From positions 124,001-188,000 of the forward strand of contig NZ_WESE01000003.1 in the NCBI RefSeq assembly GCF_009184895.1: a stretch of DNA of 64,000 nt, read 5' to 3'. A program made the translations under genes and the position numbers. Numbering within the stretch: the stretch's first letter is position 1; each line of letters opens with the position of its first letter. Positions 1-64,000 of the stretch are shown one piece after another. Under the pieces are notes generated by a model that saw only the letters and a list, made by a program, of their open reading frames with translations, was not told where the DNA came from and did no database searches. Source of the stretch: Nostocoides sp. F2B08. Its GTDB lineage: Bacteria > Actinomycetota > Actinomycetes > Actinomycetales > Dermatophilaceae.

Positions 1-80
1 TCTGCGATCTCGGTGTGGTCCGCCTCGAGCCCGTCGTCCTGGAAGTCGGGCTCGGTGGCGTTCTCGGTCACGTTCGTCAT
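1..80 (-). CDS. livM: Branched-chain amino-acid ABC transporter permease LivM, N-terminus only
   Basis: Only the first 26 codons lie in the window; the gene runs off the left edge. It starts with ATG at 80, preceded by a GAGGTG ribosome-binding site. The visible residues (MTNVTENATEPDF...) form an acidic, hydrophilic cytoplasmic leader with no diagnostic motif. The assignment rests on position: it begins 53 nt downstream of the livH stop on the same strand, where livM follows in Liv operons. LivM would be the second membrane subunit of the importer. Identity is inferred from context. Confidence 0.5.
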   Translation of the reverse strand, partial: MTNVTENATEPDFQDDGLEADHTEIA

Positions 81-132
81 CGGGTCCACCTCGTGGTCGG
101 CTGGCGGGTGTCGTTGCTGTTGGTCATCGTCA

Positions 133-1512
133 TCACCCGATCCGTCCTGCCTTGCCGAGCAGGCCCTGGGGTCGGACCATGAGGAGCAGGATGAGGATCA
201 GAAGGGCCGTGGCGTACTTGAGGTCTCCGGGCAGTCCGAAGGCGGGGGTGAGTTCGACGACGAGACCGATGATGATGGCACCGGCGAGGGCGCCGAAGGC
301 CGTGCCGAGGCCACCCAGGGTGACCGCGGCGAAGAGGAGCAGGAGGATCTGCATACCGGAGTCCCACTTCACGCCGTTCAGGACCAGGGCGAGCATGATG
401 CCCGCGAGGCCGGCGAGGGCGGTCGCCGAGATCCACACCAGCCGCACCACCTTGTCGACATCGATCCCAGAGGCCTCCGCCAGAGCGGGGTTGTCCGACA
501 CCGCCCGGGTCGCACGGCCGAGCCGCGTGCGCAGCAGCGCGAAACCGACCACGGTGAGGACGACGATTGCGATGCCCATGGCCCACAGGGACTGGTCGGT
601 CAGCCGGACAGGCCCCCAGCTGATCGGAGTCGGCGCCTCGCGGATGATCCGCACGGTTCCGGCCCCAACCAGCACCTGGAACATGTACTGCATCGCCAGC
701 GACAGTCCGATGGTCACGATCATGAGCTGGACCAGACCGAGTCCCTTGCGGCGCAGCGGTTTCCACAGGATCGCGTGCTGGAAGTACCCGGTGAAACCGC
801 AGAAGAGGACCGTGAGGACCGCAGCCGCTAGGAACGGAAGGCCCCACCAGTTGACCATGATGAAGGCCACGATCCCACCGAGCGTGACCTGCTCGGCATG
901 GGAGAAGCTCGACAGCCCGGTGGTTCCGTAGATCAGCGACAGGCCGACGGCAGCCAGCGCGAGGAGCAACCCCAGCCGGAGCCCACTGACAGCGCTCTGG
1001 ATGATCAACGCACTGCGTCCTCCGACCGCGCTGCCGTCCGACTCACCCGTCAGGCGGAACAGGACGGTGTTGTTCTGACCGAGGCTGGCGTTCACGGTGA
1101 CCGGACCCTCGACGGTGACTCCCTCGGGAAGGGTGTCCTCGACGATCGTCGCGGTGTACTCACCCTCCTCGGTGACCTCGATGCTCCATCGGCCGTCCGG
1201 ACCGGAGGTGGCGGTCTGCTCGCCGCCAGGACCAGCCACCGAGATCTCCACCTCTGCAAGGGTCTCCCCCGCGCGCAGGGTCCCCAACAGGCACCCCGTC
1301 TCCGGGGACGGCTGGCAACCGAGGGTCTCGGCGGCGGCCGGAGCCGCTCCGGCGACGGCAGCGAGGGGGACGAGGAGCGCGAGGGCCAACAGACCGAGAA
1401 GCGTGCGCACTCGGGCTGTGAGCCCATGGGCACTGACGGGTGGCTGCAACGGGAGTCCTTCCGTTGGTCGGGCTGGCACAGGGGGGTCCAGCACCGGGCG
1501 GTCACTGCTCAC
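133..1512 (-). CDS. livH: Branched-chain amino-acid ABC transporter permease LivH with N-terminal extracytoplasmic domain
   Basis: Membrane subunit of a Liv-type amino-acid importer. The C-terminal ~290 residues are a typical LivH permease: hydrophobic helices, the GLSLIYGTTGLSSFSHAE segment and a RTRLGRATRAVSDNPALAEASGID cytoplasmic-loop region (EAA-like). Before this lie a signal-peptide-like helix ending in AAPAAAET and about 100 residues resembling a carboxypeptidase-regulatory/Ig-like beta domain (PDGRWSIEV, EEGEYTATI). The start is uncertain. An in-frame ATG at 1629 lies upstream of a -10 box at 1593-1598, so I chose the GTG at 1512; a GTG near 1409, directly before the signal peptide, is also possible. 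livM follows at 80. Confidence 0.85.
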   Translation of the reverse strand: MSSDRPVLDPPVPARPTEGLPLQPPVSAHGLTARVRTLLGLLALALLVPLAAVAGAAPAAAETLGCQPSPETGCLLGTLRAGETLAEVEISVAGPGGEQTATSGPDGRWSIEVTEEGEYTATIVEDTLPEGVTVEGPVTVNASLGQNNTVLFRLTGESDGSAVGGRSALIIQSAVSGLRLGLLLALAAVGLSLIYGTTGLSSFSHAEQVTLGGIVAFIMVNWWGLPFLAAAVLTVLFCGFTGYFQHAILWKPLRRKGLGLVQLMIVTIGLSLAMQYMFQVLVGAGTVRIIREAPTPISWGPVRLTDQSLWAMGIAIVVLTVVGFALLRTRLGRATRAVSDNPALAEASGIDVDKVVRLVWISATALAGLAGIMLALVLNGVKWDSGMQILLLLFAAVTLGGLGTAFGALAGAIIIGLVVELTPAFGLPGDLKYATALLILILLLMVRPQGLLGKAGRIG

Positions 1513-1592
1513 GGAGCGACCCCGGGCGGGCGCCTCTCCAGCTCGAGGCCGAGGGCCTCCGGCCCGTCGCGGCTGTGCGACCGAGCACCGTG

Positions 1593-1598
1593 ATTCTA
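1593..1598 (-). promoter_or_regulatory. Probable livH -10 box (TAGAAT)
   Basis: TAGAAT on the minus strand between uvrA and livH. Transcription would start near 1586 and leave a leader of about 70 nt before the GTG at 1512. No convincing -35 was seen. Confidence 0.4.
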
Positions 1599-1641
1599 GA
1601 GAACGGATCGCGCGACGAACAGGGATCAACGGGGGTCATCT

Positions 1642-4623
<2,982 letters not shown>

Positions 4624-4630
4624 GTCGGCC

Positions 4631-4653
4631 ATCGTATGCGTGTGCCCCGACAG
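4631..4653 (-). promoter_or_regulatory. uvrA damage promoter, RecA-NDp/PafBC type
   Basis: On the minus strand: CTGTCGGGG (4645-4653), an 8-nt spacer, then TACGAT (4631-4636). It matches TTGTCRGTG-N8-TANNNT at 7 of 9 upstream positions and fully at the -10. The start codon GTG follows after 7 nt. The eleven bases TGCGCTGTCGG are shared with uvrB and polA. Confidence 0.75.
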
Positions 4654-4706
4654 CGCACCCGTCGCCGGACCCGCTGGGGCCCGACACCGGGGATGGAGCA
4701 CTGCGG

Positions 4707-4712
4707 TACCGT
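4707..4712 (+). promoter_or_regulatory. -10 box (TACCGT) of the MBL hydrolase gene
   Basis: TACCGT followed by 6 nt and then the ATG at 4719, the leaderless layout. Divergent from the uvrA promoter. Confidence 0.5.
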
Positions 4713-4718
4713 CCGTGG

Positions 4719-5381
4719 ATGGACTACACCGGCCGGGTGACCTCGGGAGGCCCCTCCGACGTGCGACGGCTCGAGGGCCTCGTCATCCGCAAGACGGCCG
4801 TCTCGCAGATGCAGAACAACGTCTACCTCCTCACCTGCGCCGAGTCGGACCATCAGCTCCTCATCGATGCGGCCGACGACCTCCCCCGGATCCGGCGCCT
4901 CATCGACGAGGGCAGCGGACGGCTCGACCATGTCGTGACGACCCATCGGCACTGGGACCACGTGCGGGCGCTCGAGGCGGTGATCGACGCCACCGGAGCC
5001 CGCAGCTATGCCGGTGCCGACGACGCCGACGGACTGCCCGTCCCACCCGACGTCAGGCTCGTCGACGGGGACCGGATCTCGGTCGGGGCCGTTGATCTGG
5101 AGGTCATCCACCTCCGTGGTCATACGCCCGGCTCCGTCGCTCTCGCCTACCGGGACTCCACGGGCTCGGCCCACATCTTCACCGGGGACAGCCTCTTCCC
5201 CGGTGGGGTGGGCAACACCAGGAACGAGGGGCAGTCGTTCACGTCACTGTTCGCCGACGTCACGTCCAGGGTCTTCGACCGGTTCGGTGACGACACGTGG
5301 ATCTACCCGGGCCACGGCGACGACACCACCCTCGGCGCGGAACGACCGCACCTCGACGAGTGGCGCGAGCGCGGGTGGTAG
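4719..5381 (+). CDS. MBL-fold metallo-hydrolase (glyoxalase II-like)
   Basis: A 220-residue metallo-beta-lactamase-fold hydrolase, probably cytosolic. The metal-binding signature THRHWDH is near residues 75-81, with [19 protein letters not shown] and a final YPGHGDDT supplying the remaining His/Asp ligands. The family includes hydroxyacylglutathione hydrolases and related thioester hydrolases; the substrate cannot be read from the sequence. The gene is divergent from uvrA, a common arrangement in actinobacteria. The ATG at 4719 sits 6 nt behind a TACCGT -10 box. The downstream exporter gene overlaps its last 7 nt. Confidence 0.88.
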
Positions 5382-6256
5382 CCGGGCTGCGGGGCCGCAC
5401 CCTCCCCGCACCCGTCCTGGTCCTCGCGGCCATCGTCTCCGTTCAGTTCGGCGGCGCTCTGGCTGCCACCCTTGTACCGCAGATCGGGGCAGGAGGGTCG
5501 GTCGTTCTGCGGCTCCTCTTCGCAACGGTCATCCTCGTCTCATTGGTACGGCCGCGAGTTCGTGGGCACGACCGGAGAGCGTGGGCGACCGTCACGGCGT
5601 TCGGCGTGGCCCTCGGGCTGATGAACTACACGTTTTACGCCTCGCTCGCCTACCTGCCCATCGGGGTCGCCGTCACCGTGGAGTTCATCGGGCCCTTGAC
5701 CCTGGCGGCGGCGCTCTCCCGTCGCATCGCCGACGCCCTGTCTGTGCTGCTCGCCGGCGTCGGCATCCTCCTGATCAGTGAGGCCCTGACCCTCCCGCCG
5801 GACGAGCTGCCCTGGCGCGGGCTGGCTCTGGCGGCTGTCGCAGGTGTCTGCTGGGCCGCGTACATCATCCTCTCCGGCCGGACGGGTGCCTTGTTCGACC
5901 GACTCGAGGGCCTGGCCATCGCCATGATCGTCGCCACGTCCATCACCCTGCCCCTGGGGATCCACAGCATCGGGTCGTGGACGCCCGAGGTGCTCGCGAA
6001 GGGACTCGGGATCGCACTCATGTCCTCCGTCGTGCCGTACTCACTCGAGCTCCTCGCCCTGCGCCGGATGACGGCCCAGGTGTTCGGGATCATGCTCAGC
6101 CTCGAGCCCGCCGTGGCGGCCTTCGCAGGCCTGGTGATCCTCGGCCAGGTTCTCAGCGTGACTCAGCTCATCGGCATGACCCTGGTCGTCGTCGCGTCGG
6201 CCGTCGTGCTGGGCTTCGGCGCACGTAAGGAGCCGGCCGAGGCCACCGCCACGTAG
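5375..6256 (+). CDS. EamA/RhtA-family drug-metabolite transporter
   Basis: Polytopic inner-membrane protein of about 293 residues with ten predicted helices and the two-repeat EamA layout. It resembles RhtA-type threonine/homoserine exporters (VPQIGAGGSVVLRLLFA; SSVVPYSLELLALRRM; ending LGFGARKEP). The substrate is not determined. The GTG at 5375 overlaps the stop of the MBL gene (5381), so the two are probably co-translated. It converges on terC with a 1-nt gap. Confidence 0.85.
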   Translation: MVAGLRGRTLPAPVLVLAAIVSVQFGGALAATLVPQIGAGGSVVLRLLFATVILVSLVRPRVRGHDRRAWATVTAFGVALGLMNYTFYASLAYLPIGVAVTVEFIGPLTLAAALSRRIADALSVLLAGVGILLISEALTLPPDELPWRGLALAAVAGVCWAAYIILSGRTGALFDRLEGLAIAMIVATSITLPLGIHSIGSWTPEVLAKGLGIALMSSVVPYSLELLALRRMTAQVFGIMLSLEPAVAAFAGLVILGQVLSVTQLIGMTLVVVASAVVLGFGARKEPAEATAT

Positions 6257-6257
6257 C

Positions 6258-7331
6258 TCACTGCTCCGCGGTCTCGCCTTCTGCCGACCCGCCACCTTCG
6301 GTCGCAGCCGCACGGCTCCTGTCCCGTCGGGTGCGCAGGAGACTGGCGACCGTGGTGACACCGAGAATGGCCACGATCGCGGCAAGACTCACGATGACAG
6401 GCACCTGAGGCACGTCGACAGGGCGACCGCCGTTGATGAACGGCAGCTCGTTCTCGTGCAGGGCGTGCAGGATGAGCTTGACCCCGATGAAGAGGAGCAG
6501 AACGGCGAGCCCCAGGCCGAGGTAGACGAGCCGCTGCAGCAGCCCACCGATGAGGAAGTACAGCTGACGCAGTCCCATGAGCGCGAAGATGTTCGCGACC
6601 AGGACGATGTACGGCTCTCGGGTCAGGCCGTAGATCGCCGGGATGGAGTCCAGGGCGAAGAGCAGGTCGGTGGTTCCCAGCGCGAGGATCACGAAGAACA
6701 TCGGAGTGACCAGACGCCGGCCGTCGATCCGGACGAGCACTCGGGTCCCGTGGTACTCCGGGGTCGAGTTGAACCGGCGCTCCATGAGCCGCATGAAGCG
6801 GTTCTCCCTGTACTCCTCGTCGTCGTCATGCCCGTCCAACGCCAAACGGACGGCGGTGTAGATGAGGAATATGCCGAACAGGTAGAAGACCCAGCTGAAG
6901 GCGTCGATGGCGGTCGCGCCCAACCAGATGAAGACTCCTCGCAGCACGATGGCGATGATGATGCCGACCATGAGGGCGAACTGCTGCAGGTGCTCTGGAA
7001 CGCCGAACCTGGCCATGATCAGCAGGAAGATGAAGAGGTTGTCGATGGACAGGGAGTATTCGGTCAGCCAGCCCGCGTAGAACTCGGTCGCCAGCTGGCC
7101 GCCGGCGACCCACCACAGACCGATCCCGAACAGCACGGCCGCACCCACGTAGGCGCCCAGGGCGACGATCAGCTCCCGGGTCGACGGCCGGTGCGGGCGG
7201 CGCGCGATCCACACGACGTCGAAGAGCAGGACCGCGGCGGCGAGCCCGAGGGTGACCCCCCAGACGGCCCCCGACACCTCGAGCGACTCGGTGCCGGGGG
7301 GAGCGGTAGCCGCTCCCAGGGCAGTGATCAC
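6258..7331 (-). CDS. TerC-family integral membrane protein
   Basis: About 357 residues with around nine membrane helices. TerC hallmarks are present: EYSLSIDNLFIFLLIMARF near residues 85-105 and TTDLLFALDSIPAIYGLTREP near 240, with conserved Asp residues in the membrane. TerC proteins are linked to metal-ion (Mn) export, for example during membrane-protein metallation, and to tellurite resistance; the role here is unknown. The C-terminal tail is charged and low-complexity (SRAAATEGGGSAEG). Start is the GTG at 7331, 7 nt behind a TAGACT box; any earlier start would lie inside the ppc promoter. Confidence 0.9.
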   Translation of the reverse strand: MITALGAATAPPGTESLEVSGAVWGVTLGLAAAVLLFDVVWIARRPHRPSTRELIVALGAYVGAAVLFGIGLWWVAGGQLATEFYAGWLTEYSLSIDNLFIFLLIMARFGVPEHLQQFALMVGIIIAIVLRGVFIWLGATAIDAFSWVFYLFGIFLIYTAVRLALDGHDDDEEYRENRFMRLMERRFNSTPEYHGTRVLVRIDGRRLVTPMFFVILALGTTDLLFALDSIPAIYGLTREPYIVLVANIFALMGLRQLYFLIGGLLQRLVYLGLGLAVLLLFIGVKLILHALHENELPFINGGRPVDVPQVPVIVSLAAIVAILGVTTVASLLRTRRDRSRAAATEGGGSAEGETAEQ

Positions 7332-7338
7332 GCGGGGA

Positions 7339-7344
7339 AGTCTA
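7339..7344 (-). promoter_or_regulatory. terC -10 box (TAGACT)
   Basis: TAGACT on the minus strand, 7 nt before the GTG of terC. Back-to-back with the ppc promoter in a 63-nt gap. Confidence 0.5.
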
Positions 7345-7382
7345 CGGCGCGGTCGCGGCGTCGTCCGGAGGCCGCACCCCTC

Positions 7383-7388
7383 TAGGCT
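7383..7388 (+). promoter_or_regulatory. ppc -10 box (TAGGCT)
   Basis: TAGGCT followed by 6 nt and the GTG at 7395. No ribosome-binding site is visible, which fits a leaderless transcript. Confidence 0.5.
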
Positions 7389-7394
7389 GGCCGT

Positions 7395-10055
7395 GTGCCC
7401 GAGCGGATGATGCGCGACCTCGCCCTCCTGTCCGAGCTGCATCGCCAGGTGCTGATGGACTCAGGACGCTCCGACCTGCTCGACCTCAGTCGCAGCCTGG
7501 AGAGGTTGTGCGCGGATGGGGATCTCGCCGGAGCCTTCCGGCTGGTCGCCGACCTCGAGCCGGCCGACATCGCCCTGCTCGCCAGGGTCGTCACCGTCCA
7601 CCTCCACCTGACGAACCTGGCCGAGGAGCGACTCCGGGCACGATCCCTCCAGCGCGAGGACGGCGAGTTCGCCGGCGGGGAGGACACCGGCGACCTCACC
7701 CCCGCGATCGCCGCGTACGGACCCGGGGCTGCCGACCGACTGGCCGCCATGCGGATCCACCCGGTCCTGACCGCACACCCGACGGAGGCACGCCGACGCG
7801 CCGTGTCGTCGGCCTTGCGGCGCATCGCGCTCCACCTCGAGGCCTACGACCATCCGTGGTCGGGACCCGCGGAACAGGCCGAGGCACGTCGCCACATGCT
7901 GGAGGACATCGACATCCTCCAGCGCACGTCCACTCTGCGGATGACCCGTCCGACCCCCGCTGACGAGGTCAAGACCATCGTCACAGTCTTCCGTCAGACG
8001 CTCAAGGACGCGGTGCCGCGGCTACAGCGTCGGATCACGGGAGCACTGGGGATCGACCCCGTCACCGGACCGGCCGACTTCCCGTCCATCGTCCGGTTCG
8101 GTTCCTGGGTGGGCGGCGACCGGGATGGCAACCCCTTCGTCACCGCCGAGGTGACCCGTGAGACCGTCGCCCAGCACGCTGGCGAGGCGTTGCGCATCCT
8201 CACGGAGGCCGTCGACCACGTGGCGCGCACGCTCACCGTCGACGAGGTATCGACTCCCCCGAGCACGGCGTTGCGGGACGCCCTGGCCAACGACGCCGCG
8301 GCGTATCCTCGGCTCGTCGGTGAGATCACGAAGGACTCTCCGCGCGAACCGCACCGTCAGAAGCTCCTCATCATCGCTGCCAGACTCGAGGCGACACGCA
8401 TCGAACAGGTGGGCCTCGCATACGACGGGCCCGAGGAGTGTCTGACAGACCTTCGCCTGGTGCAGGAGTCCCTCGTCGCCGCCGGAGACCCGCGGGCCGC
8501 CTACGGCTCACTGCAGGACGCGGTGTGGATGCTCGAGACGTTCGGCTTCCACCTCGCCGAGCTCGAGGTGCGTCAGCACAGCCAGGTCCATCGCGCCGCC
8601 CTCGTCGAACTGCTCGCCGGTCTCCCGCAGTTGGTGGACGACCCCGAAGCCGCTGCCGACGATGCCGCGCTGCTCGACCGGCTCGCCACCGAGGGGTGGC
8701 CGGAACTCGACAGCACGCCCTCCGCCACGACGCGCGAGGTGCTGGACACCCTGCGAGTGATGGCCTGGCTCCAGCAGCGGTGGGGGCGGCGTAGCTGCGG
8801 GCGGTACATCGTGTCCTTCAGCCAGAGCGCGGCGCACCTCGTCGGTGTCCGAGCCCTGGCCAGCCTCGCAGTGGGTTCTCGACCGCTGGAGCTGGACGTC
8901 GTGCCCCTGTTCGAGACCGGCGCCGACCTCGCGGCCGCTGCGCAGACCCTCGAGGACTGGCTCTCCCTGGAGTCGACCCGTCGATGGGTGGACGAGCGGG
9001 ACCGTGCCGTGGAGGTGATGCTCGGGTACTCGGACTCGGCCAAGGACGTCGGTCCCACGTCCGCGACGCTCGGACTCCACGCGGCACAGTCCGCGTTGGT
9101 GGACTGGGCCGACCGCAACCGCCTGACCCTCACCCTCTTCCACGGCCGCGGCGGCTCGCTCGGGCGCGGTGGTGGTCCGCTCGGGCGGGCGATCGCGGCT
9201 CAGCCCACCGGCTCGGTCGATGGTCGGTTCAAAGTGACCGAGCAGGGCGAGGTGATCTTCGCCCGGTACTCGGATGTCCGCATCGCGCAGCAACACCTGG
9301 AGCGAGTCGCGTCGGCCGTCCTGCTCACGGACGCGTCCACGCACGCGTCCGCCCGCGAGGACGCGCGACAGCGCTATGCACAGATGGCCGAGCGCCTCGA
9401 CGAGGCGAGTCGCTCCGCGTTCCGCTCGCTGGTCGAGACCGAGGAGTTCGCAGACTTCTTCGCGGAGTGCAGCCCTCTCGACCTCCTGGCCGACCTGCGG
9501 CTGGGTTCCCGGCCGGCCCGCCGCTCCGGTGTGGAGCACGGTCGCAGCCTTGATGACCTGCGGGCCATCCCGTGGGTGTTCGCGTGGTCCATGACGCGGG
9601 TGAACCTGCCCGGCTGGTTCGGCCTGGGCACCGGGCTGGCGGCGCTCGGAGACCTCGACGAAGCCCGTCGGGCGTATCGCGAGTGGCCGGTGTTCTCGGC
9701 CTTGATCGACGTAGCGGAGATGTCACTCGCCAAGACCGACGCGCGTCTGGCGGCACGGTTCCTCGAGCTCGGAGGTCGCCCCGCGATCGCCGAGCGGCTG
9801 CTATCCGAGCTCGAGCTCACCCGCACCCTCCTCCTCGACCTCCTCGGTCAGGAGGACATGCTCGACCGCAAGCCCCATCTGCGGACAGCGGTCGCTCTGC
9901 GGAGGCCCTTCGTGGACGTCCTGAGCGTGCTCCAGCTCCGCTGCCTGCGCGAGGTGCGGTCGGCCGGTGCAGACGGGGAGGAGCAGTCGCCCTGGCGCGA
10001 GCCGCTCCTGCTCACCGTCAACGGGCTCGCTGCAGGACTGCAGAACACCGGCTGA
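7395..10055 (+). CDS. ppc: Phosphoenolpyruvate carboxylase
   Basis: Cytosolic anaplerotic enzyme that carboxylates PEP to oxaloacetate. 886 residues, normal length. Key motifs: VLTAHPTEARRR with the catalytic His near residue 125; GSWVGGDRDGNPFVT near 235; VMLGYSDSAKDVG near 540; and [19 protein letters not shown] near 580, the glycine-rich catalytic loop. The C-terminus LQNTG is typical of the family. The GTG at 7395 is preferred over the ATG at 7410 because of the -10 box 6 nt upstream. It converges on uvrB with a 34-nt gap. Confidence 0.97.
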   Translation: MPERMMRDLALLSELHRQVLMDSGRSDLLDLSRSLERLCADGDLAGAFRLVADLEPADIALLARVVTVHLHLTNLAEERLRARSLQREDGEFAGGEDTGDLTPAIAAYGPGAADRLAAMRIHPVLTAHPTEARRRAVSSALRRIALHLEAYDHPWSGPAEQAEARRHMLEDIDILQRTSTLRMTRPTPADEVKTIVTVFRQTLKDAVPRLQRRITGALGIDPVTGPADFPSIVRFGSWVGGDRDGNPFVTAEVTRETVAQHAGEALRILTEAVDHVARTLTVDEVSTPPSTALRDALANDAAAYPRLVGEITKDSPREPHRQKLLIIAARLEATRIEQVGLAYDGPEECLTDLRLVQESLVAAGDPRAAYGSLQDAVWMLETFGFHLAELEVRQHSQVHRAALVELLAGLPQLVDDPEAAADDAALLDRLATEGWPELDSTPSATTREVLDTLRVMAWLQQRWGRRSCGRYIVSFSQSAAHLVGVRALASLAVGSRPLELDVVPLFETGADLAAAAQTLEDWLSLESTRRWVDERDRAVEVMLGYSDSAKDVGPTSATLGLHAAQSALVDWADRNRLTLTLFHGRGGSLGRGGGPLGRAIAAQPTGSVDGRFKVTEQGEVIFARYSDVRIAQQHLERVASAVLLTDASTHASAREDARQRYAQMAERLDEASRSAFRSLVETEEFADFFAECSPLDLLADLRLGSRPARRSGVEHGRSLDDLRAIPWVFAWSMTRVNLPGWFGLGTGLAALGDLDEARRAYREWPVFSALIDVAEMSLAKTDARLAARFLELGGRPAIAERLLSELELTRTLLLDLLGQEDMLDRKPHLRTAVALRRPFVDVLSVLQLRCLREVRSAGADGEEQSPWREPLLLTVNGLAAGLQNTG

Positions 10056-10070
10056 CCCGGATCGACCGGG
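10056..10070. terminator. Weak hairpin between convergent ppc and uvrB
   Basis: CCCGG (10056-10060) and CCGGG (10066-10070) can pair around a 5-nt loop. The stem is short and has no U-tract. It lies in the only gap between the two convergent genes. Confidence 0.25.
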
Positions 10071-10089
10071 CTGCATCCGGTTCGTCCGA

Positions 10090-12198
10090 TCACGTCGCGG
10101 CCGACATCTGCCGCAGCTCCTTCTTCAGGTCGGAGATCTCGTCCCGCAGACGCGCGGCGAGCTCGAAGTGCAGGTCTGCGGCGGCTTGGTGCATCTGGGC
10201 CGTCAGCTCCTGGATGAGCCCGGCCAGCTCTGACGCCGGAAGACTCTCGGTTCGACGACCGGCGACCTCGGCGTCAGCGACGACGGCGGCCCGCGACCGG
10301 CCACCGCCGTCGGCCTTACCCCGGGATCTGGCCCTGCCCGATCCGAGCAGCGTCTCGGTGTCCGCGTCCTCGCGCTGCAGCATGTCGGTGATGTCGGCGA
10401 TCTTCTTGCGCAGCGGCTGGGGGTCGACACCGTTCTCGAGGTTGTAGGCGACCTGCTTCTCGCGTCGTCTGGCCGTCTCCTCGATGGCCTCGTGCATGCT
10501 CGGGGTCAGGTTGTCGGCGTACATGTGCACCTGACCCGAGACGTTGCGTGCTGCTCGGCCGATCGTCTGGATGAGTGAGCGGCTCGAGCGGAGGAAACCT
10601 TCCTTGTCGGCGTCGAGGATGCTGACCAGCGAGACCTCGGGGAGATCCAGACCTTCTCGGAGCAGGTTGATGCCCACGAGCACGTCGAACTCACCCAGCC
10701 GTAGCTCGCGGAGGAGCTCGACTCGACGCAAGGTGTCGATGTCGGAGTGGAGGTAGCGCACCCGAACGCCCTTGTCGAGGAGATAGTCCGTCAGGTCCTC
10801 GGCCATCTTCTTGGTGAGCGTGGTCACCAGCACCCGCTCGTCCCGGTCGGCGCGGACCCGGATCTCGTGCAGGAGGTCGTCGATCTGACCCTTGGTCGGT
10901 TTGAGCACGATCTCCGGATCGACCAGCCCCGTCGGGCGGATGATCTGCTCGACGACACCATCGGACTTCGCGAGCTCGTACGGACCCGGTGTGGCCGACA
11001 GGTAGACCGTCTGCCCGATCCGCTCGAGGAACTCCTCCCACTTCAACGGGCGGTTGTCCATCGCGCTCGGCAGCCGGAAGCCGTGCTCGACGAGAGTTCG
11101 CTTGCGGCTCATGTCCCCCTCGTACATGGCACCGATCTGCGGAACAGTGACGTGCGACTCGTCGATGACGAGCAGGAAGTCCTCCGGGAAGTAGTCGAGC
11201 AGGCAGTTCGGCGCCGAGCCGGGCGACCGTCCGTCGATGTGCATCGAGTAGTTCTCGATGCCGGCGCACGAACCGATCTGGCGCATCATCTCGATGTCGT
11301 ACGTGGTGCGCATCCGCAGCCGCTGGGCCTCGAGCAGCTTGCCCTGTCTCTCGAACGTCGCGAGCTGGTCGGCGAGCTCGATCTCGATCCCCCGGATCGC
11401 GCGCTCCATCCGCTCGGGGCCGGCCACGTAGTGGGTCGCCGGGAAGACGTACATCTCGTCCTCCTCGCGGATGACCTCGCCGGTCACCGGATGCAGGGTG
11501 TACAGCCGCTCGATCTCGTCGCCGAAGAACTCGATCCTGATGGCGAGCTCCTCGTACACGGGGATGATCTCGACCGTGTCGCCGCGCACCCGGAAGGTGC
11601 CCCGGGTGAACGCGAGGTCGTTGCGGGTGTACTGCATCGTGATGAACTGCCGGAGGAGCTCGTCGCGGTCACGCTCCTCCCCCACCCGGAGCGAGACCAT
11701 CCGGTCGACGTACTCCTGCGGAGTCCCGAGGCCGTAGATGCACGACACGGAGGCCACGACGACGACATCTCGCCGAGTCAGCAGGGAGTTCGTCGCCGAG
11801 TGACGCAACCGCTCCACCTCGTCGTTGATCGACGAGTCCTTCTCGATGTAGGTGTCCGTCTGGGGGACGTACGCCTCGGGTTGGTAGTAGTCGTAGTAGC
11901 TGACGAAGTACTCGACGGCGTTGTTCGGGAGGAGCTCCCTGAACTCGTTGGCCAGCTGCGCGGCGAGGGTCTTGTTCGGCGCCATGACGAGCGTGGGTCG
12001 CTGCACCTGCTCGACCAGCCAGGCCGTGGTGGCCGACTTGCCGGTGCCCGTCGCACCCAGCAGCACGACGTCCTGCTCCCCCGCGGTGATGCGGCGGGCG
12101 AGCTCGGCGATCGCCGTGGGTTGGTCGCCGGCGGGCTCGAAGTCGGAGACGACCTCGAACGGGGCGACGCGGCGCTTCAGATCGGTGACGGGACGCAT
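10090..12198 (-). CDS. uvrB: Excinuclease ABC subunit UvrB
   Basis: Damage-verification helicase-like ATPase of nucleotide excision repair; partner of UvrA and UvrC. 702 residues. Walker A ([13 protein letters not shown]) is near residue 45, and the beta-hairpin [12 protein letters not shown] near 100. The C-terminal helicase domain carries [24 protein letters not shown], and the last ~40 residues form a UVR domain ([19 protein letters not shown]) that contacts UvrC. The ATG at 12198 is the seventh nucleotide after a TACCGT -10 box, so the mRNA is probably leaderless. The promoter has the RecA-NDp element, like uvrA. Confidence 0.97.
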
Positions 12199-12204
12199 AG
12201 CACC

Positions 12205-12227
12205 ACGGTATGCGGTGGTACCGACAG
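12205..12227 (-). promoter_or_regulatory. uvrB damage promoter, RecA-NDp/PafBC type
   Basis: On the minus strand: CTGTCGGTA (12219-12227), 8 nt, TACCGT (12205-12210), 6 nt, then the uvrB ATG. It matches TTGTCRGTG-N8-TANNNT at 7 of 9 upstream positions and fully at the -10. The spacer and -10 overlap a copy of the repeated 11-mer GGTATGCGGTG. Confidence 0.78.
12207..12217 (+). repeat. 11-mer GGTATGCGGTG, copy 1
   Basis: Exact copy in the uvrB promoter. With GCATACC at 12229-12235 it forms a 7-bp inverted repeat separated by 15 nt. Confidence 0.7.
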
Positions 12228-12270
12228 CGCATACCTCTCGACCGGGGCGCTCCCCTCGGACCCTGGCAGC

Positions 12271-13458
12271 TCAGTCCGGCGGTCGCCATCCGGTCCGGGA
12301 GGACCACGACAGCGCATCGGCGTGTGCGAGGGCGAACCAGGGCTCCTTGGCCGACGCATAGTCGGCGGTGCGGGTCAGCCGGCCGGACAGCTCGCGCTTG
12401 AACCGTTCGTAGGACTCGCGCGCTGTCGCATCCGCGCGCATCCAGTCCCGGAACCGCAACGCCCAGACCCACCCGTCGCTGCCGTGCTCGCGGACGTGGA
12501 TGTGGGCGACGCGCGCAGGATCGGCATTGCCGTGGACGCGCTTCGGCCACTCCTTGCCGTCCGCGCCGCTGTCCCACCAGTGACCCGGGGATCGGGGAAA
12601 GCCCGCAGCCGTCATGGCGTCGATGAACGCCGGACGATCCGCCTCGCGCAGGTCCCGGACACCGATCTGGAGGTCGATGACGTCCTTGGCGACCAGCCCG
12701 GGAACCGCGGTCGAGCCGACGTGGTCCACGCTGAGCGCGCGCTCCCCCAGCGCGCGGCGGATGCGCCCGATAAGCCGCTCCGCGTCGTGAGCCCACTGAT
12801 CCCGGGATTCGCTCAGGGCGAGACGGTCCGGCCTCCGGGAGACGACTCCCAACCGGAGGTTGGCGTCGAACGGCAGGATCCGCCCCTCCCACAGCTCGTA
12901 TGCCAGATCGTCCAAGCGCTCCCGGGACCCGCTGTTGTCGAGCACGACGTCGGCGGCCGCATACCGCTCCGCGTCGCTCGCCTGTGCCGCGATCCGGTTG
13001 CGGGCGTCCTGCTCATCCATGCCGCGGTCGTCGACGAGCCGCCGAACGCGCTCGTCCTCGGGGGTGTCGACCACGACGACGAGGTGGTAGTCGGCCGTGA
13101 GACGCTTCTCGACGAGGATCGGCATGTCGTGGACGACCACCCCGTTGCGTCTGGCGCTCGCCATGCGCGTGGCCGTGACCTCCCAGATCGCCGGGTGGGT
13201 GATGGCCTCGAGATCGGCGAGGGCACGACGGTCCTCGAACACGATCCGGCCCAGGCCTTCACGGTCCAGCGTTCCGTCGGCCTGCAGGACCTCGACGCCG
13301 AAGCGGCCGACGATGTCCCGCAGAGCGCGGGTGCCCGGCTCGACGACCTCGCGGGCGATCAGGTCGGCATCGACGACCGTCGCACCGAGGGCCTGGAACC
13401 GCTTCGCCACGGTCGACTTCCCGGATCCGATGCCACCGGTGAGACCGACCCTGAGCAT
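12271..13458 (-). CDS. coaE: Dephospho-CoA kinase CoaE fused to a GrpB (UPF0157) domain
   Basis: The N-terminal ~200 residues are dephospho-CoA kinase, which phosphorylates dephospho-CoA in the last step of CoA synthesis: P-loop GLTGGIGSGKST near residues 6-17, DADLIAREVVEPG, and the lid region RRLVDDRGMDEQDARNR. The C-terminal ~190 residues are a GrpB/UPF0157 domain with nucleotidyltransferase-like features (VDHVGSTAVPGL, KDVIDLQIGV). This fusion is known in actinobacterial CoaE; the role of the second domain is unclear. 395 residues. A TACGGT box lies 6 nt before the ATG, so coaE probably has its own leaderless promoter, past the rpsA terminator. Confidence 0.95.
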   Translation of the reverse strand: MLRVGLTGGIGSGKSTVAKRFQALGATVVDADLIAREVVEPGTRALRDIVGRFGVEVLQADGTLDREGLGRIVFEDRRALADLEAITHPAIWEVTATRMASARRNGVVVHDMPILVEKRLTADYHLVVVVDTPEDERVRRLVDDRGMDEQDARNRIAAQASDAERYAAADVVLDNSGSRERLDDLAYELWEGRILPFDANLRLGVVSRRPDRLALSESRDQWAHDAERLIGRIRRALGERALSVDHVGSTAVPGLVAKDVIDLQIGVRDLREADRPAFIDAMTAAGFPRSPGHWWDSGADGKEWPKRVHGNADPARVAHIHVREHGSDGWVWALRFRDWMRADATARESYERFKRELSGRLTRTADYASAKEPWFALAHADALSWSSRTGWRPPD

Positions 13459-13464
13459 GGCCCA

Positions 13465-13470
13465 ACCGTA
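13465..13470 (-). promoter_or_regulatory. coaE -10 box (TACGGT)
   Basis: TACGGT on the minus strand, 6 nt before the ATG at 13458. Confidence 0.45.
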
Positions 13471-13490
13471 CCCGGCCCGAAGACGAACGC

Positions 13491-13519
13491 GGGGCCGGCC
13501 CCCAATGGGAGCCGGCCCC
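13491..13519 (-). terminator. Strong hairpin downstream of rpsA
   Basis: GGGGCCGGC (13491-13499) and GCCGGCCCC (13511-13519) form a perfect 9-bp GC stem. The loop can extend pairing through CCC and GGG. There is no U-tract, as is common in high-GC genomes. It sits 22 nt after the rpsA stop and before coaE. Confidence 0.7.
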
Positions 13520-13541
13520 GAGATCGGGATGCTCGTGAACG

Positions 13542-15062
<1,521 letters not shown>

Positions 15063-15192
15063 GTAGTAGGAACTCCGTAGGGAATGAGTATCTCGAGATG
15101 GACTGGGTCTGGTGCACGTGGTCCGGTGCCCGCTCGTAGCTCATCCCGGAAGGTGAATGGGCATGAAGCAACGCACACAAACGTGCTCTGAC

Positions 15193-15221
15193 ATCGTATC
15201 GACGCTGTCACGCACGGTCAA
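15193..15221 (-). promoter_or_regulatory. rpsA promoter (TTGACC-17-TACGAT)
   Basis: On the minus strand: -35 TTGACC (15216-15221), a 17-nt spacer and -10 TACGAT (15193-15198). This is the clearest housekeeping promoter in the window. The start would be near 15186, giving a leader of about 124 nt. Confidence 0.75.
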
Positions 15222-15275
15222 AAGGTGTGGGCCGGGCCGCGACGGTGGAGGAATGGCCATCGGCCGGCGACGACG

Positions 15276-15282
15276 AGGAGGT
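15276..15282 (+). promoter_or_regulatory. Strong ribosome-binding site AGGAGGT that fixes the methyltransferase start
   Basis: AGGAGGT ends 5 nt before the GTG at 15288. This decides against in-frame upstream starts from 15225. Confidence 0.8.
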
Positions 15283-15290
15283 ATGCGGTG
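15280..15290 (+). repeat. 11-mer GGTATGCGGTG, copy 2
   Basis: Spans the space between the ribosome-binding site and the GTG start codon of the methyltransferase; its last three bases are that codon. Confidence 0.7.
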
Positions 15291-16082
15291 AGCGGCGTGG
15301 CGCGGCGGCCCACCTCGGGCGATGCGACGGCCTCGGCCAACCGTCGGTGGTGGGACTCGGAGGCATCCTCCTACTACAACGAGCACGGCCCCTTTCTCGG
15401 CGACGACCGCTTCGTGTGGGGACCGGAGGGGTGGACCGAGGCTGAGTTGGACATCCTCGAGGCGCGACCGACGCATACCGTTCTCGAGGTAGGTGCCGGC
15501 GGGGCGCAGTGCTCCCGCTGGCTGGCGGGGGAGATCGGCTGCCGGGTCGTGGCCACCGACCTGTCCGCCGGCATGCTCGGTACCGCCCGCCGGATCGACC
15601 GATCGCTCGGGCGAGCGCTCCCGCTCGCCCAGTGCGACGCGACCCGGCTCCCCTTCCCGGATGCGGTCTTCGACCGGGTCTTCACCGCATACGGCGCGGT
15701 GCCCTTCGTCGCGGACACGGCGAGGCTCATGCGGGAGATGGCCCGCGTCACCGTGCCCGGTGGACGGGTCGTCTACTCGACGTCCCATCCGTGGCGCTGG
15801 GCTTTTCCGGACGACCCCGGGGAGGCGGGCCTCACCGTGCGGCAGTCGTACTTCGACGAGCGACCCTATCTCGAGCTCGACGACGACGACCGCCCGGTCT
15901 ACGTCGAGCACCACCGAACACTCGAACACCGCGTCGCCGAGGCGGTCTCCGCCGGTCTCGTCATCGAGGCCGTCCGCGAGCTGCCCTGGAAGGACGCGAC
16001 AACGAGCACGTGGGGTGGCTGGTCGCCCTCCCGCGGGCGTCTGATCCCCGGGACGCTGGTCCTGGTGGCGCGCCGGTCGTGA
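15288..16082 (+). CDS. Class I SAM-dependent methyltransferase
   Basis: About 264 residues. The Rossmann-fold motif I (VLEVGAGGAQCSRWL) is near residue 65; motif II acidic residue in VVATDLSAGML; QCDATRLPFPDAVFDRVFTAYG covers motifs III-IV; and VPGGRVVYSTSHPW is the post-motif region. Probably a cytosolic small-molecule or lipid/polyketide-type methyltransferase of the UbiE-like group; the substrate is unknown. Divergent from rpsA and convergent with the DUF3068 gene (19-nt gap). It lies at the edge of the envelope cassette and may or may not belong to it. Confidence 0.85.
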   Translation: MSGVARRPTSGDATASANRRWWDSEASSYYNEHGPFLGDDRFVWGPEGWTEAELDILEARPTHTVLEVGAGGAQCSRWLAGEIGCRVVATDLSAGMLGTARRIDRSLGRALPLAQCDATRLPFPDAVFDRVFTAYGAVPFVADTARLMREMARVTVPGGRVVYSTSHPWRWAFPDDPGEAGLTVRQSYFDERPYLELDDDDRPVYVEHHRTLEHRVAEAVSAGLVIEAVRELPWKDATTSTWGGWSPSRGRLIPGTLVLVARRS

Positions 16083-16101
16083 CCGGCGGACGACGCTGCG
16101 A

Positions 16102-17262
16102 CTACTCGCTCAGCTCGCGGCGGGTGGTCCGGGACTCCGCCTCGGGTGCCGTGGCCTCCTCGAAGAACTGGTCCGTCCGGTCCGGGTACCGCTCCTCGTA
16201 GGTCGGCTCGACCGGCTCCTCGAAGTCGGGCTGGGCCGCGACCGGCTCCTCATGGGTCGCCTCGTCGGCGTACTCACTGTCGCCCGACGCCGAACGACCC
16301 ATGAAGGCGAGGAACGCGCCGAGGCCGACCAGCAGGAGGCCGGGGATGACGAGGTACCAGGTGAGGGGCCCGCGGAGCAGGCCGAGCAGGTTGCCCTTGG
16401 CTCCCCATTCGTCGGCGTTGGCCTGGATGGTCTCGTCGTCGAACCCGATCGTGCCGACGGTGAAGCCCACCGGCTGCTGACCGTCCGTCTGGAGCGTCTT
16501 GTCGACCTCTTCCTCACCCTTGATGACGACGCCGGTGTTCGGCTCGACCCAGAGGGTGCGGGTGTTCGCGTAGTGGAGGTCGGCGGCGACATTGCCCTCG
16601 AGACCCTCCTCGAACAGGGACGCCGGCACCTCACGGGTTGCGACGACCTCGTCGGGGATCACCTGCTGGAAGCGGTACGTCGTCGTGCCGAAGACGTCCT
16701 CCTCGTCCTGGAACTCGATGGGGAAGGCGCGACCGAGGTCGGCGTCCCACCACTGGTAGGTCTCCTTCTGGACGTTGAAGGGGAACTTGAACACCAGTCC
16801 CTCGTGCGTGGCGTCCTCGACCGCGTCCGGGTTGTCCAGGTCGCCCGTTGAGCGGTAGTCACCGCAGCAGTTCGTCGCCTCGCCGGTTCGACGGTCGATC
16901 GAGACACCCGAGTCGCTGTAGCTGAGGTCGACCCATTCGCCATCGACCTGGGCGCGAGAGACGCTCGAGCTCTGCCAGAACGCCTGAGTGTCCTCGACGC
17001 CGTACTCCTGGGCGATGCCGGGGATACCGTTCACCTCGCGGGTGTTCTGCACCGTCACGCCGGTGAGCTTGTCGATGACCGCGCCGTCCTCGCTCTCGTG
17101 CGGGTAGAGAACGCTCATGTTCTGACCGACGGACACCGACGTCGTCTCCTGGTCGAGGGGGACGATCGCCAGTCGGTCATACATGAAAGGGCGGGCCAGG
17201 AGGCCGAGGCCGATGAGCAGCGCACCCAGTGCGATGGCGACGAATCCCAGCACGCGGCGCAT
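16102..17262 (-). CDS. DUF3068 (PorA-family-like) membrane-anchored protein
   Basis: 386 residues: an N-terminal membrane helix (VLGFVAIALGALLIGLGLL), a large extracytoplasmic domain with a CCGDY pair of cysteines near residue 137, a second helix (LTWYLVIPGLLLVGLGAFLAFMG) near 310, and a disordered acidic cytoplasmic tail rich in Glu. It matches the DUF3068 family, annotated porin PorA-family in actinobacteria; function unproven. The ATG at 17262 has AAAGGTGG upstream and is preferred over the ATG at 17298, which overlaps the promoter. Divergent from the membrane protein gene at 17354. Confidence 0.82.
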   Translation of the reverse strand: MRRVLGFVAIALGALLIGLGLLARPFMYDRLAIVPLDQETTSVSVGQNMSVLYPHESEDGAVIDKLTGVTVQNTREVNGIPGIAQEYGVEDTQAFWQSSSVSRAQVDGEWVDLSYSDSGVSIDRRTGEATNCCGDYRSTGDLDNPDAVEDATHEGLVFKFPFNVQKETYQWWDADLGRAFPIEFQDEEDVFGTTTYRFQQVIPDEVVATREVPASLFEEGLEGNVAADLHYANTRTLWVEPNTGVVIKGEEEVDKTLQTDGQQPVGFTVGTIGFDDETIQANADEWGAKGNLLGLLRGPLTWYLVIPGLLLVGLGAFLAFMGRSASGDSEYADEATHEEPVAAQPDFEEPVEPTYEERYPDRTDQFFEEATAPEAESRTTRRELSE

Positions 17263-17298
17263 GCGCGGCCACCTTTCGGTCGACGGTGAGTCGCGCAC

Positions 17299-17318
17299 AG
17301 CGTACCAGCGGGTAGCCT
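17299..17318. promoter_or_regulatory. Divergent -10 boxes of the DUF3068 gene and the 616-aa membrane protein
   Basis: TACGCT on the minus strand (17299-17304) and TAGCCT on the plus strand (17313-17318) lie 9 bp apart. Both genes then have leaders of about 30 nt with purine-rich ribosome-binding sites. Confidence 0.4.
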
Positions 17319-17353
17319 GGACCGCGGTCGACTCCGGAAAACGAGGAACACGA

Positions 17354-19204
17354 GTGTCTGAACGGACCCACAGGCGTCCTGGACCCGTGCAGCGTATCCG
17401 TCGAGCGATCCCCTGGATCGGGCGCCGGGATGCCTGGGATCTGGGCGCCGCCGTGATGATCCTGGTGTTCCTGGGCGCGGTCCTGTGGCTCGTCGGAGGC
17501 GGTGGGCTCTACATCGACGACATCCGGGCTCAGGCCTACGCGGCAGACCGGTCGATGTGGCCCTTCATCGTCGAGAGCAACCAGACCCATCTCGCCTACT
17601 CGGCCCGGACCGTGGACTGGTTGCAGGCGACGTACGCTCCCCTCGAGCACTGGCCGGCCGTCGTGCTGACCCTCGTCATCGCAGGCACTCTCGGCGTCTT
17701 CCTCTGGATCGCGTGCCGGTCGCTGATCGGGCATCCCGCGGCCGCACTGGTGGGCGTGTACCTCGGCCTCTTCACGGCCACGATCGTGCCGACCCTGGCA
17801 TGGTTCCGGCAGTCCCTCACCGGGTTGGCGTCGATCACGATGACGCTGGTCGTCCTTACCCTGGCAGTCCGCTACGTCCGCGGCGGCTCACGATGGGTAC
17901 TCGCCGCGACGTGCGTCCTGCACGTGGTCGCCCTCGGGTTCTCGGAGCGTGCCCTGGTCGCACCGATCTTCCTCCTGGGCATCCTTGTCTTCCTCCGTCC
18001 GGCTGACACCAGGCCGTCCTCCCGTCGGGCGATCACGGCAGTCGTCGGCCTGGGTCTGGTCAACGTCGGCTTCCTCGTCGCCTATCTGTCCGGCGACTTC
18101 GACCGGGGGGACGGGACCCAACCCTCGGTCACGGGCTTCATCACGTCGACGGGCTACTCACTCCTCGGCAACACCGTCCCGGCGTACCTCGGCGGACCCT
18201 GGACCTGGTACGGAGACGGCAGCTACGGGTACGCCGACACCTCTGACTTCCTGATCGGGATCGCCGGGCTCGTGCTCGTCGTGCTGCTCGTGTTCGCCCT
18301 TCTGCACGATGCACGTCGCGCCGGCCGGGTGGTCGCCGCCGCAGCCTCGTTCGTCGTGCCGCTCTACGCGTTGATCTATGTCGGGCGGGTGGCCCGAGTC
18401 GATGAGGTCTCGGTCGTCGACGACCTGAGGCTGCACACGGATGCCGCGATCATCGGTGCGGTCGCGGTTGCCGCTCTCCTCTCCGTGGCCTTGGCTCATC
18501 CTGTCTTCGCGCGCCGGGGGCCTCGACTCGCACGGGCCATCGTCATGGGAGTCGTAGCCGTCATTGTCGTCAGCGGCACGGTCGCCTCGTGGTCGCGCTT
18601 CGTGGACCGGTGGCACACCAACGACTCTGACGTCTACCTCGAGTCCCTCCGCGCCGAGCTGCCGGACACCACCGGGACGATCGTGCCCGGACCGGTGCCC
18701 GAGGCCCTTGTTCCGTGGTGGGTGCAGCCGGACTTCAGCACCCAACCCCTGGTGCGCCTCATGTCCCCGCGGGCGGAAACCGTCGTCATGCGTGATCCGG
18801 CACGGGCTGTCGGCTACGACGGACACCTGGTCGACGCCCGGTTGATGGGTCTGGAGGCACTGTCGTCCTCGGAGCTGTGCGTCCTGAACATCCCCTCCGA
18901 CAAGCGCGCAGGACTCGTGCAACTGGTCGACCCGATACCGCCACGACGGCATCAACTCCTTGAGATCGGTCTCCTCGTCGGCGACACTACGCGGGTGGGT
19001 GTGGCGGTGATCGATAGCGAGGGAACGGAGACTCCGGCAAGCTTCTTCGACCCCCCGCTCCTCCACCGCGGCCCGACCCGAATCCTCGCGACGATTCCCG
19101 TCAACACAACCGTCACCGGGGTCGTGGTCACAGCCCTCGACCGCAACACGACGGGGATGTGCATCACCTCCGTGACGTCTGTCCTCGCCCGAGCGACCCT
19201 GTGA
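17354..19204 (+). CDS. Polytopic membrane protein, GT-C glycosyltransferase-like
   Basis: 616 residues, not recognised as a named family. It has about 11 membrane helices and a C-terminal extracytoplasmic domain of about 200 residues. The first loop holds a DD pair (GGGLYIDDIRAQAYA near residue 55) followed by a loop with HLAYSARTVDWLQ, the layout of GT-C polyprenyl-phosphate-sugar transferases, whose catalytic acid sits in that loop. This is an inference. The GTG at 17354 follows a GAGGA ribosome-binding site. Its stop overlaps the start of the acyltransferase gene (GTGA), so they are translationally coupled. Confidence 0.6.
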   Translation: MSERTHRRPGPVQRIRRAIPWIGRRDAWDLGAAVMILVFLGAVLWLVGGGGLYIDDIRAQAYAADRSMWPFIVESNQTHLAYSARTVDWLQATYAPLEHWPAVVLTLVIAGTLGVFLWIACRSLIGHPAAALVGVYLGLFTATIVPTLAWFRQSLTGLASITMTLVVLTLAVRYVRGGSRWVLAATCVLHVVALGFSERALVAPIFLLGILVFLRPADTRPSSRRAITAVVGLGLVNVGFLVAYLSGDFDRGDGTQPSVTGFITSTGYSLLGNTVPAYLGGPWTWYGDGSYGYADTSDFLIGIAGLVLVVLLVFALLHDARRAGRVVAAAASFVVPLYALIYVGRVARVDEVSVVDDLRLHTDAAIIGAVAVAALLSVALAHPVFARRGPRLARAIVMGVVAVIVVSGTVASWSRFVDRWHTNDSDVYLESLRAELPDTTGTIVPGPVPEALVPWWVQPDFSTQPLVRLMSPRAETVVMRDPARAVGYDGHLVDARLMGLEALSSSELCVLNIPSDKRAGLVQLVDPIPPRRHQLLEIGLLVGDTTRVGVAVIDSEGTETPASFFDPPLLHRGPTRILATIPVNTTVTGVVVTALDRNTTGMCITSVTSVLARATL

Positions 19205-20427
19205 GCGAGACCAGGACGAGTCGCTTGGAGCGGCGTCGGAGCCATCGGGCGGGATCGTCCACGCCGATGCTGCCGTCCACCCCGATGCTGCCGTCCACCC
19301 CGATGCTGCCGTCCACCCCGATGCTGCCGCATCTGCAAGAACTGGAAGCGTGGCGCGGCCTCGCCGCCTTCGCCGTTCTGCTCACCCACGCAGGCTTCCT
19401 GTCCGGAGCGACCGGTCGCGATCTCCTCCCGGGCTTCCTGTCCCGCATGGACCTCGGCGTCACGGTCTTCTTCGTCCTCAGCGGCTTCCTCCTGTACCGG
19501 CCCCACGCCAATGCGATCGCCACCGACAACCCGGCGCCGGCGACGCGTCGGTTCGTGATCCGACGGGTGGCACGAATCGTCCCCGCGTGGCTCGCCGTCC
19601 TCGTCGGAGCACTCGTCCTGGTCCCGGCGACGCGGACCGCCGGTGCCGACGTGTGGGCCGCCAACCTGCTCCAACTACAGGCCCTTCGGTTCGAGTGGGA
19701 TCTCCCTGGCCTGACGCAACTGTGGAGCCTCTCGACCGAGATCGGCTTCTACCTGTGCCTGCCACTCATCGCGCTCGGCATCCGCCGATCGGTGGGTGAC
19801 CGGGGGCCGGCAGCACATGTGCTCGCCATCGGCGGACTCATCCTCGCCGCCTGGTCGTTCCGCGTGGCGGGCTACCTCGGTCTGCTCCCTGCCGGATACG
19901 CGTGGTTGCGCACCTTCCCCGCCATGTTGGACTGGTTCGCTCTCGGGATGCTCTTGGCGGTCCTCATGGCCAACCAGCACCGGTGGCCCACCCTCGTCGA
20001 GACCATCAGGCATTCAGGCAACGCGTTTCTCGTCCTGGCGGCCGCGGTCTTCTGGATTCTGACGACCTCGATCGCCGGACCCTACACCCTCAGCCCGTCC
20101 ACCTCCTGGCAGATGACCGTGCGGCATCTTGGAGCCGCGGCTGTCGCCGCCCTCCTCATCTACCCGTCAGCCGTCGGAGCCCGGACCGTGCTCACGGCCC
20201 TGCTCCGGTCCCGCCCTCTGGGCTATTTGGGCAAGATCAGCTACGGCTTCTTTCTCTGGCACATGCCCGTCATGTTCTGGGTTCGGTCCACGCTCGGCTA
20301 CGAGCTGTTCGACGGGCACTTCTGGGTCACCGTCGTCGCCACGACCATCATCACGACCGTCATCGCGGCGGCCAGCTGGCACGTCATCGAGCGTCCCATC
20401 CTCGACGCGGCGCGCCGGCGGACGTGA
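19201..20427 (+). CDS. Acyltransferase family 3 (OafA/YrhL-like) membrane protein
   Basis: 408 residues. The core has the family's first-helix motif ELEAWRGLAAFAVLLTHA (conserved R and His) near residue 45, VFFVLSGFLLYRPHA, RRVARIVPAWL, and a final SYGFFLWHMPVMFWV and WHVIERPILD. Such proteins O-acylate sugars of envelope polysaccharides using cytoplasmic acyl donors. The first 43 residues are unusual: four copies of PMLPST-type units encoded by an 18-bp tandem repeat. The GTG start overlaps the previous gene's stop. Its last 261 bp are also open on the opposite strand as the tail of the AftD-like gene. Confidence 0.88.
   Translation: MSETRTSRLERRRSHRAGSSTPMLPSTPMLPSTPMLPSTPMLPHLQELEAWRGLAAFAVLLTHAGFLSGATGRDLLPGFLSRMDLGVTVFFVLSGFLLYRPHANAIATDNPAPATRRFVIRRVARIVPAWLAVLVGALVLVPATRTAGADVWAANLLQLQALRFEWDLPGLTQLWSLSTEIGFYLCLPLIALGIRRSVGDRGPAAHVLAIGGLILAAWSFRVAGYLGLLPAGYAWLRTFPAMLDWFALGMLLAVLMANQHRWPTLVETIRHSGNAFLVLAAAVFWILTTSIAGPYTLSPSTSWQMTVRHLGAAAVAALLIYPSAVGARTVLTALLRSRPLGYLGKISYGFFLWHMPVMFWVRSTLGYELFDGHFWVTVVATTIITTVIAAASWHVIERPILDAARRRT
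19258..19329. repeat. Four tandem copies of an 18-bp repeat
   Basis: The unit TCCACCCCGATGCTGCCG occurs at 19258, 19276, 19294 and 19312. The first copy has one change (ACG for ACC). It encodes STPMLP repeats at the acyltransferase N-terminus and keeps frame. Confidence 0.95.
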
Positions 20428-23400
20428 CGTCTTGCCCTTCGCGGGCTCGGGGTCCGGTGCCCACGGACCGAGGACGACCAGGGCGACGAAACCCATGGCG
20501 AGCAACTGCGCGACTCCGTCGCGGTTCGTCGCCATCGGGGCCGGCCAGGGAGACATCGTCGCCCAAGCGATCAGACCGGCACCGATGACACCACCGACTC
20601 GAACGACGGCGCGGTGGCTCACCGATCTCACGAGGAGCGCGGCGACCACGGTCACGACGACACCCCCGGGGCCTGAGACGAGCGCAGCCGCCACGACGAC
20701 TCCGACCAGACCGACCCACGATGACGGGTTGAGCGGCGACGGCACAGCGGTCGACCCTGTCTCGGTCGTGCGCTGAGGACGGAGGCTGAGCGCAACGAGC
20801 GTCACAGCGCAGACGAGCCCGATGACCAACGCGAGCCGGAACGCCGCCTGCGGGGCGAAGCGGAGCTCGACCGAGCCGGTCGTCCCCTCCGGGATGACCC
20901 ATCCCTGAGCCCATCCATCAGCTGTCACCGGCTCGAGCTCGACACCCCCAGCCGAGGCCACCCAGCCCGGGTTCGCGTTCTCTCGGACCACGAGCAGTGA
21001 GTCCGCCTCCGTCGTCTCGCTCAGGCTGAGGACTCGGTGCGTCGAGGTCCATCGGTCCACCTCGAGGGCGGTTCCCGGCGTCGCGAGCAAGGGACGCGTG
21101 GTCAACGTGAGAGAGCGGGGCAGGAACTCGGCCGAGGCGATCAACCGCGCTCGGACTTCGCCGGCCGCCACCGAGGCGGTCTCACAGCCGACGAGGTCCA
21201 GCGGTTCGCCGGCGATGAGCCGGCCCCGGGTTCCGCGGACCTCTGTGGGGTAGGTCTGCCCGGCGACCTGGACGATCGGACCGAAGCCGCACGGCATGAT
21301 CACCGGCTCGCTCGCCCCCAGTCCCGTGGTCGTCCACGGCTCTCCGCTGACGGTCAGCTCGCCGATGACGACCGGCATGTCGGCACCGCCGTCGGTCACC
21401 TGACTGGTGGTGCGAATCACCGTCACGGAGACCGACGAGACCCGCCGGGTCCCGAGGTCGATGAAGCCGCTTTCCGGCACTGGCAGAGTCCGCCCCGGTC
21501 CGTCGTCAAGGGATACCTCGACTCTCGTCGGTCGCCGACCGGCGGCGTCGCTGTCCACCTCGAGCCTGATTCCCGTGACCAGACGAGGCTCGTCCCACGT
21601 CACGTGGAGGACCGGGCGATCGTCGTCAGGGTCACTTGCCCAGTACGTTCCCGGATCACCGTCCAGGACGAGTTGCGGGCTCACGGAAGGTCCCTCCAGC
21701 CACTGGCTGGAGGCCTCCGCCTCGATCCCGTCCAGTCGTTTGAGCAACTCCTCGGCGGCCGATGAGGAGCGCGGGTACACCGAACCTGACAGGGTGAACT
21801 CGCTGTCCTTCGACAGTGTGAACACGCGTCGCAGATCGCCTGACTGTTCGCCGTCACGGCTCGTGGCCGGGTTGCAGGCGAGCACGCCTGAGGCCATGGC
21901 GACGCACGCGGGCCGCCGATCGAGTGGCGTCTCCATGGCGACCATGTCGACCGGAGCGCTGACCGCAGGCATGGCCGACCACGGTTCGGCCCGGGGTATC
22001 GCGTCCGCACCGATATCGAGGACTCGCACCGTGGGTCGACCATCCCGTACGTCCGCGACCGTGAGCCGGAACATCGTGCTCGGTCCGGGCGCAACAGCCA
22101 CGTCGAACGCGTACCGATCTCGCTCGACCGCCGGGTCGAAATCGGGCGGGCTCACCGGCGTGCGCACCTCCCCCTGATCCGTCCGGGTCACGACAGCCGC
22201 GATGTCCGCACCGACGGCGGCATCGATGACGACCCGCACCGTTTCCGGAAGGGTGACCGCCGACGGCCAGTCCGCCTGCACCCACTCGCCCACGGGCTCG
22301 TAGCCGGCGGACTGCCACCACGTGTCACCACTACGGTCGAAGGCCCGGGCGGCGTCGGTCGCCAGGTCTCGCGACTGACCGAACTCCGGGTTCGTCAGGG
22401 CCGACGAAGCCTCGGCCTCGACCCCCCCGACCCAGACTTTGGTGGTCTGCGACGCAGTCAGTTCGTCCGACGCGACCCAAGAAGGCACCCAGTCGTGGAC
22501 CCTCCGGGGGGCTAGGTGCGGCTCCTCCGCGGTCAGCAGGCCACCATAGTTGTCCCGGACCGCGGAGAAGGTGGCCTCCCGTCGCGGCAGGGTGTCCGTG
22601 ATCACGCCTCGTGCTGGTCCCACGGCATCGACACTCGCGACGTCGGCGGCGAACACGACCGGCACATCAGCGGGCACGGGTGAGCTGAGTCCCTCTGGCC
22701 CTCCCGACATCTCCACCGCGGCGCTCAGCGGAACGACGCTGTTCGGAGCGATCCGCGTGTCGTCGGCGAGCTCGAAGACCTCTACGGCACGCAGCGGTCG
22801 GCCCATGCCACCGTCGGCGGCGATTCCGGGGTCGAACGACCCGCCCACCGGCGGGCCGAAGGCCTGCACCGGCTCGGCGCCTGCGGTCTCCAGTGCCCGG
22901 CGGGCCACCAACGGGCGGACGCCTCCGGGGACCAGGTCGGCGCGGAGGAGAACCCGGCTGACGCCGAGCCGTGACAGGGATCTGGCCAGCTCCTCGCCGC
23001 CGTACCCGGTCGCGACCCGGGCCTCGATGTCGTTGAGGATCCGGATCGCGCTCGCCGACCCGAGCGGGACGACGTCTCGGACGATCCACGGGCTGTCGAC
23101 GAGCGCCTGCAGCGGCTCGTCGCGTGGATCCCCCCAGATGCTCGTCGCCATGTTCGATCCGGGGAGCACGAGCGTGCGTCCCTCATCGGGGTGATCGTCG
23201 AGCCACGCGGCCGCCTGGCTCCAGTAGTCCGGGAGCTGCAGATAGCGTCCCCGCTGGCTCACGCCGGTCAAGGCTGGAAACGCGGCCTGCGCCACGATGG
23301 CGAGGACGACCACCGCATACCCCAACCTGGGCCAGGGCGCCCGCACGGAGACAGCCCATCGGTGCAGCCGCGGGAGCGCGTGCGCGAGGCCCATCACCAC

Positions 23401-24516
23401 GGCCAGACGAACGAGCGGCTCGAACTTGTGGGCGTTGCGGAACGGAGCAAGAGGACCGTCCAGCAGCGTCGCTACCTGCGCCGCCCCAACACCGGTCACG
23501 TCCCCGACGCGCCCCATCGTGACCAGGAGCAGGCCGACCACGAGGAGTACTCGGGCGAAGACCCCCCACCGTCGTGGAACCGTCCACAGGCCGAGCAGGC
23601 CGACGACCGCGACGAGGAGTCCCATCGCAACCGTCACCCGTGACGTCAGGATCTCGAAGCCGGCTATCCATAGCGGCCCCCGGGAACCGGTGATCCCCGC
23701 GATCCACTGCGTCGTCCCGCGGAGCGTTTCGGGAAGGCTGGCCGGTGCGGTGGTGACCGCGGCGCTCTCGATCCAGTCCAGGAAGGGCGGGCTGTACCGG
23801 CCGAGCAGCAGGAGAGGAACGACCCACCACAGAGTGGCCAGGGTGACCGCCGCAGCCCACCAGCCCAAGAGCCTCGTCCGCACCGGCCGCGCCCGGGTGA
23901 GGATCCACAGTCCGCCCGGGATGAGGACGGCGATCGTGGCCGTCGCATTGACCGCGCCGACGAGGAGAACCGCGAGTCCCGAAAGCATGGCGGCGCGACG
24001 CTCCGAGCCTGGGGCGAAGCGGACCAGCGGCACGAGCACCCACGGAGCCACGGCCATCGGCCAGATCTCGGAGCTCACGGCTCCCAGTCCCATGAGCATG
24101 CGGGGAGCGAGGGCGTATGCGGCGGCCGCGACGAGTCTGGACGCCTCGGTGCCGATCTCGAGCCGTTCGAGGAGCACGCGGGTGCCGTGGAATCCGACCA
24201 GCAGAATAGTCGCCCACCAGAGGCGCTGGGTGACCCAGCCCGGTACCCCGAGGGCGTCGTGCACCCAGAAGAACGGACCCATGGGGAAGAGGTAGCCATA
24301 GGCCTGGTTCTGGAGCTGCCCGGCCGCCGCAGTCGGATCCCACAGCACCAGAGCCCTCCCGAGCAGGCCGGATGGGTTGGCGGTGAGATCGAGCTTGGTG
24401 TCCGGTGCCGTCCACCCGGGATGTTGGACGAAGGCCAGCGCCACGAGGACCGCTGAGACTGCGACGAGCCGGACCCGCCGCGTCCAGCTCTGGACGGCGG
24501 AGTCGGTCTCAGTCAC
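20167..24516 (-). CDS. AftD-like alpha-(1->3)-arabinofuranosyltransferase domain membrane protein
   Basis: 1449 residues with about 11 N-terminal helices, a very large extracytoplasmic region and C-terminal helices. The GT-C acidic motif lies in the first loop (PDTKLDLTANP near residue 38), then WDPTAAAGQLQNQAYGYLFPMG, and the central part has F5/8 type C (discoidin-like) segments (GDPGTYWASDPDDDRPVLHV). This is the AftD layout: a decaprenyl-phospho-arabinose-type transferase with carbohydrate-binding modules. The link is strengthened by a DUF2613 gene nearby, as next to mycobacterial aftD. The GTG start overlaps the methyltransferase stop by 8 nt. The last ~87 codons are antisense to the acyltransferase and low-complexity, so the true functional end may be near 20430. 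Confidence 0.8.
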   Translation of the reverse strand: MTETDSAVQSWTRRVRLVAVSAVLVALAFVQHPGWTAPDTKLDLTANPSGLLGRALVLWDPTAAAGQLQNQAYGYLFPMGPFFWVHDALGVPGWVTQRLWWATILLVGFHGTRVLLERLEIGTEASRLVAAAAYALAPRMLMGLGAVSSEIWPMAVAPWVLVPLVRFAPGSERRAAMLSGLAVLLVGAVNATATIAVLIPGGLWILTRARPVRTRLLGWWAAAVTLATLWWVVPLLLLGRYSPPFLDWIESAAVTTAPASLPETLRGTTQWIAGITGSRGPLWIAGFEILTSRVTVAMGLLVAVVGLLGLWTVPRRWGVFARVLLVVGLLLVTMGRVGDVTGVGAAQVATLLDGPLAPFRNAHKFEPLVRLAVVMGLAHALPRLHRWAVSVRAPWPRLGYAVVVLAIVAQAAFPALTGVSQRGRYLQLPDYWSQAAAWLDDHPDEGRTLVLPGSNMATSIWGDPRDEPLQALVDSPWIVRDVVPLGSASAIRILNDIEARVATGYGGEELARSLSRLGVSRVLLRADLVPGGVRPLVARRALETAGAEPVQAFGPPVGGSFDPGIAADGGMGRPLRAVEVFELADDTRIAPNSVVPLSAAVEMSGGPEGLSSPVPADVPVVFAADVASVDAVGPARGVITDTLPRREATFSAVRDNYGGLLTAEEPHLAPRRVHDWVPSWVASDELTASQTTKVWVGGVEAEASSALTNPEFGQSRDLATDAARAFDRSGDTWWQSAGYEPVGEWVQADWPSAVTLPETVRVVIDAAVGADIAAVVTRTDQGEVRTPVSPPDFDPAVERDRYAFDVAVAPGPSTMFRLTVADVRDGRPTVRVLDIGADAIPRAEPWSAMPAVSAPVDMVAMETPLDRRPACVAMASGVLACNPATSRDGEQSGDLRRVFTLSKDSEFTLSGSVYPRSSSAAEELLKRLDGIEAEASSQWLEGPSVSPQLVLDGDPGTYWASDPDDDRPVLHVTWDEPRLVTGIRLEVDSDAAGRRPTRVEVSLDDGPGRTLPVPESGFIDLGTRRVSSVSVTVIRTTSQVTDGGADMPVVIGELTVSGEPWTTTGLGASEPVIMPCGFGPIVQVAGQTYPTEVRGTRGRLIAGEPLDLVGCETASVAAGEVRARLIASAEFLPRSLTLTTRPLLATPGTALEVDRWTSTHRVLSLSETTEADSLLVVRENANPGWVASAGGVELEPVTADGWAQGWVIPEGTTGSVELRFAPQAAFRLALVIGLVCAVTLVALSLRPQRTTETGSTAVPSPLNPSSWVGLVGVVVAAALVSGPGGVVVTVVAALLVRSVSHRAVVRVGGVIGAGLIAWATMSPWPAPMATNRDGVAQLLAMGFVALVVLGPWAPDPEPAKGKTSRPPARRVEDGTLDDVPAGRRDDGRDDGRGDDGDPEVPVEQLVAERGPNPEHDGHVPEKEAVADLAQIAQRAGPEQGREHGPGSDG
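23311..23321 (-). repeat. 11-mer GGTATGCGGTG, copy 3
   Basis: Inside the AftD-like gene, read there as codons for GYAV. It is the only exact copy on the minus strand. Confidence 0.7.
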
Positions 24517-25285
24517 CGGCGGGCTCCCGCGCCACGCTCAGGACGATGACCGCGTTCCACGAGGCGATCTCCCTCAGCCCCGGGACCGACATGACGCGGT
24601 GCGCCCAGCGCGGGTGGTACCGAGGAATGGTGGCGACGTCGAGCACGCGACCTTGCCGACCCGCTTCTCGGGCCCACCGGAGCATGCGGCCGACCGAGCA
24701 CGGGTACAGCGAGCGACCGTAGTCGTTCTTCGGACGACGGCCGTGGCGACGGGCATAGCGGTCCGCCGCCCGCCGGCCTCCGAGGTAGTGCCATGGGGCG
24801 GTCTCGTGCCCACCCCATGGTGAGAGCCACGGTGTCCAGGAGAGGTACACGAGTCCTCCGGGTCGCGTGACGCGCACCATCTCGTCCGCCATACGCTCGG
24901 GCTCCGGCACGTGTTCCAGAACGTTGCTCGACAGGGTCACATCGAAGCCTCCGGCGACGATCGGCAGCTCAAGCCCCGAGGCACGGAGGCTGTCGCCCGC
25001 AGCGTCACCCCGGGCGGTCATCTCCCCCGCATCCGGCTCTACCCCCGCATACCGTGCCCCGGCGGCCTCGAACGCGTCGGCGAAGTACCCCGGACCTCCC
25101 CCGACATCAAGGACTCTGCTGCCGGACAACGTGGTCCACTGGCTGAGCTGGGAGACGGTGTCGGACGCGAGCGCCCCGTAGAAGCGGTCCGGGTCGTCCT
25201 GCTCGTGCAGGAATGCCTGGAACAGCCGGACCGACCTGCTCAGGGTGGCGGCATGCGGTCGGACGGGCGATCCGGCCAGGCTCAT
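24509..25285 (-). CDS. Class I SAM-dependent methyltransferase
   Basis: About 258 residues from the ATG at 25285; an ATG at 25306 is an alternative. Motif I is VLDVGGGPGYFADAFEAAGA, followed by YAGVEPDAGEM, VTLSSNVLEHVPEPERM and RPGGLVYLSW. It resembles methyltransferases of sugar or lipid-linked glycan pathways; the substrate is unknown. It overlaps the start of the AftD-like gene by 8 nt, which suggests co-translation and a role in the same glycan pathway. Divergent from the GT4 gene with a gap of about 50 bp. Confidence 0.85.
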   Translation of the reverse strand: MSLAGSPVRPHAATLSRSVRLFQAFLHEQDDPDRFYGALASDTVSQLSQWTTLSGSRVLDVGGGPGYFADAFEAAGARYAGVEPDAGEMTARGDAAGDSLRASGLELPIVAGGFDVTLSSNVLEHVPEPERMADEMVRVTRPGGLVYLSWTPWLSPWGGHETAPWHYLGGRRAADRYARRHGRRPKNDYGRSLYPCSVGRMLRWAREAGRQGRVLDVATIPRYHPRWAHRVMSVPGLREIASWNAVIVLSVAREPAGD

Positions 25286-25300
25286 GTGACTACTCTCGGG

Positions 25301-25306
25301 TAACAT
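25301..25306 (+). promoter_or_regulatory. Possible -10 box (TAACAT) of the GT4 gene
   Basis: TAACAT in the short divergent gap; transcription would start near 25313, 22 nt before the GTG at 25335. No -35 recognised. Confidence 0.3.
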
Positions 25307-25334
25307 CCTCGGGACATCAAGCGAGGTCCCATCA

Positions 25335-26447
25335 GTGCGCGTTGCATTCCTGAACTGGCGTGACTCCACCCACCCCGAGGGTGGGGGAGCCGAACTCTAC
25401 GCTCAGACCGTCTGCGCCGGCCTTGCCGCGCGCGGACACGCCGTCACCCTATATTGCGCCGACCACGGTCGCGCACCTGCGGACGAGCAACGCGATGGGT
25501 ATCGCATCCGGCGCCGCGGGTCCCGACTGTCGGTCTACGCAGCGGCGGTGGCGCAGCTCAGGAGGGATGCGGCCGAGGAGGGAGCCTACGACGTCGTCGT
25601 CGACACCCAGAACGGCATCCCGTTCTTCAGTCCCCTGCAGATCAGGACCCCGGGGGTCGTGCTGGTCCATCACGTGCACCGCGAGCAGTGGCCGGTCGTC
25701 TTCGGTCCCGTCCAAGCCCATGTCGGCTGGTTCGTCGAGTCCCGCGTCGCGACGCAGGTGAACCGGCGGCGCACCTACGTGGCAGTGAGCGAGCGCACGA
25801 AGGAGGAGCTTGGGCAGCTCGGAGTGGACCTCGAGAGGATCCGCGTGATCCACAACGGCACCAACCCGCCACGCCTGACGGGGCGTGACCGTGCCGAGGA
25901 CCCGACCCTGGTCGTCCTCGGTCGACTCGTGCCGCACAAACGTGTCGAGCACGCGGTCGACGTGATCGCCGCTCTCTCCTCGACCCATCCACAGGCACGC
26001 CTCCGCATCATGGGCGAGGGATGGTGGCATGACCGCATTGCCGCGCACGCGGACGCGCGGGGGGTCGCCGACCGGGTGGACCTGCTGGGATTCGTGGACG
26101 AGCAGACCAAGGCCGAAGAGCTGGATCGAGCGTGGCTGTCGCTCGCACCGAGTGTCAAGGAGGGCTGGGGCCTGTCCGTCGTCGAGGCCGCCAGTCACGG
26201 CGTTCCGACAGTGGCCTACCACGGAGCCGGCGGACTCTCCGAGTCGATCGCCGACGGACGGACCGGCATTCTCGTCGACTCACTGGACGCGATGACAGCC
26301 GCCGCGCGGGCGCTCATCGAGGATGGGTCGAGGCGAGCCAGAATGGCGGAAGAGGCGCGCACACACAGCGCGCGCTACACATGGGAGGCCTGCGTCGACG
26401 CCTGGGAGAGTCTGCTCGACGAGGTGAGCGTCAGCCGCCGTAGTTGA
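25335..26447 (+). CDS. Glycosyltransferase family 4
   Basis: 370 residues with a GT-B fold, cytosolic or membrane-associated. N-terminal acceptor domain: RVAFLNWRDSTHPEGGGAELYAQ. Donor domain: VVLGRLVPHKRVEHAVD near residue 195 and the retaining EX7E motif KEGWGLSVVEAASHG near residue 275. It probably adds a sugar to a lipid-linked or nucleotide acceptor in the same envelope pathway; donor and acceptor are unknown. The GTG at 25335 is used. Its 3' end overlaps that of the convergent DUF2613 gene by 17 nt. Confidence 0.9.
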   Translation: MRVAFLNWRDSTHPEGGGAELYAQTVCAGLAARGHAVTLYCADHGRAPADEQRDGYRIRRRGSRLSVYAAAVAQLRRDAAEEGAYDVVVDTQNGIPFFSPLQIRTPGVVLVHHVHREQWPVVFGPVQAHVGWFVESRVATQVNRRRTYVAVSERTKEELGQLGVDLERIRVIHNGTNPPRLTGRDRAEDPTLVVLGRLVPHKRVEHAVDVIAALSSTHPQARLRIMGEGWWHDRIAAHADARGVADRVDLLGFVDEQTKAEELDRAWLSLAPSVKEGWGLSVVEAASHGVPTVAYHGAGGLSESIADGRTGILVDSLDAMTAAARALIEDGSRRARMAEEARTHSARYTWEACVDAWESLLDEVSVSRRS

Positions 26448-26631
26448 GGACGACGGCGGGGTCGAGGATCTCCGCCGGACCGTTCTGCACGGCGTCGCCG
26501 TCACTGGGCGAGTTGGCGGACACGATCGCCGCCGCAGCGCCGGTCGCGGCCAGGAGCCCGAGGATGGCGCTGAGGACGACCGCGACAACGGGACGGCTGC
26601 GGTCGTCCTGGGTGTAGGCACCAGAGGCCAT
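26431..26631 (-). CDS. DUF2613 small membrane protein
   Basis: 66 residues with one membrane helix (PVVAVVLSAILGLLAATGAAAAIVS) followed by a short extracytoplasmic tail (SPSDGDAVQNGPAEILDPAVVLNYGG). It matches the DUF2613 family. In mycobacteria such a small protein gene lies beside aftD, so the nearby AftD-like gene gives it context. Function unknown; it may be an accessory subunit. The ATG at 26631 is preferred to the one at 26646. Confidence 0.75.
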   Translation of the reverse strand: MASGAYTQDDRSRPVVAVVLSAILGLLAATGAAAAIVSANSPSDGDAVQNGPAEILDPAVVLNYGG

Positions 26632-26681
26632 GAATACTCTCCTCACGAGCCATCTGCAGGGGCGATGGCACTCGGTTCAGT

Positions 26682-28328
26682 CTAGCGGCTCGCAGCGGAC
26701 GGCTCGGACCACACCACGAAATCCGCACCCGAGAATGTCTCCGCCCAGGTGGATGGTAAATCCGGAACGACTCCCGGGCTTCCCCTCCAGACGACGACAT
26801 GCTCGATGCCGCTACCGCTCAGTAGCTCAGATGGTATGGGATCGCCACCGCCGCGAGACAGCCATTCTCGCAGCGTGTCGTCCGCCGCCTCGATGGCGCT
26901 CTCCTGGATGTCGTTCTCTCGGAGGTCGACGGAGTCCGCCACCAGGATCAGGTCACCGTCGCGTTCGATGGTCAACGTTCCGTCCGAGAGCACCCGACCC
27001 GGTAGGGCTCTCGCCGTGGGGTCGAGGAAGGTCTGCGGCATCCACGTCACCCGCCGGAGGGGCTGCCAGGGCAAGGTCAGCACCCGCCCACTGTCCATGG
27101 CCGCGACCACCGCCTCCCACTCCGGTGAGAAGGGCTGCGGATCGTAGGCCGCCCGTAACCGTTCCGGAGCGCCCGGGACGAGGACCACAGCGACGGCTGT
27201 GGGAAGGATGACGGCGAGCGGCACCTCGAGCGCTCGGCGTCCATCGGAGACCCGCTGCACCAACGTGCCGGTCCCGATCGCGACGAGGAACACCGTGGCG
27301 ACGACCGACGGCGCCAGCATTCGATGCAGGTCTCGGAAGAGAGCAACACCGGGGACCTCCTGCAGCGCCGTCCACGGCGCGAGGAGTGGACCGCTGAGCA
27401 GTGCCGTGATCACCGGAATCCCGACGGCGGTCACCGACAGAGCCGGGGCGGCTGGGTGGCGGGTCCGCGCGAGTTCGACGAGGCCCAGTGTGCCGAGCGC
27501 GAGGACCACGACGAGACCGACCACCCCGATGGCGCCGGAGCGCGCACCGAGGGTCGCGGCCGCAGACCACACGCCGCCACCGACGAGAGCCGACGCGAAG
27601 GCGCCGAGGCCGGTGTCGTCCGCCAGCCGGAAGGCACGTGCGCCGGACGGATCCGCGCCGCTACCCCCGCCCGCCAGCGCCGGCACCAGCCAGGGCAAAC
27701 ACAAGATGACGGAGACAGCCGCCTGGAGCGCGACCTCAGCGGGTCTCCTGCGGCGAAGCATCGCCACGAGGACCGCCGCAGTGCCGGCGAGTACGGCCCC
27801 CCATGGGGTCAACGCTGCGACGAGGACCGCCAGGGACGACAGCGTCACACGCCGTCTCACCGACGCCTGCCGGGAGGTGATCACCAGCCACGGCAGGGTG
27901 GCGTAGGCGATGAGAAGGACGGGCTGCCCGAGGAGCAGACGCTCGATGACGTACGGGTTGGCCATCGACACGACCGTTGCGGTGCCCATCGCGATCGGAC
28001 CGCGATGGCGCAGGACGAGACCCGCCCCCACTCCAGCCCCGACGAGTGACCCGAGCAGGAACAGATGCTGCAGGAGCCATGTGGGCAGCAGCAGGCTCCA
28101 CGCCCATAGGACCCCGTCGAGCGGCCAGGCGCGCAGTCCCGCAGGGGTGCGCAGATGGTGCCAGTCGGGCGCCGTCGGGGACGGCACGGTGACGTGATCG
28201 AGGAACAGTGCGTAACCGGGTCGCACGGAGGCTCCGAGAAGCGCGCCGGCGACGAGGAGGGCCAACCCCAGACACAACAGCTCGGGGGCGCCGGAGCGAC
28301 GATGACGCCCGCTAGTGGGCGGCGGCAT
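26682..28328 (-). CDS. Polytopic membrane protein, GT-C-like
   Basis: 548 residues with about 12 membrane helices and a C-terminal extracytoplasmic domain of about 150 residues that ends ...GADFVVWSEPSAASR. The family was not recognised. The first loop GYALFLDHVTVPSPTAPDW resembles the loop that carries the catalytic acid in GT-C glycosyltransferases, and the middle holds SMANPYVIERLLLGQ, found in related actinobacterial membrane glycosyltransferases. This is an inference from topology and neighbours. The ATG at 28328 overlaps the end of polA by 17 nt; a longer frame upstream is polA shadow. Confidence 0.65.
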   Translation of the reverse strand: MPPPTSGRHRRSGAPELLCLGLALLVAGALLGASVRPGYALFLDHVTVPSPTAPDWHHLRTPAGLRAWPLDGVLWAWSLLLPTWLLQHLFLLGSLVGAGVGAGLVLRHRGPIAMGTATVVSMANPYVIERLLLGQPVLLIAYATLPWLVITSRQASVRRRVTLSSLAVLVAALTPWGAVLAGTAAVLVAMLRRRRPAEVALQAAVSVILCLPWLVPALAGGGSGADPSGARAFRLADDTGLGAFASALVGGGVWSAAATLGARSGAIGVVGLVVVLALGTLGLVELARTRHPAAPALSVTAVGIPVITALLSGPLLAPWTALQEVPGVALFRDLHRMLAPSVVATVFLVAIGTGTLVQRVSDGRRALEVPLAVILPTAVAVVLVPGAPERLRAAYDPQPFSPEWEAVVAAMDSGRVLTLPWQPLRRVTWMPQTFLDPTARALPGRVLSDGTLTIERDGDLILVADSVDLRENDIQESAIEAADDTLREWLSRGGGDPIPSELLSGSGIEHVVVWRGSPGVVPDLPSTWAETFSGADFVVWSEPSAASR

Positions 28329-30987
28329 GCCAGGTGTCGCCCACGCCGACATTGACGTCGAGGGGGACCAGCAGGTCCACGGCGGCACCCATCTCGCGCC
28401 GGACCAGGACCTCGACGTCCGTACGTTCCCCCGGTGCCACCTCGAGGACGAGCTCGTCATGCACCTGGAGCAGCAGCCGCGAGCCGGCTCCCGACTCCCT
28501 CAGCGCCTCACGGACCCGGATCATGGCGACCTTGATGATGTCGGCCGCCGAGCCCTGGATCGGGGCGTTGAGGGCCATGCGCTCGGCCATCTCCCGCCGC
28601 TGCCGGTTGTCGCTGGTGAGGTCGGGAAGATAGCGCCGACGGCCGAGCATTGTTTCGGTGTACCCGGACTGGCGCGCTCCGGCCACGACGTCGCGCAGGT
28701 AGTCCCGCACCCCGCCGAAGCGCTCGAAGTACTCGTCCATCAGACCTCTGGCCTCGTCGGTGGAGATCGTGAGCTGACGGCTCAGGCCATATGCGGACAG
28801 GCCGTAGGCCAGGCCGTAGGACATCGCCTTGATCTTGGCGCGCATCTCGAGCGTCACGTCCTCGGGCTCCACCCCGAAGACCCGGCTGCCCACGAAGCGA
28901 TGCAGATCCTCCCCCGAGGTGAAGGCGGCGATGAGGCCTTCGTCCCCCGACAGGTGCGCCATGATCCGCATCTCGATCTGGCTGTAGTCGGCGGACATCA
29001 GCGTCTCGTAGCCCGCACCGACGACGAACGCCTCCCGGATGCGGCGGCCCTCCTCGGTCCGGATCGGCACGTTCTGGAGGTTCGGGTCGGTCGAGGACAG
29101 CCGCCCGGTCGCTGCGATCGTCTGGAGGTAGGTCGTGTGGATCCGCCCATCGGAGGCGATCGACTTGAGCAGACCCTCGACGGTCACCCGGAGGCGCGAG
29201 GTGTCGCGGTGCCGGAGCAGTGCCTCGAGGAAGGGGTGCTCCGTCTTGGCATACAGGTCCGCGAGCGCCTCGGCGTCCGTGGTGTACCCGGTCTTGGTGC
29301 GTTTCGTCTTCGGCATCTGAAGACGCTCGAACAGGACCGTCTGGAGCTGCTTCGGACTCCCGAGGTTGATCTGCTCACCGTCGATGGCGGCGTAGGCGTC
29401 GTCCTGCGCCGCCCGCATCTTCGCGTCGAAGTCCGCCTCCAGCGACTCCAGACCCGCCCGGTCGACGGCGATGCCGGTGTCCTCCATCTCGACCAGGATG
29501 TCGACGAGGGGCAGCTCGATCTCGCGGAGCAGCCGGTCGGCCCCGATCTCGCCCAGGCGGGTGTCGAGGGCCCCCGAGAGCTCCAGGACCGCTCGGGCCC
29601 GCACCATGGCATCGTCCGCGGCGGCATCCGCGGCCGCCTCGTCGTCGAAGCTCAGCAGACCCTGACCCGAGTCGGTCGCCTCGCTCGACAGCTCACGGCC
29701 GAGATGCCGGACGGCGAGGTCGGCGAGATCGTAGGAGCGCTGGTCGGGCCGGACGAGATACGCGGCAAGCGCGGTATCGCTGACGACCCCGCGCAGCGCC
29801 CAGCCGCGGGACGCGAGCGCGTGGATCGGCACCTTCGCGTCGTGCAGCACCTTCGGGCGTGCCGGGTCCTCGATCCAGTCCCCCACGGCGGACTCGCCGG
29901 CGGGATCGAGGGTCAGCAGGTCGATGAAGGCCGCTGAGCCGTCCGCGGTCGCGACAGCGACCGCCGTCGCATCTCCCTCACCCTTGGTCCAGTGCCCGAC
30001 GACGTGGACCCCCACCGGGTCGGGACCACCATGGTGTCCGACCCAACCGACGACGTCCTCGGGTAGGAGCACGGCCCCGTCGAGGTCGAAGCCACCCTCG
30101 ACCTCCTCACTGGGTGAGTCGAAGGTCGCGAACAGCCGATCACGGAGGACTCGGAACTCGAGACTGTCGAAGACTCGGTGGACCTCCTCCCGCTGCCACG
30201 GCCGACGCTCGAGGTCGGCGATCCCGATCTCGAGTGGCACGTCGCTGATCAGCTGGTTCAGCCGGCGGTTGCGCAGCACCGAGTCGAGATGGGCTCGGAG
30301 GCTCTCACCCACCTTGCCCTTGATCTCGTCGGCATGGGCGACGATGCCCTCCAGGTCGCCGTACTGGCCGATCCACTTCGCCGCGGTCTTGGGTCCGACG
30401 CCCGGCACACCCGGCAGGTTGTCGGAGGACTCGCCGACGAGGGCGGCCAGGTCGCTGTAGCGGTTCGGCGGAACGAGGTACTTCTCCTCGACCGCAGCGG
30501 GGTCCATCCGCCAGACCTCGGAGACGCCTCGGACGGGGTAGAGCATCGACACCGACTCGCTCACGAGCTGGAACGCATCCCGGTCACCGGTGCAGAGCAC
30601 CACCTCGAGCCCGTCGGCGACGGCCTGGTGTGTCAGGGTCGCGAGGATGTCGTCCGCCTCGAAGCCCGGCGCCTCGACGTGCCGGATGGACAGTGCATCG
30701 AGAACCTCGCGGAGCAGCGGCAGCTGCCCTTGGAACTCACTCGGTGTCGCCGAACGGCCGGCCTTGTATTCGGTGTACTCCTCGGAGCGGAATGTCTGGC
30801 GGGACACGTCGAAGGCCACCGCCACATGGGTCGGGTCCTCGTCGCGGAGCACGTTGATCAGCATGGACGTGAACCCGTAGACCGCGTTGGTGTGCTGCCC
30901 GGTGGACGTCGAGAAGTTCTCCACCGGCAGCGCGTAGAACGCCCGGTATGCGAGAGAGTGCCCGTCGAGGAGGAGAAGCCTGGCCAC
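28312..30987 (-). CDS. polA: DNA polymerase I (5'-3' exonuclease and polymerase; proofreading site degenerate)
   Basis: 891 residues. Residues 1-300 are the 5' nuclease (LLLDGHSLAYRAFYALP, GDRDAFQLV, GVPGVGPKTAAKW). The middle third occupies the 3'-5' exonuclease position but lacks the DxE pair: the region reads GDATAVAVATADGSAAFIDL. The polymerase has motif A (MSADYSQIEMRIMAHLS), motif B (RAKIKAMSYGLAYGLS) and motif C (LLLQVHDELVLEV). It fills gaps in repair and removes Okazaki primers. The GTG at 30987 lies 7 nt after the -10 of a RecA-NDp-type promoter, which rules out the ATG at 31032. Confidence 0.97.
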   Translation of the reverse strand: MARLLLLDGHSLAYRAFYALPVENFSTSTGQHTNAVYGFTSMLINVLRDEDPTHVAVAFDVSRQTFRSEEYTEYKAGRSATPSEFQGQLPLLREVLDALSIRHVEAPGFEADDILATLTHQAVADGLEVVLCTGDRDAFQLVSESVSMLYPVRGVSEVWRMDPAAVEEKYLVPPNRYSDLAALVGESSDNLPGVPGVGPKTAAKWIGQYGDLEGIVAHADEIKGKVGESLRAHLDSVLRNRRLNQLISDVPLEIGIADLERRPWQREEVHRVFDSLEFRVLRDRLFATFDSPSEEVEGGFDLDGAVLLPEDVVGWVGHHGGPDPVGVHVVGHWTKGEGDATAVAVATADGSAAFIDLLTLDPAGESAVGDWIEDPARPKVLHDAKVPIHALASRGWALRGVVSDTALAAYLVRPDQRSYDLADLAVRHLGRELSSEATDSGQGLLSFDDEAAADAAADDAMVRARAVLELSGALDTRLGEIGADRLLREIELPLVDILVEMEDTGIAVDRAGLESLEADFDAKMRAAQDDAYAAIDGEQINLGSPKQLQTVLFERLQMPKTKRTKTGYTTDAEALADLYAKTEHPFLEALLRHRDTSRLRVTVEGLLKSIASDGRIHTTYLQTIAATGRLSSTDPNLQNVPIRTEEGRRIREAFVVGAGYETLMSADYSQIEMRIMAHLSGDEGLIAAFTSGEDLHRFVGSRVFGVEPEDVTLEMRAKIKAMSYGLAYGLSAYGLSRQLTISTDEARGLMDEYFERFGGVRDYLRDVVAGARQSGYTETMLGRRRYLPDLTSDNRQRREMAERMALNAPIQGSAADIIKVAMIRVREALRESGAGSRLLLQVHDELVLEVAPGERTDVEVLVRREMGAAVDLLVPLDVNVGVGDTWHAAAH

Positions 30988-30994
30988 GCATGGC

Positions 30995-31017
30995 AGCCTA
31001 GGCGAGAACACCGACAG
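30995..31017 (-). promoter_or_regulatory. polA damage promoter, RecA-NDp/PafBC type
   Basis: On the minus strand: CTGTCGGTG (31009-31017), 8 nt, TAGGCT (30995-31000), 7 nt, then the polA GTG. It matches TTGTCRGTG at 8 of 9 positions, the best copy in the window. Confidence 0.8.
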
Positions 31018-31046
31018 CGCAGGCATCTGCACAGGAGAGGACCCCG

Positions 31047-31472
31047 ATGACCATCGACGCCGACGACCTCTTGACCGAGATGACCGAGTCCTCTCGCGGA
31101 ACGCTCGTCGAGCGGATGGGAATCGAACTGGTCGAGGTCACCCCGGAGCGGGTCGTGGCGAGGATGCCCGTCGCCGGCAACACGCAGCCCTACGGCTTGC
31201 TCCACGGCGGCGCGTCGGCGGTTCTCGCGGAGACGATCGGGTCGATCTGCGCCGCGCTGCACGCCGGCCCGGACCGCGTCGCGGTCGGCGTGGACCTCAA
31301 CGCCACCCACCACCGGGCCGTCCGGGACGGCTGGGTCGTCGGTGTGGCGACGCCGTTGGTCGCAGGGCGTTCGGCTGCCAGCCTCGAGATCGTCGTGTCC
31401 ACGGAGGACGGTCGCCGGGTGTGCACGAGCCGCCTCACGTGCATGCTTCGCGACCGGGTGCCCGGGAGCTGA
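31047..31472 (+). CDS. PaaI-type hotdog-fold thioesterase
   Basis: 141 residues, a single hotdog domain. The PaaI/YdiI signature is present: GNTQPYGLLHGGASAVLAETIGS (near residues 46-68) with the conserved HGG and a catalytic Glu. Such enzymes hydrolyse acyl-CoA thioesters in the cytosol, often aromatic ones or menaquinone-pathway intermediates; the substrate is unknown. The ATG at 31047 has an AGGAGAGG ribosome-binding site. Divergent from polA. Confidence 0.9.
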   Translation: MTIDADDLLTEMTESSRGTLVERMGIELVEVTPERVVARMPVAGNTQPYGLLHGGASAVLAETIGSICAALHAGPDRVAVGVDLNATHHRAVRDGWVVGVATPLVAGRSAASLEIVVSTEDGRRVCTSRLTCMLRDRVPGS

Positions 31473-31506
31473 CCGGACACCCCCTCCCGGCGCTCCCGTC
31501 GACGGC

Positions 31507-31517
31507 GGTATGCGGTG
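31507..31517 (+). repeat. 11-mer GGTATGCGGTG, copy 4
   Basis: In the 70-nt gap between the convergent thioesterase and acetyltransferase genes, outside any gene. Confidence 0.7.
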
Positions 31518-31542
31518 CGCGCCTCCCCCTGCAGCGCCCTCC

Positions 31543-32133
31543 TCAGCGGATCGGGTCCGCCGCCACCTCGTGCCCGCCACCCTGCCCGCGGGCCCGCATC
31601 GACCGACGCATGTGCAGGAGCCGGGCCCGGGACGACACGAGGTCGCTCGGCGCGACCCTGCGCCGCACGGCGCTGACGCTCGCGACGCGACGGGTGACCG
31701 CCGGGCCGAAGCCGAGCCGGGCGAAGAAGCGGTTGGCGTCCCGCGCACTGGCCGGCACGGCACTCGCGATGCGGTCGAACCCGAGGCGCTCGGCGAGTCC
31801 GGTGGCTGTGTGCAGCAGGGCTCTCGCCACCCCGTGTCGCCGTGCCGCCCGGTCGACGTAGATCTGCTCGACGACGAGCTCGTCCCCCTCACCGAAGCGC
31901 ATCACCGACTCGGTGGCCACGAGGAATCCGGCGGGTGCACCGTCGAGATAGGCGAGGAAGCCGTGCACGTCAGGACGCTGGAGGGCTACCTCCACCGCGC
32001 CGTGGCTGGCCCGCCGGGACGCCACCTCGGGGCTGATCCCCGACTCGACACTCGCCGCGAGCCAGAGTCCGGTCAGAAGCGCACGCTCCTCGGCCGTGGT
32101 CACCGGCTGCACCGAGATCGACTGGCGGTTCAT
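31543..32133 (-). CDS. GNAT-family N-acetyltransferase
   Basis: 196 residues. The acetyl-CoA binding region reads IYVDRAARRHGVARALLHTATGLAERLG (Q/RxxGxA-type loop) near residues 90-117, followed by SARDANRFFARLGF, the family's last strand-helix unit. A basic C-terminal tail of about 50 residues has no assignment. Substrate unknown. The ATG at 32133 has AGGAGGAAG upstream. Confidence 0.85.
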   Translation of the reverse strand: MNRQSISVQPVTTAEERALLTGLWLAASVESGISPEVASRRASHGAVEVALQRPDVHGFLAYLDGAPAGFLVATESVMRFGEGDELVVEQIYVDRAARRHGVARALLHTATGLAERLGFDRIASAVPASARDANRFFARLGFGPAVTRRVASVSAVRRRVAPSDLVSSRARLLHMRRSMRARGQGGGHEVAADPIR

Positions 32134-32279
32134 GCGAGCACTTCCTCCTGACGGCGATCACGACGTGGGCCTCCCCGCCAGGCACCCGGACAACGCTGGC
32201 TAGCCTATGCGACCGGGACGCTCTTGGGGAGCCCCACCCCCGAACATCGCCAGCGGTGACGGCCGAGGTGACCGGCGCA

Positions 32280-32285
32280 TACGCT
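32280..32285 (+). promoter_or_regulatory. -10 box (TACGCT) of the DUF554 gene
   Basis: TACGCT followed by 8 nt and the GTG at 32294; leaderless layout. Confidence 0.4.
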
Positions 32286-32293
32286 TGGTCCTC

Positions 32294-33151
32294 GTGTCTG
32301 TCGACTTCCCGGGCCTCGGCACGGTCATCAACGTCATCGCCGTCATCATCGGCGCCCTCGCGGGCATGGCGATCGGTCAGCGGTTCCCCGAACGGACGAA
32401 GGGAGTCGTGACCGACGTCCTCGGGCTGGTCACCATCACCATGGCCGGCCTGTCCGCCGCCGCGGTGACCGACAGCGCCTTCCGGGCGGCGACGGGCTCG
32501 GGCGCCCCGGTCCTCATCGTCCTGGGCTCGTTGCTGCTCGGCGGCATCGCCGGGTCGCTGCTGCGCATCGAGGCGCGTCTGGGTTCGCTCGCGACCCTGG
32601 TCCACGACCGCTTCCGGAGAGCGGAGCCGCGCGACCGGCGGGCCACCCACCGGTCGCTCCCGCACGCGAGCACTCTCGACCGAAGCATCGCCGAGGTCGA
32701 CGACGCCGAGGCAGCGCACTCGCCGACCCGGCTGCCGGCCCGCGAACGGTTCATCGAAGGCTGGCTCAGTGCCACGCTGCTCTTCTGCGTCGGCCCACTG
32801 ACCATCCTCGGCTCGATCAACGACGGCCTCGGTCGCGGAATCGACCAGCTCGTGCTCAAGTCGGTGCTCGACGGGTTCGCCGCGATGGCGTTCGCCTCCA
32901 CGTTCGGCATCGGCGTGCTCTTCTCGGCAGTGTCGGTCGCCGTCGTCCAGGGGCTGCTCACCGTTCTGGGCGTCGTGCTGGGCGAGTTCCTCCCCGAAGC
33001 ACACATCGCGGCGCTGACCGCCACGGGTGGCGTCATGCTGGCCGGCATCGGGCTGCGGTTGCTCCGGGTGCGGGACATCCCTGTCGCGGACATGCTGCCG
33101 GCTCTCCTGGTGGCGCCGCTCCTGACGACGGTGGTCGTCGCGCTGCGCTGA
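32294..33151 (+). CDS. DUF554 family membrane protein
   Basis: 285 residues with about seven membrane helices. The first segment (LGTVINVIAVIIGALAGMAIGQRFPER) and LFCVGPLTILGSINDGL are the conserved parts of DUF554 (YdfK-like). A charged cytoplasmic insert of about 60 residues after helix 3 (RFRRAEPRDRRATHRSLPH) is longer than in many relatives. Function unknown. The GTG at 32294 lies 8 nt behind a -10 box. Confidence 0.85.
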   Translation: MSVDFPGLGTVINVIAVIIGALAGMAIGQRFPERTKGVVTDVLGLVTITMAGLSAAAVTDSAFRAATGSGAPVLIVLGSLLLGGIAGSLLRIEARLGSLATLVHDRFRRAEPRDRRATHRSLPHASTLDRSIAEVDDAEAAHSPTRLPARERFIEGWLSATLLFCVGPLTILGSINDGLGRGIDQLVLKSVLDGFAAMAFASTFGIGVLFSAVSVAVVQGLLTVLGVVLGEFLPEAHIAALTATGGVMLAGIGLRLLRVRDIPVADMLPALLVAPLLTTVVVALR

Positions 33152-33205
33152 GGATGGCCCCGCGGTCGGCAGACCCCACGCCACACAGAGCAGAGGCGGC
33201 TATCC

Positions 33206-33221
33206 CGGGTCGGTCAACCCG
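33206..33221. terminator. Small hairpin between convergent DUF554 gene and pdtaR
   Basis: CGGGT (33206-33210) pairs with ACCCG (33217-33221) around a 6-nt loop. Weak; placed between two converging 3' ends. Confidence 0.25.
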
Positions 33222-33228
33222 AGCGGGC

Positions 33229-33891
33229 TCAGTCCTTGCCCATGCCGGAGATGACAGCGTCGGCGACCTCGCGCATCCCCATCCGGCGGTCCATCGCGGT
33301 CTTCTGGATCCAGCGGAACGCGTCGGCCTCGGAGATCTTGAGCCGCGCCATGAGGATCCCCTTGGCGCGGTCCACCGCCTTGCGGGTCTCCAGTCGGTCG
33401 CCGAGGTCGGCGATCTCCGCCTCGAGGGCCTCGATCTCGGACCACCTGGACCGGGCGATGTCGATCGCCGGGATGACGTCCTTGGGAGTGAACGGCTTGA
33501 CGATGTACGCCATGACCCCGGCGTCCCGGGCCCGCTCGACGAGCTCCTTCTGACTGAAAGCGGTCAGCATGACGACGGGGCAGATCCGCTCCTTGCCGAT
33601 CGCCTCGGCCGCGGTGATCCCGTCCATCACGGGCATCTTGACGTCCATGATGACGAGGTCGGGACGCAGCGCGAGTGCCATCTCGACGGCCTTCTCGCCG
33701 TTGTTGGCCTGGCCGACCACCTCGTGACCGGCCTCGGCGAGCATCTCGGCCAGGTCCAGGCGGATGATCGCCTCGTCCTCGGCCACGAGGATGCGCAGCA
33801 CCCCGTCGGTGCCGCCGGGCTCCTGCGCAACCGCTGCGTCAGCGATGGCATCGGGGACGTCCTGGGCGGTGGGCTGCGACGCGTCCGTCAT
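33229..33891 (-). CDS. pdtaR: ANTAR-domain response regulator PdtaR
   Basis: 220 residues. The receiver domain starts at [18 protein letters not shown]; the phospho-acceptor Asp lies in [13 protein letters not shown], with the TAFSQ switch and VKPFTPKD Lys. The C-terminal ANTAR domain ([27 protein letters not shown]) binds tandem RNA hairpins and prevents transcription termination. In mycobacteria PdtaR works with the sensor kinase PdtaS; no kinase gene is near. The ATG at 33891 has GAGAGG upstream. It lies downstream of tRNA-Leu on the same strand. Confidence 0.93.
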
Positions 33892-33915
33892 CGTGTGCCT
33901 CTCGTCTTCACAATT

Positions 33916-33930
33916 CGCTCCGGTCGAGCG
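33916..33930 (-). terminator. Hairpin just after tRNA-Leu
   Basis: CGCTC (33916-33920) and GAGCG (33926-33930) pair around 5 nt. On the minus strand it is followed by AATT. It lies between the tRNA 3' end and pdtaR and could be a terminator or processing signal. Confidence 0.35.
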
Positions 33931-33931
33931 C

Positions 33932-34017
33932 TGGTGCCGAGAGCGGGACTTGAACCCGCACGCCTGTCCAGGCAGAGCATTTTGAGTGCTCCGTGTCTGC
34001 CATTCCACCATCTCGGC
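33932..34017 (-). tRNA. tRNA-Leu (anticodon CAA)
   Basis: The acceptor stem GCCGAGA pairs with TCTCGGC. The anticodon loop reads CTCAAAA with anticodon CAA (codon UUG). A long variable arm follows (TGCCTGGACAGGCG), as in class II tRNAs. The T arm GCGGGTTCAAGTCCCGC is canonical. Discriminator A is followed by an encoded CCA (33932-33934). Confidence 0.97.
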
Positions 34018-34022
34018 GCGGC

Positions 34023-34037
34023 ACCGGCGGCGCCGGT
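34023..34037 (-). terminator. Palindromic hairpin between pyk and tRNA-Leu
   Basis: ACCGGC, 3 nt, GCCGGT. It lies about 45 nt after the pyk stop and just before the tRNA. It could end pyk transcription or be the tRNA 5' leader. Confidence 0.35.
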
Positions 34038-34040
34038 CTC

Positions 34041-34046
34041 ACTATA
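34041..34046 (-). promoter_or_regulatory. tRNA-Leu -10 box (TATAGT)
   Basis: TATAGT on the minus strand is an unusually AT-rich box for this genome. The start would be near 34034, about 17 nt before the mature tRNA. No clear -35. Confidence 0.5.
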
Positions 34047-34081
34047 ACGGCCGGGATCACGACACTCGCCGCGCACGAGGG

Positions 34082-35524
34082 CTAGGAGACGTATGCGGGC
34101 GCGGCTCCCTTGGCCGCGTCACCTGCCCGGTGCACCCGCAGGGCGTTGGTGGATCCGGGGATGCCGGGGGGCGAGCCGGCGACGATGACGACACGCTCAC
34201 CCTCGGCGATCCGACCGTCGGCGAGAAGGAGGCGGTCGATCGTCTTGGCGTAGTCGTCGGTGTGCCGCGGCGTCGGCGTGAGGAAGGTCTCGACTCCCCA
34301 CGTGAGGGCCAGCTGGGACCGGGTGGCCTGCAGCGGCGTAAACGCGAGGATCGGGATCGGGTGCCGGAACTGGGCCATCCGACGGGCCGACTCCCCCGTC
34401 TGGGTGAAGGTGCAGATGTAGCGAACCCCGATCAGGCTGGCGATCGAGGCGCCTGCCGCCGCGATCGCTCCCCCGATCGACACCGGCGGGGTCCGCAGTG
34501 GCGCGATGCGATCCAGGCCCTGCTCCTCGGTGTGGGTGATGATCTCGGCCATCGTCCGGACCGTCTCCGTCGGATACGAGCCGACCGAGGTCTCCCCAGA
34601 GAGCATGATGGCGTCGGCACCGTCGAGCACCGCGTTGGCGGCGTCGGATGCCTCCGCGCGGGTGGGCCTGGAGTTGGTCACCATCGACTCCAGGACCTGC
34701 GTGGCAACGATGACCGGCTTGCCGTGCCGACGACACTGCTCTACGGCCTTCTTCTGGACCAGCGGCACCTGTTCGAGCGGGAGCTCGACGCCGAGGTCGC
34801 CGCGCGCGACCATGAGCCCGTCGAACGCCTCGATGATCTCCTCGAGGTTGTCGACCGCCTGCGGTTTCTCGATCTTCGCGATGACCGGCACCGTGATGCC
34901 CACCTCGTCCATGATCGCGCGCACGTCGTCCATGTCGCGGGCCGAGCGGACGAAGGACAGCGCGACGAAGTCGACGTGCATCCGCAGAGCGAACCGCAGG
35001 TCCTCCTTGTCCTTCTCGGAGAGGGCCGGGACGCTCACGGCCACACCCGGGAGGTTGATGCCCTTGTTGTTCGACAGCTCTCCTCCCTCGACGACCTCGC
35101 ACACGACGTCGGTCTCGGTCACCTCGGTGGCCACGAAGCTGAGCTTGCCGTCGTCGACGAGGAGCCGGTCCCCCGGCCGCACGTCGCCGGGAAGACCGTC
35201 ATAGGTCGTGCCGACCTCGGCGCTCGAGCCCGAGATGTCCCGCGTCGTGATGGTGAACGTCTCCCCCGCCTCGAGCGTCACCGGCCCGTCGGCGAACCGC
35301 CCGGTGCGGATCTTCGGACCCTGCAGGTCCGCCAGGATCCCGACCGCGCGGCCGACGGTGTCACTCGCAGAGCGGACATGCGCGTAGTTGGCCTCGTGGT
35401 CGGCATGGCTGCCGTGGGACAGGTTGAGGCGGGCGACGTCCATGCCCGCCTCGACAAGCGCGAGGATCGACTCCTCCGTCGAGGTCGCGGGTCCGAGGGT
35501 GCAGACGATCTTCGCGCGGCGCAT
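34082..35524 (-). CDS. pyk: Pyruvate kinase
   Basis: 480 residues. Glycolytic enzyme converting PEP and ADP to pyruvate and ATP. N-terminal [16 protein letters not shown]; the signature [17 protein letters not shown] carries the catalytic Lys near residue 220; then [25 protein letters not shown] and [19 protein letters not shown]. The C-terminal allosteric domain is complete. The ATG at 35524 lies 6 nt after a TAGGCT box, so the mRNA is probably leaderless, and a CRP-like palindrome overlaps the -35 region. Confidence 0.97.
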
Positions 35525-35530
35525 GCTCTC

Positions 35531-35536
35531 AGCCTA
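35531..35536 (-). promoter_or_regulatory. pyk -10 box (TAGGCT)
   Basis: TAGGCT on the minus strand, 6 nt before the pyk ATG. Confidence 0.5.
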
Positions 35537-35546
35537 GTGTCGGTGG

Positions 35547-35562
35547 TGTGGCACACGTCACA
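35547..35562. promoter_or_regulatory. CRP/GlxR-like operator in front of pyk
   Basis: TGTGGCACACGTCACA matches the cAMP-receptor consensus TGTGA-N6-TCACA with one change in the left half. It overlaps the predicted pyk -35 (35554-35559), so binding would be expected to repress. A second palindrome (ACACGTC, 3 nt, GACGTGT at 35553-35569) overlaps it. Confidence 0.45.
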
Positions 35563-35631
35563 GACGTGTCACGTGCTGAGAAAACGTTACCGCGCGTGCG
35601 CGATGACGCGGGAACAGGTCGCGGGTCGAGC

Positions 35632-35655
35632 GCAGCGGCGGATCCGCGGCGCTGC
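35632..35655 (-). terminator. Hairpin downstream of gltD
   Basis: GCAGCG (35632-35637) and CGCTGC (35650-35655) enclose the self-complementary GCGGATCCGC. It lies 15 nt after the gltD stop. There is no U-tract. Confidence 0.4.
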
Positions 35656-35669
35656 CGATCGCGGCGCGC

Positions 35670-37127
35670 TCAGGCTGACAGCGGTCGGTCGGTCGGGTCG
35701 ATCGGCCTCGGGAGGGAGGAGGGCTTGCCGGAGAGGTAAGCGTCGACCCCGTGGGCAGCAGCCCTCCCCTCGGCGATCGCCCAGACGATGAGCGACTGGC
35801 CCCGTCCGGCGTCACCGGCCACGAACACACCGGGGACCGTGGACATGTACGACGCGTCGCGACGGATGTTCCCCCGCTCGTCCAGCTCGACTCCGAGCTG
35901 CTCGACGACTCCCTCGCGTTCCGGACCGACGAAACCCATCGCGAGGAGCACGAGCTGGGCCGGGATCTCACGCTCGGAGCCGGGAACGGGGACGAACCGC
36001 CCGTCCTGCAGCTCCACCTCGCTCAGCCGCAGCGCCCGGACCGCACCGTCGTCGCCGACGATCTCGGTGGTGCTGACCGCATACACCCGCTCGCCGCCCT
36101 CCTCATGGGCGGAGGCGATGCGGTAGAGCATCGGGTAGGTGGGCCACGGCTGCGTCGCGGCGCGCTCCTCACCGGGTCGGGGCATGATCTCCAGGCTCGT
36201 GACCGAACGCGCTCCCTGCCGGTGGGCGGTGCCGATGCAGTCCGCGCCGGTGTCCCCGCCGCCGATGACGACGACGTCCTTGCCGGTGGCGACGATCTGG
36301 TCCTCGACGGTCTCGCCGAGCGAGGCCCGGTTGGCCTGCGGCAGGAAGTCCATCGCCTGGACGACTCCGGACAGCTCCCGTCCCGGGACGGGCAGGTCCC
36401 GGGGAAGGGTGGACCCGGTCGTGAGGACGACAGCGTTGTAGCGCTTGCGGAGCTGCTCCCCGGACACGTCGCGGCCCACGGAGACACCGGTGCGGAACCG
36501 GGTTCCCTCCGCCTCCATCTGGCTGAGCCGCCGGTCGAGTACCGACTTCTCCATCTTGAACTCGGGGATCCCGTAGCGCAGGAGGCCACCGGGCTTGTCG
36601 GCCCGCTCGTACACCGCAACGGTGTGCCCCGCGCGGGTCAGCTGCTGGGCCACCGCCAACCCGGCCGGACCGGATCCGACGACGGCGACGGTCTTGCCCG
36701 AGAGCCGCTCGGGAGGCTGCGGCTTGACCGCGCCGAACCCGAACGCCTGCTCGATCGTCGTGACCTCGATCTGCTTGATGGTCACAGGCGGCTGGTTGAT
36801 GCCGAGGACACAGGCCGTCTCGCACGGCGCGGGGCACAGCCGTCCGGTGAACTCGGGGAAGTTGTTCGTCGCGTGCAGCCGCTCGATCGCCTCGCCCCAG
36901 TCACCCTTCCACGCCAGGTCGTTCCACTCGGGAATGAGATTGCCGAGCGGGCACCCGGAGTGACAGAACGGGATGCCGCAGTCCATGCAGCGGCCCGCCT
37001 GACGGCGCAGCTGGGCGAGGTCCTGCTCTTCGTAGACCTCTTTCCAGTCCTTGATGCGCACGGGAACCGGGCGCCGCGCGGGCAGCTCTCTCTCGCGAGT
37101 CTTCAAGAAGCCGTGCGGGTCAGCCAC
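35670..37127 (-). CDS. gltD: Glutamate synthase (NADPH) small subunit
   Basis: 485 residues. Electron-transfer subunit that passes NADPH electrons to GltB. The N-terminal iron-sulfur region has [17 protein letters not shown] and [14 protein letters not shown] near residues 50-110. The FAD Rossmann motif is [15 protein letters not shown] near 150, the NADPH motif [13 protein letters not shown] near 290, and [21 protein letters not shown] closes the FAD domain. The GTG at 37127 has GGAGGTG upstream and overlaps the gltB stop by 8 nt, which ties expression to gltB. Confidence 0.97.
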
Positions 37128-40100
37128 GGGACACCTCCATGATGCGGTTCCAGACCTCGGCGCCGTCGACGTCGAGGCCTTCCTGTCGAGCCTCGGCCCG
37201 CACGTCGAGCACCCGCTGGTAGTCGCGGGGAAGGACAAGCGTGAAGCGCCCCACCGACGACTGCCAGTCGTCGAGCAGAGCCTGTGCGACCGATGAGCCC
37301 GTCCACCGGACGTGATCTTCCAGCAGCCCCTTGACGACCGGCTCGTCCGCGTCGCGTAGCGGGCTCAGGTCAACCAGCTCGGGGTTGACGTTCTCCGGGA
37401 CCAGGTCGAGCACGTAGGCGATCCCGCCGGACATACCGGCCGCGAAGTTGCGGCCCGTGGGGCCGAGGACGAGGGCCATCCCTCCGGTCATGTACTCGCA
37501 CCCGTGGTCCCCGACGCCCTCGACGACGGCCGTGGCGCCGGAGTTCCGGACACAGAATCGCTCGCCGGCCTTGCCCCGCAGGAAGATCTCGCCAGAGGTC
37601 GCGCCGTATCCGATGACGTTCCCCGCGATGACGTTGTCCTGCGCGGTGAAGGGTGCGTTGTCGTCGGGGCGCACCGTGACCCGGCCACCCGACAGGCCCT
37701 TGCCGAGATAGTCGTTCGCGTCGCCCTCGAGCCGCAGAGTGATCCCGCCGGGGATGAACGCGCCGAAGGACTGCCCCCCGGAGCCGACCAGGGTGAGGTC
37801 GATGGTGTTGTCGGGGAGACCGTGGGGATGGGCCTTGGTCACCTCGTGGCCGAGCATGGTGCCGACCGTGCGGTTGACGTTGCGCACTCGAACCTGACCG
37901 GTGACCGGGGTGCCGTCCGCCAGCGCCGGCCGGGCGATCGCGATGAGCTCGTGGTCGAGCGCGGCCGCGAGCCCGTGATCCTGCGTGGTCGTCCACCGCC
38001 GCTGCGAGCCGTCGGGGCTCTGCACCTCGGCGAGGATCGGCGACAGGTCGAGACCGTTGGCCTTCCAGTGGTGGACGGCGCGGGAGACATCGAGGGCCGA
38101 CACCTGGCCGATGGCCTCCTCGATGGATCGGAAGCCGAGCTCGGCGAGGTACTCGCGGACCTCCTCGGCGATGTACTCGAAGAAGGTCTCGACGAACTCG
38201 GGCTTGCCGGTGAACCGGGCCCGCAGCTCTGGGTTCTGGGTCGCGATGCCGACCGGGCACGTGTCGAGGTGGCAGACCCGCATGAGGATGCAGCCGGACA
38301 CCACGAGGGGTGCCGTGGCGAAGCCGAACTCCTCCGCGCCGAGCAGGGCCGCGACCACGACATCCCGGCCCGTCTTGATCTGGCCGTCCACCTGCACGAC
38401 GATCCGGTCGCGGAGGCCGTTGAGCACGAGCGTCTGCTGGGTCTCGGCGAGGCCCAGCTCCCAGGGGCCGCCGGCGTGCTTGAGCGAGGTCAGGGGTGAG
38501 GCGCCCGTTCCGCCGTCGTGGCCGGAGATCAGCACGACGTCGGCATGCGCCTTGCTCACACCGGCGGCGACCGTGCCGACGCCGATCTCGGCGACGAGCT
38601 TGACGTGGATGCGCGCCTCCGGGTTGGCGTTCTTGAGGTCGTGGATCAGCTGAGCGAGGTCCTCGATCGAGTAGATGTCGTGGTGCGGCGGCGGGCTGAT
38701 CAGACCGACACCGGGCGTGCTGTGCCGCGTCTTGGCCACCCAGGGGTACACCTTCTGGCCGGGCAGCTGACCGCCCTCACCCGGCTTGGCACCCTGGGCC
38801 ATCTTGATCTGGATGTCGTCGCTCATGGTCAGGTAGAGCGAGGTCACCCCGAAGCGGCCGGAGGCCACCTGCTTGATCCGGGACCGGCGGGTGGGATCCA
38901 TCAGGCGGTCCTCGTCCTCGCCACCCTCACCGGTGTTGGACCTGCCGCCGAGGCGGTTCATGGCGATCGCGAGGGTCTCGTGGGACTCCTTGCTGATCGA
39001 CCCGTAGCTCATCGCTCCGGTGTTGAACCGCTTGACGATCTCGCTGACCGGCTCGACCTCGTCGAGGGGTACGGGCGGACGCTGCCCCTCGTGGAACGCG
39101 AACAGCCCCCGTAGCGTCATCAGACGCTCGGCCTGGTCGTCGACGCGCGAGGTGTACTGCTTGAAGATGTCGTACCGTCGCGAACGCGTCGAGTGCTGGA
39201 GCCGGAAGACCGTCTCGGGGTCGAACAGATGGGGCTCACCCTCACGGCGCCATTGGTACTCGCCGCCGACCTCGAGCCGACGGTGGGCCGGATGCACGCC
39301 GTCCGGCGGGTATGCGGTGGCGTGGCGGGCGGCCACCTCGGCCGCGAGCACGTCGAGACCGACCCCGCCGAGCTGCGAGACGGTCCCGGTGAAGTACCGG
39401 TCGACCAGCTCCTGGGACAGTCCGAGCGCCTCGAAGACCTGGGCTCCGCAGTACGACGCGACCGTCGAGATGCCCATCTTCGACATCACCTTGAGCACAC
39501 CCTTGCCGAGTGCCTTGATGAGGTTCCGCACCGCGTGGTCGGCGCTCACCCCTGCCAGGCCACCACTGCGCACGAGGTTCTCGACGGACTCCATCGCGAG
39601 ATAGGGATTGACCGCCGCCGCGCCGTACCCGATGAGGAGGGCGACGTGGTGCACCTCCCGCACGTCCCCGGCCTCGACGACGAGGCCCACCTGGGTCCGG
39701 GTCTTCTCCCTGATCAGATGGTGGTGGACGGCGGAGGTCAGCAGGAGGGAGGGAATCGGAGCGTGGTCGCGGTCGCTGTCCCGGTCGGACAGGATGATGA
39801 TCCGAGCGCCCGCATCGATCGCGGCCGAGACCTCCGCGAAGATCTCCTCCAGACGTGATTCGAGCTCGGCGGCGCCGCCGGCCACGCGGTAGAGACCGCG
39901 GACGACGTGCGCCGTGAATCCGGGCATGTCCCCGTCGTCGTTGACGTACCTGATCCGGGCGAGATCGTCGTTGTCGATCACGGGGAACGGAAGGACGAGC
40001 TTGCGCGCGTGCGCCGGGCTGGCGGTCAACAGGTCCGCGTCCGGGCCGACGACCGTGGCGAGGGAGGTGACGAGCTCCTCCCGGATGGCGTCCAGCGGCG

Positions 40101-41682
40101 GGTTGGTGACCTGCGCGAAGAGCTGCGTGAAGTAGTCGAAGAGGAGCCTCGGCTTGCTGGAGAGAATGGCGATGGGACTGTCGGTACCCATCGAACCCAG
40201 CGCTTCGGCGCCGTTGCGCGCCATCGGCGCGAGGATGATCCGCAGCTCTTCCTCTGTGTATCCGAACGTCTGCTGGCGGCGCACGACCGAGGATGCGGTG
40301 TGGATGATGTGCTCGCGCTCAGGGAGCTCCTCGACGGACACCTGGCCGGCCGCGACCCACTCCTCGTAGGGGTGCTCGGCCGCGAGCTCGGACTTGATCT
40401 CCTCGTCGTCGATGATCCGCCCTGCGGCGGTGTCGACGAGGAACATGCGGCCGGGCTGCAGCCGGCCCTTGCGCACGACGTTCTCCGGGGCGATGTCGAG
40501 GACGCCCGACTCCGAGGCGAGGACGACGAGGCCGTCGTCGGTGACCCAGTAGCGCCCCGGACGCAGTCCGTTGCGGTCGAGGACCGCCCCGATGAGCGTC
40601 CCGTCCGTGAAGGTGACGCACGCGGGGCCGTCCCACGGCTCCATGAGGTGGGAGTGGAACTCGTAGAACGCCCGACGCGACGGGTCCATCGACTCATGGT
40701 TCTCCCACGCCTCGGGGATCATCATGAGCACGGCATGCGGAAGCGGCCGGCCCCCGAGGTGGAGCAGTTCCAGGACCTCGTCGAAGGAGGCGCTGTCGGA
40801 GGCTTCCGGGGTGCAGACGGGGAAGATGCGCTCGAGGTCTCCGGGGATGAGGTCGGAGTGCAGCTGGGACTCCCGGGCGCGCATCCAGTTGCGGTTGCCC
40901 CGGACCGTGTTGATCTCGCCGTTGTGAGCGATCAGGCGGTACGGGTGCGCCAGCGGCCAGCTCGGGAAGGTGTTGGTCGAGAAGCGCGAGTGGACCAGCG
41001 CGAGTTCGGTGGTGAACCGCTCGTCGGACAGGTCCGGGAAGAACGGCTCGAGCTGCCCCGTCGTGAGCATCCCCTTGTAGACGATCGTGCGGCACGACAG
41101 GGAGGGGAAGTACACCTCGACCTCCCGCTCGGCTCGCTTGCGCACGGCGAAGGCGACCCGGTCCAGCGCGACGCCCGTGAAGTCGGTGGCGGGACCTCCC
41201 TGAGCCGGTGCCGCGAAGAGCAACGCGAAGTGCGGCATGCAGTCCGCCGCTGCCTGACCGACCAGCTCGGCGACGTGGGGTACGTCGCGCCAGCCGAGCA
41301 CCTGCAGACCCTCGTCGTAGGCGATCGAGGCGATCCGCCGCTGAGCCTCCTCACGCTCGGCCTCGCCCGTCGGGAGGTAGGCCATGCCGGCCACGTAGAG
41401 ACCCGCCGGCGGTAGCTGGACACCGAGCTCCTCCATGACCGGCCGGAAGAACTCATCGGGCATCTGGGTGAGGATCCCCGCTCCGTCCCCGACCCGCGGG
41501 TCCGCGCCGGTGGCCCCGCGGTGGTCGAGGTTGCGCAGCGCTGTCAGCGCGTGGACGACGATGTCGTGGCCGGCACGACCACGCATCGTGGCGACCATCG
41601 CCACGCCGCAGGCGTCGTGCTCCTGGTCGCGCCGATACAGGCCGGTCGAGGCCGGCTGCGCTGAGAAGTGAGCCAGGGACAT
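37120..41682 (-). CDS. gltB: Glutamate synthase (NADPH) large subunit
   Basis: 1520 residues. Makes two glutamates from glutamine and 2-oxoglutarate. The class II amidotransferase nucleophile is the Cys in [11 protein letters not shown] near residue 25; a short propeptide would be removed. The central domain has [19 protein letters not shown]. The FMN/3Fe-4S synthase domain contains [30 protein letters not shown] and the cluster cysteines in [17 protein letters not shown]. The C-terminal beta-helix domain holds [17 protein letters not shown]. The ATG at 41682 has no strong ribosome-binding site. It has a leader of about 150 nt with two CACGTG palindromes near its start. Confidence 0.97.
39309..39319 (+). 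repeat. 11-mer GGTATGCGGTG, copy 5
   Basis: Inside gltB; the complementary strand is read as ACC GCA TAC within the ATAYPPDG segment. Confidence 0.7.
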
Positions 41683-41808
41683 GGCGGGTCATCACCGTCC
41701 GTTCTGTGGGTTCCACGGGACATGGCAGGGGCGTCGCACCCAGGTCCGGGACCCCTGCCGACTCGCGCGAAGTCGACGGTCCCGCTCGTTCACCGGGAGC
41801 GACGCGAC

Positions 41809-41845
41809 CACGTGGGCGACGGCGGCCACGTGTCCAAGGATGCTA
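41809..41845 (-). promoter_or_regulatory. Probable gltB promoter with two CACGTG palindromes
   Basis: TAGCAT (41840-41845, minus strand) is a candidate -10 box. CACGTG occurs at 41827-41832 and again at 41809-41814, 18 bp apart, covering the predicted start and early leader. No family was identified for a factor binding here. Confidence 0.35.
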
Positions 41846-41866
41846 GTCGAGAGTCGATTCGTCCCG

Positions 41867-42724
41867 TCATCCGAGAGGGGCTGTCTCACTTTGCGAGACA
41901 TCACGGGGTTGGGTGCGGCCCGCCCAGACGACGATCGTGATTCCGACGAGGAAGACCACGAGCGAGGTCCAGACGTTGATGCGCTGTCCGAGGATGATGG
42001 TGGCATCATCGGTGCGCATCAGCTCGAGCACGATCCGCCCGACGGGGTACCCGGCGACGTAGAGACCGAGCACCTGGCCACGGGCCAGGGTGAACCGACG
42101 CTCCGCGAGCATCAGCGCGGCGGCGAGGAGAACGAGCCAGATCGCCTCGTACAGGAACACCGGATGGAAGGTCCCGAGCACCACGGGCTCTCCGGACGCA
42201 TCCCGGACGGCGCGGCCCGCCGACTGGTCCCACTCGTGGATCGTCAGACCCCAGGGCAGGTCGGTCGGCCCACCGTACAGTTCGTTGTTGAACCAGTTTC
42301 CGAAGCGACCGATGGCCTGCGCGAGAGCGACACCAGGGGCCGCCGCGTCCGCGAAGGTGAGGAACGGGATGCCGACGCGCCGTGTGCCGTACCACGCTCC
42401 GAGCGCGCCGAATGCGATGGCGCCCCAGATGCCGAGGCCGCCCTCCCAGATCTTCAGCGCGTCGACGGGGTTCCCCCCCTCACCAAAGTACGGCTGAGGG
42501 GACGAGATGACGTGGTAGATCCGTCCGCCGATGATCCCTGCCGGCACCGCGTAGGTCGCGATGTCGAGGACCTGCCCCGGCTCGCCGCCGCGCGCCTCGA
42601 GCCGTCGCTGGGTCAGCCAGATCGCGACGAAGATGCCGGTGAGGATGCATAGCGCATAGGCGTGGATCGTCAGCGGGCCGACCTGGAAGGCCGAGACCGT
42701 GGGACTCGGGATGGCCAGCAGCAC
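41867..42724 (-). CDS. lgt: Prolipoprotein diacylglyceryl transferase
   Basis: 285 residues with seven membrane helices. First step of lipoprotein maturation: moves diacylglycerol from phosphatidylglycerol to the lipobox Cys. The family signature GRFGNWFNNELYG lies near residue 140, preceded by FGALGAWYGTRR and followed by HPVFLYEAIW. The GTG start comes directly after the TAA of the DsbA-like gene with no gap, so the two are coupled. Confidence 0.96.
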   Translation of the reverse strand: MLLAIPSPTVSAFQVGPLTIHAYALCILTGIFVAIWLTQRRLEARGGEPGQVLDIATYAVPAGIIGGRIYHVISSPQPYFGEGGNPVDALKIWEGGLGIWGAIAFGALGAWYGTRRVGIPFLTFADAAAPGVALAQAIGRFGNWFNNELYGGPTDLPWGLTIHEWDQSAGRAVRDASGEPVVLGTFHPVFLYEAIWLVLLAAALMLAERRFTLARGQVLGLYVAGYPVGRIVLELMRTDDATIILGQRINVWTSLVVFLVGITIVVWAGRTQPRDVSQSETAPLG

Positions 42725-43507
42725 TTATTCGGTGGCGTTCTCGACGGCCTGGACGAACAGCTCTGGGGTGTTGACCGTGGAGAAGTCGACGGTCTCGCCG
42801 TTGAGCTTGTAGGTCGGCGTGCCGTTGACGCCGTCTCGGGCGGACTGCTCCTCGGTGCTGCGGATGTACCCGTCATAGCGGCCTTCGGCGACGCACTGGT
42901 CGAACGCCTCGAGCTCGGCCCCCGTGATGCCTGCCTGCTCGGCGCTCGCGCTGAAGAAGTCCGGGCCCCAGTTCGGCTGCGTGCCGCCGTTCTGGACGAT
43001 GCCGTCGAGGATCACCTCGTGGTACTCGGTGAAGCGTCCCGCGTCGGCGGCGCACATCGCGGAGCTGGCGGCCTTCAGTGATGCGTCGCCTCCGGAGTTG
43101 CCGTCGATGACGGTCTTGAAGTGGTAGACGAGGCGGACGCTGCCCTCGTCGGCGAGGTCGGTGACCGTGGGGTGGAACACGGCGTAGGCCTGGTGGCAGG
43201 CCGGACAGCGGAAGTCCTCGTAGATGTCGAGGGTGGGGGCCCCCGGCTGCAGCGTCACGTCCGGGTTGGCGACGAAGCCGGCCCCCATCTCCCCGGCCGC
43301 CGCCGGGACCGCGTCACCGCCCGATGCCTCGCTCGAGCGGGTGGACTGGTCGGCGATGATGACGCCTGCGACGACGGCGATGATCGCGATGAGCGCGACG
43401 ACGGTGCCGATGAGGATCTTGTTCGGGCCCTGCTTCGTGGCCTTGGCAGCAGCGTCGATCTTGGCCTGCCGGTCGGTCGTGCTGGTGGTCTTGGGCTGCT
43501 TGCCCAT
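42725..43507 (-). CDS. Membrane-anchored DsbA-like thioredoxin-fold oxidoreductase
   Basis: 260 residues. A basic cytoplasmic leader and one helix (ILIGTVVALIAIIAVVAGVIIA) anchor an extracytoplasmic thioredoxin fold. The redox site is CPAC in YEDFRCPACHQAYAVF near residue 105, and the cis-Pro loop is GVNGTPTYKLNG near 225. It resembles actinobacterial DsbA-type proteins that form disulfides in exported proteins. The ATG at 43507 has GGAG upstream and its own promoter (TACCCT). It lies next to a MauE-like gene, a probable quinone/redox partner. Confidence 0.9.
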   Translation of the reverse strand: MGKQPKTTSTTDRQAKIDAAAKATKQGPNKILIGTVVALIAIIAVVAGVIIADQSTRSSEASGGDAVPAAAGEMGAGFVANPDVTLQPGAPTLDIYEDFRCPACHQAYAVFHPTVTDLADEGSVRLVYHFKTVIDGNSGGDASLKAASSAMCAADAGRFTEYHEVILDGIVQNGGTQPNWGPDFFSASAEQAGITGAELEAFDQCVAEGRYDGYIRSTEEQSARDGVNGTPTYKLNGETVDFSTVNTPELFVQAVENATE

Positions 43508-43537
43508 GCGGTGCTCCTTCGTGGATGGTCTGTGAGC

Positions 43538-43543
43538 AGGGTA
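43538..43543 (-). promoter_or_regulatory. -10 box (TACCCT) of the DsbA-like gene
   Basis: TACCCT on the minus strand, giving a leader of about 25 nt with an AAGGAG ribosome-binding site. It overlaps copy 6 of the 11-mer. Confidence 0.4.
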
Positions 43544-43550
43544 TGCGGTG
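43540..43550 (+). repeat. 11-mer GGTATGCGGTG, copy 6
   Basis: In the gap between the MauE-like and DsbA-like genes, overlapping the predicted -10 box. Confidence 0.7.
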
Positions 43551-43602
43551 GTCGTCTCTACGGGATGTCTCTGTTCGGGGCGTGCCGGTCCCAGGAGCTG
43601 GC

Positions 43603-44112
43603 CTAGGGACGTCGGAGGAGATGACGGTCGAGACTGAGCAGGCTCCGGGGCCGAACGATGAGCCAGAGGCCGCAGAGTGCAAAGGCCACGTCCTCGGCGA
43701 TCCGCCGCGGGTACTGCGTCTCGCCGGGTGCCACCTCTCCGCCGCCCCCGAAGCAGCCGCAGTCGATCGTCAGTCCCCGCGCCCACGCCGAGGCGATCCC
43801 TACGATGAACAGCACCATGAGCACCGTCCCGAGGATCGCGGCGGTCCGGGTGAACAGACCGAGGATGAGCAGCACCCCGAGGATGATCTCGACGATCGGG
43901 AGGGCGTAGCCGATGTACTGCGCCACCTCGAACGGGAAGATCTGGTAGGCCTGGACCGCCCGCGCGGAACCCACCGGCGTGAGGACCTTCGTGGCTCCCG
44001 CGTAGAGCAGGACGCCGCCGAGCACGAGTCGAGCCACGAGACCGACGAGGTCGAGGATCCGGGTCCGTCCGAGGGTCGGCGTCTCGGTCGAGGGGGTCAG
44101 GGTCTCGGTCAT
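43603..44112 (-). CDS. MauE/DoxX-family redox-associated membrane protein
   Basis: 169 residues with four helices (VARLVLGGVLLYAGATKV; QYIGYALPIVEIILGVLLILGLF; ILGTVLMVLFIVGIASAWA; VAFALCGLWLIV). A cysteine motif DCGCFGGGG sits after helix 3, as in MauE, which supports disulfide formation by passing electrons between quinone and a thioredoxin-fold partner. The partner is probably the DsbA-like protein encoded next to it. The ATG overlaps the trpA stop (ATGA). Confidence 0.85.
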   Translation of the reverse strand: MTETLTPSTETPTLGRTRILDLVGLVARLVLGGVLLYAGATKVLTPVGSARAVQAYQIFPFEVAQYIGYALPIVEIILGVLLILGLFTRTAAILGTVLMVLFIVGIASAWARGLTIDCGCFGGGGEVAPGETQYPRRIAEDVAFALCGLWLIVRPRSLLSLDRHLLRRP

Positions 44113-44948
44113 CGGCTGCCTGTCGTCGTGCGGGCTCGCCGGACGCCGTCGGCGAGTTCTGCGGTCGTCGACCGCAACGTGCGAAGGTCGGGGTCGAGTT
44201 CCCCCGTGTTCCCGCCGGCTGGGTCGAGGTCGGCCTTGAGCGCCCGCACGAGGGCCGATCCGACGATGACCCCGTCGGCGAATGCTCCGACCGCTGCTGC
44301 CTGGTCTCCCGTCGAGACTCCGAGACCCACGCATACGGGCAGGTCGGTGACGGCCCGCACGCGCTCGACGAGGTCGGCCGCCGCGTCACCTACCTCGGAG
44401 CGCACGCCCGTGACCCCCATGGTCGAGGCAGCGTAGACGAAGCCCCGGCATGCGGAGGTCACAGCGGCCAGCCGCTCGGGGGTCGAGCTCGGGGCGACGA
44501 GGAAGATGCGATCCAGATGGTATGCGTCGCTCGCCTCGATCCAGTCGCCCGCCTCATCCGGGATGAGGTCCGGCGTGATGAGTCCCGCTCCTCCCGCGGC
44601 CGAGAGATCCGCCGCGAAACGGGCCACTCCGCGGTGCAGCACGATGTTGTAGTAGCTCATGACGACCGGCGTCCCGCCCGACTCGCGCACCGCGGACACC
44701 GCGGCGAACGCGTCATCCACCCGCACGCCGCGGGCCAGGGCCGTCTCCGCGGCCTCCTGGATGACGGCGCCGTCCATGACCGGGTCGCTGTACGGCACGC
44801 CGACCTCGACGATGTCGGCCCCGGACTCGACGACGGCCCTCATGGCGGCGATCGAGCCCTCCACCGTCGGGTAGCCGACGGGCAGGTAGGCGATCAGGGC
44901 CGGGCGACCCTGCGCCGCGCAGCGGTCCAGGACCTCGCGCACGCTCAC
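44109..44948 (-). CDS. trpA: Tryptophan synthase alpha subunit
   Basis: 279 residues, TIM barrel. Cleaves indole-3-glycerol phosphate to indole, which is channelled to TrpB. The catalytic Glu is in [20 protein letters not shown] near residue 50; [24 protein letters not shown] and [14 protein letters not shown] are also canonical. The GTG start overlaps the trpB stop (GTGA) and its stop overlaps the MauE-like gene. Confidence 0.97.
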
Positions 44949-46267
44949 GCCCGCACCCCTGTGCCCCGGCCCTCGTCCTCTCCTGGCAGGAGTCCGAAGT
45001 ACTCCGCGGCGGTGTGCATGTCCTTGTCACCCCGACCTGAGAGGTTGATCAGGAGCACCGTCTCGCTCGCGGCCGTCGGGCCGCACTCGGCGGCGATCTC
45101 GCGGCCGACCTCCATGGCGCCGGCGAGCGCGTGGGCCGACTCGATCGCCGGGATGATGCCCTCGGTCTTGCACAGCAGGTCGAAGGCCACCATCACCTGG
45201 TCGTCGGTCGCGTAGCGGTACTCGGCGCGACCGCTGTCCCGGAGGTAGGCGTGCTCCGGTCCGACGCTGGGATAGTCCAGCCCCGCCGAGATCGAGTGCG
45301 ACTCGACGGTCTGCCCGTCGTCGTCCTGCATGAGGTAGCTCATCGCTCCATGCAGCACGCCCGGAGAGGCACTGGCGAACCGGGCGGCGTGGCGTCCCGA
45401 CTCGATGCCCTCCCCCCCGGCCTCGACCCCGATGAGCCGCACCTGACGGTCCGGGATGAAGGCGTGGAAGATGCCCATGGCGTTGGAGCCGCCCCCGACG
45501 CACGCGATGACCGCGTCCGGCAGGCCACCGGTGAGCTCGGCCACCTGCTCACGGGCCTCCTCCCCGATGATCTTGTGGAAGTCCCGCACCATCTCCGGGA
45601 AGGGATGCGGACCCGTGACCGTCCCGATGAGGTAGTGCGTCGTCTCGACGTTCGTCACCCAGTCCCGCAGGGCCTCGTTGATCGCGTCCTTGAGGGTCGC
45701 GCTGCCGTGCTCGACCGCCACCACCTCGGCACCGAGCATCCGCATCCGCGCGACGTTCAGCGCCTGCCGCTCGGTGTCGACCTTCCCCATGTACACCGTG
45801 CAGTCGAGTCCGAGGAGCGCCGCGGCGGTCGCCGTGGCCACGCCGTGCTGGCCCGCGCCTGTCTCGGCGATCACCCGGCGCTTGCCCATCCGCACGGTCA
45901 GCAGCGCCTGCGCGAGCACGTTGTTGATCTTGTGCGAGCCGGTGTGGTTGAGGTCCTCGCGTTTGAGCAGGACCCGCACCCCGCCGCAGTGCTCGGCGAA
46001 CCGCGGCACCTCGGTGAGGATGCTGGGGCGCCCGGTGTAGGTCCGGTGCAGCCGCGCCAGCTCCTCGGTGAAGGCCGGGTCGACGGCCGCCTTCTGCCTG
46101 GCCTCGTCGAGCTCCTCCAGCGCAGGGATCAGCGCCTCGGGGACATAGCGCCCGCCGAAGTCGCCGAACCGGCCAGGTCGAGCGACGTCATGCGGTCGCA
46201 GATCCTGTGGCTTCTCGCGCCCCTGCTCCTGCCCCTGCACCGGCTCCTGCCTCTCCTCGGATGTCAC
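44945..46267 (-). CDS. trpB: Tryptophan synthase beta subunit
   Basis: 440 residues, PLP enzyme that joins indole and serine to tryptophan. The PLP Lys is in [15 protein letters not shown] near residue 120; then [35 protein letters not shown] (phosphate-binding loop) and [10 protein letters not shown]. An N-terminal Gln/Glu-rich leader of about 25 residues precedes the usual [21 protein letters not shown] start. The GTG at 46267 overlaps the trpC stop, and its stop overlaps trpA. Confidence 0.97.
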
Positions 46268-47055
46268 CGGGTCACCTCGATCCCGGTGAGCTCGGCCATG
46301 AGCCCGGACGGGTCGGCGGCTCGGACGAGCGCCTCGCCGACCAGCACGGCATCGGCACCCGCTTCGGCGTAGCGCGCGGCGTCCTGAGCCCCCGAGATGC
46401 CCGACTCCGCGACGCGGATCCGATCGGCCGGGATGAGGGGGACCAGGCGCTCGAACACGGCGGGATCGACCTCGAGCGTCTTCAGGTTCCGGGCATTGAC
46501 GCCGATGACGTCCGCACCCAGATCGACGGCCCGCCGGGTCTCGTCCTCGTCGTGCACCTCGACCAGCGCCGTCATCCCGAGGGAGCGGACCAGGGCGTGG
46601 AGCCGCCCCAGCTCATCGTCCCGAAGAGCAGCGACGATGAGGAGCACGAGATCGGCACCATGCGCCCGTGCCTCGTGAACCTGGTAGTCCGTGACCACGA
46701 AGTCCTTGCGCAGGAGCGGCGTCGACACCTCGGCCCGCACCGCATCGAGGTCGGCCAGGCTGCCCCCGAACCTCCGTCGTTCGGTGAGGACGCTGATCGC
46801 GCCCGCTCCGCTGCGTTCGTACTGGGCCGCGAGGGTGGCCGGTCGAGGGATCGGCGCCAGGTCTCCCTTGCTCGGACTGCGCCGTTTGACCTCGGCGATC
46901 ACCGCCAGCGTCGGACCTCGCAGGGCACTGCTCGCCTCGCGCGGCGGCGGCACGTGCAGCGCCAGCTCTGCAATGTGGTCGAGCGGGGTCCGCTCCACGC
47001 GCTCGGCCAGGTCCTCGCGAACGCCGGCGATGATGTCGTCGAGCACGGTGGGCAT
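46264..47055 (-). CDS. trpC: Indole-3-glycerol phosphate synthase
   Basis: 263 residues, TIM barrel. [15 protein letters not shown] carries the catalytic Lys near residue 52; then [35 protein letters not shown] and [10 protein letters not shown]. The ATG at 47055 starts the usual [16 protein letters not shown] 26-nt gap separates it from the upstream membrane-protein gene. No trpF is fused or nearby; in actinobacteria a HisA-type enzyme (PriA) usually fills that role. Confidence 0.96.
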
Positions 47056-47081
47056 GTCCGACAGGTTAACCGCGTGCCCCG

Positions 47082-47675
47082 TCACGGCGTTCCGCGGTCC
47101 GTCGTCGTCGGGTCCTCGCCACCGGAGAGACGATCCCAGTCCGTCGCGACGCGCTCGCCCCGACGGCCGGGTCGGTCCGCGTCCGGGCGGTCGTAGGCCG
47201 CCGACGGAAGCGGCCATCGCGTGACACCCCGCCAGGCCAGCACGCCGGTGAGCACCGCTCCCAGGGCCGGGACGAGGGCGAGGTAGGCCCAGACCGTCGC
47301 CTCAGCGGTCGCCTCGAGGGTGCCGGTGCGGCCCGTCACGGCCGCCGCCGACGTTCCGAGAACGGTGTCGGGGTCGAGCAGGACGCCGACGACGAGGGCG
47401 GCCATCGCGGCACCGGTGACGAGGAGGACCACGGAGGCGACTCGCCGTCCGATCCGCCGGGTCGCAGCAGCGGCGACGGCGCCCGCCAGGACGACCAGTC
47501 CCAGCGCGACGAACCCGGTGACGGCCTCCTGTCCGGTCACCTCCTGCAGACTTCCCCCGATCATGGCGTCGTCGACCGTTCCGCGCACCCAGGGCTGACG
47601 TGCGGCGACGGCCGCTCCCAGGGCGCTGATCGCCCCGACGCCGATGGCGGCCGGACGGCCCGACAGCATGCTCAT
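47082..47675 (-). CDS. Trp-operon-associated membrane protein (TIGR02234/Trp_oprn_chp)
   Basis: 197 residues with four helices, the family's usual layout: a first helix ([22 protein letters not shown]), [43 protein letters not shown] and [21 protein letters not shown], then a charged cytoplasmic tail. The family occurs between trpE and trpC in many actinobacteria. Function unknown. The ATG overlaps the trpE stop (ATGA). Confidence 0.85.
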
Positions 47676-49276
47676 CGCGCCGTGTCCTCGCCCTCGGTCG
47701 GCCGTAGGTCCCGGTCGGGGTCACCGACGGGCCGCAGGCTCACGGCGGTCGCGACCGCACGAAGGGCGGCGGCCGCCTTGGCGAGGCACTCCCGGTGCTC
47801 GCTGAGAGGATCCGAGTCCGCGACGATCCCGGCGCCGGCCTGGACGAACGCCGTTCCGTCCCGCAGCACCGCGGTCCGGATCGCGATCGCCATGTCGAGG
47901 TCGCCGTGGAAGTCGATGTAGCCCACCACTCCCCCGTAGACGCCCCTGCGAGAGCCCTCGTAGTGCTCGATGAGCTCCATCGCCCGTGGCTTCGGCGCAC
48001 CCGACAGAGTGCCGGCGGGGAAGGTCGCCCGCAGCACGTCGTAGGCCCGCGCACCCGGGCGCAGCCGCCCGGTGACCGTCGACTCGATGTGCATGACGTG
48101 GCTGTACCGCCGAACGGTCATGAACTCGACCACCTCGACCGTGCCGGGATCGCAGACCCGCCCCAGGTCGTTGCGCCCGAGGTCGACGAGCATGACGTGC
48201 TCGGAGCGTTCCTTGGGGTCGGCCAGCAGCTCCTCCTCCAGCCGGACGTCCTCCTCCGGGTCCTTGCCCCGAGGGCGGGAGCCGGCGATCGGGTGGGTGA
48301 TCGCGGTGCGTCCCGACACCTTGACGAGAGCCTCGGGCGAGGAGCCGACCACGTCGACGACATCTCCGGCGACGGTGGGGATCCGGAACAGGTACATGTA
48401 CGGACTGGGGTTGCCGGCCCGCAGCGCCCGGTAGACATCGAGGGGCGCCGCTGTGCACGGAAGGCTGAACCGCTGGGACAGGACGACCTGGAAGACCTCC
48501 CCGGCACGGATGTCCTCCTTGGCCGACTCGACCATCTCGACGTAGGCCTCCTCCCCGACGGATGACGTCACAGCTGTCAGCGCATCGGCGACGGCCGTCG
48601 GGTCGATCGTCGCGACCGTCGACGGAGCGGGCTCGGCCAGCTCCGCGGTCATCCGGTCCAGCCGCGTCACGGCGTCGCCCCAGGCCTCCTGCACCCGCTC
48701 GGACGTGTCGTCGTAGTTGACGGCATTCGCCACGAGCAGCACGGTCCCGTCACTGTGGTCGAAGACGGCGATGTCCGTGGCGAGCATCATGGCGATCTCG
48801 GGCAGGCCGAGGTCGTCGGTGGCCGTCTCGGGCAGGCGCTCCCACCGCCGTACCGCGTCGTAGCCGACGAGCCCCACCATTCCACCGGTGAGTGGGGGCA
48901 GTCCCGGGAGCGGGTCGGTGGCGAGCGCGTCGACCGTCCCTGCGAGGGCCTCGGTCGCGAGGCCCGACGTGGGCACTCCCGCCGGCGGCTCCCCGATCCA
49001 GCAGGCCTCCCCGGCCCGGGAGGTGAGCGTGGCAGCCGACGCCGCTCCGATGATCGAGTACCGGGACCAGACTCCGCCGTGCTCGGCGGACTCGAGGAGG
49101 AAGGTGCCCGGGCGCGACCCGGCGAGCTTGCGGTAGATCCCCACGGGGGTCTCCGCATCGGCCATGAGGCGACGCACGACGGGGACGACCCTCCGGTCCT
49201 CGGCGAGCAGCTCGAAGGTGGGCAGGTCGGGCCAGGTCGTGCCGACCTGCAGCTCCGGGTGGGGGCTCTGCCTCAC
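47672..49276 (-). CDS. trpE: Anthranilate synthase component I
   Basis: 534 residues. Makes anthranilate from chorismate, with ammonia from a TrpG encoded elsewhere. The tryptophan feedback site [19 protein letters not shown] is intact near residue 60. The chorismate-binding core includes [48 protein letters not shown] and [11 protein letters not shown]. The GTG at 49276 overlaps the hisI stop (GTGA); an ATG at 49324 is possible but would overlap hisI by 52 nt. No leader-peptide attenuator can fit because the start lies inside hisI. Confidence 0.96.
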
Positions 49277-49635
49277 CGGCCGGTCACCATCGGGGTGAAG
49301 CAGGTCCGGGAGCCGGTGTGGCATGCGGCACCGACCTGGTCGACTGTGAGCAGCAGCGCGTCCCCGTCGCAGTCGAGGGACAGCGAGCGGAGCTGCTGGG
49401 TGTGGCCGGAGGTGTCGCCCTTGCGCCAGTACTCCTGACGCGACCGGGACCAGTAGGTGACCCGCCCTTGCTCGACCGTGCGCCGGATCGCCTCGTCGTC
49501 CATCCAGCCGAGCATGAGGACCTCACGGGTGTCGTGGTCCTGGACGACCGCGGCGACGAGTCCTCGGTCGTTGCGGGACAGCCTGGCGATGAGCTCCTCG
49601 ACGGGTGCCTGCTCGGATCGGGTCACGCGATCCAT
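49273..49635 (-). CDS. hisI: Phosphoribosyl-AMP cyclohydrolase
   Basis: 120 residues, third step of histidine synthesis. Characteristic segments: [33 protein letters not shown] and the metal-binding [24 protein letters not shown] with its Asp and Cys residues. It is HisI alone; the HisE activity is encoded separately at 52400. The ATG at 49635 starts MDRVTRSEQ. Confidence 0.96.
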
Positions 49636-49700
49636 TGTCCCATCGTGAGGCAGGTGCTCTCGCCCGGCACCCTCTGCCGAGGCCTGCGGAGGCCCGTCCG

Positions 49701-50492
49701 TCAGCGGACGGCGACTCCCGCCTCGGCGAGGGCGGACTTGACCTGGGCCACGGTGAGTACGCCGAAGTGGAAGACGCTCGCCGCGAGCACCGCGTCGGCC
49801 CCGGCGGCCACCGCCGGAGGGAAATGCTCGGCGGCGCCTGCTCCTCCGGAGGCGATGAGGGGGATCGAGACGGTCGCGCGGACGGCGGAGATGAGCTCCA
49901 GGTCGAACCCGGTCTTGGTGCCGTCGGCGTCCATCGAGTTGAGGAGGATCTCCCCCGCGCCGAGCTCCTGGGCGCGCGCGCACCACTCGACCGCGTCGAT
50001 CCCGGTGCCTCGTCGGCCACCGTGGGTGGTGACCTCGAAACCGATCCCTTCGGTGCGGCGGCGCACGTCGGCGGACAGGACGAGCACCTGGGAGCCGAAG
50101 CGGGCCGCGACCTCCTCGATGAGCTCCGGGCGTGCGATGGCGGCGGTGTTGACCCCGACCTTGTCCGCGCCACAGCGCAGCAGGCGGTCGACGTCGTCGA
50201 CCGTGCGGACCCCTCCCCCGACGGTGAGCGGGATGAAGACCTCTTCGGCGGTCCGCCGGACGACGTCGAACATCGTCTCCCGGTCGCCGCTGCTGGCGGT
50301 GACGTCGAGGAAGGTCAGCTCGTCGGCGCCGGCGGCGCCGTACGCTTCCGCGAGGGCCACCGGATCTCCGGCGTCACGCAGGTCGACGAAGTTGACTCCT
50401 TTGACGACCCGGCCGCCATCGACGTCGAGGCACGGGATCACCCGGACGGCGACCCCGTGGTCGGTCACCGTGCTGTCCTGCGCGGTCGTCAT
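49701..50492 (-). CDS. hisF: Imidazole glycerol phosphate synthase cyclase subunit
   Basis: 263 residues, TIM barrel. The first catalytic Asp is in [18 protein letters not shown], the second in [11 protein letters not shown] near residue 140; [16 protein letters not shown] and [15 protein letters not shown] are phosphate-binding loops. It works with HisH (not in the window). The ATG at 50492 lies 6 nt after a TCTAAT box. Confidence 0.97.
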
Positions 50493-50498
50493 GTCGCC

Positions 50499-50504
50499 AT
50501 TAGA
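50499..50504 (-). promoter_or_regulatory. hisF -10 box (TCTAAT)
   Basis: TCTAAT on the minus strand, 6 nt before the hisF ATG. It probably also serves the downstream hisI-trpE-trpC-trpB-trpA run. Confidence 0.4.
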
Positions 50505-50514
50505 GCATCCCGCC

Positions 50515-50520
50515 TACACT
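50515..50520 (+). promoter_or_regulatory. -10 box (TACACT) of the P-loop kinase gene
   Basis: TACACT followed by 8 nt and the ATG at 50529; back-to-back with the hisF promoter. Confidence 0.4.
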
Positions 50521-50528
50521 CGGCCCCC

Positions 50529-51098
50529 ATGTGGGACCAGCCGTCGGAACCGGCCGACCCGGCGGCCGTCACGCAGGTCCTCGACCGGGTCGCGAAGACG
50601 CGGCCGCGGTGCGGCGCGGTCCGTGTCGTCGCCGTCGACGGGCGCAGCGGCTCCGGCAAGACCACGCTCGCACGGGCGGTCGCTGCGGCGCTGCAGGCTC
50701 CGGTGGTCCACATGGACCGTCTCTACCCCGGATGGGACGGCCTGGCCGCCTCGGTGCCCATCCTCGTCTCCGAGATCCTGGCGCCGCTCGCGGAGGAGGT
50801 GAGTGCCGCATACCGGGTCTGGGACTGGCACCGCGACCGGTGGAACGGCCGCGAGCACCTGGCCCCTGCACCCGTTCTCGTCGTCGAGGGCTGCGGGAGC
50901 AGCGTCGGTCCCGCGGGCGAGTACGCGGCGCTGCGGGTCTGGATGGAGGCCCCTCGGCGCGAGCGCCTGCGACGAGGCCTGGCTCGCGACGGCGAGACCT
51001 ACCGTCCGCACTGGGAGCGCTGGGCGGCTCAGGAGGATCGACTGTATGCGGCGGACGGCACCCGCGCGAAGGCCGACCTGGTCATTCGGACCGGCTGA
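50529..51098 (+). CDS. Uridine kinase-like P-loop NTPase
   Basis: 189 residues. Walker A is GRSGSGKTTLARAV near residues 38-51, followed by VVHMDRLYPGWDGL (substrate-binding Asp of the nucleoside kinase group), YRVWDWHRDRW and VVEGCGSSV with Walker B-like acidic residue. It resembles small actinobacterial uridine/cytidylate-kinase-like proteins; the substrate is not proven. It is the only + strand gene inside the his/trp region and lies between hisG and hisF. Its 3' end overlaps the convergent PH-domain gene by 17 nt. Confidence 0.8.
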   Translation: MWDQPSEPADPAAVTQVLDRVAKTRPRCGAVRVVAVDGRSGSGKTTLARAVAAALQAPVVHMDRLYPGWDGLAASVPILVSEILAPLAEEVSAAYRVWDWHRDRWNGREHLAPAPVLVVEGCGSSVGPAGEYAALRVWMEAPRRERLRRGLARDGETYRPHWERWAAQEDRLYAADGTRAKADLVIRTG

Positions 51099-51537
51099 GC
51101 GCAACGAGGTTGGCCAGTCGCGTGGCATCGTTTCGAGCCGTGCCGCCGTCCGCTTTCTGGACCGCCATCACGGCCACCTCCTCGTCGTCGCGCAGGACGA
51201 GGACCGGCCACGCGGCTCCGCCGTGGAAGCGGACCGCCTCGACCTCGGCCCACTCGACCCGCCGCGACAGGATGAGGTTGCGGATGTCGATCCCCCGCTC
51301 GTCCGGGACCGCCTTGATCCCGACGTACCGCCAGAGGAACCCGGCGATGAGGAGTCCCAGCAGGATCATCATCACCCGGTCTCCCGCGGCGAAGCTGCCG
51401 CCCTCCTCCGGCGTCGGCGCGAGCACCGCGAACCCGGTGAAGATCAGCACCGACAGGATCGCCATCGTCATCGCGACGGCCCGCCCCCGCCGCGGGCGGA
51501 ACGGTGCGTAGAGCGCCTCTGGCGATGTGGTCGTCAT
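51082..51537 (-). CDS. PH-domain membrane protein
   Basis: 151 residues. Two N-terminal helices (AVAMTMAILSVLIFTGFAVLA; VMMILLGLLIAGFLWRYVGI) are followed by a small bacterial PH-like domain (DERGIDIRNLILSRRVEWAEVEAVRF; AWPVLVLRDDEEVAVMAVQ). Function unknown. The ATG at 51537 is 2 nt after the hisG stop, so it is the last gene of the hisE-hisG unit. Confidence 0.75.
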   Translation of the reverse strand: MTTTSPEALYAPFRPRRGRAVAMTMAILSVLIFTGFAVLAPTPEEGGSFAAGDRVMMILLGLLIAGFLWRYVGIKAVPDERGIDIRNLILSRRVEWAEVEAVRFHGGAAWPVLVLRDDEEVAVMAVQKADGGTARNDATRLANLVALSRSE

Positions 51538-51539
51538 CG

Positions 51540-52385
51540 TCAGATCCGGCAGGCGCTGATCTCGGTGACGAGGATCGCGCGCGCGCCCAGGTCGTAGAGG
51601 CGGTCCATGATCGCGTTCGTGTCGGTGCGGGGCACCATCGCCCGAACGGCCACCCAGCCCTTGTCGTGAAGGGGGGAGACCGTCGGCGACTCCAGGCCCG
51701 GGGTCACCTCGCAGGCTTCGTCGATGATCGCGATGGGGCAGTCGTAGTCGAGCATGACGTAGGACCGTGCGGTGGTGACGCCGAGCAGTCGACGGCGGAG
51801 GATCTCCACGCCAGCCTGCTGCTCCGAGGTCACGTCCTTGATCAGGACCGCCTCGCTGCGCAGGATCGGGTCACCGAACACCGCCAGGCCCTGGCTGCGC
51901 AGGGTCGCACCCGTCTCGACCACGTCCGCGATGACGTCGGCCACCCCGAGCGTGACCGCCGTCTCGACGGCGCCGTCCAGACGGACGACCTCGGCGCCGA
52001 TGCCGAGGTCGGCGAGGTGCTTCTCGACGAGTCCGGGGTAGGAGGTCGCGACGCGGCGCCCCGCGATGTCGGCGACCGAGGACACCACCCCGGGTCGGGC
52101 GGCGTAGCGGAACGTCGAGGTCCCGAAACCGAGCGTCATGACCTCGACTGCCGACGATCCGGCGTCGAGGAGCAGGTCGCGGCCGGTGATCCCGCAGTCG
52201 ACGGTGCCCGAGCCGACGTACACCGCGATGTCACGGGGCCGCAGGTAGAACAGCTCGACACCGGACGACTCGTCGCTGACGACGAGCTCCTTGCTGTCGC
52301 GACGGGTCCGGTATCCGGCCTCGCGCAGCATCTCGCCGGCGGCATCGGAGAGGGACCCCTTGTTGGGGACGGCGATTCTCAGCAT
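51540..52385 (-). CDS. hisG: ATP phosphoribosyltransferase (long form)
   Basis: 281 residues, first and feedback-controlled step of histidine synthesis. LRIAVPNKGSLSDAA at the start, DCGITGRDLLLDAG near residue 65, ADVIADVVETGATLR near 155 and a full C-terminal regulatory domain (SPTVSPLHDKGWVAVRAMVPR). The length indicates the long form, which binds histidine itself and needs no HisZ. The ATG at 52385 follows hisE by 14 nt. Confidence 0.97.
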   Translation of the reverse strand: MLRIAVPNKGSLSDAAGEMLREAGYRTRRDSKELVVSDESSGVELFYLRPRDIAVYVGSGTVDCGITGRDLLLDAGSSAVEVMTLGFGTSTFRYAARPGVVSSVADIAGRRVATSYPGLVEKHLADLGIGAEVVRLDGAVETAVTLGVADVIADVVETGATLRSQGLAVFGDPILRSEAVLIKDVTSEQQAGVEILRRRLLGVTTARSYVMLDYDCPIAIIDEACEVTPGLESPTVSPLHDKGWVAVRAMVPRTDTNAIMDRLYDLGARAILVTEISACRI

Positions 52386-52399
52386 TGGGGGTTCCTGGG

Positions 52400-52663
52400 T
52401 CAGAGGTGGGCGTAGACGTCGTCGAGCTCGATCCCGCTCGCGAGCATGAGGACCTGGAGGTGGTAGAGCAGCTGGCTGATCTCCTCGGCCGTGCGTTCGC
52501 GACCCTCGTGCTCGGCGGCCATCCACACCTCGGCGGCCTCCTCGACGATCTTCTTCCCGATCGTGTGAACGCCGGCGTCGAGAGCGGCGACCGTGCCCGA
52601 CCCCTCGGGTCGGGTGGCCGCCTTGTCGGCGAGCTCGGCGAACAACTGGTCGAACGACTTCAC
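52400..52663 (-). CDS. hisE: Phosphoribosyl-ATP pyrophosphatase
   Basis: 87 residues, all-alpha MazG-like enzyme, second step of histidine synthesis. [20 protein letters not shown] and [14 protein letters not shown] hold the metal-binding acidic residues. The GTG at 52663 ([11 protein letters not shown]) comes 6 nt after a TACCCT box. First gene of the hisE-hisG-PH unit. Confidence 0.96.
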
Positions 52664-52669
52664 GTCACA

Positions 52670-52675
52670 AGGGTA
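52670..52675 (-). promoter_or_regulatory. hisE -10 box (TACCCT)
   Basis: TACCCT on the minus strand, 6 nt before the hisE GTG. Confidence 0.45.
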
Positions 52676-52719
52676 CGGGTGCGCGAGCGGGCAAGACCCA
52701 ACCGTCCACCGCCGCCTAC

Positions 52720-52725
52720 TAGGGT
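52720..52725 (+). promoter_or_regulatory. -10 box (TAGGGT) of the phosphatidyltransferase gene
   Basis: TAGGGT, 7 nt before the ATG at 52733. Divergent from the hisE promoter. Confidence 0.45.
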
Positions 52726-52732
52726 CAAACGC

Positions 52733-53476
52733 ATGGCCAGGGTCGAGGAGAACAGCCCCGCCCGTGCGGCGGCGGTCGCCGTCCACGCCTACACCGCGCT
52801 CGGTGCGGTCCTGGCGCTGGCCATGGTCCATCTCTCCTACCAGGGCGAGGTCGTGGCCGTCCTCTGGCTGTTCCTCCTCGCCATGGTCATCGACGGCACC
52901 GACGGCTTTCTCGCACGCCGGTTCCGGGTCGCCGAGGTGCTGCCCGGCTTCGACGGAGCGCTGCTGGACAACATCGTCGACTTCCTCACGTACGCCTTCG
53001 CGCCCATGGTCCTGCTGTGGAGCGCGGGCTACCTCCCGTCCGGATGGCTCGGTGGCGCGGTGGCGGCCGTACCGCTGCTCGCCTCCTGCTACCAGTTCTG
53101 CCGGACCGACGCCAAGACCGAGGACCACCTGTTCACCGGTTTCCCCAGCTACTGGAACATCGCGGCCTTCTACGTCGTCGTCCTGGGCTTCGCACCGGCC
53201 GTCACGACGATGGTTCTCCTCGTCCTGACCGTCCTCGTGTTCGTGCCGGTCGGCTATGTCTACCCGTCGCGGACGGAGCACGCCTGGCGCCCGACGATGA
53301 CGCTGACCGCCGGCTGGCTGGCCGCGTACGCGGTGATCCTGCTCGGCCTGCCCTCGCCGAGTCCCTGGTTGGTCGCCCTGTCGGCGGTCTACCCGGTCTA
53401 CTACGTGGCTCTCAGCCTGCACCTGACGCGCCGACGCCGCCGGCGACCGGCGTCACCGGTCGCGCTCGCCGACTGA
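52733..53476 (+). CDS. CDP-alcohol phosphatidyltransferase, phosphatidylcholine synthase-like
   Basis: 247 residues with eight membrane helices. The active-site motif begins DGFLARRF near residue 60 and continues to GALLDNIVD. It matches DGx2ARx12Gx3Dx3D: the spacer is 12 rather than the usual 8, as in Pcs-type phosphatidylcholine synthases that condense CDP-diacylglycerol with choline. [20 protein letters not shown] is another Pcs-like segment. The head-group acceptor is inferred. A positively charged tail ends in [15 protein letters not shown]. The ATG is 7 nt behind a TAGGGT box. It converges on the pentapeptide gene with a 24-nt overlap. Confidence 0.82.
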
Positions 53477-54130
53477 CCCGTCCCCCTCCACCGACCGGTC
53501 CCCCACGCCCGGCCCGTCGACGACCTGCACGCCGAGGGCGTCGACCAGTGCGAGCGCCCCGCCGGGATCGACGCGCAGCCCGGCCGTCCGGGCCTCCCGG
53601 ACGTCGAGACCCAGTCCGGTGGCACCGACGACGAGGGCTCCACGCAGGTCGGCCCCGGTGAACCGGGCACCGGAGAGGTCGCAGTCGACGAACTCGACGG
53701 CCCGCGCGTCGGCACCGCCGAAGTCGGCCTCGACGAGTGAGCACCGGACGAAGCGCATCCCTCGGACATCGGTCTCCGCGAACGACCCGTAGTCGAGTCG
53801 GCAGGCCTCGAACGTGACAGAGCGCGGGGCGAGTCCCCCCGCGCGCACGCCCGACCAGCGGACCGCCTGGGCCTTGGAGTCGCGCATGGTGCAGTCGGCC
53901 AGCCGCACATCGATGAGCGAGGCCCTGGAGAGGTTGACGCCGACGAGCGTGCATGAGTCCAGAGCGCACCGCCGCCATACGCTCAGCTCGAGGGTGGCGC
54001 CCTCGATCCGACAGTCCTCGAAGTCGAGGTCGCGCAGCTCGGTCCCGGGCTCCACCGCTCCCGACAGCACCCGGCCGCCGATGTAGGAGGTCCCTATCAC
54101 GGAGGCGAGGGGGACGGCCCGTTCAGCCAC
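53453..54130 (-). CDS. Pentapeptide-repeat protein
   Basis: 225 residues. Repeats of the A(D/N)LXX type fold as a right-handed quadrilateral beta-helix: [18 protein letters not shown] near residue 65, [13 protein letters not shown] and [14 protein letters not shown] near 140-165. Some bacterial members mimic DNA and protect gyrase, but nothing here shows that. The GTG at 54130 overlaps the rpe stop by 8 nt; earlier starts are rpe shadow. Confidence 0.85.
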
Positions 54131-54782
54131 CGTGCTCGGCGACACGCGCCCGCAGCTCGTCCACCGCACCCGCCGCGGACTCGGCGCCGAAGACGGCCGA
54201 ACCGGCGACGAAGACGTCGGCGCCGGCCTCCGCGCACTGCTCGATGGTCTCCGCCGACACCCCACCGTCCACCTGGACCCAGATCTCCCCGCCGTGACGA
54301 CGGACCGCCTCCCGGATCTGGCGCACCTTCGGCATCTGGTCGACCATGAACGACTGCCCACCGAACCCGGGCTCCACCGTCATGACGAGGACCATGTCGA
54401 CCTCGTCGAGCAGGTCCTCGTACGGGGCGAACTGCGTCCCGGGCTTGAGCGCGAACGCCGCGCGCGCTCCTGCGGCCCGGATCGCGCGACTCACCCGGAC
54501 GGGGTCGGCGGCCGCCTCGATGTGGAAGGTGACGGACCCGGCTCCGGCCTCGGCGTACGGCGGCGCCCAGCGGTCCGGGTCCTCGATCATGAGATGACAG
54601 TCCAGGGGGATCGGGCTGACCTCGACCAGCGCCTCCACCACGGGCAGGCCGATGGTCAGGTTCGGGACGAAGTGGTTGTCCATGACGTCGACGTGAGCCC
54701 AGTCCGCGTTGCCGATCGCTCGCAACTCGGACTCGAGGTTGGCGAAGTCGGCTGAGAGGATCGACGGCGAGATCTGCACCAC
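54123..54782 (-). CDS. rpe: Ribulose-phosphate 3-epimerase
   Basis: 219 residues, TIM barrel of the pentose phosphate pathway. [17 protein letters not shown] at the N-terminus, [16 protein letters not shown] and [11 protein letters not shown] carry metal ligands, [13 protein letters not shown] near residue 140 and [12 protein letters not shown] near 175. Two adjacent GTG codons (54782 and 54779) could start it. A TAGGGT box at 54786-54791 lies in the end of the upstream gene; if used, the second GTG would be the leaderless start. Confidence 0.96.
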
Positions 54783-54788
54783 ATCACC

Positions 54789-55439
54789 CTATGCGGTGGG
54801 TCCGTCCGGTGCGGGTCGCGACCGGCCGCGACCCGATCGCCCTCCGCGACGTCGGGCGGTGAGCCAGCGTGCCACCTCTTCGGCGTGAGACTCCGGCGCG
54901 GGCACCGGGTGGAAGACGTACTCGATGACGCCGTCCTGCGCCACGAGAGTGAGCCGCCGGTACGCGGTGGTCCCCGAGACCGTTAAGGTCGGCAGACCGA
55001 GGGCTCGGCCCACCTGCCGGGTGGGGTCGGCGAGAAGCGGGTAGTCGAGGTCGAGGCGAGCGGCCGCCTCGCTCTGGTAGGCGGCGTCCTGGGCGGACAG
55101 CCCGTAGATTCCGGCGGCACCGCTGTCGCGGAGCCGGGTCGAGAAGTCGCGGATGCCGCACAGCTCGGCTGTGCACCCCCGAGCCCCGACCACCTCGTCC
55201 CAACCCGGTGGCATCGGCCGCCCCGGTCGCGCGGTGCGCGGATAGACGAAGACGACGGTGCGGCCCATCGGCAGGTCGCTGAGGTCGACGACCGAGCCGT
55301 CGGTCGCGCGAAGCCGTGCGATCGGCATCGCCCGTCCGACGAGGTGATCGACGGCTCGGTCGTCCGCGACCAGCGCGTGGCGGTCGGGAGTATTGGTAGG
55401 GCCACCGACATCGGCCTGAACCGGTTCTGCCTCGCTCAC
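54789..55439 (-). CDS. Peroxiredoxin (PrxQ/AhpC-TSA-like)
   Basis: 216 residues. The thioredoxin-like fold holds RTVVFVYPRTARPG and the CTAELC motif near residues 89-94, with peroxidatic and resolving Cys five residues apart as in PrxQ/Bcp enzymes. FRD-like GIRDFSTRLRDSGAAGIYGLS and YPLLADPTRQVGRALGLP follow. It reduces peroxides using a thioredoxin partner. The tail of about 25 residues is basic. The GTG at 55439 is used. It separates rsmB from rpe, which are neighbours in many actinobacteria. Confidence 0.88.
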   Translation of the reverse strand: MSEAEPVQADVGGPTNTPDRHALVADDRAVDHLVGRAMPIARLRATDGSVVDLSDLPMGRTVVFVYPRTARPGRPMPPGWDEVVGARGCTAELCGIRDFSTRLRDSGAAGIYGLSAQDAAYQSEAAARLDLDYPLLADPTRQVGRALGLPTLTVSGTTAYRRLTLVAQDGVIEYVFHPVPAPESHAEEVARWLTARRRGGRSGRGRSRPAPDGPTA

Positions 55440-55496
55440 CGACCCATCCCATCCGCGCGTGTCCGTGCCTGCACGGCCGTCCTCGCCGCGACGGCC

Positions 55497-57077
55497 TCAC
55501 GTCGATGATGACACAGCCGCTGACCTGCGGATCAGGGTCAGGAACATCGCATCGGTGCCGTGCCGGTGGGGCCAGAGCTGGACCGCCGGGCCGGGGCCGA
55601 CCCCCCCGATCGGGTGGCCGTCGCGGTCGAGTAGGTACTCCCGGGCGTCGATCCGCTCGGCGTCCCCACGTCGCCGCAGGACGTCGGAGACGACGAGCGA
55701 GGTCTCGGCCGGGTGCGGGCTGCACGTGGCATAGGCGACCACTCCCCCGGGCACCGTCGCGTCCAGCGCGCTGTGGAGCAGGTCGCGCTGGAGTGGGCCG
55801 AGTGTCGCGAGGTCGGTCGGCTGCCGGCGCCAGCGGGCCTCGGGGCGGCGCCGGAGGGCGCCGAGGCCGGTGCACGGCGCGTCCACGAGCACTCGCGTGT
55901 AGCGCTCCGGCTCGCCGGCTCCGGTCTCCCGTCCGTCGGCGACCCGGACCTGGACGCTCCGCCCCGCGGCCGAGAACAGGGGTTCGAGAGCCGACAGGGT
56001 CGAGCGGACGAGCTCGGCCCGGCGGGGGTTCACCTCGCCGGCGACGAGATCGGCGTCGGCTGACAGGGCGAGGGCGGCCAGGAGTCCCGCCTTGCCTCCG
56101 GGGCCGGCACACAGATCGAGCCAGCGTTCGTGGCCGGCAGCGGCGGTGCCGGTCAGGGGAACCGTGGCCAGCGCGATCGCCAGCAACTGGGAGCCGGCAT
56201 CCTGGACGGCCGCCCGACCGTCCCTGACGGCCGCGATCCGACCGGGGTCGCCTCCGTCGAGGATCCACGCCGTGGGCCCGAGCGGGTGTTCTCGGGCCCC
56301 GGCGGCGCGCAACTCCTCCTCCGCGCCGAGGCCGGGCCGCGCCACGAGGTGGACCGGCGGAGCGACGTTGTCGACCGCGAGCAGGGCGTCGAGCTCGTCG
56401 TCGACGGTGTCCGGCGTCGCTGAACCGTGTGCGAGAAGCGCCTGCCGTAAGGCCTTGACCACCCACTCGGGGTGTGAGTGCAGCGCTGCGAGTCGGGCCG
56501 TGGGGGGCTCGTCGGGCACGGTTCGGGCGAGCCACTCGTCGAGTGACCGTTCGCTGATGCGACGCAGGACCGCGTTGACGAGCTTGGAGGGACCGATCCC
56601 GTTCACCGCACGGGCCAACCCGACGGTCTCGCCAACTGCGGCGTGCTGCGGCACCCGCATCGCGAGGAGCTGGTGCGCCCCGAGCCGCAGTGTGTCGAGC
56701 ACCGCGGGGTCGAGGGCCGAGGTATCCCGGTCCGCGGCCACGGCGATGATTGCGTCGTACCGCCCGCGCCACCGGGTCGCACCACTCACCAGTTCGGTGA
56801 CGAAGGCCGCGTCACGCGTGTCGAGGCCGGCGCGCCGAAGCGCCTGCGTGAGCTCGAGGTTCGTGTACGCCCCGTCGGAGACGGCCCGCATGACGCGGTA
56901 TGCGGTGTGCCGGGCCGGATCTCCAGTGCGCCTGCGGTCCCGGGGTGCCTGTGTCGAGTGGCTTCGGCCCGACCCGGACCGCCGTGGGCGGCTCTCGTCT
57001 CGGTCCGCCGACCGTTCCGCCCGCTCGGCGGATCGTTCACCGTGTCCGTCTCCGCGGCGGTTGCGCCGGTCGCTCAT
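55497..57077 (-). CDS. rsmB: 16S rRNA (cytosine-967 C5)-methyltransferase
   Basis: 526 residues. A basic, Arg/Ser-rich leader of about 55 residues precedes a NusB-like RNA-binding domain (AYRVMRAVSDGAYTNLELTQAL). The methyltransferase domain has LDLCAGPGGKAGLLAAL, VDAPCTGLGALRRRPEARWRR (motif IV Cys) and VAYATCSPHPAETS (motif VI catalytic Cys). The ATG overlaps the fmt stop (ATGA), the usual fmt-rsmB coupling. Confidence 0.95.
   Translation of the reverse strand: MSDRRNRRGDGHGERSAERAERSADRDESRPRRSGSGRSHSTQAPRDRRRTGDPARHTAYRVMRAVSDGAYTNLELTQALRRAGLDTRDAAFVTELVSGATRWRGRYDAIIAVAADRDTSALDPAVLDTLRLGAHQLLAMRVPQHAAVGETVGLARAVNGIGPSKLVNAVLRRISERSLDEWLARTVPDEPPTARLAALHSHPEWVVKALRQALLAHGSATPDTVDDELDALLAVDNVAPPVHLVARPGLGAEEELRAAGAREHPLGPTAWILDGGDPGRIAAVRDGRAAVQDAGSQLLAIALATVPLTGTAAAGHERWLDLCAGPGGKAGLLAALALSADADLVAGEVNPRRAELVRSTLSALEPLFSAAGRSVQVRVADGRETGAGEPERYTRVLVDAPCTGLGALRRRPEARWRRQPTDLATLGPLQRDLLHSALDATVPGGVVAYATCSPHPAETSLVVSDVLRRRGDAERIDAREYLLDRDGHPIGGVGPGPAVQLWPHRHGTDAMFLTLIRRSAAVSSST
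56897..56907 (+). repeat. 11-mer GGTATGCGGTG, copy 7
   Basis: Near the 5' end of rsmB; the minus strand reads ACC GCA TAC CGC within HTAYRVMRAV. Confidence 0.7.
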
Positions 57078-58000
57078 CCGAGCCGCTCTCCGGCCTCGAT
57101 GCGGACCCCGCGGGCCCAGTCCGCGGCGGGCATCTCGCGTCTGCCCACCGGGCGGACCGTCCCGAGCCGGACGGCTCCGGAGGCGGTGCCCACGAGGATC
57201 TCACGCTTCTGGGCGCGGATCTCGCCGGGCCCGAGGGAGTCCGCGTCGGTGACGGGCTCGACGGGTCCCACTCCCAGCCGACTCTCCCGGAAGGTCGTCC
57301 AGGCGCCGGGCGCCGGGGTGCACGCCCGCACCCGCCTGTCGACAGCGAAGGCCGGGTCGCCCCACCGGACCATCGCGTCCTCGGTCCCGAGCTTCGGCGC
57401 ATGCGAAACCCCCTCGGCGGGCTGGTCGACCGGCACCGCGGATCCGTCCGCGAGAGCGTCGAGCGTTGCGAGGAGCAGTGGGGCCCCTGCAGTGGCGAGC
57501 CGGTCGAGGAGCTCGCCGGCGGTGTCCCGCGGACCGATCCGTTCGGTCATCCGGCCGAGCACCGGTCCGGTGTCGAGACCGGCCTCGATGCGGAATGTCG
57601 TCGCTCCGGTCAGCTCGTCGCCGGCAAGGATGGCGTGCTGGACGGGCGCTGCCCCGCGCCACGCGGGGAGGAGCGAGAAATGCAGGTTGATCCATCCCAG
57701 TGCCGGGATCTCCAGCACCGCGGGCGGCAGCAGCGCTCCGTAGGCCACGACCGCACAGACATCGGGCCGCAGCTCGCGCAGGGTCTGCTGGAAGGTCGTA
57801 TCCCGCGGATGGTCCGGCGTGAGGACGGGAACCCCGAGATCACTCGCGGCGGTCCGCACCGGCGACGGCTGCACGGCCCTTCCCCGTCCTGCCCGCGCGT
57901 CCGGGCGGGTGACCACGGCGAGCAGCCGGTGCCCGGAGCCCACGATGACCCGCAGTGACGGGATGGCGACCTCCGGGGTGCCGGCGAAGACGACGCGCAC
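57074..58000 (-). CDS. fmt: Methionyl-tRNA formyltransferase
   Basis: 308 residues. Formylates initiator Met-tRNA using 10-formyl-THF. VFAGTPEVAIPSLRV at the N-terminus, the catalytic region NLHFSLLPAWRGAAPVQ near residue 110 and GDELTGATTFRIEAGLDTGP; a C-terminal OB-like domain follows. The GTG at 58000 lies 5 nt after the def stop. Part of the def-fmt-rsmB group. Confidence 0.97.
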   Translation of the reverse strand: MRVVFAGTPEVAIPSLRVIVGSGHRLLAVVTRPDARAGRGRAVQPSPVRTAASDLGVPVLTPDHPRDTTFQQTLRELRPDVCAVVAYGALLPPAVLEIPALGWINLHFSLLPAWRGAAPVQHAILAGDELTGATTFRIEAGLDTGPVLGRMTERIGPRDTAGELLDRLATAGAPLLLATLDALADGSAVPVDQPAEGVSHAPKLGTEDAMVRWGDPAFAVDRRVRACTPAPGAWTTFRESRLGVGPVEPVTDADSLGPGEIRAQKREILVGTASGAVRLGTVRPVGRREMPAADWARGVRIEAGERLG

Positions 58001-58005
58001 GGGAC

Positions 58006-58551
58006 TCAGAGCGCGCGGCCGAAGGTGGGGTGCGGACTGGCCCGCACGACCGGCGCCGGCGTGCCGAACCACTGCGACTCTCGCACGATGCGCATGGCCT
58101 CGCGCCGCTGGTGCGGGTCCAGCCGGTCGATGAAGAGGATGCCGTCCAGATGGTCGGTCTCGTGCTGGATCGCCCGGGCGAGCAGCTCGGTGCCGACGAT
58201 ACGGACCGGCTCACCGTGCATGTCCTGGCCGCTGGCCACGACTCCGTAGGGTCGGGTGACCTCGCAGCGCAGACCCGGGAAGGACAGACAGCCCTCCTCG
58301 CCGTCCTGCTCCTCGTCCGTCACGTCCAGGACCGGGTTGACGAGGTGGCCGAGGGTCCCGTTCACGTGCCAGGTGAACACCCGCAGACCCACCCCGATCT
58401 GGGGCGCGGCCAGGCCCGCTCCCGGCGCGTCGAGCATGGTCTCGGTCAGGTCGGCGACGAGGGTTCGCAGCTCCTTGTCGAAGACTGTCACCTCGTCGGC
58501 GCGGGTGCGCAGGACCGGGTCGCCGAAGAGCCGGATTGGGGCGATGCTCAC
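58006..58551 (-). CDS. def: Peptide deformylase
   Basis: 181 residues, metal enzyme that removes the N-formyl group from nascent proteins. The three motifs are intact: GAGLAAPQIG near residue 44, EGCLSFPG near 85 (metal Cys) and HETDHLDG near 130 (metal His and catalytic Glu). The GTG at 58551 is used. Confidence 0.97.
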   Translation of the reverse strand: MSIAPIRLFGDPVLRTRADEVTVFDKELRTLVADLTETMLDAPGAGLAAPQIGVGLRVFTWHVNGTLGHLVNPVLDVTDEEQDGEEGCLSFPGLRCEVTRPYGVVASGQDMHGEPVRIVGTELLARAIQHETDHLDGILFIDRLDPHQRREAMRIVRESQWFGTPAPVVRASPHPTFGRAL

Positions 58552-58597
58552 GCCTGGATTGTATGCGCGGGTCGCGCTCGCGGAACGCGCACCGTGG

Positions 58598-60562
58598 TCA
58601 CACCGTCGGATCGGGAACGCGCATCCGGATGCTGACCGGATCCTCGGTCTTCTTCGCGGCGTCGGTCCGTCGCACGGCCTGCAGATGCCGGGCCAGGGCC
58701 TCGGCTCCAGCCTCGGGGGTGCGCAGGATCAGGCGCCAGTCACCACCTGTCACCACTGTGGCGGCGGGCTCCGGTCCGAGCACGGTGACCGCTTCGGGGA
58801 GGTCACCGACGGCGACGGCCTCGACGGCCCGTCGGCCACCGGTGACGAGGGCCATCACGGTGCTGGGCGGCAGGTGCAGCTCGCGCCGGTCCCGGAGCTC
58901 GCGAGCGGCGAGCCACGGAGCGTCCCAGCGGCTGAGGGCCTCGACCGCCGGCACGTCCGCGTGTGCAGGTACACCGCACAGGACGACCGTGCCGCCCGTC
59001 GCCGGTCCCTGCACGAGTGCGGCGGCCGCCGCCCACCGTCGGAACGCCTCGACCGAGGCGTCGATGCTGGGACGGTCGAGCAGCGCCCAGGCGTCCAGGA
59101 GGATCGCGGCCGCGTATCCGCCCTCGGCGAGCGGCTCGGCCCCCGGTGTGGAGATGACGATCGAGGGGCCGGGCGAGACCTCACCTAGCACGGCTCCCGC
59201 GCCGGAGGTGTGGACCGGCACCCCCGGAAAGGCGCGCGCCAGCTCCTCAGCGGTGCGTCGAGTGCCGACGACCAGCGCGCGGACCGTGCGGCCGTTGCAC
59301 TGCGGACAGCGGTACTCGCCGTCCCGGGTGTGACACAGGCGGCACACGAGGGTCGTGTCGCGCTGGGTCATCCCCAGAGCCCCTCCGCACCGACGGCATC
59401 GGGCTCTGCGGCGGCAGTGGGTGCAGGCCAGAGACGGAGCGTAGCCACGGCGAGGCACCTGGATCAGGACGGGTCCGGACTCCAGCGCCCTCCGGGCCGT
59501 CCGCCACGCACTGGACGGGATGCGCGCTCGGGCCAGCACCGGATCCGCCTCGCGCTCGTAGTCCTCGCCCGCGATGACGACTCTCGGCACTGAGCCGCGC
59601 ACCTGCGCACGGGGCAGCAGGATCTCCTTGGCCTTCCCCGCGTCGACCCACGCCTGGAGCGCGACGGACCGGGCGAACCCGCCCGTCACGAGGGCGGCCC
59701 CTTCGATCTCGGCCCGGACCGAGACCACGTCCCGCACGTGCGGGTAGGGCGCTCGCGGCTCCTGCCACAGGTCGTCACCGTCGTCCCACCACGCGATCAG
59801 CCCGAGCTCGCGCACCGGGGCCCACGCAGCCGCCCGGGTCCCGATCACGACGCCGACGTGACCACGAAGGACCTTGAGGAACGCGGCGTAGCGGGCCTGC
59901 GGACCCTGGTCCGCGGTCAGGACGACATGACGACCCGCCCCCATGCTGGCGGAGACAGCGGCGTCGACGCGTCCCACGTCGCGGTGGTCCGGGACCAGCA
60001 GGATGCTCCCGCGGCCGCCGGCCAGGGTCGCCGCGGCGGCCTCTGCCATGGCCGCCGGCCAGTCGACAGCCGGCTCGGTGGTCGGCGCCGCGCCCCACAC
60101 CGCGGCAGGGGCCTCGCGCGCGGCCAGCCGACGGAGCAGCGCCGCTCCGGCCGGGTAGCGCGCCCACGCCGTCGGCCGGTCGACCATCGGGGGCGGCGGA
60201 GGAGGTTCACCGCTCGCCGGGAGTGCGCGCTCGGCCCGAGCGTGGCGCGGCGGCACGGCGAGCCGCAGCACATCACCGACCACCCCGGCGTGGTCGAGCG
60301 CGACGCGCTCGGCCGCGGCGAGGACGTCGGGGGTGAGGACTCGCTCCGGCGACACCAGACGTCGGATCGGCTGCAGTCTGCCGGGGTGTTCCGGCTCGTC
60401 GCGCAGGGCGGTGACGAAGCCGTCCAGGTCGCGACCGGCGAAGCGCACCTTGACCCGGGCCCCCGGTGCGACCAGGGCGAGGAGGTCCTGCGGGACGGCG
60501 TACTCGAAGGGGCGGTCGAGGTGCGCCAGGCCGGTGTCGACGAGGACCGCGGCGACGCTCAT
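58598..60562 (-). CDS. priA: Primosomal protein N' (PriA), helicase motifs degenerate
   Basis: 654 residues. The N-terminal DNA-binding domain starts VAAVLVDTGLAHLDRPFEYAVP. Zinc-binding cysteines are present in CTHCRRRARCRRCGG and CRLCHTRDGEYRCPQC near residues 390-435. The ATPase motifs are not: where Walker A should be the sequence reads AVWGAAPTTEPAVDW, and the DEEH position reads WWDDGDD. Actinobacterial PriA proteins are known to lack helicase motifs, so it probably recognises forks and loads other proteins without unwinding. The ATG at 60562 is 6 nt after the -10 of a damage-type promoter within the end of metK. Confidence 0.93.
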   Translation of the reverse strand: MSVAAVLVDTGLAHLDRPFEYAVPQDLLALVAPGARVKVRFAGRDLDGFVTALRDEPEHPGRLQPIRRLVSPERVLTPDVLAAAERVALDHAGVVGDVLRLAVPPRHARAERALPASGEPPPPPPMVDRPTAWARYPAGAALLRRLAAREAPAAVWGAAPTTEPAVDWPAAMAEAAAATLAGGRGSILLVPDHRDVGRVDAAVSASMGAGRHVVLTADQGPQARYAAFLKVLRGHVGVVIGTRAAAWAPVRELGLIAWWDDGDDLWQEPRAPYPHVRDVVSVRAEIEGAALVTGGFARSVALQAWVDAGKAKEILLPRAQVRGSVPRVVIAGEDYEREADPVLARARIPSSAWRTARRALESGPVLIQVPRRGYAPSLACTHCRRRARCRRCGGALGMTQRDTTLVCRLCHTRDGEYRCPQCNGRTVRALVVGTRRTAEELARAFPGVPVHTSGAGAVLGEVSPGPSIVISTPGAEPLAEGGYAAAILLDAWALLDRPSIDASVEAFRRWAAAAALVQGPATGGTVVLCGVPAHADVPAVEALSRWDAPWLAARELRDRRELHLPPSTVMALVTGGRRAVEAVAVGDLPEAVTVLGPEPAATVVTGGDWRLILRTPEAGAEALARHLQAVRRTDAAKKTEDPVSIRMRVPDPTV

Positions 60563-60568
60563 GGTCCG

Positions 60569-60591
60569 ACCCTAGGGCGAGGTGCCGACAG
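60569..60591 (-). promoter_or_regulatory. priA damage promoter, RecA-NDp/PafBC type, inside metK 3' end
   Basis: On the minus strand: CTGTCGGCA (60583-60591), 8 nt, TAGGGT (60569-60574), 6 nt, then the priA ATG. The element is built from the last codons and stop of metK. Confidence 0.65.
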
Positions 60592-61798
60592 CCCTCTGCA
60601 GGGCTTCGACCCGGTCGGTCCGCTCCCACGTGAAGGCGTTGGGGATGTCGGCCGCCATGGTGCGACCGAAATGACCGTAGGCAGCGGTCGGCCGGTACAT
60701 CGGTCGGAGCAGGTCCAGGCTCTCGACCAGGGCCGCCGGCCGCAGGTCGAAGACCTCGGTGATGGCGCCCTGGATGCGGTCGACCGGCACGGACTCGGTG
60801 CCGAAGGTCTCGACGTAGAGGCCGACCGGATGGGCCTTGCCGATGGCGTAGGCGACCTGTACCTCGCAGCGCGTCGCGAGCCCGGCGGCCACGATGTTCT
60901 TGGCCACCCAACGCATCGCGTATGCGGCCGACCGGTCGACCTTGCTCGGGTCCTTGCCGGAGAACGCGCCGCCACCGTGGCGGGCCATGCCCCCGTAGGT
61001 GTCGACGATGATCTTGCGACCGGTCAGCCCGGCGTCCCCCATGGGGCCGCCGATCTCGAAGCGGCCCGTGGGATTGATCAGGGTCCGGTACCCGTCGACG
61101 TCGAGGTCGGTGCCGGTGCGGAGAAGGTCGTGCAGGACCGGCTCGATGACGTGCTCGACGATGTCGGGCACGAGGAGGTCCTCGAGCGAGACGTCCGAGG
61201 CGTGCTGCGTGGACAGCACAACCGTGTCGAGTCGGACCGCCCGGTCCCCGTCGTACTCGATGGTCACCTGCGTCTTCCCGTCCGGACGCAGGTACGGGAC
61301 CGTCCCGCCCTTGCGGACCGCCGTCAGACGCTCGGCCAGCCGATGGGCGAGGAAGATCGGCAGCGGCATGAGCTCGGGGGTGTCCTCGCACGCGTAGCCG
61401 AACATCAGGCCCTGGTCGCCCGCGCCTTGCTTGTCGAGCGGGTCGACGCCTCCGATGCGGTTCTCGTATGCGGTGTCCACCCCCTGCGCGATATCGGGGC
61501 TCTGGCTGCCGATCGAGATCGAGACGCCGCAGGTCGCGCCGTCGAACCCCTTCGTCGAGCTGTCGTAGCCGATCCTGACGATCGTGTCCCGCACGAGCTT
61601 GGGGATCTCGACATACGCCTCCGTGGTCACCTCACCGGCGACGTGCACCAGGCCGGTCGTGACCATGGTCTCGACGGCGACGCGCGCGTGGGGATCCTGG
61701 TCGAGCATGGCGTCGAGGATCGCGTCGGAGATCTGGTCGCAGATCTTGTCGGGGTGACCCTCGGTCACGGATTCGGACGTGAACAGGCGGCCGGCCAC
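60572..61798 (-). CDS. metK: S-adenosylmethionine synthetase
   Basis: 408 residues. Makes SAM from methionine and [27 protein letters not shown] at the N-terminus, the signature [12 protein letters not shown] near residue 125 and the P-loop-like [19 protein letters not shown] near 275. The GTG at 61798 has GAGGAG upstream. A leader of about 70 nt precedes it; I saw no SAM riboswitch in it. Confidence 0.97.
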
Positions 61799-61876
61799 GG
61801 ATGGGCTCCTCAGGGTCGGGGGATGAAGCGGCGGGGATGGCGTGACGCAGGGACGGTCGGGGCAATGGTCCGCAGC

Positions 61877-61882
61877 ATTCTA
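61877..61882 (-). promoter_or_regulatory. metK -10 box (TAGAAT)
   Basis: TAGAAT on the minus strand just after the coaBC stop. The start would be near 61870. Confidence 0.45.
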
Positions 61883-61889
61883 GACGCGC

Positions 61890-63146
61890 TCAGCCGCGCC
61901 GACGGCGAGCGTCCAGGATGGCGTCGAGCACGGCGTCGGCGATCGCCGCCTTGCCGGCCGGCCCGACCTCGGCGACCGGGTTCTCGACACCGCGGCGCAG
62001 GATGACAACGGAGTTCTCGTCCTGACCGAATGCCTTGTCGATCCCGACCTCGTTGACGACGAGCAGGTCGCAGCCCTTGCGCTCGAGCTTGGTCCGGCCG
62101 TGCTCGAGAACGGTTCCGTCCTCGTCCCCGGTCTCGGCCGCGAACCCCACGATCAGCGGATCGGTCGCTTCGCCCCGCTCGGCGACGAGGCCGGCCAGGA
62201 TGTCAGGATTGCGGACGAGGCGGATCGTCGGTCCCGGCTCCTCGTCTTCCGTGTCGTACGACTTCTTGATCTTCGTCTCGACGTACGCGTCCGGGCGGAA
62301 GTCCGCGACGGCGGCGGCCATGACGACCACGTCGTGGGACGGGAGGGCCGCCCGGGTCGCGGCGGCCAGCTCGAGGGCCGACCCCGCGCGGACCACCTCG
62401 ACATCCGGCGGAGGTGGCACCTCCGCGTGAGCCAGAACGAGGGTGACGATGGCCCCCCGACGACGCGCGGCCGCGGCGAGAGCGACGCCCTGCTTGCCGG
62501 AGGACCGGTTGCCGAGGAACCGGACCGGGTCGAGCGGTTCACGGGTGCCGCCGGCGGTGACGAGGACCCTCGTCCCGACGAGGTCCTGGCGTGCGCCGCT
62601 GGTCCTCGTGACTCGGTCGGCGCGGGCCAGTTCCCGCTGGCACACCTCGAAGAGGTGCTCCGGTTCGGGCAGCCTGCCCGGACCGCTGTCGGCACCGGTG
62701 AGGCGCCCGGCGGCCGGCGGCACGACATGGACGCCGCGCTGGGTCAGGGTCTCGACGTTCGCCTGAGTCGCCGGATGCTCCCACATCTCGGTGTGCATGG
62801 CCGGGGCCATGACCACCGGACAGCGGGCCGTCAACAGCGTGTTGGTCAGAAGGTCGTCGGCCATCCCGGCGGCGGCCCGGGCGAGCAGGTCCGCCGTTGC
62901 GGGGGCCACGACGACGAGGTCGGCGCTCTGCCCGAGACGGACGTGCGGAACCTCGTGGACGTCGGTCCACACATCCGTCGCGACGGGACGGCCGGACAAC
63001 GCCGCCCAGGTGGGCTCACCGACGAAGCGGAGTGCGGCGGCGGTCGGGACGACCGTGACCTCATGGCCGGCCTCGGAGAGCAGGCGTAGCAGCAGCGCGG
63101 CCTTGTAGGCGGCGATACCTCCCGAGACCCCGAGGACCACGCGCAC
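61890..63146 (-). CDS. coaBC: Bifunctional phosphopantothenoylcysteine decarboxylase/synthetase
   Basis: 418 residues. The N-terminal CoaC flavoprotein has VSGGIAAYKAA, VVAPATADLLARAAAG and PAMHTEMWEHPATQANV near residue 115. The C-terminal CoaB part has VTAGGTREPLDPVRFLGNRSSGK near 195, VAAVADFRPD-like VMAAAVADFRPDAY and KIKKSYD near 290. It converts 4'-phosphopantothenate and cysteine to phosphopantetheine. The GTG at 63146 is used. CoaE, a later CoA step, is also in the window (12271). Confidence 0.96.
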   Translation of the reverse strand: MRVVLGVSGGIAAYKAALLLRLLSEAGHEVTVVPTAAALRFVGEPTWAALSGRPVATDVWTDVHEVPHVRLGQSADLVVVAPATADLLARAAAGMADDLLTNTLLTARCPVVMAPAMHTEMWEHPATQANVETLTQRGVHVVPPAAGRLTGADSGPGRLPEPEHLFEVCQRELARADRVTRTSGARQDLVGTRVLVTAGGTREPLDPVRFLGNRSSGKQGVALAAAARRRGAIVTLVLAHAEVPPPPDVEVVRAGSALELAAATRAALPSHDVVVMAAAVADFRPDAYVETKIKKSYDTEDEEPGPTIRLVRNPDILAGLVAERGEATDPLIVGFAAETGDEDGTVLEHGRTKLERKGCDLLVVNEVGIDKAFGQDENSVVILRRGVENPVAEVGPAGKAAIADAVLDAILDARRRRG

Positions 63147-63186
63147 GTCGGTGTGCCCTTCTTCCCTGACCGCCGTGATCGTCCGG

Positions 63187-63444
63187 TCAGCCCTCCGGCG
63201 TGGCGGTCAGCAGGTCCTCGTTGATCTCCCGCAGCGCGATCGACAGCGGCTTCTCGTGCTGCTGGGCCTCGACGAGCGGCCCCACGTACTCGAGCAGGCC
63301 CTCCTGGAGCTGGGAGTAGTAGGCGTTGATCTGACGGGCTCGCTTCGCGGCGTAGATGACCAGCGCATACTTGCTGTCGGCCTTGGTGAGCAGTTCGTCG
63401 ATGGGCGGGTTGGTGATGCCGATCGCGGTGACGGGTGCAGGCAC
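63187..63444 (-). CDS. rpoZ: DNA-directed RNA polymerase omega subunit
   Basis: 85 residues. Small RNA polymerase assembly subunit. The conserved core [28 protein letters not shown] spans residues 13-40, followed by [20 protein letters not shown]. The GTG at 63444 has GAGGAG upstream. Its place between gmk and coaBC is standard. Confidence 0.96.
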
Positions 63445-63490
63445 GATGAGTGCTCCTCGGTTGGGGACTACGGGAGTGGTCGGCTCAGGA

Positions 63491-63504
63491 CGCGGTGGAC
63501 CGCG
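63491..63504 (-). terminator. Short hairpin between gmk and rpoZ
   Basis: CGCGGT, 2 nt, ACCGCG. The 2-nt loop is tight for RNA; it may be a weak attenuating hairpin. Confidence 0.25.
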
Positions 63505-63510
63505 GCCCGG

Positions 63511-64000
63511 CTAGGAGACCTGGGATCTCATCAATGATACGAGTTCCTCGGCCGCCCGCCGAACGTCGTCGTTGACGATGACGACGTCGAACTCGCCGGA
63601 GGCCGCCATCTCGACCTCCGCCGTTCGGAGCCGCGCCGCTCGCTCCGCCTCACCCTCGGTGCCGCGCCCGACGAGGCGTCGCACGAGCTCGTCCCAGCTC
63701 GGCGGCGCGAGGAAGACGAAAAGTGCCCCGGGCATCGACGCCCGGAGCTGGCGGGCTCCCTGGAGGTCGATCTCGAGCAGCGGCACACGGCCGCCCGCCA
63801 AGGCCGCCTCGACGGCATGCCGAGGGGTGCCGTACCGGTTCCGGCCGTGGACGACGGCCCACTCGAGCATGTCTCCCGCGGCGACCATCGCGTCGAACTC
63901 CTCCGGAGAGACGAAGAAGTAGTGCTCGCCGTGCACCTCGCCGGGACGGGGCGCTCGCGTCGTCGCCGACACGGACAGCCACACATCGGGGAAGTGCTCC
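63511..64000 (-). CDS. gmk: Guanylate kinase, N-terminus beyond the window
   Basis: Open to the right edge; about 163 codons are visible, reading [21 protein letters not shown] at the edge. The GMP-binding segment [21 protein letters not shown] is present, with [15 protein letters not shown] and [12 protein letters not shown], and the lid region [17 protein letters not shown]. It phosphorylates GMP to GDP. The P-loop lies outside the window. A GTG at 63984 is an internal codon, not the start. Confidence 0.95.

Follow-up and report, generated by a model that had tools for sequence, protein, structure and literature searches.

The closest described system is the MtrP–GT4–MmpA–PgfA(LmcA)–TmaT–AftD locus of Mycobacterium and Corynebacterium (Rv0224c–Rv0228 and Rv0236c), to which the transport of trehalose monomycolate and the maturation of LM/LAM are attributed. 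In the accessible parts of the literature, its genes in Corynebacterium glutamicum are cg3161 (AftD), cg3163 (TmaT), cg3164 (LmcA), cg3165 (MmpA), cg3166 (a glycosyltransferase, GT), and cg3168 (MtrP), and Rv0224c, Rv0226c, and Rv0227c are reported or predicted to be essential in Mycobacterium tuberculosis. TmaT acetylates trehalose corynomycolate in C. glutamicum, according to the available text (PMC8698533); the acyltransferase considered below is its counterpart by position only. Whether M. smegmatis PgfA is a true orthologue of LmcA has been doubted (PMC9678360). MmpA has been described as being without catalytic domains; the paper on it reports homologues in corynebacteria and mycobacteria and nowhere else, and the AftD paper describes synteny for Corynebacteriales. 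In the accessible portion of the open-licence PMC literature, no paper was found to treat the locus as one unit in bacteria free of mycolates. How MmpA, MtrP, and PgfA work is still unsettled, which makes a mycolate-free form of the locus relevant.

Gene content and layout in Nostocoides sp. F2B08

The window, which is the whole 64-kb stretch of DNA that was analysed, contains a block of envelope genes situated between rpsA and polA in Nostocoides sp. F2B08. Its features are as follows:

13542–15062, minus strand: rpsA, flanking gene, four S1 domains
15225–16082, plus strand: MT1, class I SAM methyltransferase (PF08241, 66 bits); a start at 15288 is equally possible
16102–17298, minus strand: PgfA/LmcA (DUF3068, Pfam 'PorA'), predicted periplasmic lipid-binding protein (PF11271, 233 bits)
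17354–19204, plus strand: 616-aa GT-C-like membrane protein with a C-terminal beta domain (profile match to the AftD N-domain)
19159–20427, plus strand: acyltransferase-3 (AT3), positional counterpart of TmaT (PF01757, 98.5 bits); start uncertain, N-terminus repeat-rich
19256–19329, plus strand: minisatellite, 18-bp unit, 4.1 copies, inside the N-terminal coding part of AT3
20167–20427: tail-to-tail coding overlap of AT3 (plus) and AftD (minus), 261 nt
20167–24516, minus strand: AftD-like GT-C protein, 1449 aa, with a carbohydrate-binding module (PF11847, 688 bits; PF24607, 41 bits)
24509–25369, minus strand: MT2, MtrP orthologue (Rv0224c/NCgl2764) by identity to syntenic proteins; start probably further in
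25335–26447, plus strand: GT4 glycosyltransferase, counterpart of the GT in cg3166/Rv0225 (PF00534, 111 bits)
26431–26646, minus strand: 71-aa small protein, DUF2613-like; a single hydrophobic stretch seen by eye; relatives carry homologues at this position
26682–28328, minus strand: MmpA, a 548-aa protein of GT-C fold and a paralogue of the AftD N-domain (NF053599, 236 bits)
28312–31032, minus strand: polA, flanking gene (PF00476, 491 bits); its stop and the MmpA start share 17 nt

The analysis bears out the original prediction that two methyltransferases, a DUF3068 protein, a 616-aa protein, an acyltransferase, an AftD-like protein, a GT4 enzyme, and a 548-aa protein are encoded between polA and rpsA. 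Its DUF2613 label for the 71-aa protein can be kept only tentatively: PF11021 scores 8.6 bits, under the gathering cut-off of 22.1, while clear homologues occupy this position in Intrasporangiaceae and Kineosporia, one remote member of this set passing PF11021 at 25.6 bits. The overlaps of 4–17 nt that it listed were read directly for AftD/MT2 (8 nt), GT4/small gene (17 nt), and polA/MmpA (17 nt), whereas AT3 and AftD converge over the much longer stretch listed above; the remaining junction lengths in the block vary with the chosen start codon. The GC content displays no break anywhere in the window. Scans returned one promoter-like site (0.7 expected) and one terminator-like site (2.6 expected), and the Rfam search matched tRNA and no other RNA family.

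Counterparts of the mycobacterial and corynebacterial proteins

All six gene families of the Mycobacteriales TmaT-PgfA-MmpA-MtrP-GT4-AftD locus occur together in the block, which, judged by families, order, and relative strands, is the counterpart of that locus. The Nostocoides order is MmpA-GT4-MtrP followed by AftD-AT3-PgfA; in the Pks13-bearing genomes that were read, AftD-AT3-PgfA comes first and MmpA-GT4-MtrP second. Gene order and relative strands are thus conserved inside each of the two sub-blocks, but the sub-blocks are swapped, and the Nostocoides locus further differs in its extra 616-aa GT-C-like gene and its polA/rpsA site.

The individual proteins resemble their counterparts to varying degrees. 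PgfA passes the curated equivalog NF053601 (229.5 bits; cut-off 160) and matches the LmcA crystal structure (7n3v, E 8e-16); its C-terminus, by eye, has a single membrane helix and then an acidic tail of ~60 aa. The AT3 domain is found beside PgfA and AftD, as is TmaT, and shares 38% identity over 362 aa with the AT3 protein adjoining PgfA in the Pks13-bearing genome G307. AT3 is not a constant part of the block: among the matches listed, none of the 24 Pseudonocardiaceae stretches contains it. Like the cryo-EM AftD (6w98), which the family N-domain profile matches at E 7e-268, the AftD-like protein has the GT-C_AftD domain of Pfam, the carbohydrate-binding module, and the active-site acids (D39, D43, and E250). 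MT2/MtrP is 50–67% identical to the syntenic protein in ten other genomes, and GT4 is 41–63% identical to its counterparts in syntenic loci of families f1, f7, and f22 and of G198 (f9), and 37% identical to that of G367 (f9).

The 548-aa protein scores over the cut-off of 210 bits for the curated equivalog NF053599, the NCBI 'MmpA family trehalose lipid delivery protein', as do nine of nine tested homologues outside f7 (eight named genomes and one of f9). A PDB search by sequence gave no match; hhalign aligns MmpA with AftD at 99.3% (E 2.8e-20). For the predicted model (pLDDT 89), the first Foldseek matches are oligosaccharyltransferases (OST) and AftA, with AftD outside the best 50 rows, and AftD ranks first only in a second look with VIA-align (6w98, Z 23.5). 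MmpA carries an invariant Asp, and its model has the fold of a GT-C transferase of the AftD kind; in this predicted resemblance to an enzyme it would differ from MmpA as its family name has it. The 616-aa protein matched no Pfam or NCBIfam family and nothing in a PDB search by sequence. Its profile aligns with the AftD N-domain at 89% (E 2e-6), its predicted model (pLDDT 80.9) finds OST and PglB as best Foldseek matches with EmbB after them, and its D55-D56 pair is kept in 25 of 26 sequences. The original prediction had connected the block neither with the mycobacterial TmaT/PgfA/MmpA/MtrP/AftD locus nor the 548-aa protein with MmpA.

Distribution and genomic site

MmpA exceeds its cut-off in 31 of 396 actinobacterial genomes, and 30 of these also have PgfA and AftD. 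Pks13 over cut-off is absent from 10 of the 30, a test that covered the 396-genome sample; in 10 of 10 of these Pks13-free genomes, PgfA, AftD, and MmpA lie within ~18 kb. A further set of 80 named loci consists of the 80 top-ranking matches to MtrP, so its counts presuppose an MtrP relative. Among the matches listed, named loci with the block come from nine orders outside Mycobacteriales, and five of 62 long loci have fewer than four core genes (four of four in Nocardiopsidaceae and one of ten in Streptosporangiaceae). The four Nocardiopsidaceae loci are probably paralogues. In these sequence comparisons, the GT-C-like, GT4, O-acyltransferase, and methyltransferase genes co-occur across the phylum and their clustering is beyond chance, in line with the coherent envelope-glycan block first proposed and at odds with a scattering of the genes among relatives. 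PgfA, AftD, and MmpA were absent from 11 of 11 sampled genomes in four other families of the host order; therefore, the block is dispensable within the order.

A quick tree of 61 of 79 loci (18 rows from three families were thinned out; LG+G4, midpoint root) places the mycolate genomes in one clade, sister to Nocardioidaceae plus f9. Two of five genomes of f1, a family whose interleaving in the tree suggests that it is Intrasporangiaceae, branch far from the window locus, and Kribbella is nested among Intrasporangiaceae. Because of these two placements, the block may have been transferred between lineages.

The block had been said to separate polA from rpsA, but the polA-rpsA interval is its shared site. 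Both genes are beside the block in Intrasporangiaceae, Kineosporia, Mumia, and one f9 genome, and one of the two is beside it in Kribbella, Nocardioides, Jiangella, and a Frankiales MAG; in many relatives the block, or just PgfA, occupies the interval. That the block was recently inserted between the two genes is not favoured, given the even GC content and the same site in several orders. Of the nine genes originally assigned to the block, MT1 seems to follow rpsA instead. MT1 is present in three loci read from f6 (a family that appears Streptomyces-like), which have PgfA without AftD or MmpA, and among the matches listed it occurs in 0 of 24 Pseudonocardiaceae and 0 of 22 Streptosporangiales loci. 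On the strength of these loci, MT1 was rejected as a block member and is probably a neighbour of rpsA outside the glycan block; some doubt comes from one locus (L134) in which MT1 is present and rpsA is absent from the stretch.

Pathway context and candidate product

Nostocoides sp. F2B08 differs from the Mycobacterium and Corynebacterium hosts in its mycolate and arabinan genes. Its best match to the Pks13 model is 378 bits (cut-off 2100), and Pks13 is over cut-off in 0 of 5 genomes of the host family; the accessible text on Intrasporangiaceae likewise describes them as being without mycolic acids (PMC6113628). Neither Emb nor a match to decaprenyl-phosphoryl-ribose (DPPR) synthase was found in the genome. 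For DprE1, the query was the G307 protein, which matched 20 of 20 panel genomes at E 0.001 or better via remote oxidases, and orthology was therefore judged by score: the best match in Nostocoides sp. F2B08 is partial and reaches 35.7 bits, the level of panel genomes with remote oxidases only, compared with 366–391 bits in two f6 genomes, and is no orthologue by this measure. Emb, DPPR synthase over cut-off, and a DprE1 orthologue occur in 0 of 5 genomes of the host family. In the 20-genome panel, Emb is found in 3, DPPR synthase over cut-off in 5, and DprE1 at 366 bits or more in 5; none of the three is found in any of the 9 panel genomes that have PgfA, AftD, and MmpA without Pks13. MptB was not found in Nostocoides sp. 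F2B08, so that a lipomannan anchor is not evident there.

The block is best explained, with a probability of roughly 0.6, as a mycolate-free form of the TmaT-PgfA-MmpA-MtrP-GT4-AftD locus, serving as a line that assembles and transfers a lipid-linked envelope glycan, because the gene set is the same, the order is kept within the swapped sub-blocks, the genes co-occur, and Pks13 over cut-off, Emb, DPPR synthase, and a DprE1 orthologue were not found. By homology, GT4 would build the cytoplasmic part of the glycan, which MtrP would modify or license. MmpA, AftD, and the 616-aa protein could then add sugars at the outer face from polyprenyl-phosphate donors, AT3 would O-acylate the product, and PgfA would carry a lipid or glycolipid through the periplasmic space. 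The glycan would be neither a trehalose mycolate nor a D-arabinan made from decaprenyl-phosphoryl-arabinose, and mycolate transport in mycobacteria would represent a later use of the same machine. Mycobacteria and corynebacteria are, to our knowledge, the sole groups from which AftD activity is known, and this weighs against the explanation, as do the missing MptB, the lack of PgfA, AftD, and MmpA in the sampled genomes of four other families of the order, the placements in the tree that suggest possible transfer, and the reported part of PgfA in mycolate transport in M. smegmatis. A broader proposal, advanced tentatively and at somewhat under even odds, is that AftD, MmpA, PgfA, MtrP, and TmaT form an ancient actinobacterial line for an undescribed lipid-linked acylated glycan, with MmpA as a glycosyltransferase and AftD in no need of arabinose, and that mycobacteria, as the mycomembrane arose, turned this machine to trehalose monomycolate.

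It is unlikely that the product is instead a true D-arabinan or lipoarabinomannan-like polymer whose arabinose donor comes by a route not orthologous to DPPR synthase/DprE1. The conserved acids and carbohydrate-binding module of AftD would suit such a product, as would two GT87 proteins over cut-off in the genome, the family of AftC and PimE. The missing donor and Emb genes in the host and its family argue against it, as do two sources in the parts accessible: the main whole-cell sugars of Phycicoccus are galactose and glucose (PMC6113628), and arabinogalactan is, according to a review, limited to Corynebacteriales and some Pseudonocardiales and Actinopolysporales (PMC6194230). Similarly improbable is the transport of an ester of trehalose, or another sugar, with ordinary fatty acids, in which PgfA, MmpA, MtrP, and AT3 would act as in mycolate bacteria. 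According to the text available, TmaT, MmpA, and MtrP work jointly on trehalose corynomycolate in C. glutamicum (PMC8698533) and M. smegmatis PgfA takes part in transporting trehalose monomycolate (PMC9678360), and the counterparts of all four stay together in the Nostocoides block. However, this explanation leaves AftD, GT4, and the 616-aa protein unaccounted for, the genome has no Pks13 over cut-off, and the C. glutamicum LmcA (PgfA) mutant is reported to be altered in lipoglycans and not in trehalose lipid (PMC8698533). An ordinary exopolysaccharide or capsule locus, resembling mycobacterial genes at the family level only, is very improbable: in its favour, GT4, AT3, and methyltransferase families are widespread and no named family takes in the 616-aa protein, but PgfA and MmpA pass curated cut-offs, gene order and strands are shared with mycobacterial-type loci, and PgfA, AftD, and MmpA co-occur almost completely.

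With a complete gene set in a host that has none of the known mycolate and arabinan genes looked for, the mycolate-free locus would allow MmpA, MtrP, PgfA, and AftD to be studied outside a mycolate background, and its host shows what these proteins must manage without mycolate. Wherever neither pathway exists, the automatic names 'trehalose lipid delivery protein' and 'arabinofuranosyltransferase' are open to doubt; the first, given to MmpA, is so where no trehalose mycolate is made.

The related blocks also recall Wzx-type lipid-linked glycan systems. Their Wzx-like protein has no match in the Nostocoides sp. F2B08 genome, a difference that bears on how a lipid-linked part would be flipped and counts against the assembly-and-transfer line proposed above, and a PDB search by sequence with this protein gave one chance match (E 1.9). 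Among the matches listed, a Wzx-like partner is present in 45 of the 80 named loci, usually adjoining MmpA.

Gene Content and Identity of the Block

According to gene calls and domain searches, nine genes lie between rpsA and polA in the window, listed here from the rpsA side:

13542-15062, minus strand: rpsA (flank)
first gene, plus strand: MT1, a methyltransferase
second gene, minus strand: PgfA (DUF3068)
third gene, plus strand: 616-aa GT-C-like protein
fourth gene, plus strand: AT3 (acyltransferase-3)
fifth gene, minus strand: AftD-like protein, 1449 aa
sixth gene, minus strand: MT2, the MtrP ortholog
seventh gene, plus strand: GT4
eighth gene, minus strand: 71-aa small protein
ninth gene, polA side, minus strand: 548-aa membrane protein (MmpA)
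28312-31032, minus strand: polA (flank)

The gene list of the original prediction stands in all but one label, DUF2613, which scores under Pfam's cut-off. The overlaps of 4-17 nt that it described are found at three junctions (8, 17, and 17 nt), but the ends of AT3 and AftD share 261 nt. A tail-to-tail overlap of these two convergent genes recurs in 30 of the 36 distinct places compared (13 to 261 nt, with most at 68-191), the one in the window (20167-20427) being the longest; it is present in two genomes bearing Pks13 (G243 and G255), while in five others with Pks13 the two genes are separated by a gap. Ahead of the AT3 domain, an 18-bp minisatellite (19256-19329, 4.1 copies, 98% matches) encodes STPMLP repeats, possibly a variable AT3 N-terminus or a wrong start. 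Outside the block, a coaE-GrpB domain fusion is found at 12271-13458.

The locus is already known in Mycobacteriales, and the window carries its equivalent. PgfA and MmpA score 229.5 bits (cut-off 160) and 236 bits (cut-off 210) with the curated NCBI models, PgfA matches the LmcA crystal structure (7n3v, E 8e-16), the AftD N-domain scores 688 bits, and a profile built from 28 AftD N-domains matches the cryo-EM AftD. MT2 shares 50-67% identity with the proteins at the syntenic position in ten other genomes, of which five carry Pks13. In C. glutamicum, the reported order is cg3161 (AftD), cg3162, cg3163 (TmaT), cg3164, cg3165, cg3166 (putative glycosyltransferase), cg3167, and cg3168 (MtrP) (PMC7775120), with NCgl2759, NCgl2760 (Rv0227c), NCgl2761, and NCgl2764 named as TmaT, the Rv0227c counterpart, MmpA, and MtrP, respectively (PMC8698533). 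Read on the minus strand, the window has MmpA-GT4-MtrP followed by AftD-AT3-616-PgfA, whereas Pks13-bearing genomes in which the locus was seen whole have AftD-AT3-PgfA followed by MmpA-GT4-MtrP on the same relative strands, with G049, also Pks13-bearing, deviating from this order. The gene order inside each sub-block and the relative strands are the same, so the block is the Mycobacteriales locus with two sub-blocks swapped. A single-gene inversion within the block places the GT4 of five loci (L038, L078, L085, L091, and L117) on the opposite strand from that in the window and in other Intrasporangiaceae.

A Host Without Known Mycolate and Arabinan Markers

The genome that holds the window, 4.5 Mb in 45 contigs (estimated completeness 100), yielded none of the established mycolate and arabinan markers that were looked for. 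Its best Pks13 match reaches 378 bits against a cut-off of 2100. In a panel of 20 hand-chosen genomes, 3 have Emb, 5 have a decaprenyl-phosphoryl-ribose synthase that passes the cut-off (11 with any match), 5 have DprE1 at a minimum of 366 bits (remote oxidases match in all 20), and 9 have MptB over cut-off. In this search, the window's genome had none of the four at these thresholds, and the first three were likewise missing from the other eight panel genomes that combine PgfA, AftD, and MmpA with no Pks13. Two GT87 proteins do pass the cut-off in the window's genome. Intrasporangiaceae are described as having no mycolic acids, and galactose and glucose are given as the main whole-cell sugars of Phycicoccus (PMC6113628); a review passage limits the occurrence of arabinogalactan to Corynebacteriales plus certain orders related to them (PMC6194230). 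A search of open-licence literature returned no description of the complete locus in bacteria lacking mycolate and DPA genes.

Distribution, Genomic Site, and Phylogeny

The locus is spread across the phylum. With curated cut-offs, 396 genomes drawn from Actinomycetota yielded PgfA in 63, AftD in 75, and MmpA in 31, and Pks13 in 20, every one in family f7. All three block genes occur together in 30 of the 31 MmpA genomes. Fisher p-values for MmpA co-occurrence, which are a guide only since the genomes are non-independent, are 2e-26 with PgfA and 2e-23 with AftD (1e-9 and 2e-8 once f7 is removed). AftD is also common without MmpA (45 genomes), as is PgfA (33 genomes). Pks13 is missing from 10 of the 30 three-gene genomes, each of which has the three genes within ~18 kb. 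All three are present in 5/5 genomes sampled from the window's own family; 11/11 genomes sampled elsewhere in the order, in four other families, have none of them. When the best 80 loci were fetched with an MtrP alignment, 57 of the 62 loci of at least 18 kb held at least four of the five core genes (MmpA, GT4, MtrP, AftD, and PgfA), representing nine orders outside Mycobacteriales and one unclassified MAG; these counts are conditional, as the loci were picked by MtrP.

The block was originally described as separating polA from rpsA, a statement better turned round: polA-rpsA is a site common to part of the phylum, because the block or PgfA is found there in several lineages. Both flanks adjoin the block in seven of the best 80 MtrP loci (four Intrasporangiaceae, Kineosporia, Mumia, and one unclassified MAG) and in two sampled genomes; nine more loci have just one of them within the stretch read, and G367 has both, spread over two stretches. 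Three genomes of f6, a probably Streptomyces-like family, have PgfA and MT1 between rpsA and polA without AftD or MmpA, and MT1 seems to belong to rpsA. Neither flank was seen in stretches from Pseudonocardiaceae, Streptosporangiales, Geodermatophilaceae, Micromonosporaceae, or f7.

In a quick tree built from concatenated MtrP, GT4, and AftD (61 of 79 loci), the window groups with Phycicoccus sp. Root101 (100). The six Pks13-bearing genomes in it form a single clade (100), and Nocardioidaceae together with f9 are the sister group of that clade (99). Mycolates are absent from Nocardioidaceae, and no f9 genome in the 396-genome survey has Pks13 over cut-off. The mycolate branch would thus be surrounded by mycolate-free lineages, unless the root falls inside it; as the root is a midpoint, the direction of change is only suggested. 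A simple vertical history is countered by three observations: four changes each are required for Intrasporangiaceae and for f1 (assigned to them from interleaving in the tree), G260 and G355 of f1 branch far away, and Kribbella is nested among Intrasporangiaceae.

Possible Roles of the Products

The block may assemble and move a lipid-linked, acylated glycan, to which mycolate transport would be a later addition. MmpA is described as lacking recognizable catalytic domains and having partial similarity to AftD, and the same source places no homologs outside corynebacteria and mycobacteria (PMC8698533). The NCBI MmpA model names members outside Mycobacteriales by mycobacterial function (9/9 tested). 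By profile-profile alignment, MmpA is a near full-length paralog of the AftD N-domain (99.3%, E 2.8e-20, 455 columns), and its predicted structure (pLDDT 89.0) aligns with AftD 6w98 (Z 23.5, 452 residues, rmsd 4.2) and PglB (Z 19-20). Asp44 is invariant in 32/32 MmpA sequences and aligns with AftD Asp43. It lies near the start of the protein, the region in which members of the GT-C class carry a catalytic acid, on their first outer loop. A common fold shows no function; the simplest reading is that MmpA would be an enzyme, probably a transferase. The GT-C relationship of the 616-aa protein is more remote.

The AftD acids are kept in genomes that lack the known donor route. Deletion of aftD in C. 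glutamicum, a "clear phenotype" according to its authors, lowered wall arabinose by 7% and raised TMCM about 1.5-fold, and the linkage that AftD makes is disputed (PMC6034362). In M. smegmatis, PgfA takes part in mycolate transport; in C. glutamicum, its counterpart LmcA acts in lipoglycan synthesis, and the orthology of the two is questioned (PMC9678360).

A conserved Wzx-like protein of ~410 aa lies in or beside the block, usually adjoining MmpA:

L079 (one locus read), 5626-6846, minus strand: Wzx-like protein, also mapped at 57 other loci, three of them duplicates

None of five members tested has an NCBIfam name, and Pfam matches are weak (Polysacc_synt likeness in 7 of 24). Among the best 80 MtrP matches, it is present in 45 loci. 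A search of 24 genomes gave at least 234 bits in 12 and any match in 17, with no match in the window's genome. It accompanies the locus in 5 of 8 Pks13-bearing genomes with loci read, the loci of G307, G038, and G049 having none. A second AftD-like gene, with a Wzx-like gene adjoining, lies a few kb from the block in two genomes (G260:C2:194611-196605 and G355:C1:108656-110593).
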